DNA from: Xiphias gladius
Lineage: Eukaryota; Chordata; Actinopteri; Istiophoriformes; Xiphiidae
Direction: 5' to 3'
NCBI RefSeq assembly: GCF_016859285.1
Contig: NC_053416.1
Location: 9,128,001-9,192,000 of the forward strand
DNA: 64,000 nt
Each line of letters starts with the position of its first letter. Within the stretch, counting starts at the first letter, position 1. Shown one piece after another: positions 1 through 64,000 of this stretch. A program made the position numbers and the translations under genes. The notes under the pieces were generated by a model that saw only the letters and a program-made list of their open reading frames with translations, was not told the origin of the DNA and searched no databases.

Positions 1-43
<43 letters not shown>
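1..43. repeat. (CA)n microsatellite at window edge
   Basis: An uninterrupted CA dinucleotide run. Read on the gene strand it is a TG tract immediately after the mnt exon 2 splice donor. Confidence 0.97.
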
Positions 44-47
<4 letters not shown>

Positions 48-50
48 GAC

Positions 51-3000
51 CCTCCCGGTCTTCTCTTCCCCTCCATCCCCCTCATATCTTCCATCGTCAC
101 TCCATTCAGCCGCGGCTGAGATGTGGGTGGAGCCTGATGGGGAACCAGTGCGTGCTGGGAGCCAGAACCATTCGTGCTGATGGAGGTTGGATATTGAATC
201 TGAACCTGAGGCTGTGACTGGCTGGGCTTTGCACCAATCAGCTGCTGACTAGTCTCTACTTTCATCTGGGGGGCGCACAACAGGTGACGAGAGGCCGGCT
301 GCTGATGCTGCTGTGGAGGGGAGGAGGCATTCTTGGCTGGCGGGGAGCTGTTGAGTGATGTCGCTGCCACAGCTATCGGCGTTGTAAGCGGAAGGGGTGG
401 AACCGAGGGTGTCGCAGTCACAACTGGGACCATTGGGATGACGGCGATGGGGACTTGAGGAGGTGGGAGAGAGGGGGGCGGAGGGGCAGGAGGGTGATGT
501 GGCTGTTGACGGTGAGTGTCATCACTCCAGGTGATGTGGTTGGCTCTGACTGACTGAGACGACGAGGTCACAAGTTCCACGCGCCTTGACTCTGTCTCCC
601 TGTTGATGAACTCCTTCTCTTTGCGCTGCTCTTCCTCTGTAAGAAGCGAGAAAGAAGATGCAAAAAAGGAGTGAGCAGAGGAAAATACTGGATGACACCA
701 AAGCAGTTAGAAGGGCTGAGGATAAGGATGGATGTCAGAGGAGACAAACAGGAAACTCTCCTGATTGTACACTGAACAGAACCATCGGACAACCTGCCCT
801 TGATTTAAAAACAAAAAACAAAAAAAATTTACTAATTAATTAACTAAATCTTTTTTGCAGCTTGTTTCACACATGTACTGCTGCATTTCTTTGAAAATGT
901 TGTATTTTATGCATTCTATTTTTCAACTTTATTTTATCATTATCGTTATTCAGTGGGTTTTATTTTCCATCTTATAATTCATTCATTATGGCATCTTTTC
1001 ACTATTATGTTCATTCTATGACTGTTTTCATGTGAAACACTCACTGCATGTAATTTATTTACTGTAAAGTACTCTGAGCTACATTTCTTGTATAAAAGGT
1101 GCTATACAAATAAAGTATATTATTCTTATTAATTATTAATTATTGACTATTTTACAGTGATAAAAAATCTGCCTTTCATACCCCAGCATACAGTGTATGA
1201 CAACAATGGTGCACAGACACGCACACATGGATAGTGGATGAAAGCAGAGAATACCAATTTGGACACCATTAATTATTTCTAATCTATCAACCAACATCCA
1301 AAAATGTATCCAGGTTCTCTTCAGGTAATCTTAGCGGTTTCATTGCTGTGCTACAGAATACTCTGCCAGAGTGGATGTCACTTTGTTTTTGTAGTGAACA
1401 TCTCAATTATGTGCACACCAACCTACACAAAGAATGATGTCATCTGGGAATCACAAAGTGTGTGTGTGTGTGTGGGGGGGGGATCACAGTAATTGTGTCT
1501 GTATCTGTTTCCTGACTGGAGAGAACCCCCCCCTCCTGTCTGCCCTGTGATTGGACTAGTCCAGCACTGAGCATGCTTCATCCTGTGGGCTCTGTCAGGG
1601 GCTGTCTGACCGACAGCAGGGGACTGTTGTCAAGGAGCCACTCAGCTAGGTCAACCAAAATTGGCACGATGACAACCTATAAATGAAGAATTGTTGGATT
1701 AAAAAAAAAAAAAAAGCAAAGGAAAAAAAAAAGTTAAAAAAAAAATTTACACCGTCGGACAGGAATGTTCCCACACTGCACTCATACTGAGTATGCAGAC
1801 ACCCACACACAAGCACATTCACACACTTAATAACATGAGTAGGTAGTTATTGCACACCGTAGCATGCAGACTCAAGGCAATGTGGAAAGCCCTCGGTTAC
1901 CATGGAAACAGCAACATTAGAAACAGAAGATCCCAGGGATTCCTCAAAACTGCACAACGCCAACACACAGCCCAGCCATCACTACCATTACAACACAAAT
2001 AGAAACACCTCATGCCAACATGCCTGGTTATGTGTTAAATAACGTTTCTTCTCTATGTGACACTGCAAACCCCTGATGACGCAGGTTCCGATAACCTGGG
2101 GCAATAGGACGCCTCGGGGAAGACCTGCACAGTTAGATACTGTCGTCATGATGATATGCACGACAAAATTCCTATTCCTCTGCACTTTAAGAATAGAATA
2201 TTCTGTTTAATTTGTGAAAACCGACAACAATCCAGTGAGACCCTATTGATAATGCTACTTCTGAGTTACAATGTTATTCCTCAATTATTCAGGTTTCTCC
2301 TCAAAACTCCCGCTGAGCAGCGGAAGACAGACATACAGGTCCCTCATTTTGTGAGCCTTAGGCTTGGGTTTAAGTAGCATGGGATGACATCTTATCAAAG
2401 TATCTAGACCTGAACCAATTAGTCGATTAATTGATCAATAAAAAAACTAATCTGTAACAATCTTGATGACTGGTTAATTGTTTAAGTAATTTTTCAAGAA
2501 AAAATAATATTCTCCCGTGTGAGGTTTTGCCTCTCTTCTCCGTCATATACAATGCCAGCTGAATGTTTTGGGGTTTTGAATTAACAAAACAAGCCATCTG
2601 AAGAGCCCGTTGATCTTAACTAAAATAGTTATTAAATTTTAGTTTATGCTTTACAGTTGAGACGAGTTTGGTATCCACGAGGAAGAGCACCATTTATTGT
2701 TTTGGATCTGAATTTGAATTTGCATACATTTGCCACCTTGTGATATGCAGTATGTTGATACCGGAAAATATCGTTTATGATATCTATGGCTGCAACTAAT
2801 GACCATTTTCATTATAGATTAATCTGCCAATTAGTTTTTGGATTAATCGATTTGTCCATCACAGTAAATTGCGAAAAATTCCTGCAACAATTTCCCACAG
2901 ACCAAGGGGATTCCTTCAAATGTCTGTTTTATTCAACGAACAGTCCATAAATCCTAAAATATTCTCATGTCTGACACTGAAAAGCATTAAATCCTCATAT

Positions 3001-4730
3001 TTGAGAAGGAAGAAACAGCGGATATCTGAAGTGTTGGCTTAAAAAATGACTAAAACAATTACTGATTAGTTTTCTATCAATCGTCTAATTGTTGCAGTCC
3101 TAACAATATCATGATTATGATTTAAACCATATTGCTGAGCCCCAGTTTCAATGATGCACTGGAGTCATTTAGACTCCAGTGCTTCTCTTAAGATCAAAAA
3201 ATGCAGTTGCAAAACTACACACTATTATTTTTTTCCGTTTGCTAATGTGACACACAAAAAAAAAGGTTAAATTCCTTAAAGGGGCCAAATAGCAGAAGGA
3301 ATAATAATCTCTGGCATAGAAGTTGATGTCAGCTGAGACTTTACTGACAAATATGTGTATTCCAAATTTTCCAGCCTTTGTAGTACAATCCACACACACA
3401 CACACCATGCCCCAGATTGTCAAACGCACGCAAACGTAAATTACATAACTTCTGCACTGAGAGGGGCTGGGTTTTGGTGGGGGTGAGCGAGGAGATTTGC
3501 CCTACTTACCCCCCTTTCTCTCCGTCTGACCCGCCACTGTCAGTAGGCTGAATGGGAAGGGCGGGGACGAAAAGTGTTTGTAGTGTGTGTGTGTGTGTGT
3601 GTGTTTGTGTGAGTGCGTGCGCGTAGGCGTGTAGGGGAGGAGGGCGCCAGTGTGCACGTGGTCGCCGTGGGTGGATCCCAGCACGCGGTAGGGTAAGTAT
3701 GCAGGGGGGGTGGGGGCGGCGGAGGGGGGGGGGGGTTTGTCTGACACGTCATCAGAGGGGAGAAACACAAAAAGCAGCCCCCCTTTCACCTAGACAGTGA
3801 TCATTATGTCGATTGACAATTCATCGGATTCAAATAAGTAGGGGGGGGGGCACACAAACAAATATTCGATGAGCTCGCGCGCAGATCTAAGAACGGGACG
3901 GTGTGAGCGCGTGAGTGCCCGCCCCAGTGTGTGTCATAAGATAGCTGAGCGATGTCACGGTATTATGTAAAGAGCAGCCTCTGCTCGCCACCGCCCTGCC
4001 GGTGCTCGACGGGCAAAAAAAAAAAAAAAAAAAAAAACTGGGGCAAATCGATTCTGAGGGGGCTCTTTTCTGACCAACTCTGCGGAAAAAAACCCCTCAT
4101 CCATCACTGATTTTAACAGATTGTATTTTTTGGAGTGATCGGATATGTATACTGCAATAAAGTGCAAACCTTAGATTTGGTTACTTCACAACAAAGATAC
4201 TACACATGAATAGACCACGGTTACTGACAGGAACTGCTCCGCTATGTCCCTCAAACACACACGCACACCAAATCATACATGCGCTTACGGTGACTCACAA
4301 GAGTGTTGAAACTGTCACACACACACACACACACACGCACCGAGAGCGCGCAAAGTAGTTCGGAAAAACAACTTTGACCGTTTCCGCATTAAGGAGACAA
4401 ATGTGTCTGATAATGAACCACTCGGGGACTGCAGACTGTTTGCAGTGACTCGAGTCTCTTTTTTGGCATGAACCCAGGGCGATAAACAAAAACTACAAAC
4501 GCTTCCGTTCCTCATAGGCGGGTCGGTTGAAAATGCAAGCCTAGCCGCTGATAGTAAGGGGATAGGGTCCCTCAAAAGGCTGTGTGGGACTGAGCGCACA
4601 TTGTTATTTGGTGTCATGTCCGCTCAGCACGATGCACCAGTCTGCTGTTCAACTTACCACGTGTGATCTGTTGTTGCTGGGCTTGCCATTCCAGATATCT
4701 GGCCGCCTCCAAAAGTGTATCGATGCTCAT
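51..4730 (-). CDS. mnt: mnt, MAX-binding transcriptional repressor, 5' part (exons 1-2)
   Basis: Mnt pairs with MAX at E-boxes and represses transcription by recruiting SIN3. Exon 1 (4658-4730) encodes MSIDTLLEAARYLEWQAQQQ, the SIN3-interaction helix that is the hallmark of the MNT N-terminus. It ends at a GTAAGTT donor. Exon 2 (51-636) starts after TTACAG. It completes the split Glu codon and encodes a Pro/Gln/Ser-rich region (for example PPAPPPPSLPPPQVP) ending in MEGKRRPGG, just before where the bHLH domain begins in known MNT proteins. Its donor is GTCAGT at 50-45, directly against a CA microsatellite. About 219 codons are present; the bHLH-zipper and C-terminus lie left of the window. 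The order SID helix, proline-rich linker, KRRPGG and the neighbour pafah1b1 make the identification firm. The 4 kb intron holds two MITE copies and simple repeats. Confidence 0.93.
2405..2560. repeat. Teleost MITE family A, partial copy
   Basis: The sequence AATTAGTCGATTAATTGATC followed by TTAATTG motifs matches the ends of a very common fish element whose termini carry GCTGCAACTAA and nested ATTAATCGATTA motifs. It is degenerate and partial. It lies in the first intron of mnt. Confidence 0.55.
2780..3110. repeat. Teleost MITE family A, near full-length copy
   Basis: It opens with GGCTGCAACTAATGACCATT and closes with TCTAATTGTTGCAGTCCT, so the two ends are inverted repeats around GCTGCAACTAA. 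Internal ATTAATCGAT motifs are present. The same core recurs at 20.26, 22.29, 44.94, 49.30 and 59.1 kb in this window. I know this sequence as a dispersed non-autonomous element of percomorph fish. No ORF is present. Confidence 0.75.
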
Positions 4731-5500
4731 TGCGCGTAAACCCTCACGACAGGCAACCCGGTGGCCCGGGACGGAAAGAGGAAAAAGACCGAGGGGTAGG
4801 TAGTGTCCCGCTAGGAAGCGCCGTGTGCACGGTTCACACCCGCAGCCCCGAGCTTGTCGTCCCCTGTGTTTCTGCTGAAAGCAGAAGTGCAGTTTCTAAT
4901 CCGGCCGAGCGGAAAGTAGATCCTCGCATACGTAAAAAATAGGATTGCAACAAGATGGCGATGCGAGCAAGGGAATACACACAACAAGGCGCGTCGTGTT
5001 CTCGTTAAGACCCGCCCCTCCCGGATTCCTGCCCCGCCCTGTTACTACGGCCACCGACAAAACCCGGCGACCGCATCACCCCTTGCTCCTCCGCGCTGTC
5101 GGCTTTGGCAGCCGGTAGCCCTCCCAAGTCACAACATTTCACCTACTTTGACATTACAGCTATCAGAACCTCTGTTTAAAAGCTCCCGAAACAAAAGCCC
5201 GCTCACGGCGAAGTCGCGTTTCTCTGTGGTACCCGGGAAGGGGAGCCCCCGTCGATGTCAGCCGTCCTCCGTGTTTTCGTTCCCGCAGCTGGTCCGCAGC
5301 GCATGAAGACCAATCAGGCGCCAGCGGACCAATCAGCGCTCAGAACAACAAGGCATGGTGCTGGTCCACATGGGCACCCGCCCGGCCTGAGCGCGGCTCA
5401 TTTGCATGTCGAGAGCGTGACTGGCCACCCTGCTGTCTCGAGATCAGTGCTGTCAATCAAGAGGCGAGGGGCGGGCTTACTAGTGTATGTGTGTGAGTAC
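4731..5500 (-). promoter_or_regulatory. CpG-rich promoter region of mnt
   Basis: This GC- and CpG-rich stretch lies directly upstream of the mnt start codon. It carries two CCAAT boxes 19 bp apart (5310-5314 and 5329-5333, each within GACCAATCAG), a GC box near 5470 (GAGGGGCGGG) and a YY1-like CAAGATGGCG at 4951-4960 in plus orientation. The exact transcription start cannot be read. The plus-oriented YY1 motif could also mark a divergent transcript. Confidence 0.6.
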
Positions 5501-6805
5501 TGAGGTGGAGCGGCTGGCCATAATCTACTACTATTATTATTCATTAGGTCGATGTTTAAGGCTCAAATCGTAAGAATTACTGCTAAATTCAAACGTGTTA
5601 CCAAGTAATTACTAATGAGGATTTAGTCTGCAGCACAGGTAATGCGTTATTACAATTCAAATTGTGTGTGGGGTAATGACAAGAAAGTTTTTCAAGCACA
5701 TGTCGAGACAAACATTTATATGAACAACTAATATATGATAGACTACTGTAACTTAAAAATTAAGCAGATATATTTTGTTTCCCCTGACTAAAATGTTGCT
5801 ACCTTAAGAAAAAAAAAAAACAACTATAAGCAAGTAGATCAATTGTCACATTTCCTTTGCAGCAGAAACAAATCAATTATGATATTGAGCTGCAGCCAAA
5901 AGACCTCAAGGATATTGTCTGATAGATAGAGGTGGTGGATAGATAGTTAGATCAAGTGGATATTCTTAAAAAAAAAAAAAAGGATTGGCCAAGGATGTTA
6001 ACCGTATATACATAAGTTAACAGTATAAATTTATTAACTTAAAAAAACTGAATATGTTGGTATGTACTGTTCATGATGTGTTGTAATTGTAATTTTTATT
6101 AGAATGTCTTCAAAAAGTTAGTTGCAGTTTTTTTTTTTATTGTACAATTATCCATCTTTCACAAAGTATTTTATTCCCCTTTTTTTTCTTGCCAGTTTAC
6201 TGCCTCGATTCACCAGATTTTTTTTTTTTTTTCCATGACCAGTGGTCACAAGAATTTTCTTTCTCTGTAACTACTCCTTTTTTCCTTTTGGTATAGCGCA
6301 TTTTGGTTCTGGTTGTTGGATATTGTGTATTCTATAATGTGACTAACGATGGATGCGTTAAACATTATGTGATGATATATAATATGTGATGTAAAAGCAG
6401 TGGTGCTTCATGTAATATAACTCCCTGAAGGGGAAAAATAAATCTTGTTTACATGTCATGATTAATGGTTTACATGACAGTAATGTGTTTGTCTATATAC
6501 TGTATATACACGGACGCATGTATTGTATGTGTGGCTGCATGGTAACAGTCTTTGATTGGACACCGTTGAGTCGTATATATCCTCCACCACATCACAGGGT
6601 CTGACAGTCTAAGCCAATGAAAACAGCAGCACAGAGCTACATAAGAGCTGCCTTCACCACGCCATGCGCCCTGCCTACACATACAAACCCACTAACACCA
6701 TTATTATATAGACTGTCAAGCTACAAAATAGTTTCTCAGGTTTATCAGAAGAAACCTGAAACTCAAAATGATAAGAAAAAATACAAGTGAGTGAGTCCAT
6801 GAGTA

Positions 6806-6837
<32 letters not shown>

Positions 6838-9800
6838 AGAGCGAGAGAGAGAGAGAGAGAGAGAGAGAAGGAGAGAGAGAGAGGCGGTGGGAGTCATTTT
6901 GCAACAGGCTGAGATACCATGACAGCATGCATGAGAGAAAATGAATTAGGCAGAAAAGGAGGGGAAGGGAGAGAAGAGGAAAGACAGAGCTGCAGCACAT
7001 GGTAAACACATGAGCTACATGAAGAAAAGTCTATAGGGATGTATGCATACACAGAGGAACAAGAGGAGGAGGAGGAGGGGTGGCTTGGAGAGAAGCAGAG
7101 GGTGGGCGGTATGTGAGGCAGGGACGGGCTGACCCAGTTAGAAGTGCTGCATCACTAGTGGATCTACAGAGCAGAAACGACGAGAAAGCATGGCAATACA
7201 GGAGACTTTAAAACAGAGAAAGTGCTCAACGATCAAATGGACTTAGAAGAGAGTATGTGGAGTCACAGATATTGGGGGGGGGGGACCTTTGTTTGGCTTT
7301 GATCAAACTAAAAACTTAGGATTTATTGCTTGTATTGAGTGTGACGAATGTGAAAAGAAAAAAAAGTACCTCTCAATAGGATTTATGTAATTTCCAGCAA
7401 AAACTTATGTCTTTGTTCCCAAACGTAATTATTCATAATTTCCTTGTGTGAAAAGTTAAAAAATGTAAACTTCTTGGATATTTACACATTATCAAATCTT
7501 AGATCGATTTCGGCGTTGAACACACTTCGCACTCAATCTCAGCCTTAAGTAAGACAAAACACTTACCCTAACCACATCTACAATTCCAACCCTGGTCCTA
7601 GACTTGGAAGTTTTTTTTCTTGAACTTACTGTCATTGTGAAGACATCAATACAAAAACAAATTAACATTAATGTTTCTCCTCTGCTGCCTCCGTTGAGAC
7701 ACAAGATGTTCATGTTTATTATCTTTTCCATGACATCCATGTGACCGCTGCTCACTTGTATACAGTGCAGGCAAGCGGCTGTTTTTTTTTCCCTTATAGG
7801 GACATGGATCTCTCCATACACGCTGCCACTAGAGAGCGCCACATACTGTAACATACCTTGTACAGTGCTCCTCCAAACCTCCTCCCATCATCCTCGTCAG
7901 GCTTCGCAGGGATTAGATCGCTGGTCACGTAAACTATAGTGGGACACACGTAAACTATACTGGGATGACACACAAACCTATATATTAACATAGACCCTGG
8001 AGCTGTCCTTGCTTAGGTCTGCAATTGAAACTACTTGAATCTGTCTGCATATGTGAATAAAGAAAAGCAAGTGTGCTGTATGAAACTGTTCAATCCTTTG
8101 TGAGAGAATCAGTACTGCTGCATCAGACAGAGATGGCTCTGTTGTATTCATTGACCTTGAAACCTCTCAACACTTCCTCATCATGCCCGCTTATCTGAAT
8201 CACTGCTGATTTATACCTCTCTGCAGCACCCTTAACTTTATGACTTTGCTCTAAATCTAAATCAAAGAAAAAGAGAGAAATGGGTGACCTTGAAGCGATA
8301 GAAAAGTGAGCTTCTTCTAGCCTGTTTTGATGTCTTCAGTTTGCATGAGAGGAAAAAGTGTGCACAAGGCATGAGAGAGTGGTGGCGAGCGGATGTAGGG
8401 CAATGTTTCTACTCCAGTTCCTCCGCTGAGAAACAGGAGTTTCAGACTGAGACAGGTTTATTAGCCTTTAATTGAGTCCCACAAAGCCACCTCTCACTTC
8501 TCTGTGCATACGTCCTTTTACTACATGAACTTTGTGCCATAAGTGCTTTACTCCACCACTACCTGTTTCTCCACCCTCACAGACCCGCAGGACAGAGCAA
8601 GGTGTGGTGCTTCCACGCTTGCCGTTCTGGCAACTGTTGCCAGGATACCGAGGATCACAGAGAAAACAGTAATTGCTCTGTGTGTGTGTGTGTGTGTGTG
8701 TGAGCACAGCAGTAGGCTGGGGTACCGTACATAATTGATAAGGGGGCCTGAACTGTGCCTGCTGCCTCCTCATGTCTTTGCCTCTCCAGTCTGAGCTTGC
8801 AGTGAGAGTAACTGGGCTGTACCTGAGGAATAAATGTCAGTTTATTGTACTGTTCTCTCCATATCACACTTAATATCTTAGAGTACAGCATCCTCCCCAT
8901 CTCACAACTCATCTTTGATTAACAAAGCTACTAGGTCAGAACTGATCTGTTACTCTTCTATCTGCATCAATAACAGCAATGACAGTCTGCATCTGACCCA
9001 TGCTCAGATGGAAGTTTCCTAAAGATGCTAAGAGACCGTAGTGTAGCACCCAGAGCCAGAGAGTTATGCATTAATAATATTTGGTTTTTTAGAGCAGCAG
9101 CTTTCAAGTTTTTGTCTAGTGACCCATTTCTTTCTCAACACTTTACTTTGATCATTAAGTTATCAGACCCAGATTTTTTTAAAATTAAAATTAAAGAGTC
9201 AATCTGGATCTATTGCTTCTGAAACAAGAAGCATTTTGGATATACACATTTAACACATGATCACCACATGGATTGAATGAAGAGTTAGACTAAAGGTGTT
9301 TTCTTACAAGTTTGTCTATGATTTTTCTGTGTTTATTTTGACAAGTATTGTACTTCTGGAGGTTTTGTTTTGTTATTTTTTATTTATTTATTTATTTTTT
9401 TTAAATTTGACCACAAGATGGTGCCATAATGAGAAAAGCAAAGGTGAATGACAATGCAGGTGACACAGATGATGACATACCTAAATGATGCAATTATCCT
9501 ATAGGATTATTTGGATAATGTTTGAGGATGTATATAATGTGGTTTTCTGCTATTAGTCCTGTAAGCTAAAACTTTGGGCTTTGATTGAACATTTTGTGGT
9601 TTGAATAAAGAAGAGGAAAAGCTGAAGTCTGTGCGCAGTCCTCCTCTTTCAAATGACCAACATTGTACTTTACCCAATGCCAAAATTTAGTGACAACTGT
9701 CACTCCACCACAACCAAAACATTTTACACACACTGATTAAATGATTGAGAATATGCTAACAGCTAAAAGTTTTCAGGTTTTCATTTTTTTTCAAGTTTTG

Positions 9801-11150
9801 AGTCTTCTCAAATTAGTATCAATAAAAGTTATTAAGTGCATGTATAACAAGCAAACCTGATCAGGGCAGCCTTTAAATGCTGCTTAGAACTTTGAAAAAA
9901 AAAAAAAATCTGTATTTCAACATATGTGAAGAGTCAAGTGGCTCCCTTATTTTGGCTTGCAAAATATGTGTATTCAGATAAAGACAAAGTGCAGCAAAAC
10001 ACAGATGGCTTGATTGCTGTGACACTTTGCTCACAGCTGCCTTGCAAGCATGGGTACATTTAATGTATTTAATGTGGTATGGACTGGAAGGCGTGCTGCA
10101 GTATCTGACCTCACTAGGGAACTTTGTGGCGGTAAATCCTGTCTGACTCCCAGAAGTTTTCCTTCACTTCATTTCACCTCCTTTCTTCAAAGAAAGCACA
10201 CGAATAGATATCTTATATTTACAGAATTTTATTTCATTATGTTGCAAACAATGACATCCAGATATATTGATACACAACTTTTACTGTGCGTGTATGTGCA
10301 TTTGTGAGTGTATGTGTATGTGTGTGTAAAGAGAGCAGTGAGACCACAGAAAGCAGAATGAAAATCCCGTGAGGGAGCCCTCAATGGGTTAACAAGGCAG
10401 AGATAGCGAGCAAGAGGGCACTGGGCGATTCTCTGGGGCAACATACACACACACAAACCTCATAAAAGGTGAGCAGACTTTTTCCTCTGTAAAACACACT
10501 TTTGCTATGGGATGTGTGCCTGTGCTCTCAGCAGCTTAGGGATCATTAAGGTCCTGTGAGTGTCTACTAGAAAGCAAGTTTGTTAAAAGAGATGAAGTAG
10601 TATGAACGAACACAGCGGGTGAGAAGCTTTGCCTCCTCTCTCTCCTCTGACCATCAGAGCAGAGACGGTGGGGAGATTCTCCTGTCATAATATACAAACA
10701 CACACACACTCACACCATGTATACACACATACGCGTGCACTCGCCAACAGAACCTCATGTGATTCAACTAGGAAACTGCATCCTGCTTCATTTTTTTCTT
10801 AGACTTATCATCTTCTCCTGGACAGCTTCCACTCATTCTTTCTTTTATGCTTACCTTCCTCACATCTTCTCTATCACCATCTGCTCAGTGACAGACCACA
10901 ATAATGGAGGCATGGAGTAAAACAAAACTAAAATAAACTTAAACCCCTTCAACAAGGGTTGCCATTGGTTTTCGTGCACTGTCAGTTAACTGGAATCCAC
11001 CTGCGCCAGCACACAAGGATATTTACCCTTTGACCCGACGGGAAGTCATGACAAAAAGTATGCAAATTCGGCAAATTTAACAGTATACAATTTTTTTTGT
11101 TTGATTCACCATGCAAGGAATACTTCTTATCTTTTGAGTGTGTTTATGTG
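5500..11150. other. Intergenic stretch without a supported gene
   Basis: No open frame here has exon-like boundaries or recognisable protein similarity. It contains A/T homopolymers, CA/TG and GA microsatellites (6808-6882, about 8681, about 10330), scattered AT-rich sequence and no tRNA-like element that I can see. Its right end may hold distal pafah1b1 3' UTR: AATAAA on the minus strand occurs at 10228-10233 and 11168-11173. METTL16, which sits between MNT and PAFAH1B1 in human, is not present. Confidence 0.6.
6808..6882. repeat. Compound (TG)n(AG)n microsatellite
   Basis: A TG run passes directly into a GA run. It is simple sequence with no coding signal. Confidence 0.95.
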
Positions 11151-11167
11151 TCAGAGATTGCGTGACA

Positions 11168-11173
11168 TTTATT
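11168..11173 (-). terminator. Candidate pafah1b1 poly(A) signal
   Basis: AATAAA on the minus strand, 279 bp downstream of the pafah1b1 stop codon. It is a proximal candidate. Mammalian LIS1 has long 3' UTRs, so more distal sites (for example 10228-10233) may also be used. Confidence 0.4.
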
Positions 11174-11451
11174 AAGCGTACCCTACATCCAGAATAATTT
11201 ACATAAAAGGACAATAGTCATCTTAATAGGGCTGGATTGATGTAGGGGAGGAGGGGAGCGAGGGGAGGGGACAGGGAGAAGGTAAAGCGCCATGGTCAAC
11301 TATGGTTTGGAGTGCGAGGGGCTGGGCTGGTTGTCGGGACAGATGGAACAGGGCTGAGGTGCAGAAGAGGGGTAGGGAAGGGTGGGGCTTTAGGGCTGCT
11401 TCTGGAACTGAGGGGGGGGGGGGCAGGACAGGGCAAGAGATGGAGGCAGTC

Positions 11452-18089
<6,638 letters not shown>

Positions 18090-18345
18090 GGTGGCTGCTG
18101 TTCTCTCCCTCTTGGGGAGGTGAGGGTGAGACGATGTGCTGGGGGAGTCTGGCTAGGAAGTGTGCGGTGGGGAGGTGCCTGATCCCTCAGTGATGTTTTT
18201 CCTTCAGAGACTCGGAGGTGGCGAAAAGAGTGCCACACAGAGGGAGGTGAACTGGAGATACTGCTGTCAATCAACTGTCGGGACAAGGCTCCACGAGTAA
18301 TCACAATGGCCCGAATCTCACTCACTGATCAGACGTGCCCATCAG
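18090..18345 (-). promoter_or_regulatory. pafah1b1 5' UTR part of the start-codon exon, with a short uORF
   Basis: A good acceptor (CTCTTCATCAG) precedes position 18345, and no further splice site interrupts the run to the ATG at 18089. About 256 nt of leader therefore share the exon with the start codon. The leader contains an upstream ATG at 18342 with a six-codon frame ending in TGA (18322-18342). The upstream noncoding exon or exons lie beyond a roughly 6 kb intron. Confidence 0.6.
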
Positions 18346-19030
18346 CTGATGAAGAGAGAAGGGAGAGAAAAATGAGTTAAAAAATAAAAGAAACGAAAAA
18401 CAAACAAACGAACAAAACAAAAAACAAAAAAAAAGAAAAGTGACAAAGCTGTTCGCCAGTAAAAAAGTACATATATATTCTAGGACTGAAAGACAAATTA
18501 GTGAGTACAGTCAGTTGACAGCTACTTGTGTAACTATTAAAAAAAAGACAATAAAATTGACAGATTCATTCTTCTTAGTTATAGAGTTTTTAAATATTTT
18601 TTCCCCCAACAATCCTACCCAAGAAGTGATACAAAAACTTACAGTACCAAGTCATATAGGGAGGCAAGAAGGTAGGGAAGTTCAATGTTTAATTTAACAA
18701 CGCTTGGAAGTAAGGGGGGGAAAAAAAAACAGCCCATGGGCTCTTTGTCGTCTTGCTGTTCATTCATGCCCTTATGCATGTATCTTCAGACCCTTCACTA
18801 CTGACACAGATTTTTTACTACATGATATCAATTTCCATACATATTGAGAAAAAAAAAAATTTGTTACAAAACTTAGACTGGACTAAAAACAGCACATGCT
18901 GCAAAATCAAAGCACACCACTCAGTGACTGCGAAGCCAATAAGGAATCACTTCCTGCGCTTCAACATTGCCGGCACCTGGGGCTACAATAGCACTAAGCT
19001 GCTTAGCGGCTAGACCAGACAACCTACAGT

Positions 19031-19067
<37 letters not shown>

Positions 19068-20259
19068 GTGATAGAGACCACAAGTCCTCATACAGCTGAC
19101 AGTGCAACATAAATAAGGGCCTGGACGGTAGCTAACAGGATTAACCCCTGACATTGAGAGAGGACCTTAACAGCAAGCCACCCTTGTCTGTATCATCGTA
19201 TGGTTCATTGTTCTTGTCCGTTTCCCTTTCATTGGACAGTTGCTCCTTCTGAACACAACATACTCTATAATAATAGAAAATAAATAACTTAATGATGCTC
19301 AATTAGAAACTGGTCTTAACAATTTGATTTTTTTTCTGCAAGTATTTACAATTTACAGATGAACACTTGCACATTTCTTTTCAGAGGAAGCATGGCAGCG
19401 GCAGTGGACAACAAAACATTTAGCCAAGGACACGCCTGAAGTGTCCTGGAAAGAATTCTTCTTTCCTGCCAGCAAACATGATGAGTGCTCTGAGCTGACA
19501 GGAAAGAGCTAGTGATTTCTGCAGAGCAGTTCTCTGAGCGTGGTTCAAAAATAGCCATTTGACCAAACAGACCAACCTCCGAACTATTACATAACTAAGA
19601 CAATCTTGATAGCTTCTGTACCTGGCCTGAGACTCCTGACCTTCACCAGCAACTGTATTTGAGAGATATGTTTTAAAGGACCGCATCGATAAAAATAAAT
19701 ATGTGACCGTATGAGACCTTGTTTCAGTTAGTGAAAAGTTTTTCCAAGTCTCTCTTTTCAAACTCCAGTTATCAAATTGAAAAGCAAATGTGCATTAATC
19801 ATGGTCAGAGAGCCATAAATCAAGAAGGGTTCAAGGTCCTGTCTATGCATCAGGTTTATCAAAAGGAAATATTATAGAGTTTGTTAATGACTTGTGTGAT
19901 CGTTTGACCGCTAAGTCCGTTTCTCCTAAAAGGCAATGAGTGCTTTAAATGAATCTGCACACATAAACAAGATTCTACCAAAGGAAGAGGAAAGCCAAAT
20001 GGTTTGCATTGATATAACATATATATCTGTTGACTCATATGTTATCACTGGTTAGTTGTAATCCCTATGTTATGAGTTTCTCGTGAAATATAAACAAATA
20101 TTTTGGGTTAGACTTCAACATCTAGATAAGCTTTATTATTCCAGTATGAAGTCACAAACTTCAACTCTCTGTCATTCAAGAAAGTGCCTTCACATCAAAG
20201 ATATGATGGTCAGGAGTTTGGCTTTGAAAGACTCAATCTTAGATTACTGCTGAAATTGT

Positions 20260-20560
20260 TTGTTGATATAAAAATAGTTGCCAACTATTTTGATAACTAA
20301 ATAACTGTTTAAGCCATTTATGAAGCTAAAATGTGAGCTTCTAAAAACTTTTCTGTTATATTATTAATGCAAACTGAATATCTTTTAACTTTTAGATTGT
20401 CAAACAAAACAAGACATTTGAAGAAATTACCTTGGACTCTAGTTAATTGTGATGAACAATTGTCACTATTTTCTGAAATTTAGACTAAGCAATTAATCTT
20501 GAAAAATAACCAAAAGTTTCATGAATCAATAATAAAAGTTGCAGCTCCCATCTCACATAC
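20260..20560. repeat. Teleost MITE family A copy
   Basis: It contains AAATAGTTGCCAACTATTTT, AAACAAAACAAGACATTTGA, AGCAATTAATC and a terminal AAAGTTGCAGCTCC, which are the diagnostic words of the family. It lies in pafah1b1 intron 1. Confidence 0.65.
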
Positions 20561-22289
20561 AAATAAACAGTTGGGACAGAAAACAGTCAGATCATTAAAA
20601 TAAACTGGACATTCTGTTTTAGTACGACAGATCTAGAGATAACAAGCACATGCTCAAATTAGTAGTTAGTCAGAAGTAGCATCCATACATTTTCACAAAT
20701 GCTTGACAAGTGTTTCGAAAACAGACCGACTATAAAATTATGGCCTGATGGCAGGGAGAGTACACCCCAATCTAACAGGCCTCAGTTGGGTGTCTAGTGT
20801 GTTGGTGAGATAAGGTGGCGTACCCTTGCACAAGATACTGAACTGACCTCTGACTTCACCTGGGGCACAATGACCAGGCTGACCTTGTAAGCAAAACAGA
20901 AGGGAATAGACAAATTTTCCTCCTCCAGTACTTGAATACATTATTAAATTAAAAAAAAAAAAAAAAAAAAATACCGCACAATGACACAGCACTTGCCTTT
21001 ATTTATCTATAGAAAGTTTAAAATGGATTCATTTAATGGGATTCCAGTAAGGACCTTTTGAAATTATCTTCACATAATTACTGTTCTTTTTTATAGACAA
21101 ATTAAATAAACTGGCTGTCCACAAATGCAAAGCCATAGTGATGAAACTAAAGATTCAGGCAAGCTGCAGATGGCAGATAACTTGAAATGAAACATTTGAG
21201 AACCAAACTGTCAGTTAAATTATAAATTGAAACATGGGAAGAAGATGAGTTGTTATTACTAATTCATGGATCTCGTTATTAAAATGCACAGTAGAAAAAA
21301 AGTCAATTATAATCTGCGGGGCGATTACTACACATGGTTGTTCAACAACTTTCCGTGGATTCATATAGTGATGATATGATTGCATCATGTTACCATCTGA
21401 CAAATTTCTGCTGTTCAAATTAATTGCTATAACAAACTATGAACTTTTTTTTTTTTTTACATGTGCAAAGACTTTTACCAAATTTAATACATAACAGTTC
21501 ATTGTATTGATCATCAATTTATTACCATGTGATTTTGCAATACAGGTTTCAATCATTTTGCCCATCCCTATCTACAAGATGGTGTTTATATAATCCAGGC
21601 ATACAAAATACACTGTCCAAGCTAATTTTTTTAAAAATAAATTATTTATTCAGTCTAGTGGCTATCTTGAAAGAAAACACCTTAAAGAGTAAACATTCAC
21701 ATTGGAGCTGTAACAATGTCTTTGAGATGGAGAAACAATCCTATCATGATATGCAACCGGCTACAATCATCCATGTGGAGGCCACTAAGAGCATACATAG
21801 CATGATGACTACCTTTAATTTATCTGACAGTGAAGAAGACTGAGACATCACTATGATATTGAGCAGCCTCCCATCTCTCTGCATCCGCTCCTAATCACAG
21901 AATAGACATAACAAACATGACTCTCCTGCTTGCTCAAGAGCTACAAAATGTTCCCATACCATATCCTCTTGGTTTAAACTGTGAAATGTAAAAAGGTGAA
22001 AAGATAACCTGACTCAGCCTCCATTGGGCTACAATATCAGACTGTGACGTCAATTATGTCTCATCTGTCTTTCTCAGAGCACTGAAAATTTTTCCTTCTA
22101 TAACACAGTCATGTTCAGTTAAACAAGCATAGTGTACTGCTGTGATGTAGCAAAGACTTTGTCTCTATCGTCCAAATGAACAACAGCTATCAATCCTAGC
22201 ATAAATGCATCACTCTTTAAAACTGTGAAGAAATGTATTTATAAATATAATGGTGTGATCCTTATATGATTTGAAGACAAATATACTAC

Positions 22290-22560
22290 AAAAAGGTCCA
22301 TCACAGTTTCTTAAAACCCAAGGTGAGACACTCAAATGTCTTGTTTTGTCCCAGTAACAGTCTAAAACCCATAGATAGATAGATAGAAAGATAATTTACA
22401 ATGAACGTATAAAAACAGAAAATCCTCACACTGAAGAAGCTGGAACCAGAGAATGGCTGTTATTCTTGTTTAATAATTGCCTCAATCAATCACTGAGCAA
22501 AAACTGTTGCCAAAATAATCAAATGATGAACTGATTCTTTAATTGGCACATCATTTTAGA
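22290..22560. repeat. Teleost MITE family A copy interrupted by a GATA tract
   Basis: Family words are visible (CACTCAAATGTCTTGTTTTG, GAAGAAGCTGGAACCAGAGA). A short GATA/GAAA tract at about 22373-22393 interrupts it. It lies in pafah1b1 intron 1. Confidence 0.6.
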
Positions 22561-22589
22561 TGTTTTAAGAACATATTAATAAAATTATC

Positions 22590-22644
22590 CAATATAAACT
22601 ATTTATTATTTTTAATAAATATTTTTAATAAATAGTTTATATTG
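22590..22644. repeat. AT-rich palindrome
   Basis: The left arm (22590-22608) is an exact 19-bp reverse complement of the right arm (22626-22644), with a 17-nt spacer. The right arm shares the 18-mer TTTAATAAATAGTTTATA with position 44619, beside a TA microsatellite. Confidence 0.85.
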
Positions 22645-24539
22645 AATAAACTAATAGTTGATGTGGAACCCATTTTTACATCATGATTAGAGGTAGAGCC
22701 AGAGGATATAAATGCCCTGACTTGCGTCAAAACTGCCTCAATGAATACAACAAATAAATAAATAATAATAATAAATTCAACCAAATTTCTAGTATGCTTG
22801 CTTGTTTAATTGCATTTTCAATGTTATTTTTTAAAAGCAGAAGCGATTTACAAAAAAATGTAGCACTGAATACAGAAGAAGAGATAATCAATGACCACAG
22901 AAATCAGAAAAAAAACAAAGGCAATTAAACCAGCCATAGGCATTAATTCTGGCTGCATATCATGCTTTCAGTCATCATGCTCTGTTTGTGTCAAGCTGCT
23001 GAGCAATGCCCCTCCTTATGGGTGACCTTCAGGCCAAACAAGTCCCTGCTGGCACAAAGTGACAAAGCAATGTTTGATTGTAAATGAAACAGCATGGTAA
23101 ATCAGATTTATTTATTTATTTATTTATTTTTAAACTTTAACAGGCGGCCTACAGCACTTCATTACCCTTTTTTCCAAATCAATGATGTCCATACCAGGAT
23201 TTCTTGTGATAAGAAGCAGATAGTTTATTGCCCCTCAATAAAAACACTCAGTTCAAAAGTTAGTCAACCTTTATCTAAAAGATACTCAATCAGTTCCAAC
23301 TCTAAGCATATAAATCTGAGAAGACAGTGACATAATATCAAAACATATTACCAATTATTAGTATTAATAAGTATTGTACTTTAATGAGTGTAATTCTTCT
23401 CATACATAGGAGAAATAGAATAAATGATGATTTGGATTAAAAAAAAATAGAATTAAAACCTTGACCGCACTATCAACATCAACACCACCTTATTGTAGCT
23501 CAAAACATGTAATAGGTAAAACCTTGTTATGATGGAGTACCTTGAAAAATTGAGCGCATATAAAATATTTTTACACCCTGAACAGTTCATACCCTTTTCT
23601 ACAGGCATTGGCCTTCACATTTAGTGCAATGCAATAGCAGCTATTAGACAATTAGTAGGCATTGAATTAGCCAGTGAAATTCAGCTCATGAGACAATGTT
23701 ATACACCTTAAGTGAAATCAGTAGACGTTAGCCTTGTTCTTTATAATCATTTCGTACTGATCCCTTTTTAGTCTCCACCCTGCTTGTGAATCCTCAAACC
23801 TTAAGGGAGTTTGCAGCATGCGTAAAAACAACCCAAATTGACTAGACTGTTTCATTTTATGGAGGACAGGTCTGAGTTCAAAATCTGGCCCGGGTGACGT
23901 CTTTCCAAGCTTCGATGGCCACAAGGGCAAAGTTGCAGCAATGGCTCAGCAACGCCCTTTCCAGCTAACGTTAGCTTAGCACAATAACGTACGCGTTAAC
24001 TGGAGCTGTCAGTTTGAGCAGACTAGATTTATGCTACCACACAGTCACCATACCAAAACACACAAAGGGCGTTGGTCTACGCCAAGTAGCTGAACATGAT
24101 AACCCATTGTTGAAAATAAAATAACACTTACCCGTTGTAGTGTATAGAAGAATGGGATATGCAACCCAAGTTTGATTATAGGGCTATTTAGCTGATATAA
24201 CAGTACGAGGCAGCATTGGTTTAACGGTTATGGTGTAACATTATTCAAACAATTAAATGGTTTCATCAACAGCTAAGGTCAACGCTTTAAATTCAAAATG
24301 TAGCATTTGATTTATGCATTTTCTAGCAACATCACAATATTTGCACCCGGCTGTAGAAAATATGGCAGCAAGCTGACAGCACCTAAGTTAGCTCAGCCGG
24401 CTAACGTACCACGTTAGCTCGTACACACAGAACTTCCATAAATAGCCGGAGCCAACGTTAGCCAAATGTTCAGCTAGGTTTCACAACAAGTGTCTCGATA
24501 CAAGTCACGCATGGACCGAGAAGCGCACAACCGGTTTTA

Positions 24540-24960
24540 AGATGACACTCACATTCAGCATAGTTGAGTAATATCACCGTTAGATTATCTTAACGTTCAG
24601 TCTCTAAATCGATGCTCTTGTGAGTGCCAACTTTGCCAATTAGCTTAGCTTAGCTTTTGGCCTCTCCGCCATTTTGAGATCGGAAAGGGAGAGCGCAGAC
24701 ACTGCAGGCAATTCGTCGTCAAAAATAACAAGTCTTTCTAAGTGCCAAAACAAAAATACAGACGCGCGTAAATACTACCAACTTACCCTCTGACAAATGG
24801 CGATTCTCATATCCCCTTGACTGGCCGGAGCTTGCGATGGAAAAGCCAAGTTTTGATGTGGTATTGCGACTTTTCACATCACCCGGCACGGCCGCTCAGA
24901 TTTCTCTCCTCTTTGGTACCACCGCATTCGCCCGGCCCCAGCTAACGGTCGCGATTGGAT
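24540..24960 (-). promoter_or_regulatory. Probable pafah1b1 promoter and noncoding first exon(s)
   Basis: This is the nearest CpG-rich region upstream of the LIS1 start exon. On the minus strand it holds a YY1-type initiator CTCAAAATGGCGGAGAGG (24661-24678) and a CCAAT box (24954-24958). Candidate 5' UTR donors on that strand are GTAAGT at about 24781-24787 and GTGAGTG at about 24546-24552; a third, GTAAGTGT, lies just outside at about 24126-24132. Several alternative noncoding first exons are therefore possible. Transcript data would be needed to choose. The next gene's 3' end is only about 1 kb upstream. Confidence 0.55.
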
Positions 24961-25065
24961 ATCGGCTGCGCGCACGTCGAGGTGAACGGGGGCGCGCAGC
25001 GTGCACCCCTCGCACACTTGTAATTAAAGGAAAAACACAATAATTATAAGTTCTGCACGTTACTT

Positions 25066-25071
25066 TTTATT
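25066..25071 (-). terminator. Distal candidate cluh poly(A) signal
   Basis: AATAAA on the minus strand, about 1.05 kb past the cluh stop codon. It is the last such hexamer I noted before the pafah1b1 promoter. Confidence 0.35.
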
Positions 25072-25779
25072 ACCATATACATAAGTTTGTATTTGAACAA
25101 TTTTAATTGTAAACAAGTTTCTCGCCGAGATGAGCAGCAGAAGGACAGACCAGTTATGATGACAAATCATGCAGCTGCTCCAATAATGGAACAACTCCCT
25201 GGAAACTAATACACCTATAATAATTTTACACTAACTATATGGGTACATTTTCAGAGTTATAGCTGTGATCCATATGTTGAAAGAGCAGGTATTTTGGGCG
25301 ATCACAGTCAATAATAATTTTATGTCAGTGGACTAACTCCACAAAATGTCACTTGATAACAATACCATTCTAAACTGTAATGCTTGGATTTCCACCTTAA
25401 GGAGCCCTTTAGATACCACTAACACTAATTTGACTTGTTCTAGTTGTAAGATGCTCAGATGCTTATTGTTTCCCAACAGTCACCTGGATATTAATGACAA
25501 CAACGTGTATCAAAGTATAATGGTACAATGTACACATCCAAAACAGTCGTAAAGATTATTTTAATATCCAGGGTTAGAGAAATCATCCGTCAGGCTCTGA
25601 GAAGTGTTCATGGCACAAGTGTGAAACCCAGTGGACACACAGGGGATTGCAAGATCACAGCACAATTTAAAAATCTAAGAAATTTGGACTTTCAGTAGAC
25701 TGATGCTATATTTCTTTCTCTGTAGAAGTAGGCCTAAACATACTGTGCTTTTCAGTTAATTCAGCAGTAAATCCTCAAT

Positions 25780-25785
25780 TTTATT
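25780..25785 (-). terminator. Proximal candidate cluh poly(A) signal
   Basis: AATAAA on the minus strand, 339 bp past the cluh stop codon. Confidence 0.4.
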
Positions 25786-26123
25786 TAGGGTGTAGGGTTT
25801 CTGACAAAAAGAAGGAGAGTATTTTCCATCAAAGTTACAGCCTCCAGAGTTCATTCATGTATTCCATATATTTCAACAAGAGCTATATCATGGCTGGCCT
25901 GTATAAAATAAGGCTCTCTTCGACATCCAGTCTCTCACAGACAACTGCAGAACAAACTGTCTGCACCTGTCTGTTCCTTGGATATAGTTTTTGTACAAAG
26001 TAGGCTAACCAACGTGTCACCAGCAATTTGCCTGGCTTTCACTTGCCATCGTTGCTCATTGTCTGCGGCCATTTTCAGAAGTATGACTGATTACACAGAT
26101 GTTCTATTGTAACTGTCCATAGT

Positions 26124-29100
26124 TCAGTTTTGTTGTCCTTTGTCTGCAGTTCTGAAGTCTTTTTGCTTCAATAACTGGTTCTCCAGCTCTTCCACTTGAA
26201 CTTTTTCCTTCCCTTTCAATTCAATCCTCAGGTCTGCAACTTCTTTTGCACTACAGAGAAAGACATAGTACGTACAGTACTGTATGTGTGAGGAAATCAT
26301 CATTCACCCTATATCAGAATAATCATCAGGTGAGGTTACCATTACAACCCCACACATTAGCAGTTACAACTGATGCCATAACTTGGAAAGTATCAATGGT
26401 CACCTGAGGGGAATGAGAATGATTCCACATGTCAGGTTGAGCTGCTGAAGAATTGTGGGAAGGCTTGGAGCGGAGAACTGGAGAGAAACACAAATGAGAT
26501 AAAGTATCTCACGAGCAGAAATGGACTTAATGCTACCATGGAAGTGGACTTGACAAACAGTACAAACCTTTGGAGGTGGTATACAGGCACTAGGTGTGTT
26601 ACTGTAGATATGGTTGATGGCCTTCTGAAGGACCACAGCCTGCTGAGTGAGGCTCTTCAGGTATTCTGAGCTTTCCTTTGTACTGTCATGGATCTCACCA
26701 ACCTTCATATGTGCAACAATGAAGTGTCTCAGATAAAATAATGATCATATAGCATCAACATAACACCAGCAAACATGGTATTCCAGCACTTTAAAGCACA
26801 CCTGGCTCTTGTATATTGAATAAGCCTCTTTCTCGTGTTGCAGAGCTGATCGAAATTCTCCTTTAGTCTCGTACACAGTGGCGAGCAGATGATGACTGCA
26901 CAGAAGATAGACATTGGAGAGGCAGAGAGGTAATATAAAAGAAATGAAGGAAGGGAACAGTAGATGACTAGGAAGATCAAAGAAACCTATATTTCAAAGC
27001 ATTTCTAGTATTTTCCGTAATTTTAATGTGTTGTTATCTTTGTTTTTTGTCTCTCTGTCTGCTTCTGAGTATAAGCATGTAAAAAAACAACAACAGAGGA
27101 ACATGATGATAAAATTGTAGTGTTACCTGTGTGCATGCTTCAGGGATGTGTCACCGCTGTATTTTGAGGTTAAATTTAAGGCATTCTGTAGGAACTTCAG
27201 GGAAAGCTCATGCTCCATCAGTCCATGAAGTACTAGACCCAGCATACTCTAATGTAGTGGAGCACAACAGGGACATTAATAGATTATTTTCAGCACGCGA
27301 GCAAGATGTGATTATACCTTCTACCACAAATAAAAGTGACTACATGTAAAAGCCTTGTCTGAAAGTTCACGAGTGAGGACTGTTTGCTGAAATCATCATA
27401 TCTACCTTAACCTTTTGTTTGTTTGTAAAAAATCTTTCCTTAAATTTTATTCAAAGTTTGGTCTTGATCTAACACTTTAATAATACTAAAAAGTCTCCTC
27501 AACAGTACTTGAAAGGATTTTGTTGTATTTTTTCCTACAAGACTTAGAGTAACATTTTATTTTGAGTTATTCGGACTTTCTTAACCAACCAAATCCTTAA
27601 ATTACCATAAAGCACTTACTGAAGAATGTGTATAAACTACCTTTAATGTTCAAAATATATAGATAACATCTTGTTAGATTTTTTTGTGAAAAATACAGTA
27701 GAAAGAAAGAATGCAACACCTTGCAGGTTGTGTCTCACTTACATCCAGCAGTGCGACTTGTGGATGGTCTTCTCCGCTCACAAGCAGGGTGAGGTACCGA
27801 GCGCGATACAGCAGGTGTAGGGAGGTCGAATGCTGGCCTCCAGCAAAGCAGTACAGGGCCAGGTAAGTCTGAATCACAGGGGATAGGAGAATACTTCCAT
27901 GTGAAGACACAAGTGAGATACTACATTAATAGAGTTAAGTAAGATGTTTGTAAAAGAAAAAAACAGGATTAACACGTTCCACAATCTGTCTGTGGGTCGA
28001 TGAGAAGGTGGAGAAACTCACATAGTCTTGTATGGTCTGTGGATGGTCTATACCAAGTAGTCTCTCACTACTCATAACAGCCTTTTCCTGGTGGCTGAGA
28101 GCCTGTGAGATATTAGGAAAACATTTTGTTGTGAAAGCTCACAAATGTTCATATCACTGTCTGTTTGTATTAATAGTGCAGATCAACGACTGTATGACAG
28201 CTTTAATAAAACTTGACATGTGGGGGATGATTCAGAGGTCTGGAACCAGGCTAGATGAAAGGTCATGAAATGAATTGTAATTCATATTTACATCCGCATA
28301 TTCCCCCAAGATGTAGCTGAGCCGTCCCAGGAGACGCAGACACATGCACACATCCTCGTGCAGGACCCCACATACGCTGCTGAAGAGGGTCAGGGCCTGG
28401 CTAATCAATTCATAGCCATCTCTGAGAAGTCCTAACAGCAAACATAAAACACTAATGATGAGATGTACTCAAATTAATATTAAAGAACGTCCTTTAACAT
28501 CTTAAAGGATACATTCACATCTTTAAGTTTACATTACTCACATGGCCATAAATACTGCTTGTACATTGAAAGGGTTATTGGTTAATGTAATTGTTCTCCC
28601 TGGTCATACTGGCCACAAGTGTCACCTTAAATTCATTTCAATATAATGAATTGAAGTTAGTACAAAATTCCCTCTTTGTGCTTCAAGTGTTTGCTTGCTG
28701 AGCCATGGCGGAGGGCCCGTAACAGAAACCCAAAAGACTGCCACACTGGAAAATACCTGTCTGATTTTTCTGACTCAGGCTACTGAAGGGTTAACTATCA
28801 GCTCCTGCTGAGCTCGAGAATGTTTTTTTACACAGAATGAGTACTGTGGATTTAGTCATCTGCCACGTAAACTGAAACTGCTTTAAACGGGGATCTCAGC
28901 AGGAACAATTACAGCGAACAAAAACTCTTTCAGTGCACATATGGGCATGTGAGTATTGCTTTAAGGAAGTTACTTTTAAAGTACTTTATTTTGAATCATG
29001 ATGTTAGAAACACCAACACCAAAAAGTTGGGAACAATACAATGTCCATTTCTGTTGCCAGAAAACTGGCAACAGCGCTCTAAAGGCTTAAACCGATTGTA

Positions 29101-32100
29101 TGTTAAGGATATCGTCAACTTTACCTCCTTAATTGAAAGCATCACCACGTGAGCTCCATTTGAAAGCACCGATAATATCAGATGAGTGAAATTTTTAGCT
29201 CTATGACATTTTTGCCAAGCCAATATCAGGCGATATAGGCTGAGTGGACCTTCCAGTTAAGGTTCAGCCCCTTGTAGCACCCAGCCGAGGCCACCATGCC
29301 ATCCTAAATGTAAACACATATTCATTTTACGCAGTTGTACGTGTTTTTACTGTCTGTCTGCGTCTCTCACCCTGCTGTACTGCCACCTGTGCGTGTTGCA
29401 CAAGCCGCGTGGCGTCCGTTGCTGTGGGTTTGAGATGTTTGACCACAGGGAACATGTTGACAACATCTTCCTCACCAAACACTGGCCTATGTCGAGACTC
29501 AAACACATACTCCCTCAGCTGTACCTAAGAAGGGACAGAAGGGGAACAGCTGCATTTTGAGGCTGCACTAGATCATTTTGCACTTTGGTGCCCCCAAGTC
29601 ACTGCTGAGGACAATTTCAGTTTTAAAGGGCTTTAAAGGCCTCTGTTTTACTACAAAAAGTATCAAACATGAACATACATTTTTTTCCCTCTGCGAGGTT
29701 GACAAACTACAGAGGTGTGGCCAAAAAAGTTGCCGCTGACCTAAATCTCATCCTGGCCACTGGAAGGGGTGAAAACTATGTGAAAAAACAGTTTTTGCAT
29801 CGTGAGCCCAGCTTTCTATCAAAAGACAACTTGCTGTTTAGAAGAACATTTTCCATTTCTTTCTCTAGTCCTTATTGTTTACTTTGAGCCAAGTACATTT
29901 CCTGCCTGTGACACCTTGGTCAAATAAAGCAGTATCAATAGAAAGTTTTCTCTGTTGCAGCTTCAGATCTGATTTTTAATTATACAGAAGTTGTTCCTAC
30001 AGCTACGGCTTTCTAATGCAGCTTTAATTTAATACATAAAATGTGTTAGGAAGAAAAGCATGGTAGATGTCTGACCTGGATGCCCGTCTTGATGGCAATC
30101 TCTCTCAGTAGGGAGATCCTCTGAACGCCGTGCTTTTCTATGACTTCATCTATACTTTGACTTAACACAGAAGGAATGAAAGTGTTAAATACTGTTGCCC
30201 ATATCCAGACACAGACACACACACACACACACACACACACAATCATCATCATCATCAACATCACACATCTTAAACTTCAGAATCATGATAGACTGATCAT
30301 TAATACTCCACACAAGACTCACGACTGCTGGAATCTGATTGGACACACACACCTGTCAATTGTGTAGTGGTAATAGTCTCCAGCCTCAGTCCTGATCCTG
30401 CCCCACAGCTCACTGGGGGTCAGTCTAGCCCACACACTATCCGTCAACAGGGCGACCCGACTCCCGTGGCTCCGTCGACGTCGGCTCCTGCGACGAGAGA
30501 GTAGCTCGTCGGAGCTGGAGTCGGGGATACAGGAGGAGGAACTCAATAGGCAGTTGAGGAAGTGACTGACAGCAGCAGAGAAAGCTGCAGGTGCCACATC
30601 CTGGGAGAAAATAAGATATATGTTGAACTTAGAAAATTATTGCTAGATTTTAAAATGTTATATCTCAATATTTTACGAGTTTTTCATTATTTGAGCACGT
30701 CACCTGTAGATAGGTCCTGAAGATGTGTTTTGCACTTCTGGTGATGACTTCACTGATAGAAATTCTCTGTGAGGGAGCATTTGATCAGTTATTTTATCAA
30801 GAAGACTTTAAAGAAGGGGCAGTCACCATTTAAACAAAAAACTGAGCTACAAAACTTGCTACAGAGTATTTTATATCATGTTATGTTTTATGTTTCTGCA
30901 TCTTTGCTAGCGTACTGTAGTGTACTTTATACCAAAGTGTTTTATTTTTCATTTCATTGGTTTGTTACCACATTTTTTCTACAGTATATATACATGTTCT
31001 TGTGCTGTCTTTTTCTTGTTATTTTCTAGTCCAGTTTACTCGAGTTATTGATATTCTATTGGTCTACAGGGCTTATTCTTGAGTGGTCTAAGTTCTATCT
31101 CTATGAAAGGCATCTTTCTGTTGAACTTGCTAGCCTTATTTTCCTGTCTACAAAACGTTTTTGTGGTGTACCTAAAGGGGCAATTCTGGGCCCTATTCTT
31201 TTCACAGTTTATATGCTTCCACATGGTCACATAATTAGCAGAGACAACATATTGTTTAATTTTTACGCAGATGACGCACACTCACACCTTCTACTGATTC
31301 TTGTAGTTTGGTTTTCCTAAAAGACTGCTTTGATAATATTAAGTGTTAGATGTCTGTAACTTTCTCCAGCTTAACGAGGATAAGAATTTCATTTTCCCCA
31401 CCCAGCCTGGCAGTCAAAATTAAAGAAAAACTTGACTTCCTGCCAATTAATAACAAGCCATCTGCCAGGGAGCTATTTTTGATTCAGATCTGAACTATGA
31501 AAACCAAGTACAAGGGATTATTCAGCCCTGTTTTTATCAGTTGAGAAACATCTTAGTTAAGAAGCATCTCTAAAGTCAAACCATTTCTGTCTGCAGTTAG
31601 TCTAAAATAAAGCTGGAACCATGTGAAGAGAACACATCACCCCAATTTTAGCATCCCTCCATTGGCTTCCCATTGCTTGCAGAAAATTCTAATAATCTTG
31701 TACAAAGTGCAAAATGGTTTAGCTCCAAGCTTCATCTCTGACTTGCTAAGCCCATACGTACAAGGGCACAGACTTAGGTCAGCAGCAAAAGCCCCTCTTG
31801 CAGTAGACTTGCAATGAAGGTCAACCGTGGATTTGCTGTCATGGCACCTAAACTGTGGAATTAATTGCCATTTAGAATCTGCACAGCTACTAGTGTATTT
31901 TCTTTTCAAGGTCAGCTAAAATCAAACCTTTTTAAACTGTATGAGTTTATGATTTCTCTTTTTTGTCATTCATCTGGTTTTAATTTCTACTCTTTAGTTT
32001 TATTACTGCATGTCATGTTCTTTGTTAAAACGAGGATAAGGTATTTTTTACCTGTGCTAAGAAAAGTACTACACAATTATATATTATTCTTCTTCTCTTA

Positions 32101-33085
32101 GTGAACACATTTGTATTGAGCTCTTGGTAATGACCGTCTCTTGTCTCTCACTTTTACTTGAACCGATCACAACTGTTACTGGGTTTTCTTCTGATACGAG
32201 TGAAAAAGACTAAAAGATATTAATTTCCAACAGTTGAGGAGGTCTAAGACTGTACTAATGTGAAGCAGATTCAGTTATTTTCAGTCTCGTTAAACTTGCA
32301 CAGTTTTCAAGGCACATCTGTTATACCTCACCAGACAGACAAATTCTACATACGGACATATTTTACATCACCAGAGTGAAAATGATTGCTGATAACAATC
32401 AGCAAATAGTATTGAAGATTTAAATGAGTGGTCTGATAATTGAAATTTTAATTACAATTTGTTTTGCCATATTTTCAGAAGTGACCGGGTGACCAGGTGT
32501 TTTACTTAAACCATCCCGTACTGTTGTGTTACAGGGAATCCCTGCAATTAATCATATGTCCAACACATCTGCATCTGTCCTGTCAATTAATCCCTACCTT
32601 GTGAATTCCAACTCAATGCTCAAAATACCACCACAAACGTAATGACTCTAAGTGTTTACTAATGTAATTGAAAACGACCATAACGCCTGTGAAGCATCCG
32701 CAACTGATGTATAAACAACTAATGAATGATTGACAACGTAATAAAACACAGTTGTAGTCATATACAATATTAGGACATATTTTATATGAATATGAAATGT
32801 GAGGTTTGTTTAATACATTTATTGGTTATATTTATTAATGAAGTATTCAATGGAAGAGGATGAGATGCAATCGAGCTATACTGACTTTACAAACATGTTG
32901 TATAGTTAATAATAGCTGTGGTTAGTACCTCTATGTGGCTGAGTCTTCCTCTCTCCTCCACCCTGTGCAGCTCCCTCAGTAGCGCGCCCAGGTATCGTAC
33001 GTTCACACCCTGCTGATGTAGCACTGAGGTCAGGGTCAGTCCATCCATCGGCACTGCTGTTTGGTCGAGACAGTCCCTAAGCTGC

Positions 33086-33130
<45 letters not shown>

Positions 33131-36100
33131 ATCATCATCATCAACATCATTCCTTTTAAACTTTAGGATCATGATAGACTGAGCAATGATACTCCACACA
33201 AGACTCACGACTGCTGGAATCTGATTGGACAGCAGAAAAGCCGCCGCGTCCCATAACAGCTTTCTCTGCCTCTGAACCTCCTCGACAAACTCAGATGAGA
33301 AACGAACACCTGCAGCAAAGACACACAGTTCAATCTTAGTCTGTTTTTAAAAGAATACTTTATATACATTGCTGTGTGCATGTGCTCGTGCACAGTTGTA
33401 TTCAATACCTGGAGAGCAAACATCAGGATTGAAGCGGATGTCAAAGCAAGAGTCACTCACTGATCCGACAGCCCTACAAGCGGTCATGATCATATCTCTT
33501 CTCTGAAATTCTGCAAAAGTAAAATATGAATGCATTATTTACTGACATAGCAAAATATCACAATCAACCGATGCTCATGTCTTTTCTTGGCCTCAGTCAT
33601 TAGTTAATGATGAATATTTGTGCATTTTGAGGGTCAGTTAACTGTGATGTAAGTTTATCAACAACCATTACAGTAAGAATTCTTTGAAGTTATCAGAATG
33701 ACATCATCTTTATTCTAAAATTGAAGGAAAAAAAAAGGTCACCACAAGGTCTATTTAGTAGCTGTTCTCGAGCTATTTATCATGTCACATGGTCTTCATC
33801 ATCATGTTTTTGGAGTTGTAGTGGTTCGATTTAATGGCTTCATATCCACGTTGGTGTAAAAGTTGAGAATGAAACTTGTCGGAGTTATGTTATTGTCTAT
33901 TGTATCACAGGTTAATTATTATTGATGCATGAACATGTAAACAGGATTTTATTTTTGTAGCAGGTGGAGGTCGACCTAATTTTTTTTTTACACTCAAAAC
34001 TCATCAAATGTTTTGTATGTAAAATCTTTGTTTGCAAAGTGAATATTAAGTATAGCGGTCAGGTAAATGCTTTGGCGTAAAAGTTTAAAGTTTCAAAAAA
34101 TGGAAGTAAAATAAAAGTAATTCAAAATTGTACCTGAGTACAGTGCTTGAGTAGATGGACTTAGTTACATTCCACCAATTGGAATGAACTCCCTCTGCTT
34201 TTATGCTAACAGGGATGAGAAGTCCTTAAAGTGCTCAGAAAAACGATCAAGTGATGTGATTGAAAGCTCCAGAACAACTACTAAGTGGACCGGATGAGAT
34301 TGTTTTGCCACCTGTTGTTTCCAAGGCTAAGAATTAACTTTAAAACTTGTGATTTCACATACTACTATAATATAATACACTTACATGTCTTATTACTCTA
34401 CACTAAACGTTGTGTTTCTCAGCCTAGTTTCTCTTTGTAATAACACAATTTCTCCTGGTTCACCAATAGATTTTATCCTTTCACATAATTTAGCTGGTGT
34501 TATTCACCCAGGTCAGCATCGGTTGTGGCTCTATCTCCAGTTCTCGGCTCGCAGACCAGACCTTCACTCTGCTTCTTGGCTTTATCCTGTTCTTCCAGTT
34601 GGCTGAGGCCCTGGGCCACCATCTTCGCATAACGTTCATACCTGCAACAGGAAACACAAGGTTAGAGGAATAAGATACTTTGTCTCCAAGACTAAGTTTA
34701 TCCATGCTGGTTTAATAGTTGCATGGTGGCTGCATTTGTAACCAAACACTCATCAGAGAGGTCCACATCTCCCCTTCCTCACCTGTGCTGGACAAAGGCC
34801 TCTATCAGCTCTGGTCTCAGGCTGGCCAGGCTGTGATGATGTCGCCGTGGGTAACCAAAGCTCTGACACTCCTTTGGCACCTCCTCCCCCGTCTCCTCTG
34901 TCTCTGAGAACTGGAAGTTAGGGTCAGGGGGGAAGGTGCGGAGAAGATCCAAGATGTAAGGTCGTCCGTCATTACCCAGGATGCCTTTAGTCTCAATGCC
35001 AGAGCAAAGGTCCACCGGGATGTTGTTGTGATCGAGCACCTGGTGACGTTGGATTCTCAGGGGTTTACTTGTCTTATCCAGGAGCTCCAGAAACCTGCGG
35101 TAAAACACACTTGTGATCACACAGAGTAATATTGAGAAAATTAAATGCATGTCAGGGTTACCTGTTTGAACTCTTACTTGATCAAGTTCTAAATACCTGA
35201 AATATTAGACATTATGGTTTTGTGTGAGTATGTGTGTTACCTGGGGTGTGTAAAAACAGTTGTTCCATAGTCATTAGAGCCATAGACTACGCTCTGCTCT
35301 TGAGTTTTCTCCAGTATCCCAGGAACGATTGTCTGAGCGATAACACGGATGCCACGGTAATCCACCACAGCTGTCCCAATTGTGTGAAGCCCCTCTATGT
35401 CGACAGATGTGTATGCCTGTTGTAGAGCAGTTTCATTATTTTTGTTTTGATGACAAGAACTTGAAAGCATTCCTACCAATAATCTGACAGGGTGGGAAGG
35501 GATACGATTGGATATATTTGAAAGTGAAAATGAGAAAAGTAGTCCATGCAACTGCAGGATAGATTATTATCTTGATGTGTAACTGCTGAATATTGTTTTC
35601 CCTTTAATATCCACATATTATACCCTTACAGAACAATTGAATGTAATACTGCCCCCTCTAAAACAAACGTGCTTTTAAACAGGACAGATGAAACGGTAAA
35701 CACATTACAAACACCCCAGGATCTCTACCTGTGCTCCTCTCAAGTCGCAGCTGGCAGCGGCATGAGCAGCGGTGTTGCCTCCAAGTGGGCGGTAGTGTTC
35801 AGATATGTCGAACCCCAAGCTGAAGAAGAGGTTGTTCCAGATGAACATATGCATATGAGGCGCCTCGCTTGGGTTTAATGGCATGACGTTGCCATCAATA
35901 ACGGCCACGGCACCTCGTGTTGCAGCGGCAACAAAGTCACTGTTGGTCTGGATGAAGCGTGATTTAAAAACAAAAGAGCAACACAATCAATGCTAGAGCA
36001 GGATGAGGAAGGAATAATTTAATATTCATTAAAAGCTGAACAGCACAGAGGAAGTATAGGAGAACAAGGGAGGGGCTATACATCTAAGTCTTATATACTT

Positions 36101-39100
36101 TTGGTCTCTAAACTGAAGATCTCACAGCCACTATTCTGCTTCTGTAACCGATAATTCGGAGAACATTGGAAAGAAGATGTTAAGAAATCTTTGGTCTTTG
36201 GTCTCACCTTAAATATGCTCCTCTCTCTGTGCAGGCGCTCCTGAAGGGAGTTCCTGGGGAGTTCCCTGCATCCCTGCAGCTCCTCATTCCAATCCCGGCT
36301 CTGTGGTCATAGCACACAACCTAAATATCAGCATCATCATCGCTATCAGTTAGCCTTATATGCACCCTGAAGCCTTTGTTTTTGTGTCTATGTGCATACA
36401 TTTATGTGCGCTAAGTTCTGTAGTTTACTGCATTGCTATATTTTGCTGCATTTCCAAATTTAGCCTGTTTCCCCTAATTTGTGTCTGCAACCTGCCCAGC
36501 TGTTTGCTTGTCCTGGCCCATGCGAGTGGTGTGTGTCTCCTCCGCTCTGACACAGTCGAGGGTGTGGTCTCCATGAGGGGCAGTCCAGGTGAACACCTGA
36601 AAAGGTGCTGCGAACCGCTCATAAGGGTGTTGCTGGACTCTGGTTCACAGCAAGTGACAGAAAACATTTTTCTGTTAGCAAGGTTAGTATGGGTGTGAAG
36701 ACTTCTGTTTATTGGGATGAAAGTGTTATTATTTATATATATATTATATATATATATATATTAACTGAGTTACATGACACTTGTATTAATGAATTTTCCA
36801 ACTCGATTATGGACAGTTTGCTCACCTCTTCTTCTGCAGTGCACTGAAGTTTTTCCTGAAAGCAGGGCTGACCTGACTCAGCAGCTCTACTAGAGAGTGG
36901 CAAAGGATTTTGGGCACTGCAGGTTTAGGGTTGAAGCTGAAGGCCGTTGACCTGGAGCAGTCAGAGCACACAAACTGTAGCACAAGTTGAATCCAGGTAA
37001 GTTTTTTCACAATCCTCATCTTACACATGTTGTTGGTTTACTTTTGGAATTTTGAGAGGAAGAAATGCAACATTTAGAAGCAATTTATAATAAGAAAACA
37101 AGATTTAGAGTCCGTGGTCATACTAGTGGCTCTGTGGGACTGTGCACAGACACAGTGGTGTAAACCCAAAGTACAGCTGAAGCTGATGGACATGACATTA
37201 GTTCTGCAGGTATTTGGTCATAAACCTGAGTATGGGACAAATTGCAACTTTGACCTCACGATGGTGTTAGGTGAAAAGTTGAGGGATCACCAGAGTTATT
37301 ACAATTCAGTGGGATGTGAGTGGGACATGAATGTATGAAATGTCATGGCAATTCATCAAGTAGTTGTCAAGATTAGATACAAGATCTGGGAACCATGAAT
37401 TTCTGTACAAAATTTTCTGTGCCAATCCATATAAGATATTTCTAAGGATAAGTGAAAACTAAGGATAAGGGAAAACTGACCTGCTGTTGGTGCCTGTGGA
37501 AAAGTAAGGGGATCTGTACAAAACTCTCTGCCAGTCTTTTGGGAAGTTGTTGCGATAGTTCATGGGATGGGTTAAAATTTTGATCTGCTGGTGGCTCTAG
37601 AGGAAAAGCCAGGTTATCCCTCACATCAGTAGAATTCATTTTCTGGGCACCTTGAATGTCTGTACAAAATTTCATGGCAATCCATCCAATAGTTGTAGAA
37701 TTATTTCAGTCTGGACAAAAGTGGTGGACCGACTGACAGTGCCATCCCCAGAGCCGTGCCACTAGCTTGGCTAAAAACGCATAGATTAGCAAACTTTGCA
37801 ATGGCTGAACAGTTGAACACTCACTGGTTGAGGTAGAAGCCACGCGTAGAGGACGTAATGTTGAGTTCCCTGTCCTCCATAGTCAGGACGTTCAGGTACA
37901 TTAAGTCCCCGTGCATTTTCCTGTTCCCTGGAGGAGGATTCCAGCTGTTCATGGTCAGAACCCGCAGGCACTGTAATGGCTGTAATGATACTTTCATAAA
38001 ATTCCACTGTTGCTTCACTACAAATGAACATGTTTCATTTAATTTTATACATTTAACAAGTCATATTTGCAATCCCAAAAGCTGATCTCTCACCTTAAAG
38101 TCATCTCTGACGGGCTGCAGTGGAGTAAGTGGTCGGTCCTTACATCCGGGGAGGATGTATTCCGGAGGGCTGCATTCAACAGATTCCCTCTCAGACACTC
38201 GCCTCTTCCCCACAATCTCATTATCTGAAATGATGAATATGGAGGCCGGAAGGGGTTGAATGATTACTGACAGAAATGCTAAGACAAATCCCAGTGTGAG
38301 GAGGTATGAGAGAACAAAATTACCCTTGTCTCCTCTGGTGTAAAAGGTGAGGTAAGATAGTGAGCTGCCGTCCACTCCGTTGTATGCATCTGCAGGGTCA
38401 AGGCTCCTCAGAAGATCACATACATGTCTGAGATGAAGATGAGCATCACGCACTGTATAAGAATCTGCAACGAGATGAGAGGAGATGCTTATGAAGTGTG
38501 TAATTCAATGAATGGAAGGTATTTCTTGTTGCTGCGTCGCATTTCATGAAAGAAGGTGTCAGCGCATGTACAGACAATTCAAAAACGGTGCAGTATAAGT
38601 GACTCAAGCGGAGAGGAACTTAAGTTATCATAATATCATATGATAGTCAAATTATTTGTCAAAATCAGTGATACTATGCATATTTTGTCATGCAATCCAC
38701 TATAGTGAACATATTTGTTTCATTTCATAGGTGATATGAATTTAATATATTATTCTATATCACCTAGCCTTGGAAAATAAACATAACACAGTGTTTAAAT
38801 ATTGCATTTTTCAATATTTTTTAGTTGTTGGTGATGTTTTTTAAAGCAAACTTAAACTGCGGTTGGATTGTGTGGAGTCATAAATGATGCTGTAAACTTT
38901 CCTTGATGAGCTTAGGTATTCGGCCATTTTCACTGCATTTGCGCAGCCTGATGATCTGAGCCTGAGCAGTTTTGAGACATAAAGATAGAGTGTGTGTGTG
39001 TGTGTCTGACACCTGTTGAAGTTAATAACAGTTTGGAGGAAAGGTTAACAATTTTCAGACTAAAAGGGGCCTTAACACAATGTGTTACGGATCAATACTA

Positions 39101-41818
39101 AAGCTGGACTGATGTCAGATGCTGACAATGTTGCTCTCCGATGTAAACCACACATTTAATTGTCAGAAAATGACAACTTATAAGGAAGAAAGAAAGGGAT
39201 CGGGCAGTTACCCTCCACCAACTTGATCAGCGCTCCGTCCTGGATGCCCTGGATGGAGCGTAGCTCTGTCAGATTGTCGAGCGTGGTGCCTCCCAGCTGG
39301 AGGGAGAAGCACGTGCGGTGGCAGGTGATCTCGTGATCCATCAGCACCTGATGCAGCTCCGCCACCAACATCTGGCCTGACACCTGAGAGTGGAGGAGAG
39401 ACAGAGAGTTGGATTGGAGTGATTCAGAAAGACATGAAGATGCAGTGCAGTAAGAAGTTAAGAAAATAACGACAGTAGTACAGCAGAACCTGGAGCTCAA
39501 AGCTTTCTGTGCCAGGAGGTTGAATTCTGACAATAAAGCTTGTCTCTTGGAGATCAACTACGTCACGGATGCTAAGTTGTTCCCTTTTATCAGGATCAGA
39601 CTGCTCCAGGCGATCATCCTTGGGGAGTTCTTGAGTTTGACTTGGATGTGCTGTTGACAAAGGTGCATAAAAGACAAAAACAGGTTTTGAGGATAAAAAC
39701 TGGCAGTGTCATATGGATAATTGTACCCAGAATTGAAATTAAAAAGGAAAATGCAAAATAAACTATTATATTTCAATGCAGGATAATCAGGCAATAAGTA
39801 AATGTTAAACTGAAAATGGAAACTGAAAAAGGAAATTGTAAATTGAAATGTGATTGAAGAGGAAATGATAACATATATATATAAGATGGAAAAGGAAAAT
39901 ATATTTAGATATAATGTTACATTTTGGTTTTTTCCATTTTCCACTCTCCTTTTTGCATTTCCCCTTTTCCATTTGGTGTTTAGCCTTTCACTTTGGCTTT
40001 TCCCTTTGCCTCTTCACAATTTCAATTTGCCATTTAAATACCGAATTTCTTTTTCCAGTTTCCTTTTTCTTGTTAACATTTAATCATGGCCTGACTATCT
40101 TAAGTACTAAAATATAATAATACTTTATAATAGCTTAGTCATTTTCATTCAATTTTCCTTTTCCACTTTTAATTTGAATTCTGAGTAAAATTGTCCTCTG
40201 TAGCGTGATGATCCACTGTACAAGCCACCAGCACAAGCTTTAGGAACATGTTTGAATATGACAGTACAAAGATAAACACAGGCCAATAAAATCACGCACC
40301 TTTGCCATGTGGTGCTGCCAGAAACAGTCTGTCAACTAAAAACAGGGTCATTTGCTTGATCCCAGCTCCTTCCTCCTCCACCTGTGGCGGAGCTGTCTCC
40401 GACTCCAAAACATGCTGCAGACCAGTGTCATTGCCGCCCTCTTCCCTCTTTGGTGGGTGCGAGTTTTCCTGTTCTGCATTTAAAATGGGGTGATCTGCTG
40501 TTCGATCTGTGTGGTCCTCAGACGGATTTATTTTTGTTCTTGTGTGGATAATGTTACGGTCCTTTTCATTTACATTCTGAGGTGACATCTCAGCCGCCTC
40601 TCCCATCTGTTCGTTAACCTGATAACTCAGTAGTGTGCGGTCTACACGACACTCGGCAGGGTCAGAGTTCACCACAATATCAGTGTTGTTGATGCTGTAT
40701 TTTGTCAGCGTCCTCTGTGACTCCATTGCAGTGATTTTCTCGTCCATGTTGTTTACACTGTGTTTGGTCAGCATCACAGAAGTGCACTCTGATTGAATAT
40801 TTAGTTTTTTCTCTTTTACATCCTCCTGTGTCTGCGAAGTGTGGTGCTCTGTCCAGGCAAAGTCTGTATTTTCCTGAGCAGCAATAGTCTTCTGTTGCAG
40901 CTTAAAAACAGTCTCTTGATCAGTGTTAAACTCCTCTTTTAGCTCGGTATTTTGTTCCGTTTGAAATGTATGCTCGTGGATGTGATTCTCTTTCGGTTCT
41001 TCCTGTTCAGCTTTCTTGTCTATATATCTGAAGGCCAGTTTGTTTTTCTCCGTCGGTCTTTCTAACTTCCCAGACTCCTCTAACTCGGCAAAAACGTCTA
41101 GGTCAGACCAGGCTCCAGCGCCCAGTATCCTTTTACTTTGTGTCTCTGATGGCATAGCGGTGACAATTTCTGAGCGTCTCTCTCGTGATGATTGTCTATC
41201 TGTTTGTACCTCCAGGACCACATCCACCGGTTTCAGTATTTTATGTTCTTCCTTAACATCCACAGCCATCTCTTTTGTAGTGCCAACGCTTGTTAGTGTA
41301 TTTACTTTCCTCTCCACAGTCCCATTATTGCAAACGAGCATGTCTGTTTGTGTCTGAACTTCTGCCTGTGACTCTGTCTGAGTCTGTACCCCCATACCAA
41401 TCTGTGTCTCCATTTCGGTCTGTGTCTCAACCTCAGAGTAGCCCCTGTTTCTCCTCGTGTTGCTCCCCTCTTGCCCTTCATTTCCTGGCTCATCCTCCCT
41501 CACTCGCTCACCTCCTCCCTCTTCCTCCTCAGACACCAGCAGGCAAACCATCGGCTCCACCAGAGTCACGTCCCCTCCCAGGTTGCTGCTTAGGATGATG
41601 TCAGGAAACAGGAAGTGCTCTGGTTCAAGGGCCGGGTTTGTCATACCGGTAGAGACGGTCAACAGATCATCCTCCGGGTCGTCCGGCAGGCTCGGTGGGT
41701 CACATTCACTCTCTTCGCTGGATAGCAGAGGGGATCTCTCTGCCTCACCCTGGGCCGGTGTATCCTTACACTTAAAGTAGTTTGAGAGTGTGTGACAGCA
41801 TTGAACTATGTTTCCCAT
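26124..41818 (-). CDS. cluh: Clustered-mitochondria (CLUH) family protein with a long novel N-terminus
   Basis: CLUH is a cytosolic mRNA-binding protein for nuclear-encoded mitochondrial transcripts. Coding exons: 40300-41818, 39490-39650, 39212-39383, 38324-38464, 38094-38224, 37825-37970, 36826-36951, 36492-36639, 36208-36300, 35729-35947, 35241-35416, 35094-34783, 34508-34641, 33409-33510, 33209-33309, 32929-33081, 30704-30766, 30353-30600, 30076-30154, 29371-29524, 28292-28431, 28022-28102, 27743-27868, 27127-27248, 26802-26895, 26568-26702, 26404-26477, 26124-26250. They total 5277 nt, an unbroken 1758-codon frame. Residues about 540-660 are the CLU N-terminal region ([30 protein letters not shown]). 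About 710-1115 hold the conserved core ([37 protein letters not shown]), about 1195-1380 the central domain and about 1450-1650 TPR repeats ([14 protein letters not shown]). The final residues are a charged helix. Divergence from mammalian CLUH is marked, so a fish-specific paralogue is possible. The exon 2 donor (GTTCTG) is weak. Confidence 0.9.
28620..28960. repeat. Probable dispersed repeat in cluh intron
   Basis: A non-coding block (GCTTGCTGAGCCATGGCGGA through ACAGCGAACAAAAACTCTTT) in the intron between the exons at 28292 and 29371. It resembles a repeat that I have seen in other fish genomes. No ORF or splice role is evident, and the boundaries are approximate. Confidence 0.35.
30217..30345. 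repeat. Copy 1 of an intragenic duplicated segment with CA tract
   Basis: A CA run (about 30217-30240), then ATC repeats, then sequence nearly identical to 33127-33231, including CACAAGACTCACGACTGCTG. The unique part is 105 bp in both copies. In the other copy it is the last 23 nt of a cluh exon plus 82 bp of intron. Here it lies entirely in the next-but-two intron downstream on the gene strand. Confidence 0.9.
31040..31990 (+). mobile_element. Decayed L2/Maui-like LINE fragment (reverse transcriptase 3' part)
   Basis: Plus-strand frames give [20 protein letters not shown] and then [18 protein letters not shown], the GVPQGSILGP and YADD signatures of a non-LTR reverse transcriptase. Further right come LHWLP-like and [16 protein letters not shown] motifs typical of the C-terminal part of fish L2-clade ORF2. 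Frames change and stops intervene, so the copy is dead. It lies antisense in the cluh intron between exons at 32929 and 30766. Confidence 0.8.
33091..33231. repeat. Copy 2 of the intragenic duplicated segment with CA tract
   Basis: The counterpart of 30241-30345. Positions 33209-33231 are the 3' end of a genuine cluh exon, and 33208-33202 is its GTGAGTC donor. The CA run (about 33091-33126) ends only about 10 bp before the acceptor of the next exon. Confidence 0.9.
34040..34185. repeat. Teleost repeat family B copy (GAAGTAAAA / CTTGAGTAAA type)
   Basis: Words such as AAATGGAAGTAAAATAAAAG, TACCTGAGTACAGTGCTTGA and a final ATTCCACCAATTGG fit a dispersed fish element rich in AGTACTTTTACTT motifs. 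Related copies are at 49.14 and 61.86 kb. Confidence 0.5.
37180..37775. repeat. Percomorph dispersed repeat (ATTTCATGGCAATCCATCCA type), duplicated block
   Basis: It contains GTACAAAATTTCATGGCAAT, CCATCCAATAGTTGTAGAA, TTCAGTCTGGACAAAAGTGG and a terminal GCCACTAGCTTGGCTAAAAA. The phrase of a gene-poor body, 'fate of coordinates' aside, is the same as at 55.5 kb. Related words (ATGTCATGGCAATTCATCAA) occur earlier in the block, so it appears internally repeated. It lies in the cluh intron between the exons at 36826 and 37825. Confidence 0.75.
39715..40205. repeat. About 490-bp imperfect palindromic (foldback) element
   Basis: The left half is purine-rich on the plus strand and the right half pyrimidine-rich. 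The halves are imperfect reverse complements over most of their length: CCAGAATTGAAATTAAAA pairs with TTTTAATTTGAATTCTG, AAATGTTAAACTG with a TGTTAACATTT block, and AAATTGAAATGTG with CACAATTTCAATTT. The centre lies near 39.95 kb. It sits in cluh intron 1 and has no ORF, consistent with a foldback MITE. Confidence 0.65.
40300..41818 (-). CDS. cluh first coding exon: 506-residue disordered N-terminal extension
   Basis: This exon, listed separately because of its content, begins [19 protein letters not shown] after a strong start context (GGCACCATGG). It runs 506 codons and ends GGCAAAG|GTGCGT. The leftover G joins CA of exon 2 in frame with the CLUH core. Visible motifs are Gly2 with Cys7/Cys8 (myristoylation/palmitoylation-like), ERSPLL at 27-32 (acidic dileucine type), TQT/TQI at 132, 138, 146 and 156, and otherwise Glu/Thr/Gln/Asn-rich low-complexity sequence with no predicted fold that I recognise. 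The acceptor at 41862 (CTCCCTTAG) leaves 43 nt upstream of the ATG that are open in frame, so a coding upstream exon cannot be excluded. It could alternatively be an exon of a distinct overlapping transcript. Confidence 0.8.
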
Positions 41819-41861
41819 GGTGCCTTTGTGCACAAAACAGCAATACAACTTTGCAGGCGGC

Positions 41862-43400
41862 CTAAGGGAGAATAAAACCACAGTGTTTATAGGAGTTCAA
41901 GCTATTAAGAGAAACTTAAAGGTAAACTACAGTTAATTACAACTTCTTTTTGTGGCCTCTGCTAGCAGTGCTATTGGTTATAATAACACTGCACAGACCA
42001 AAAGTAATTTGATCTTGAAACGCAGCAACAATGCAAAACAATAGGTCCAACAGGGCAACAAACACGAGCAGTAGGCCTATCAGACAGGCTGTAAACAAGC
42101 CAACAGTTTAGAGAAATAGGCGGGCATTTCATTTAGAGGTAAAACTAAAAATGCGCACGAATGATCCCTCGTCACAGGAAAGCCAAACAGATAAGTATGG
42201 TAGGTCAAAGCTGAACCACGGTGACAAACTAGAAACTCTACTTAAGGACGACGGACAGTTTGAGTTGTAATTGTACCGTTATACTTTGTTTACTATCCCA
42301 GATAAGTTTGACCAACCTGTGGGGTTTGTTTACAACCTGTATGACCACAGGCCACAAGAATGCAGGAGACGCTATTAGTCAGTAGCTGTAGCCAGAGGAG
42401 AAACTGACTCTAGTCTTTCATCCAGAGACGGCAGTGAAACTCTGCCTGTTGTTTAGTTGCTTTTTAGATCTAGAGTGCACGATCACTTTAAAATTAAGCT
42501 GCTAAGTATAAACTGCGACAGGCTTTTGCCACTGTCACATGTGTGTGTCTGTTTGTGTGGCAGGTGTGAATACGAGCGGCTAAGAGCCTTACACAGCAGC
42601 TGATGACAGGGAGATTACAGAGTGTTCCTGCTGTGGTGTCACCTTACAGTGGAAAGGACTGAAAAACCTCAGAGACTGAATCTCATCAGGTTAGCTCCGG
42701 AATGATGTCGGACGTGTGGGAATCCTGGAAAACAGATGAAAGGTTGTGATGAGTGAAAAATGCCTCTAAGTGACAGCTGTTAAGCTACATAAAACTGTCT
42801 TAATCAAAACATCAAGTAACTAGAGACACTTTTAATGCCCTGGCCCCTAATTAGAGTTTTTACAAAATTAACACAGCTTATTCAAGCTCCTGAGGGCGCA
42901 CAAGTGCAGCAGAAAAACGTGTGCACACATCTCAAACGACAGAAGAATAAAACAGCATCAGTATGACATTAGTGTAATCAATCTGTGGGTCCTACCAGCC
43001 AGTGCAGATGGAGGGAAAGACTGCCAGTCTGTGTCATCTTCTCCAGACTCCCCTGCCGTTCATCCTGCTTAAATCTGAGAGCTGAGTTTGTTTTTCAGGC
43101 TCTCCTCAAGAGCCGGAGGCTCCCCTGTCCTTGCTGCGGAACCACGTTACACAAACTGTGTGTCAGTGCATGTGTGTTTGTCTGCCCTTCATGGCTGGAG
43201 AGGAGCTGTGAGAGACCCCGCAGGCCCTTTATTCACCCACATGCACATTCACACACTTAGTACCCATCCAAGTCCAGAAGAGGGCAACCTCTCTGCCGTT
43301 CATGATGTAACTTCCTGTGTGCAGGCTGGTCTATGCACTCTCTATCAACCTTGAAAGTGAGCACGTGCAGAAGGTGTATAAATAGCAGCAGCAGGAGGAG
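41862..43400 (-). promoter_or_regulatory. cluh upstream region and possible promoter
   Basis: An acceptor at 41862 shows that at least one further 5' exon exists upstream. A possible donor, GTAGGA, is near 42987-42992. A TATA-like element spans 43377-43384 and reads TATTTATA on the minus strand, about 385 bp above that donor. I see no coding exon here. The TATA element could equally serve a plus-strand transcript (TATAAATA). Treat the placement as tentative. Confidence 0.3.
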
Positions 43401-44573
43401 CAGCTTGCACCTCTTCACGTTTTTGTTTTTTTCCCCCCCACCGATTGTGAAAACGACACTAGGCATCGCACAGCACACCCCCCCCTCCAAACACATAGGA
43501 ACTGGAGACAAACCTTCAGGCCTTCAGTTTCCGCTCTCCCTTTGCACACTTTCAGTCACAAGCTGGAACGCAGCTCTCTGGTTGCCATGGCAGCGCTGCA
43601 GCGAGACATTGAGATTCTGAGCACGGTCTCCGAGACAACTGTGGGAACATTCTGGAATGGGACGTTTGCGAGGAGACGAGTTGCAGGTGTACGACGCACT
43701 GGCCGCCACACGTCAATGATGTTGTAGTTTGTAGTTTTGTATTAGTGCTTGCATTAAAAAAAATGGTGACCGAATGACTCAATATCTCCTCATAAGCGTC
43801 CATAAATGAATCAAAGAATGAATCACAGAGTCAATAAATGGATTTGAAGAAGTAAAGTTAATCCGATTTTAATTCATTTTTCTTTTTTTCTCATCGGTGT
43901 GTTTTCCTACTCATTTCAAACGCTCACAATGCCAGTTTTTCACCTCAGTGAAAGTTTAGATTAATATTTAATTTCAGTTTCAGCTCATCCGTTCACTGCG
44001 TAATTTCAGCTCAGCTCACTGCCTTTGATCATTGAAAAACTAGTGGCCCATGTTTATAACTGTAAAAATTCCCCTCCGCAAATGTCTGTATCATGCAGTG
44101 GGGTGCTATGGCAAGTTGCAGTGAAATCTGTACTGCAGAAAAGATGAAGATTCCCAGATTTCTGCCGCAGATGAAGGACAGTCAGATTGTGAGTCATCAC
44201 AATCTTCCCGCATACCTCCTCAGACTCCTCTGGACCCTCCAGCCCCTCTCTCCCTTTAATTTTTCATTCATCCAACTATAAAAACCTAGAACCTAAATTA
44301 GGTGATACAGGTGTTTGTGTACTATATGATAATGCATGTATTATAATGCTACAGCTTTATACTGCAGTGGTGACTGCATGGTGCATAAACATATGATGAG
44401 ACTTTTAACTCTCTATGTGTTGGGATTTACTCTTTACTTCTCTGTCACCTCCAGCAGCTATCTGACCCTATTCCAATCCCAGTGAAGGCTTGGTTGTACT
44501 GCCACCCAGTGCTAGGATTTGACATTAAAACTTATTATTTACCTTAAGTCCACCTTTTTAGCATTAATAAGCA

Positions 44574-44574
<1 letters not shown>

Positions 44575-44619
<45 letters not shown>
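44575..44619. repeat. (TA)n microsatellite
   Basis: A pure TA dinucleotide run, followed by TTTAATAAATAGTTTATA, which also forms the right arm of the palindrome at 22.6 kb. Confidence 0.97.
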
Positions 44620-44622
<3 letters not shown>

Positions 44623-44934
44623 ATAAATAGTTTATAGCACACTAAAGTTGCAAGCAGATTTAAGTATTTTATTAATGTATGTGTTAACAACTATAACTCC
44701 TCTTGTGGGCACCCGTAACCGGATGGTGGTGCATAAACAGATATTGAATGACAATGTAGTAGAACACATTTGTAACAGTAAAAAATATGTCTTCACAGGA
44801 GAAGTTATAATTGGTGACAAATACCGTATAAACACTAAAAAAATGTCCTTATAGCTGCTTAAAACCACATTATAGTATAGTTTATACTGCTTATAAAGGC
44901 TAAGTAGGGGGACTTATGGTATTGTAAATAGCTC

Positions 44935-45290
44935 CAAATAAAGACGATTTTCATTATTGATTAATTTGCAGATTATTTTCTTAATTAAACAATTAATTGT
45001 GTGGTCTATAAAATGCCAGAAAATAGTAAAAATGCCCATCAAAATTTCTTAAAGCCAAACGTGACATTTTCACATTTCTTGTATTTCCTGACCAAGAGTC
45101 CAAATCCCAAAAATATTCAGATTATAGTACTAAAATATAGACAAAGCAGCAAATCCTCTGAAAGCAGAGAATGTCTGGTGTTTTTGCTTGAACAATGACT
45201 TAGATGATCAACTGATTTTCAAAATAGTTGCCCTCTATATTTCTGTTGATCGACTAACCAATCAATCCACTAATTGTTTGAGCTCTGGAA
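44935..45290. repeat. Teleost MITE family A copy
   Basis: It carries TTTTCATTATTGATTAATTT, GTCTATAAAATGCCAGAAAA, TCCCAAAAATATTCAGAT and CAAAATAGTTGCC, all in family order. It lies in the intergenic region. Confidence 0.75.
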
Positions 45291-46165
45291 TAATTTGATA
45301 ATTAATTCTTGATACAAAACCATTTGAGCACCATGATAACCATGTGCTGATAGCATAAAGGCTTTTTTCCACAGAGGACAGTTTGACATGTCACAGAGGT
45401 GGGAGCACAGGCGTAAATAATAAAATTAATGATGGCTGAAGTCCATTTAGCTGCTTCAGTTTCAGGGTCCTGGTATCGTTCATGCTGGCTCACTGTCATG
45501 GTTTACTGGGACTCTTAGACAGAGCAGAGCTATCGTTAATGTTATCAGTAATACGTGCGCTTTTTCTACTATGACAAGTCAAAATGTCTGCTGCAAAAAA
45601 AAGATCTATTAAAAAAATTGAAAACAGACAACATGACAATAGAAATACTGTCCTGCCATCACTAGGCACATTGCATGAATTTAATAAAGTGCAAATCATA
45701 CAAAATGTCCCTAAGCCTTCTAGAGTGACTTTCTGAACCTGGAATACGGCTGCTGCAGCGAAAAAGCAGGTTGCCACTCTGGATAGTGCGATGTAAGTGT
45801 TCACAGACCCCGAGGCAAGGCTACTAATTACAGGCAAAAGCTGTGATCAACAGTGTTAAAATCAAAAGGCATCCATAAGAAACAGTAACGCTATTCGGTC
45901 TTTTTTGACCCACTCATTTCTTCACATTTTCGAAGTAGCATGTTGTACCATCAATGTGACGATTTCCGTTGAAGCGTCTTATGCGTAGGTTCCATCACGC
46001 GCTCTTGCGCAACTAACTCTAAATATCTAACTCACTTCCTGAAATCTACAGACAATCACAAGGTTACATCTCTCTCGTCTTAAGCTTTTTTTAGAATAAC
46101 TGCATCAGCTGTTGTTCGATGTCGGCCGAGACCTGCTGGAAGACAACGTCCCCTCTCCGCCCTCA

Positions 46166-47956
46166 TCACAGAGCAGTTTCTCCTTCTCCTGCCCCCATGT
46201 CCACCCTCCTGTGTACCCTGCTGTCTTCTATATCCTCCCACTCGTCCTCCATCCCGTCTCCTTCCTGCGTTCCGACGGGCCGGTTCAGGCGGAGGAGGCG
46301 GTATCTGAGCGGCACCAGGAAGAGGGCAGGGTCGGGCATGGGGTGTGGCCTCTGCGCTGACATCACTCGCTCCCGCGGGACGCAAGCTCTGACCCTCTCC
46401 TCTCTCGCCGTGACACGCCTTCTGTGTCTCGCCTCTGCTCGGCTGGGCGAGGCCGGAGGAGGTGGAGACAGAAGCCAGTCCGAGCCCCCCCCGTCATCAT
46501 CCTCATCCTCCTCATCTTCATCCTCGTCTTCCTCTCCTTCTTCTTCCTCCTTTCCTCTGGGTTCCTCCTCTCTCTCTGCAGCAGAGTCGGTCCTCTGCCG
46601 TTGCTGGAACAGTTTTAAGCGTGCAGTGTGGAGCTCGTGGCAGAGGGTCGTGGTGGTGACATTTTGGCGTTGCAGCTCACGACTCAGCAGCGTGATCTTG
46701 TGGCTGCGGCGTTTGAGCTCTTCCAGGAAACGCCGCTCTTCTTCCCGGAGGCTCCTACCGAGTGCCGATGTTCGTGCCCTGCCGGCCCGCAGCTCCCCAC
46801 GTACGGCGACCATCATGCACTGCTGGTCCTCTAGGAGACGCTCTGCAGCCTCACAGCGTGCTGCCAGCTCTGCTTCCTCCTCTGAGAATCACACATAAAC
46901 ACATAAAGTATGGACTGCAGTATTTATGCACAGATTCAGAAAATAGTGCAGATGTTGAGGAAATAGTTCCTTGGTCTGTATCTTACATTTCATCTGCTTT
47001 ATCAGTTCTTCTCATATTGCATTTCATACGGTTTTATTTTCTCTGTGTTCGTCTGTGCTCCTTCACTCTAATACAGCACTTATAAAGTTTTTTCATGGAG
47101 CACTGCATTTTCTTGTAGCAAACACTGGGCACGCTGTCATCCTGTCTTGCCCCGTCACACAATACTAACTAAGGACGCACTGAGCCAATCTTTTCTCCCC
47201 AAGAACCAATTGCGAAACCTCGGCTCAGCCCGCTGCTTGGAACTCATTGCTGGTCATTTTTTTCACGATGCCAAAGGATGCCGTGGCACTGAAAACTAAG
47301 TCAACGGCCTGCTGTGGCTGGATGAATGTAACTGCAGATACAGCTGTATCAAACCAGTGCATTCCTATTAGGAACAAATATAACGATAAAAGCCCAGATG
47401 CAACCCTACACTGCTAAAATAGGCGTAAATATAAGCAGAAATAATGTTTATAGTCATGCAAATGTATCAAAATAACATTCGAGAGCTCATCGTTGTAACT
47501 TTTCTCTTGTGAAGGCCTTGTGAACTTCCAGTCCTCCTCCGCACAGCCTTAGTGCTTTCCGCTCAGTGATTATGATATCAAATTTCAGCACCTCCCACGT
47601 ATCACTTTTCCCCGTCAGCAGGGAGTTGTAATATCTTACCTGCTGTGTTTCTGTCGGGAAACCCGGAGTCCAGCTCACAGCTTAGCTCTGCAGACAAGAG
47701 CGGTAGAAGCACAACAGGCAGCCAGACGGAAAAAGATAAGACAGGGTGACAGGCAGACAGACAGGTAGCCAAGTGGCTGAGAGACACAGAAAGAGATGCA
47801 GAGCAGCGGGCCACCGGCAGACTGACCATGACAACGCCTCTTCAGGTGTGTGATCTCCAGCTGCAGTCCCGTCAGCATGGCCAGGTGCTCCTGCTTCAGG
47901 AAGGCGATGCCTCTCTCCACACTGGCCACCTGCTGCTCCAGCCTCCCGGCGTCCAT
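46166..47956 (-). CDS. ccdc92b: ccdc92b, coiled-coil domain-containing 92B
   Basis: Exons 47827-47956, 47640-47687 and 46166-46881 give 894 nt, that is 297 codons plus stop, with matching phases. Exon 1 encodes MDAGRLEQQVASVERGIAFL and the coiled-coil start typical of CCDC92-family proteins. Exon 3 encodes RCEAAERLLEDQQCMMVAVR, then REEERRFLEELKRRSHK. A strongly acidic stretch follows (about residues 185-205, Glu/Asp run), and then the conserved C-terminal PMPDPALFLVPLRYRLLRL. The start has a good context (CAGCCATGG), and an acceptor at about 47980 shows that a noncoding exon lies upstream. The location next to cluh matches human CCDC92B. Biochemical function is unknown to me; paralogous CCDC92 is centriole-associated. 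Confidence 0.9.
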
Positions 47957-47999
47957 GGCTGAACCCCCACACGACCTGCACACAGGTGTTGGTGGCTGG

Positions 48000-50042
48000 A
48001 TGTATCGGGATTTCCCTGCACAGCTCTTTACATTACAAGGGGTGTCCCAGTCTGAGCTCTGACACAGAACAGTGCTGGGAGATTAAGCGTCAATTCCACG
48101 TGCAAACACATAACATGGCCTTTATTTATCAAAATAGAGTGATACACCATCTGTTAGTAGGCTCAATAGTTGGATTGTGTTCTATCATACCACTAATACC
48201 ATAAAGTCCTATAACACAGTGCTTTTCTGCAACATTTAAGAGGTTTACTGGGTAATTCTTATTTGCTAAAGCCTACCCTCTCATTTAACCTCATTGGCTT
48301 TATTTTTTCTCAGTGTAAGCTTCCCGATTGCTGGTGCTCGGTCTCGACCTGTAAGTGCAAATTCACAACACTCTGACCGTGGCCTACCGTGATACCGAGG
48401 CAGTATCCCACTCGAAGCGTTTCTCATGGATCCTCGTATCGCCCTGAGATCTCCGTCCTTGATGCTGCAGCGATGGAGAAAACAAAAGACCCGTGCGAAA
48501 ACCTCCAGTGCGCAAACTGCCGCTCGTTTCTCTTTTCTTTTCTTTTCTTTTTTTTTTTTTACGTTCTCAGGTGAGACGCCTCGCTGTTGCGGCGGGATGG
48601 CGTCTTTATAAGAGCTCGGAGGGATCCTGCAGCGGTCAGTCGGAATAACCTCCCCATAACCTTCTGGCTGTGCGCGCGGTAGGGTGCCGCTGCTGTGTTC
48701 ACAACAAAGCAGCCCGGTATGAGGGGTGATTAGTGCCACCGAGGAAGAGGAGGGGGAGGAGGAGGAGGAGGAGGAGGAGGAGCTAGATGGAAATGATGCC
48801 ACCAACCAAGAAAGAGAAAAAGACTTTGTTCTTTTCTTAATTTCCTAAGATGATAGCCAGTTCAAAGTCTCATCCCACTTCTGGTCTGCAATGCATTTGT
48901 AGATTTGTTTTCCCTCAGAGTTAAAGATTATTATATGCTGTTGATTTGTTAATTATCAGTGTATTTAAGTGTCAGCGGCGTTTCAATGTTGTAGCTGGTC
49001 GAAGAGGCAAAGGTTTCAACTCTTACTTACTATTACAAGTACTTATTATACACTGTTGGTAGTTTAATCAATAATGATGCACAATGTTTTATAATGTGAT
49101 AATATGATAATAAAATCCTAATCTGCAAAGTAGCTCGTTGCTATAGCTGTCAAATAACTGTGGCTGAGTAAAAAGTACAACATTTGCTCTGAAACGAAGT
49201 GGTGCAGAAAATGGAAATACTTAAGTAAGTGAATGTACTCAAGTACACTCACCTTCTAAGGTTTAAAGAAAATTCTTGGAAATTGTGGCATTCTCGAAAG
49301 TAAGGGTGCAGGAATTTTTCCGATCGACGATTATTAAATGATTATCTTCCCAATTAATCGTTTGTAAAATAGTGAAAATGCTTATTTTAATTATCCACAG
49401 CCCAAAGTGACATTTTCGGATCCCCAAAACCCAAAGATATTCAGTTTACTATCATGCATGATAAAGAAAAGCCTATGTTTAAGGTTTAACATTTATCATA
49501 TTTAATTCAAACTGATCTAGGCCACACACGGTATGAACAGCATCTCCCACAAGCCTTTAGTTGTTCATCTGTTTGATTTGTCACCACACACCACCTGGAT
49601 GACTGATGACTCGACACAGACACTACGACTGGTTGCATCCAAACACTTTCGTCGGACTGCTGCTATTCTCTTCACTAGTAAAGACCGGAGACAATTTGGA
49701 TGAGAAGAGATGTGTGACAGTGAAGAGTGGAGGGGATTAACCACGGCAATTCATGCTCCAGATCCATATATCATCATAAACTATCAACTTCAAATCAAAA
49801 AAATTTGCAGTAAATAAATTGAAGCTGTACATATGGACCATTAATTCCACAACATTTAACATTAGATAGATTGTGGAGAAAAGGGAAAACTGCACAAGTT
49901 CAGGTTGATTTTAGTTGTAGTGCTATGTGACATACTGGTTATAAGACATCATCTTTATACTTGTCCAGTGTAATTTTGCCGCGAATAATGCACAAATAAA
50001 TAATTTAACGTAGTCACAGCAGGTAGAATTGAATGGGTTTTT
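48000..50042. other. Interval between ccdc92b and fbxo40 copy A
   Basis: The left part (about 48.3-48.8 kb) is GC-richer and should contain the ccdc92b promoter and a noncoding first exon; a possible minus-strand donor, GTAGGC, is near 48387. A (GGA)n/(GAG)n run spans about 48740-48780. Further right are a repeat family B piece (49140-49260) and a MITE family A piece (49300-49475). No coding gene is supported. Confidence 0.5.
49300..49475. repeat. Teleost MITE family A, partial copy
   Basis: CGACGATTATTAAATGATTA, CCCAATTAATCGTTTGTAAA and CCCAAAGATATTCAGTTTAC match the left half of the family. The right end is missing. Confidence 0.65.
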
Positions 50043-53000
50043 TCATTGTTGACATCTGTTTCTATTGAAATGGTCGACGAGGCTCATCCTCTCTTGGCTG
50101 CACCGCTGTTTCTCACTCATGCCGGGGAGGGGAACAGGCTCGCTGTGCACAGAGGTCTCATAGTAAGGACAGACTTTTAGATGAGCAGATATAGGAGGGG
50201 TGTCGGTCATATGCCATGAATCCACTGAGGAGAAGAGTCGACTGAACTCCCATACCTGGAGAGAAACAGGAGAAGAGTCAGGAGGAAGGAAAAGGAAACA
50301 CTGGTCACAGTTAGTAGGGGATGGATCGGGTGATTTAGTGTGTCTGTCTCACAGGTTTGGCCCTCCACTTGGCTCCTCGGTGCGAGTAGGTCTTTCTCTC
50401 CCAGCGGAGGGTGACCATCCCTCTCTCCTGCAGCAGAGTGGAGCACACCTGCCTCATGAGCCGGGAAACCAGAGCCAGCTGGGACAAGGACATACTGTCC
50501 AGGAAGCTGGCCATGTGGCACAGCACCTCGTAGGGCAGCGAGCTCAGAGAGTCCTCCCCTCCTCCTCCCGGCCGACCTCCTCCTTCCCCCTGAGCAGTAG
50601 AGGAGTCCGCTGAGCTCCTGGACGGCTGGGAGGCATCACCCAGTGAGGCCACAGGGGTCAGACGCAAGTTGAAACTCCTCAGCTGCTGACTGTAGTGAGA
50701 AAAAAAAAAAAGAAAATAGTGATGATTCTATTTGCTGAGCCAAACGCAAGCACAAGACCAACACGAGTTTCGAGAGACCCAGATATATTGGAATCTGGAC
50801 CGATGACTGCGAGTTGTGCTCACTTGTAGGTGACTCTGGCTTCATGTGTGGAGGGCTGAAACCTCCTCTGGCTGTAGGTGCATCCCAGGTACGCCAGGGG
50901 GCATCTCTGCTCGAACCATCCGCTCAGGCACGTCTGGATGTCACTGTGGACGTTCCTGGAAAGGAGATGGTGGTTAATTCATTCATTAAACACACTTGGC
51001 ATGTCCCACAGCTAGGGAAAAAGGCATTCATATCCAAGCATCTTGCTGGTGGTGGACAAATGTGAAAGAAAATGAAAATAAAGATAGGACCTACTCTTAT
51101 TTGATATGAATCCTGCCAGTTAACATTTCCAATTGGGTGCAACATTTTGATAATCCAAAATCACTGAATTCTCAGCAACAACTCAACATGTATTACTGTA
51201 ATGTTAATCCTTTGAGATGAGAGAGATAAACTGCTGAAAATGACACATGTGACAGGAGTAAGGAGGCCAGCAGGAGTCACATTCACACCACAAACTCGGT
51301 CAAACCCAACCAGTAGTGTCCACAGGCACCTGAAATGTGTGGCGAACTCTCTGCGGTGGAAGGTGTGACCACAGAGGAAGGCGAAGACACAGCTGGCTCT
51401 GCTGTGTCTGCTGTTCACACTCTCTGCCTGCAGCTGCAGATGGAGCTTCAGCGGTCTCTCCGCCATCACCTCCGCCAGGGTCGTCTTACTATTGAACGGC
51501 GCCGAGCGGAACGAGTGCGTCTGTGTTCCCACGTCAACATAGAGCCCATCGACTGCCTTTGGCTCGCTGATCTGCATGGAAGCCAAACGAACACAAGACC
51601 TGATTAATTCTAGTTAAAGGACCATAACGATGTTTTTGCACGCATTTACGTTCCAGGATGCCTTTGTTTGCCACTTGTTTCCATAGTGCCTTACAAAGGT
51701 TGCTGTACCAAAATGAAACTACTTTATAAACAGTATGACAGTATGCAGGGGCTGATTTCTTACTTTTCCACACAATATGAAAATCTGAAATGCACCACAG
51801 AGAACATCTTTTCAAAAATAATGAATAATAAATTTGTTTTACTGGGGAATTTAAATTAGGCAGAAAACGATGAAGCCGTGTTACCATATTCCTTAAAAAA
51901 AAAACTATTACAGTAAAATATAGAGAAAAGACTTGACATTCTTAAGCCACGAGAGATGGTTGGATTTCCACTGAAGTACTGTAGACGATGGTGTTTTGCC
52001 ACTGACGATACTGTCTAAAGGCTAAAATGTCTGTGTATGTGTGAATTAATGGGGTCCAACCCAGTAAACTCTTGCAAGTGTTTCAAGTCGCTCCAAGTAT
52101 ACTGTTATGTGGGACTGAGAATTGAATTATGATGATAAGTGTTAATAGTCCTGTTAATGCTTTGGTCGAGATTATTTATCTGATGTTTAGATAGGGTTTA
52201 TGTATGTAACCTTGTATATGTGAAGAGGGCTGACTGTGCATGTGCAGTACAAAAGATAGATGACCACGTTGAGAAAGCAAAACCTGGAAAAAACTGAGTT
52301 ACGAGTGGTAAACGGTATGATATAGTGACAGACAGGTCAGATATTTCCATTTATTGCCTTTTTGAGAGACGCTCCGTGGGATTTATCTTATGGATGGAAA
52401 CTGCAACTTAAATGGACATGTGGATGTGAACAAATCACCAAAACCAGATCGGATCTCTTCTTTTTCTTGGATTTAAGTTAGATTCTGTCCCAGTAGTCTT
52501 ATCCCTTTAATGCAGTCTTATCCCTTTAATCAGGCGGCGACCCCTTAGATTTCCCAGGTTGGGAACCACGTCTTCAAGCTAAAGTTAGGAAATAAAGCAT
52601 GTAGCGAGAGGAGCAAGACAACAAGGTTTCTAGGAAAGGAGCTTGTCTCCGTTGCTCACTGTCTCCTCAATATTTTGAAACACTGGGATACATGTGGGTG
52701 GTTTCACAAGCAGTATGTTAGATGTTATTTATGCCTTGAACACTTAAAAAGATGTACAATCCTACTAACCTATTGTTCTCACTGCAGCTGCTACTATCAC
52801 TTTGGACAAAGAGAATTACACTTTTCAGAACCTGACATATTAAAGGAATGGCAACATGAAATACTCTATACATTAATATTCACATTTACACCATTATCTA
52901 CTATATAGTCCTCGATATTACTCAGTATTTTGTGTACCTAATTGTGAAATGTGAAAAGTACTGTATACATATGGTATCTGGTAATATGTGCCAGGGAACT

Positions 53001-55076
53001 ACAAAGTAAAACACCAGACATGGGGCTTTACTGAATTCCACTCGATATATTTTTATTTATACCGTCAAAAATATCTGACTGACCTTGTGACCCATGACCT
53101 CCTTCTCAGCGTAGCCGAGCAGGGTGGCTGCTGCCTCGTCACCGAACCAGCTCTCTATGTTGACCCCGAGGTCTGATGTGTCCACGCCGCAAGGCTCACT
53201 CTGAGCCCTCGCAGCCGTGTCGTAAAGATGAATCCGCCGCCTGTAGTGATAGCTGTCAGGGACCTTATAGGAAGAAACACATGAGAATATATTACATTAC
53301 ATTCTTTTGTAAATTGTTAGTGGGTCAGGTTGACTGTGGTATATTTTGCCAGTGCTTATTTTAAAGCTGTATTGGGCGACTTAGCACAACGGCGGCTGGA
53401 TTTGTTGGTACAAGGCAACTGTTTTAAAGGCTAATTGGCGCCATCCGACAAGCCCTTTGGTTGAAGCGTACTGACGCTGAAGGCTGAAGAAAAGATTTTA
53501 TTTTACAGCGAATAAATGTAGCTTGAAGTCATCACCTTGAAAGAGTGCAGGGTCTGGACTGGGATAGGCTTCAGGCTGCCATAGACAAAATCTTTGTCCC
53601 TTGGCGTACAGGCCTTGATTTGTCCGAAGGAAAGCAGCATGCGCCCATGATGCACCACATACATGTTGTAATCCCGCAGGCTGATCTCCTGCCCCAGACG
53701 CTCCAGCACCCCCTCGTGCCACGGCGCGTGCCCTGTCTTGCTTGTGTTAGGTGGAGGGCAGTTTTCACCATCCTTCTGTGTGTCTTTGTGATCTTCACCT
53801 GTTTTTTTCACCTCACTGTCCTGCCTCCCAGCCTCCTTTAAATCTCTCCTACTCTGGGCCTCCCCCTTCTCACCAGATTTTGGCTTTGGTTTAGGATTGT
53901 CAACGTTTGCCTGAGCGACAGCACAGCCACCTCTCTCCATGCCGAACATCATCTCACTCAGATTGTATTTCTCTTTACTGAGAACTAGGCCTTGACCCAC
54001 ACTGTTCTGTACAGTCTCTTCAACATCATTCTCACACGAGCTATTTTCTGAGGAAATGGAAGTGTGGAGACCCACGGGAGACCATACAAGGGGAGAGATT
54101 TTGAGACCCCAGAGGAGAAAAAAGAACAGAAATTACATAAACAAACTGCAATATTTTATGTGATTTGAATGATTGCCTGTAATGTACACTATATGTGCAT
54201 ATGAAGGATTTCATTCCAAAATTTCTTCTCCATATTTTTCTTATTAAAATTAATCAGTGTCACATATTAATCACATGTGATTTAATACTTGGAACCTCTG
54301 CTGCTGTGACACTAACAGTCACCCATAATGGACCATGCATCATTTTGTTAAAGGAGGCATCAGTGGTTATTTTAGTTGGCGATCTTATTTATTTTGGAAT
54401 GAAACAGTGCTACGTTTCACCTTTATTGGCATCATTGATTATGACACCACTGACAAACCCTCCCATTGCCATCTCTTCTTTCTCCTCCTCCTTTAGTTCC
54501 TCCTCCTCTTCTTCCTCCATCAGCTCTGGATAGAGGGGCTTCATTTTCAGGCGGCCATAAAGGTCTGACTGATCAACCAGGGCCATGGCAAGATCCAGAG
54601 CCTCCTCCTGCCCCTCATTTTCCCTCAGCACATTCTCCTTCAGGGCCATGTCGCTGTGTGGGTTTGTGTCATCAGTCGGCCAGCGGAGCCACTCCATGGA
54701 GCAACACACCACGCTGGCCGGACACACCTGGAGGTGAGCTGCCCGCGAGGAGCGCGGCATGTGGACCGGGCAGCCGTACCCAGCGTTGAGGCAAGGCACC
54801 CTCACGTTAGGGCAGAGCAGCAGGTGATCCTCCTCTTTGCACAGGTGGAAGAGAGCACCACAGTGCAGGCGGCAGGGGATGACTGAACAGCACACAGAGA
54901 CCTCCACCCGAGCCCTGCAGCGCCGGCTGTAGCAGGAATCACAGTGGACATGCTGTCGCACCTTGGAGGCTCGAGAACGATGGCTCTGATCGGATGAGAA
55001 AGATAGGGACCAAGCTAACATGAGAGAATAATTCAGGAACAAGATGGGGAGAGGAATTATATCTGTGACTCACCAT
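50043..55076 (-). CDS. fbxo40: FBXO40-like F-box protein, copy A (minus strand)
   Basis: FBXO40 is the muscle F-box subunit of an SCF E3 ligase. Exons: 55074-55076 (ATG only), 54421-54985, 53536-54047, 53084-53263, 51330-51571, 50824-50955, 50353-50689, 50043-50255. They total 2184 nt, 727 codons plus stop. Residues about 12-105 are a Cys/His-rich TRAF-type zinc-finger region (HVHCDSCYSRRC, HLCKEEDHLLLCP, HLQVCPASVVCCSMEW). The middle keeps DYNMYVVHHGRMLLSFGQ and KACTPRDKDFVYG. Residues about 480-540 are a second zinc-finger-like segment (FLCGHTFHRREF, WFEQRCPLAYLGCTYSQRRF). The F-box lies at about 592-640 (SSLPYEVLCHMASFLDSMSL). The C-terminus is PISAHLKVCPYY and onward. A further noncoding exon likely ends at 56165 (donor GTAAGACC). 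It is paired head to head with copy B. Confidence 0.93.
53264..53535 (-). other. Intron 3 of fbxo40 copy A, absent from copy B
   Basis: A 272-bp phase-0 intron splits HSFK from VPDSY. In copy B the homologous residues RTFK|VPVSF are contiguous in the genome. The acceptor is CTATAAG. Confidence 0.8.
54048..54420 (-). other. Intron 2 of fbxo40 copy A, absent from copy B
   Basis: A GTGAAACG donor at 54420 and a TTTCCTCAG acceptor at 54048 bracket 373 bp between the codons for DANK and ENSSC. Copy B encodes the equivalent stretch within one uninterrupted 1206-nt exon. Confidence 0.75.
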
Positions 55077-56995
55077 ACCAACAGGACTTTGAATCAGACG
55101 TTTTGTAATCCTGCAAGAGAGACAGAGAAAATTGACATGCAGATCCAAACTTTAAACAGTAACATCCGGCCTAAATAGTGAATGAGATCAGTGAATCTCA
55201 ACCTTTTTCACTGGTGACCCCTGAAAACAAAGCAATGTACTCCATTGTCACCGGTTGCATACGTCAGATTATTATGATCAGGTTCCTTTCACACCTGTTT
55301 TACTTGAATGGTTTTTTAAAGGCCTGAAGTGGTAAAACTTCCAGTAATTCAACGAAAAAAACAGGAGTAAGAGTCTACAGCTGTGCAGGCAGCTCTGTGA
55401 GGCTGCACTTAGACACAGCAGTGCTTTGATCAAACCCTAACGTGAACATACTAAGTTGCTTATATTTTCCAGGTGTAATGTCAACCAAGTTCACCATCTT
55501 AGTTTAGTGTGTTAGCATGCCAGCATTAGCCAACTGTCCAAAGAAAGTGTTGGACAAATAAAAATTTTGACTTGACGATGGCGCTACTTGAACAGTCAGG
55601 GAATCACCGAAGTTTTTACAGTTCATCCTGAGGGTAACATGAATGTATGAACGCAATTTCATGGCAATCCATCCAATTGTTGTTGGGATATTTCAGTCTG
55701 GACCAAAGCAGTGGGCTGAACAAAAGAGAGACCATCTCATCCATAGAGCCATGATCAGGGAACCAGTGACAAAGGCCACACAACCAGTCAGCAGCACAAA
55801 ACGACAATTATGGGAAGCATTTTCACAATCATGCACTAAGCATAGGACACATTTTACTTGGCTCCAAAGCACTCATACAAAAATGCACTAAAACTTACTT
55901 ATTCCACCTTGTTACTGTGAAATGACAAACTGATATTCAAAGTAAATGGTAAACTATGGGCCTGTATAGTAGTGTTCAGATTAATGTCCTGTGGCACCGT
56001 GAATAAGTCAGACAAGCACCAAAAGCAACTGAAATATTTAACTTCTACAGTCTTATTACTTGTCAGAGTAGTTTCACTGTACTGATTGACAAAATAGAAA
56101 AAATTATCAAAGTATTTCAACACATTCACAATGGGCTCAAACCTTATCTAGATAAAGGTCTTACCAAGTCGCCGCCGCAGACGTGCTGGTTCCTCTCACA
56201 TTTGGTTTTATAACTTTGCTTTCAGTCCCTGTGCTCTTATAACTGGAAGGTTAAAATTAGCCAAGCAGCACGAAGCAGGTTCATCAGGAGAAATAACAAC
56301 CTCCCAGTTTCTCACTCTGCTGCAGTGGAATCAAGCCACAGCCACTAAACTCTATTAAAAACACCTTATCTCTTCATTCTGGGGCTGAATGAATGTGTCT
56401 GAACTCTTGTTTCCAGTACGTAATAAATAGTCAATCTTCTGTTGGAATGACTGCAGTAAAATACACACTAATAATGTTTTGATGATTCTAAAATCTCCAC
56501 TAGAGGACACTGTTTGGATGTCAAATCGAACCCAGTCTCACTTTGCTCTCGGCACAGGTTGAAATCAATTGTCAGCAGCACCACAATATGCACCAGGGGG
56601 AGGAAGGTGAGAGAGATTTCCTGATGGCTGAGCGGACTGGTAACCCAAACCATGTTTCCGACCACCTGTGTAACATTTCTCGGTCAGTACTCAGCTCTAT
56701 TTATAACACCACACACAGCACAAACAGACACTTGGTCTCTGAAGCACAGGACGGAGCGCAGGCAGCATGTTTTTCTCCTTTCCAACTCTTACAGCGGTAG
56801 GTTTAAGTCTGTAATTCATTGTTCCCATTGACTCTACTGCTACAGGACTCTCCTGCTATCCTGGCATGGTGTATTTACATGCATGTTTTAAAAGCTGATT
56901 GTTATGTGAGACTTTGAGATTCACACTTTTCCTCTCTATTTGCAGCACAGACAGCTACAGATTTAAAAATAAACTGGTGCAAGAGGATCTGAAGG
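55077..56995. promoter_or_regulatory. Bidirectional promoter interval of the fbxo40 pair
   Basis: Copy A reads left and copy B right from this 1.9-kb interval. For copy B, CTATTTATAA (56697-56706) fits both a TATA box and a MEF2 site, and an E-box CACCTG lies at 56663-56668. An upstream noncoding exon could end at about 56795 (GCG|GTAGGT), and a second exon (56946-56998) ends with the ATG. For copy A, a noncoding exon may end at about 56165 (GACTTG|GTAAGACC), and the ATG exon spans about 55074-55111. MEF2 and E-box sites suit a muscle gene, which is inference from mammalian FBXO40. Confidence 0.5.
55480..55770. repeat. Percomorph dispersed repeat copy (ATTTCATGGCAATCCATCCA type)
   Basis: GTTAGCATGCCAGCATTAGC, AATTTCATGGCAATCCATCC and ATTTCAGTCTGGACCAAAGC match the copies at 37.2-37.8 kb and, in the left part, 12.4 kb. 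It lies upstream of fbxo40 copy A, between its start exon and the putative first exon. Confidence 0.75.
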
Positions 56996-59900
56996 ATGGT
57001 ATGTTTTTATTTTGCAACTGTAAGCTCAAATGTAGTTTGCCCCTTTTATTTCCCCTTAAGTAGCTTTAATGTTAATCAAATCATTCCACATTGTGTGACA
57101 GTATCATCTAGAGTACATTCTGTTCCATTGAAGTGAAATATACAAACCCAGGACTCCATATTTTTTTTTTTTTTTTTTTTGGATGAAATGCAAATATTTT
57201 AGATGTGTTTTGCATCATTGTATACACAAACTCCACAAATTCAGTCTGACATATGCGGTAACTTTAGAAACTTTATTAATTTCCATTTTTGTTCATTTTC
57301 CACCTTTCCTCTGTAAATCCGATCAGAGCCATCGTTCTCGAGCCTCCAAGGTGCGACAGCATGTCCACTGTGATTCCTGCTACAGCCGGCGCTGCAGGGC
57401 TCGGGTGGAGGTCTCTGTGTGCTGTTCAGTCATCCCCTGCCGCCTGCACTGTGGAGCTCTCTTCCACCTGTGCAAAGAGGAGGATCACCTGCTGCTCTGC
57501 CCTAACGTGAGGGTGCCTTGCCTCAACGCTGGGTACGGCTGCCCGGTCCACATGCCGCGCTCCTCGCGGGCGGCTCACCTCCAGGTGTGTCCGGCCAGCC
57601 TGGTGTGTTGCTCCGTGGAGTGGAACCGCTGGCCGGCCAACGATGCCCATTCTCATCCAAACACAGAGCTGCATGAAAACCTGCTCAGAGAAAGAGAGCA
57701 GGGAGGATGTTTGGATGTGGCCATGGCCCTGAAAGACCAGGACCGCCTGTTTCACTCCATCAAGATGAGGAAACTGTTCCCTGAGCTGATCCATAGTGTG
57801 GATGAAGAAGAGAAAGAAGAAGAGAGGAGGGAGGAAAAGAGGAGGAAGGAGAAGGAGAAGCAGAAAAAAGCCGCCCTGAAGAAGGAGGCAGCAGAAATGG
57901 CAGCAGCAAAGGAAGCCGGTTCTCACACCTGGGAGTCTTTTGCAATCTTTAACAACCATACCCCTGATGAAAAAGAAGATGAGGATGAAGATGAGGCTGA
58001 AGTTGAGGCTGAAGATGAGGAGGAGCTGACTCAGGAGGAGAGAGAGGCTCTTGCCAGGGCCTCAACAGTGAATGCCGATCTGTTAGAAAACTACAACGCC
58101 TGGGAACGCATGTTCACTATGGAAATGGGCGGCTGCAGGGAAGCTAGAGGGGCAGCTGTGGCAGGAGGAGCCCAGGGACTGGCTAAAGGGGCAGGAAAAG
58201 GCCTGGGCCCTCTAATGGAGGAATATAAAGCAGATGCTTGTATGGGTGCAACAGCATCAAACACCTGCGAACAGGTGAGCAGTGCATGCATGGCTCACTC
58301 CACTTCCTCCTCTTCCTGTCACACCGGCAAACTGAGGAAGAAGGGTTTTGATTATGGATATTTGGAGCCAATGAAGATCATCACGGTGCGTACGTTTAAA
58401 GTCCCGGTCAGCTTCTCTGCCAGGCAGGGCCGCATCCGCAACCCTGGTTTCTACAGGAGGGAGAGTAAGGCTGTGGATACCAGCGACCTGGGGGTGGCGC
58501 TAGAGGACATGCCAGTGTGGGAGGAAGTTCAGGTGAGAGAGAGAAAACTTAATCACTCCTTATAATCTTTTCAACTCACTGCAATTCTTCTGGTAAAAAA
58601 AAAAAACCTGCAGAACTTGAGTTTTTGGCCACTTGGGGGCAGCAGAAACAAGCTGTGAACAAACACTGACATAGCATCACCTTAAAAAATTTAAAATCCC
58701 AAACTTGTCAGCAGACTGTTGCCTATACATTTCCAGCAGACACGGAGCAAACTTAGCATTCATTTGGAGTCGTGCTTCTGGCCACCTGGTAATTGTAAGT
58801 CCAATATTCACTCAAACAAAAACCAAAACAATGAGCTGAAAAAAAATGCTCAGTAGAGCTGAGTAAGTCGGGTTATAATTCTCTGCGGACTTGTCACTAC
58901 GAGCAACCTTGTTCACATTGCACATAATCATTTGATCCATTGTTATTATAAGAAATAAACTGTAGCCGTTTAAATGTCTTATTGGCTTGTATTTTCCTGA
59001 GGGTCTTCTAAGATGAAGAGAACATTTTACTTCATGTCTCAGCTCAGTCTTAGGTGCTTCAGAAGGATTTTCTTGGCAAATTCGCAATATTTTGAAACCA
59101 ATGCTGGAACAATGCAATGCACTAAATTCGTCAATCAATAGAATATTAATCAACAACAATTTTTATAATACATTTATCATTTAAGTCAATTATCTAAAAA
59201 ATACCAAAAATATGTGAGTTCCAATGAACATCTTTGGGTTTTGGGCTGTTGGTTGGACAAAACAAGTCATTTGAATAGTGCCACTTAACTGGCGTGGACA
59301 TTATGATGTACTGTTTTGTTTTTTGTTTTTTTGTTTTTTTTTCTATTTTTGACATTTTATAGACAGAAAAAATTGTGGGAAAAAAACCTGATTTTCTCTG
59401 ATGATCTTGAGTCACAGGAATCATAATCCTTACACTGTGAGCTCCATCTCTTGTTCTTTTAGATTGAAAGTACCTTGGATCCGGATGCACCACAAGCTGT
59501 TTGTGACATTGTGTGTTGAAAGACTATCAAAAATAATCTTTTCCCCCTGCACAGAAGGCTAAACAAACACATATAGACAGATCGTCCCTGAAAAACTCTT
59601 CAACATGATTAATCTATTAAATGAGGAAATAATCTGATTATTCAGCAATGAAATTAATTAAATTAGCTGCAGCCATATTTAAAATAAGAACAGTCCTGAT
59701 AAAAGAGACTATGTACTGAATATTTATCATATGGCGCATTTGATTTGCTCGTCAGGCCTCCCTGCTGTGCTCCCTGGAGAAGGAGCAAAGGGGTCACCTC
59801 ATTGCAGAGAGCATATGCACAGATGGTCTGTTACAAGATGAAGGTACACAGACCTACAACTTCCTGTCCGCTCCCTTCCGGAGAAACACGTCGCTGGCTG

Positions 59901-62646
59901 ATCTGATTGCCGGAAACCCGCTGGAGCTGCACCTTCAGCTGCAGGTGGAGAGCGTCACCAGCCGACACCACAAGGCCAGCTCCGCCTTCACCTTCCTCTG
60001 TGGACACACCTTCCAGCGCAGGGAATATGGCAAACATTATAAGTGGGGTTTCTTTTTCTTTTGTTTTTTTCAAATTCCTATATGCATTGGAGGACACAGA
60101 TTCAGTTATAGTCCCAAAATATTTAGTTTCTTCAAGTAAGATATAGAACCTGAGAAATTGTCAAATATCAGTCAAAGTTTGCGTTTAAACTCATACGACA
60201 TCAGGTTAGGCATGAAGATAAACCACGGAGATGAGACCTTCAGAGAGAGTATAGATAGAAAATGGAAAACTGGTTTAATATTAAATGATTTTACCAGGCC
60301 TAAGCAACTCAAAAAAAAAAAAATTTTTTCCAAGTTTTATCACATTTCATTTTCTAATGATCAACATGCTCGTATATGCAGGAACATCCACAGTGACATC
60401 CAGATGAGTGTGAATGGTTGGTTCGAGCAGAGATGCCCCTTGGCGTACCTGGGCTGCACCTACAGCCAGAGGAGGTTTCAGCCCTCCACACATGAAGCCA
60501 GCGTCACCTACAAGTGAGATAAAACTATTGTTTGGGTCTGAAGACTACAAATTTGAAAATGAAAAAAATGTGGGGGTGTAGAGTTAGAAAGAAGTGAGCT
60601 TATCAGACCTTTGCAGCCTGCTCCTCAACTCTGCTGGAGGCTAGCGACTCAAGGCTACATTAGCTGCCACTAGCATAACACACTGGAATCTCAGACTGAA
60701 CTGTCAGTGGTTGAGTTGCATCGAGGGTAATGTAGGCCCCAGGTTTTGACATGAAAGAAGAATGTGTGTGATAAAAAAAAAGATGACATCCCTGGTTCTG
60801 CTGCATTGATTTTAATCCTTTTTTTTTTTTTTTAGCTGGCCACTGTGAGTCCCCCAATGTTATAGGAGTATAATGCTATTTCAGTGGAGTGCCTTTTTAA
60901 CTGTTGACCAGTAGGAATTGCAGGAACCCTGATAAAGATAGTCTTCTTTCAAGCCGAGCAGGGAAGTGAGTGAAAGTGCAGTGAATTACACTTCGAGTCT
61001 TGTAGAGTTGCATTACAGAGCTCTTGGAAGTGAAAGTAGGTGAGAGGTGACCAAGTGTCGAGAAGCCTGTTTGCCTGACACTGACGCATTTGCATGATGT
61101 TAAAATTTATAAGGCAACACGTCTCAGCAGCAGGCAGTGTATCGTCCTTATTGATCGCCCGGCATTGATTAACAAGTCCGTTCATCCCCTGCAGATAAAT
61201 TACAGTCATGCAGGGCATACAAATCTAATGCATCTTTATTGACCAAAGTTTCAACTTTGCTTTCAGTGAGGATCTGGGATGCTTTAGCCTGCATCCCACC
61301 ATCCCTGTCTCACTGGGTGACGCCTCCCAGCCGTCCAGGAGCTCAGCGGACTCCTCTACTGCTCAGGGGGAAGGAGGAGGTCGGCCGGGAGGAGGAGGGG
61401 AGGACTCTCTGAGCTCGCTGCCCTACGAGGTGCTGTGCCACATGGCCAGCTTCCTGGACAGTATGTCCTTGTCCCAGCTGGCTCTGGTGTCTCGGCTCAT
61501 GAGGCAGGTGTGCTCCACTCTGCTGCAGGAGAGAGGGATGGTCACCCTCCGCTGGGAGAGAAAGACCTACTCACATGGAGGAGCCAAGTGGAGGGTGAAA
61601 GAGAGGGTAAGCCAAGAGCCAGTGTGTCTGTCAGGATTAGAGACGGTAGGTGAGATGCATATATTTAAGCCGTCATTAGCAGAATCATGGCATTTTAAAG
61701 TTTAGTACATCAAAATAAAGTAGTTTAAAGTAAAAAAAGTCCCATCCACTTACAACGGACAGCTACAACAGTAAAATGATGCTTACACATTAATATGGTA
61801 TTAACAGTATTAACAGAGTAATCAGTAACAATCTGATAATGTCATAGATAATAATAGATGAGTCACAGGTTTTACTGCAGATTGAGTACTTTTACTCTGA
61901 TACTCATACTAATGCATCTGTATTTTTACTTAAATAGGATTTTAAATACCAAACTTTTACTTGTAATGGAGTATTTTTACATTGTTGGTGCATTTACTTA
62001 AGTAGGAATTGGGTATTTCCTACACCACTGTAGAGACCCCGTGTTTTACCACAGATAAATATTGTATATGCATCTTCACTGCAAAGAGCCCTGTCCTTTG
62101 CTGCCTTATCTATAACATTTAATATTTGATTGAATAACTAACGTCATTTTTTTTTTACGAGAATATTGTTCGTAAATTAAAGTACAGATTACTGACGTTT
62201 TTCCATGAAAAACATGCACAGGCAAAACCCGGGGTTAAGAAAGTCTGCAAATCATAAAAGGATGCTGATTAGAGAGATCTTAGTGAGTAAATCAAGCTGA
62301 AATAAAAAAAATAGGGCTTTCTGTGACAAGGGAGATACCTCTTCGACCCCAGTAGAAATAACATCCTTGGAATCAGGGCCGAATATTCAGTTTTTTCTCA
62401 GTGGCCTGTCTCTTCCTGTGCCTTCAGGTATGGCAGTTCAGCACCTTGTTCTCCCCTGTGGACACTTGGCGCTTCCAAGACGTGCCGTCCATTTCGGAGC
62501 ACCTAAAGGTGTGTCCCTACTATGAGAGGGAGTCCAGAACAGAGAAGATTCACCTGCCACGTGTCCGAGAAAATGTCCCAACCAGCAAAAGCTGCAAAGG
62601 TCCCACGCTGGTTAGCTTGTTCCAGCAGAAGAGGATCATGATGTAG
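56996..62646 (+). CDS. fbxo40: FBXO40-like F-box protein, copy B (plus strand)
   Basis: Exons: 56996-56998 (ATG only), 57327-58532, 59756-60042, 60382-60513, 61267-61606, 62428-62646. They total 2187 nt, 728 codons plus stop, with all phases fitting. The N-terminal TRAF-type zinc-finger region is almost identical to copy A, and so is the F-box exon (SSLPYEVLCHMASFLDSMSL). The middle differs: a Lys/Glu-rich helix (about residues 205-240), acidic DEDEDEAEVEAEDEEELTQ, a retained ELTQEEREALA motif, then a Gly/Ala- and Ser-rich segment in place of the DYNMYVVHHGRML block kept in copy A. KGFDYGYLEPMKI...RTFKVPVSF and KAVDTSDLGVALED are retained. The C-terminus is ISEHLKVCPYYERES and onward. Zebrafish annotations include two fbxo40 genes, which this pair may correspond to. 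It is likely an SCF substrate receptor; substrates cannot be inferred. Confidence 0.93.
58605..58800. repeat. Probable dispersed repeat in fbxo40 copy B intron
   Basis: TTTTTGGCCACTTGGGGGCA followed by GCAGAAACAAGCTGTGAACA is a phrase I recall from many fish introns. It has no ORF, and the boundaries are approximate. Confidence 0.45.
59095..59290. repeat. Teleost MITE family A, diverged partial copy
   Basis: Words CCAATGAACATCTTTGGGTT, GGACAAAACAAGTCATTTGA and ATTAATCAACAACAAT place it in family A in reverse orientation. It lies in the large intron of fbxo40 copy B. Confidence 0.55.
60605..60845. repeat. Probable dispersed fish repeat
   Basis: GGTAATGTAGGCCCCAGGTT followed by TTGACATGAAAGAAGAATGT is a phrase I recognise from other teleost introns. 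It ends in poly-T. It lies in an intron of fbxo40 copy B. Confidence 0.5.
61865..62030. repeat. Teleost repeat family B copy
   Basis: TACTTTTACTCTGATACTCA, TTTTTACTTAAATAGGATTT and CTTTTACTTGTAATGGAGTA through CTACACCACTGTAGAGACC form the characteristic AGTACTTTTACTT element. The terminal CACCACTG is its usual end. Confidence 0.7.
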
Positions 62647-62806
62647 AGTGACTTGCTGCTATGTGCCGCTCTAATCTGTTTTTTATGAAACACGTAGTTA
62701 GTAACACCAAGGCATCACGACCTGCCTGGTTTGGGTCCTACCAGGGGATAGCCCCTCTTTTTCTCTCTCCCCATGTTCTTTGTTGCTGCTGTTCACTGTC
62801 ATTAAA

Positions 62807-62839
62807 AATAAAGGAGAAAATGCCATTAAAAATAATAAA
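62807..62839 (+). terminator. fbxo40 copy B poly(A) signals
   Basis: AATAAA occurs at 62807-62812 and again at 62834-62839, 161-190 bp after the stop codon. The first is followed by A-rich sequence. Confidence 0.6.
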
Positions 62840-63033
62840 AACTTGAGTTCTGGGGATTAATATTGGGGCACTAATGTATTGCTTTTAAAAGTACACAAGT
62901 TTAAATCTAACTTTATTAACAAAAAAATATCAGAATAGCATTCAACTGGATCAAAAGTAAAATTCAAAAATTCAATTAATTAAGTAAAAGAATAAAAGTA
63001 ACCAGGAATTTAAGAATCTAATACGGTTAAAGA

Positions 63034-63039
63034 TTTATT
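63034..63039 (-). terminator. Candidate tlcd2 poly(A) signal
   Basis: AATAAA on the minus strand, about 415 bp past the stop codon. A second lies at 62912-62917. The two convergent genes therefore end within a few hundred bases of each other. Confidence 0.4.
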
Positions 63040-63453
63040 TAGTCAAATGATAATCACTCAAGTTTCATGTGAGGGTACATGAAAAATGTCCCTGATTTGT
63101 TTGTACTTTATGAAATTAAAAACAAAGCAGAGCCATTTTGCTTCAACAACAACTGTTCATACACAGTATACAGTGCATTTCCACTGCTGTTAAGTAAATT
63201 GTCACTGAACACTAACACTTAGAGGGTATATTGGATCTGAAAGCTGCCCTTATGTGATTCTTTTTATGTCTGACCTGAAGCCCCCCAGAGATGTCTGCTA
63301 ACTTCTGCTTAATCTTTGTTTTCTATTATAAAGAAAAAAAACAGTACAAGTTAACGAGCAAACACTGTAAGTTAGACTGCTCAGCACATCATGAGGTAGA
63401 AAAACTGAATTAGTAGTTATTTTTGCCCAGGAGAAACACAGCGCTGCCTCCCT

Positions 63454-63652
63454 CTATTGGTTCTTGCTGGTGTTGCGCGCGTTAGTGAGGATGTCTGCTC
63501 TGAGCAGTCTGTAATACAGCACTGCGTTCATGGTGGAGATGAGACTCAGGCCGGCCGTCCCCATCATCAGGATGTAGCGAGGAATATGTTCAGTGTGACC
63601 TGCCAGCCAGCGCGCCATCCAGCCCAGGGTACAGACGCGAAACACCAAAAAC
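63454..63652 (-). CDS. tlcd2: tlcd2-like TLC-domain membrane protein, last exon
   Basis: TLC-domain proteins 1/2 are multi-pass membrane proteins that influence membrane phospholipid composition. The exon starts after ACCGGCAG and encodes LVFRVCTLGWMARWLAGH, then a hydrophobic helix (YILMMGTAGLSLISTMNAVL) and the tail YYRLLRADILTNARNTSKNQ before TAG. FR..LGWM..WL and the final helix followed by a short basic tail match the end of TLCD2 as I recall it, better than TLCD1. Human TLCD2 also lies in 17p13.3. The other exons are right of the window. Confidence 0.7.
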
Positions 63653-63769
63653 CTGCCGGTGAAACAGAAAAACCTTTGAGAAACTGTGTAGATCTGAAAA
63701 CCTGAGCAAACAGACATCAGCTGACACATCAGGTCTTTCTCATCCATCAGGCAGCACCACCAGGTGGGC

Positions 63770-64000
63770 GTCTGATCGTTCCCCGGTTCATCCTGCAGCA
63801 TGACAACGAGCCCAAACATACAGCCAGAGTCATAAGGAGCTATAAGGAGTCCTGCTGCAGATGCAATGGCCCCCACAGGGCCCTGATCTCAACATCATGG
63901 AGTCAGCCTGGGATCACATGAAGAGACGGAAGACACCGAGAACAAGTTCTCCAAGGTCCTTGGAGCAACCTACCTGCCAAGAATCTTGAAAAGCTGTGCA
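63770..64000 (+). mobile_element. Tc1/mariner-type transposase fossil (C-terminal part)
   Basis: One frame reads LQHDNEPKHTARVIRSYK, containing the second catalytic Asp block of Tc1-like transposases. A frame shift later, WPPQGPDLNIMESAWDHMKR supplies the Glu block, and NLPAKNLEKLC follows. The frame break shows that the copy is inactive. It lies antisense within the tlcd2 intron and continues past the window edge. Confidence 0.85.

Follow-up and report, generated by a model that had tools for sequence, protein, structure and literature searches.

CLUH has been characterised as a cytosolic protein that forms granules and regulates mRNAs for mitochondrial proteins; in mouse hepatocytes, it has been linked to mTORC1 signalling and mitophagy (PMC7196838). 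It is also described as an interactor of astrin (SPAG5), among whose partners DYNLL1 is named (PMC9135405). LAMTOR1 (p18), the membrane anchor of Ragulator, is reported to be palmitoylated at Cys3/Cys4 and is predicted to be myristoylated at Gly2 (PMC6454084). Ligands of LC8/DYNLL follow a TQT-type consensus (PMC3078936, PMC6607443), and many TQT peptides fail to bind LC8, including a TQTE peptide of EIF2S2 (PMC6607443).

In a window of 64,000 nucleotides from Xiphias gladius (contig NC_053416.1, positions 9,128,001 to 9,192,000; coordinates below are positions in this window), I found a CLUH-family gene preceded by a long open exon. My reading, held at a probability of roughly 0.44, is that this is a fish CLUH duplicate whose start shifted from exon 2 to the upstream long exon, giving a tail of up to 506 residues with an acylated N-terminus. 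The figure is the product of the separate estimates for the joining of the exon to CLUH and for acylation. From the sequence I infer the splicing, the direction of the start-site change, the acylation, the destination, and the binding of dynein light chain. A search by title and abstract found no report of such a long-tailed or myristoylated CLUH, and a long CLUH model may already exist in public fish annotation. No mention of MGNIVQCC or its variants was found in the literature.

The extension exon and its internal donors

On the minus strand, the extension frame is free of stops from 41896 to 40295, over 534 codons (1602 nt). In 1000 dinucleotide shuffles of this 1602-nt stretch, the longest open frame had a median of 89 codons, a 99th percentile of 161, and a maximum of 221. 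The exon itself (40300..41818, minus strand; 1519 nt) comprises 506 codons plus one nucleotide and reads MGNIVQCC...HGK. Its ATG at 41818 has a strong context (GCACC-ATG-G), and there is no second in-frame ATG between 41896 and 41818. The exon ends at 40300 with a phase-1 donor (AAAG|gtgcgt, score 4.9), and exon 2 starts at 39650 (aacag|CA CAT CCA), so that the junction codon would be G+CA, that is, Ala. The initial annotation had claimed both a 506-residue exon starting with MGNIVQCC and a donor whose phase joins exactly to the CLUH core, and both claims were borne out. The segment 41819..41861 is likely the 5′UTR portion of the same exon, placed by the splice-site scan behind the acceptor CTCCCTTAG|GCC (score 3.5), which implies an unseen non-coding exon further upstream.

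The extension exon almost certainly codes for protein. Its frame has the best codon score of the six (+105.9 bits), while the remaining frames score 45.4 and 59.3 bits in the sense direction and -31.3, 73.1, and -37.3 bits in the antisense direction. It is the top sense frame in all five slices of 300 nt, although in three slices it leads by just 1.7 to 4 bits, and the first slice has the highest coding score (41.7 bits). The tail is probably disordered, as modelled by AlphaFold2: the mean pLDDT is 34.2 and 505 of the 506 residues fall below 50, a support for disorder that is weak because the input was a single sequence. In its own genome, the tail matches once, namely itself. Searches of Pfam and of PDB sequences gave no match up to E 10, under HMMER filters that drop most weak matches. 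Prokaryote and viral contigs gave 11 and 2 pattern matches, respectively, and none was confirmed, which is unsurprising for an exon from a fish.

Within the extension exon, three donors reach a score of 2.5 or more, and all three are in phase 1. Besides that at 40300, the donor scan gave CAGG|gtgagg (41749..41752, minus strand; last exon base 41749), for a 23-codon extension, and GGAG|gtgagc (41512..41515, minus strand; last exon base 41512), for a 102-codon extension. Since the phase is common to all, tails of 23, 102, or 506 residues are possible, with MGNIVQCC kept in each. Neither these two internal donors nor the TQT motifs described below had been recorded in the initial annotation. It is rather unlikely that the exon is usually spliced short, with 41512 (or 41749) as the normal donor, a tail of 102 or 23 residues (acylated or not), and the remaining 404 codons as an optional in-frame segment. 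Such splicing would agree with the score of the 41512 donor (5.7, the top of the three), with the stop-free 1212 nt between 41512 and 40300, and with the strong coding score of the first 300 nt. However, the later slices also favour the same frame (four of four, with margins of 1.7 to 16 bits), as if they were translated often enough to stay coding. Short splicing overlaps with the start-shift reading and is compatible with it.

The CLUH core, its paralogues, and the probable junction

In the gene model, exon 2 of the core (39490..39650, minus strand) has no in-frame ATG and ends with a very weak donor (CAG|gttctg, -4.0). The other 26 exons, as modelled, lie at 26124..39383 on the minus strand and run to the stop codon. 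By its domains, the core is assigned to the CLUH family: CLU (PF13236) scored 258.2 bits against a cut-off of 24 (E 9.4e-77), and eIF3_p135 (PF12807; 184.1 bits, E 3.1e-54), TPR_12 (PF13424; 84.9 bits, E 4.4e-24), and CLU_N (PF15044; 41.9 bits, E 1.4e-10) were also above their cut-offs. The GSKIP domain (PF05303) scored 20.7 bits, with a cut-off of 20.9.

It was found that a stop-free path runs through 28 exons with 1787 codons plus the stop codon. The method admits only stop-free paths, and the result is thus the existence of such a path through the conserved pieces. The intact 28-exon frame of 1758 codons given by the initial annotation stands in this sense, and its length is compatible with 1787 codons if about 29 residues at the edges of exons 10 and 11 are intronic, but the count of 28 follows in part from the input, in which approximate edges were given for that many exons. 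Models with less guidance, which likewise admitted only stop-free paths, gave 27 exons, 24 exons, and 25 exons at each of three settings; the 27- and 24-exon models omit exon 2, with its weak donor, or merge exons across introns.

The genome has three CLUH loci, this copy (C17) and two others (C7 and C19). C7 is probably the duplication partner of C17. A phase-1 intron ahead of exon 2 and a neighbouring gene, presumably CCDC92-like, are common to the two. Human CLUH has about 1300 residues and starts at a place similar to that of C7. Exon 2 of C7 has an in-frame ATG (MVNGDG), which C17 lacks, and therefore an upstream start is expected for C17. C19 likewise lacks an exon-2 ATG, yet it shows no long upstream exon; thus, the loss of the ATG does not by itself imply a long tail. 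No comparable long exon was found in the 24-26 kb upstream of each paralogue (24 kb for C7). The earlier idea of a membrane-tethered fish CLUH, or an isoform of it, is supported as to the coding-like exon and its phase fit, to which the missing exon-2 ATG adds, but "fish CLUH" is too wide, as this is one of three loci and the canonical-looking C7 has no such exon in that range.

A tblastn search for a relic of the tail in 50 kb around each paralogue returned noise (best E 0.8). A 29-residue resemblance at C7 local position 48286 (E 0.006) falls downstream of C7 itself, and a second match with E 0.006 pairs the tail with intron sequence; both were taken as chance. A stretch beginning MGGMCCH at C7 local position 17933 was rejected: its frame closes with a stop after 28 codons, the best of its donors (2.2) is in phase 0, and the only two in phase 1 score -1.0 and -11.5.

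It is very improbable that C17 is a decaying duplicate, losing its function, in which what looks like a tail is a leftover or an artefact of annotation. Decay would fit the poor GTT donors that end two exons (39490 and 36492) and the divergence from C7 (47.3% over the aligned pieces). In contrast, the stop-free path spans all 28 modelled exons, and the four domains exceed their Pfam cut-offs.

The extension exon is likely joined to CLUH in a major transcript; the phase match with exon 2, the phase 1 common to all three donors, and the missing ATG of exon 2 argue for this. When read through the 40300 donor, the frame ends directly at an in-frame TGA (40294-40292), with ATTAAA following at 40173 and 40084, and thus it is conceivable that the exon is a gene of its own upstream of CLUH, with 508 codons in a single exon, and that CLUH starts elsewhere. 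The poor exon-2 donor, which is needed to reach the core, also fits such a gene, which I consider quite unlikely. The sequence after the stop is AT-rich, so that ATTAAA is easily met there by chance. In a scan of 46100-39651 for start exons (an ATG flanked by one or both of two Kozak bases, and a phase-1 donor of at least 4.0), all 17 candidates fell inside the extension frame. This lack of a rival is a weak negative, since most donors of a 25-exon model (17 of 24) score below 4.0, and a start exon whose donor is weaker than this would escape the scan. A scan that reached further (49000-39650) with a stricter donor threshold (at least 6.5) gave one candidate, 47829-47640, whose strong phase-1 donor (7.2) would suit another start of CLUH. 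It was set aside, though not disproved, because its ATG sits, in a different frame, within an exon of the neighbouring CCDC92-like gene.

Candidate anchor and LC8-like motifs

A membrane anchor on the tail is plausible, judging from its motifs. MGNIVQCC (41795..41818, minus strand) is a candidate site for N-myristoylation at Gly2 and S-palmitoylation at Cys7 and Cys8, and it has the Met-Gly start of N-myristoylated proteins. Three of the eight Cys residues of the tail lie within its first 17 residues (P = 0.0016). The degenerate 24-nt pattern for MGNIVQCC occurs once in the 690.8-Mb genome. As the initial annotation had pointed out, position 6 is Gln and not the Ser/Thr favoured by NMT. This preference is not obligatory; ARF1, GCAP1, and CYRI have no Ser/Thr there and are nonetheless myristoylated. 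The ERSPLL motif was confirmed at residues 27-32 (41723..41740, minus strand) and fits the acidic dileucine pattern, although the plain pattern [DE]xxxL[LI] is expected by chance 0.74 times per shuffled copy of the tail. LAMTOR1 carries an acidic dileucine after its N-terminal Cys pair. The proposed likeness to LAMTOR1 holds for the arrangement of Gly2, the Cys pair, and the dileucine, but it does not extend to sequence homology, given the empty Pfam and PDB searches.

If the exon is joined to CLUH, the chance that the tail is acylated seems slightly better than even. If it is acylated, an endolysosomal location is a tentative possibility. The exon may instead be real and joined, with the tail being only a disordered cytosolic extension, Gly2 unacylated owing to Gln6, and the motifs incidental. 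This is somewhat unlikely. It is consistent with Gln6, with the chance-level dileucine, with the absence of a family match in Pfam or PDB sequences, and with the lack of a confident AlphaFold2 structure, while Gly2 with the Cys cluster at the extreme N-terminus and the three myristoylated proteins named above speak against it.

The dynein-light-chain-like motifs of the tail are a new lead. The motif scan found four [TV]QT[DE] motifs; the shuffle mean is 0.09, and none of 20000 shuffles reached four. Three of them occupy residues 132-159 (41342..41425, minus strand; TQTE at 132, TQTE at 146, and TQTD at 156), and the fourth is VQTD at residues 204-207 (41198..41209, minus strand). A degenerate tandem repeat (41392-41428) overlaps only the first. 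No [KR]xTQT, with a basic residue at -3, occurs in the tail.

Proposed mechanism and comparison with known systems

In the start-shift reading, the protein start would have moved from exon 2 into the upstream long coding exon of one CLUH duplicate, placing a probably disordered tail of up to 506 residues before an intact core. NMT would myristoylate Gly2 co-translationally, and palmitoylation of Cys7/Cys8 (perhaps also Cys17) would follow, holding the RNA-binding core on the cytosolic face of a membrane. ERSPLL may steer the protein toward AP-dependent endolysosomal membranes. A flexible spacer would be provided by the long tail, whose TQT motifs may recruit dynein light chain, and the same-phase alternative donors could trim the spacer with the anchor retained. 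The full version is a long shot: a post-teleost-duplication CLUH copy that is a membrane-tethered, dynein-light-chain-recruiting RNA-binding protein, with a dually acylated N-terminus that keeps it on endolysosomal membrane and a length-adjustable tail whose tandem TQT motifs bind DYNLL.

If this were true, moving organelles could transport mRNAs for mitochondrial proteins, or serve as the site of their translation, beside the mTORC1 platform; in mammals, CLUH granules already have an influence on this platform. Such a duplicate, with its anchor built in, would offer a natural way to test whether membrane placement alters the mRNA choice and site of CLUH. It would also be a clear example of duplicates diverging by start-site relocation and not by domain change. 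If acylation fails, a modest gene-model finding remains.

The tail resembles multivalent LC8/DYNLL ligands such as ASCIZ and GKAP in that several TQT-type anchors lie within a region that is probably disordered, and differs from LC8/DYNLL ligands in that its sites lack a basic residue (Lys) at -3. It resembles LAMTOR1 in having Gly2, a Cys pair near the N-terminus, and then an acidic dileucine, whereas its Cys residues are at 7/8 instead of 3/4, and the tail is much longer and seems to be joined to CLUH. The C17 copy shares the core domains CLU_N, CLU, eIF3_p135, and TPR with vertebrate CLUH/clueless. Unlike C7, it lacks the exon-2 ATG and may carry up to 506 extra N-terminal residues.

The extension exon and its start

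The exon 41818-40300 (minus strand), which begins MGNIVQCC, is open over 506 codons plus one base. It lies in a stop-free frame of 534 codons from 41896 to 40295, and the ATG at 41818 (context GCACC-ATG-G) is the sole in-frame ATG from 41896 down to that point. In 1000 dinucleotide-preserving shuffles of this open stretch, the longest open frame had a median of 89 codons, a 99th percentile of 161 and a maximum of 221, against the real 534. Thus, the initial annotation was correct in calling an open 506-codon exon, and its length is above chance.

A codon score was trained on CLUH core pieces from this gene (C17) and its C7 paralogue, a set that is not quite pure (7 of its 2243 codons are stops). 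It gave +105.9 bits for the true frame of the extension, 45.4 and 59.3 for the other sense frames, all of which are raised by composition in common, and -31.3, 73.1 and -37.3 for the antisense frames. The true frame tops the sense frames in all five slices of 300 nt, by margins of 1.7 to 16 bits. The 270 background windows scored -172.8 on average and -43.1 at most, but they come from presumed non-coding stretches that also trained the background, which makes the contrast with the extension partly circular. The evidence for a coding extension is its open length and the in-frame codon-score margin.

A usable acceptor (CTCCCTTAG/GCC, score 3.5) lies ahead of 41861 and suggests that an unseen non-coding exon further upstream would splice in 43 nt 5' of the ATG. 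A scan of 46100-39651 for ATG exons whose phase-1 donor scores 4.0 or more returned 17 candidates, all within the extension frame; a genuine start exon might escape such a scan, since 17 of the 24 donors in a 25-exon model of the gene score below 4.0. With donors of at least 6.5 and a reach to 49000, one candidate outside the extension was found (47829-47640, donor 7.2). It is unlikely to be the CLUH start, its ATG lying inside an exon of the neighbouring CCDC92-like gene in a different frame.

Probable joining to the CLUH core

The exon ends in the donor AAAG/gtgcgt, which is phase 1, and exon 2 (39650-39490, minus strand) takes phase 1. Thus, the phase fit claimed in the initial annotation holds. 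For the 28-exon frame of 1758 codons that it calls intact, a guided path of 28 exons (41818 to 26124) gave 1787 codons without a stop; about 29 of these, where exons 10 and 11 meet, resemble intron when set against C7, and dropping them would give 1758. Since the path was seeded with hand-chosen approximate exon edges and only stop-free paths were accepted, the result is that such a path exists; it is neither an independent exon count nor a check that the frame is intact. With less guidance, the models have 27, 24 and 25 exons, the last encoding 1753 residues with the stop counted. Two very weak GTT donors on the minus strand count against the 28-exon model, CAG/gttctg of exon 2 (39490, score -4.0; CAG/gtaagg in C7) and CAG/gttgca of exon 8 (36492, -4.2). 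In the core, CLU, CLU_N, eIF3_p135 and TPR_12 exceed their Pfam cut-offs, while GSKIP_dom scores 20.7 against a cut-off of 20.9.

Three donors scoring at least 2.5 lie in the extension exon (minus strand), with last exon bases at 41749 (score 4.5), 41512 (5.7) and 40300 (4.9, the exon end), giving tails of 23, 102 and 506 codons. All are phase 1, so each meets exon 2 in frame with MGNIVQCC retained, and the 404 codons between 41512 and 40300 would form an optional in-frame segment. The internal donors are not mentioned in the initial annotation. Elsewhere in the gene, two introns contain a stretch (~33230-33080 and ~30350-30200, minus strand) that is near-identical by eye and corresponds to the last part of exon 15 followed by a GT-repeat tract; it looks as though the end of an exon was copied into a later intron.

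Comparison of the three CLUH loci

A family search of the 690.8-Mb genome found CLU-domain exons at three loci, namely C17 (where the window spans 9128001-9192000), C19 near 16.27 Mb (from 16271382) and C7 near 14.42 Mb (from 14425119); for the two outside the window, 50 kb of surrounding sequence apiece served for the comparison. Over aligned pieces, with gapped joins included, the C17 core is 47.3% identical to C7 (1062 of 1281 residues, 13 pieces) and 36.2% to C19 (979 of 1281, 15 pieces). All three have a phase-1 intron ahead of exon 2. Exon 2 of C7 holds an in-frame ATG (HSADTA-MVNGDGAHEH...), which is taken as the C7 start, while exon 2 of C17 has none. Plus-strand open frames of 140 codons or more number three in the ~24 kb upstream of C7 exon 2 (a CCDC92-like one of 255, others of 148 and 141) and one, of 154, in the ~26 kb that precede exon 2 of C19; no frame near 534 codons occurs in either. 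The tail sequence has a single match in the genome, and a degenerate MGNIVQCC pattern occurs once. Since those upstream stretches of C7 and C19 have no comparable exon and C17 lacks the exon-2 ATG of C7, the C17 start probably moved upstream, via a gain in C17 or a loss in C7. C19, the more diverged copy, likewise has no in-frame exon-2 ATG, and a 10-kb scan gave no convincing start exon upstream of it; thus, a lost ATG alone is no proof of a long tail.

Directly upstream of CLUH lies a gene (46166-48082, minus strand) designated CCDC92-like here; a 215-residue piece of it matched no Pfam family. On C7 a relative again sits 5' of CLUH, at 14.40 Mb, and C19 has one at 22.5 Mb, ~6 Mb from the C19 CLUH. 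As this neighbour is shared by C17 and C7, the two CLUH genes probably arose as a pair in the teleost genome duplication. Further along the window, two zf-TRAF_2 genes on opposite strands (54410-55042, minus; 57183-58565, plus) have a nearly identical stretch of ~95 residues (by eye), which suggests recent duplication or gene conversion.

A putative membrane-anchored tail

The tail has no match in Pfam or PDB. AlphaFold2 gave a mean pLDDT of 34.2, all but one of the 506 residues scoring below 50, which is compatible with disorder but weak evidence because a single sequence without alignment was the input; a charge-hydropathy rule calls eight of the ten 50-residue blocks disordered. Three of the eight Cys residues (7, 8, 17, 39, 92, 163, 345 and 390) lie within the first 17 positions (P = 0.0016, the cut at 17 being picked post hoc). 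The general dileucine pattern [DE]xxxL[LI] occurs once against 0.74 expected, and the narrower [DE]RxPL[LI], picked post hoc, once against 0.0018.

[TV]QT[DE], a pattern picked after inspection of the tail though matching a published core, occurs four times (residues 132, 146, 156 and 204) against 0.09 expected, a count reached in none of 20000 shuffles. A degenerate 18-nt tandem repeat (41392-41428, 2.1 copies) overlaps the first site but none of the other three, and no basic residue stands at -3 in any of the four. These motifs may engage dynein light chain, an idea that comes from the binding-motif consensus (in passages of PMC3078936 and PMC6607443) and from the naming of DYNLL1 as a partner of astrin, a CLUH interactor (in a passage of PMC9135405); numerous TQT peptides fail to bind, as part of PMC6607443 states. 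Separately, a probably disordered loop in a different part of the C7 protein has LC8-like SQT[DE] pairs (...DTSQTETT...STSQTDNS...).

The best supported account is that an acylated, disordered tail would hold the RNA-binding core of C17 CLUH near a membrane, with a probability of roughly 0.44 (the product of estimates for joining and for acylation), both acylation and destination being putative. Gln6 lowers the odds of acylation; several MGN proteins without Ser or Thr at position 6 are nonetheless myristoylated. The membrane anchor first proposed is plausible, though unproven, and applies to one of the three CLUH copies. The model for the anchor is LAMTOR1, whose Cys3 and Cys4 are palmitoylated and required for lysosomal anchoring, and whose Gly2 is predicted to be myristoylated, according to passages of PMC6454084.
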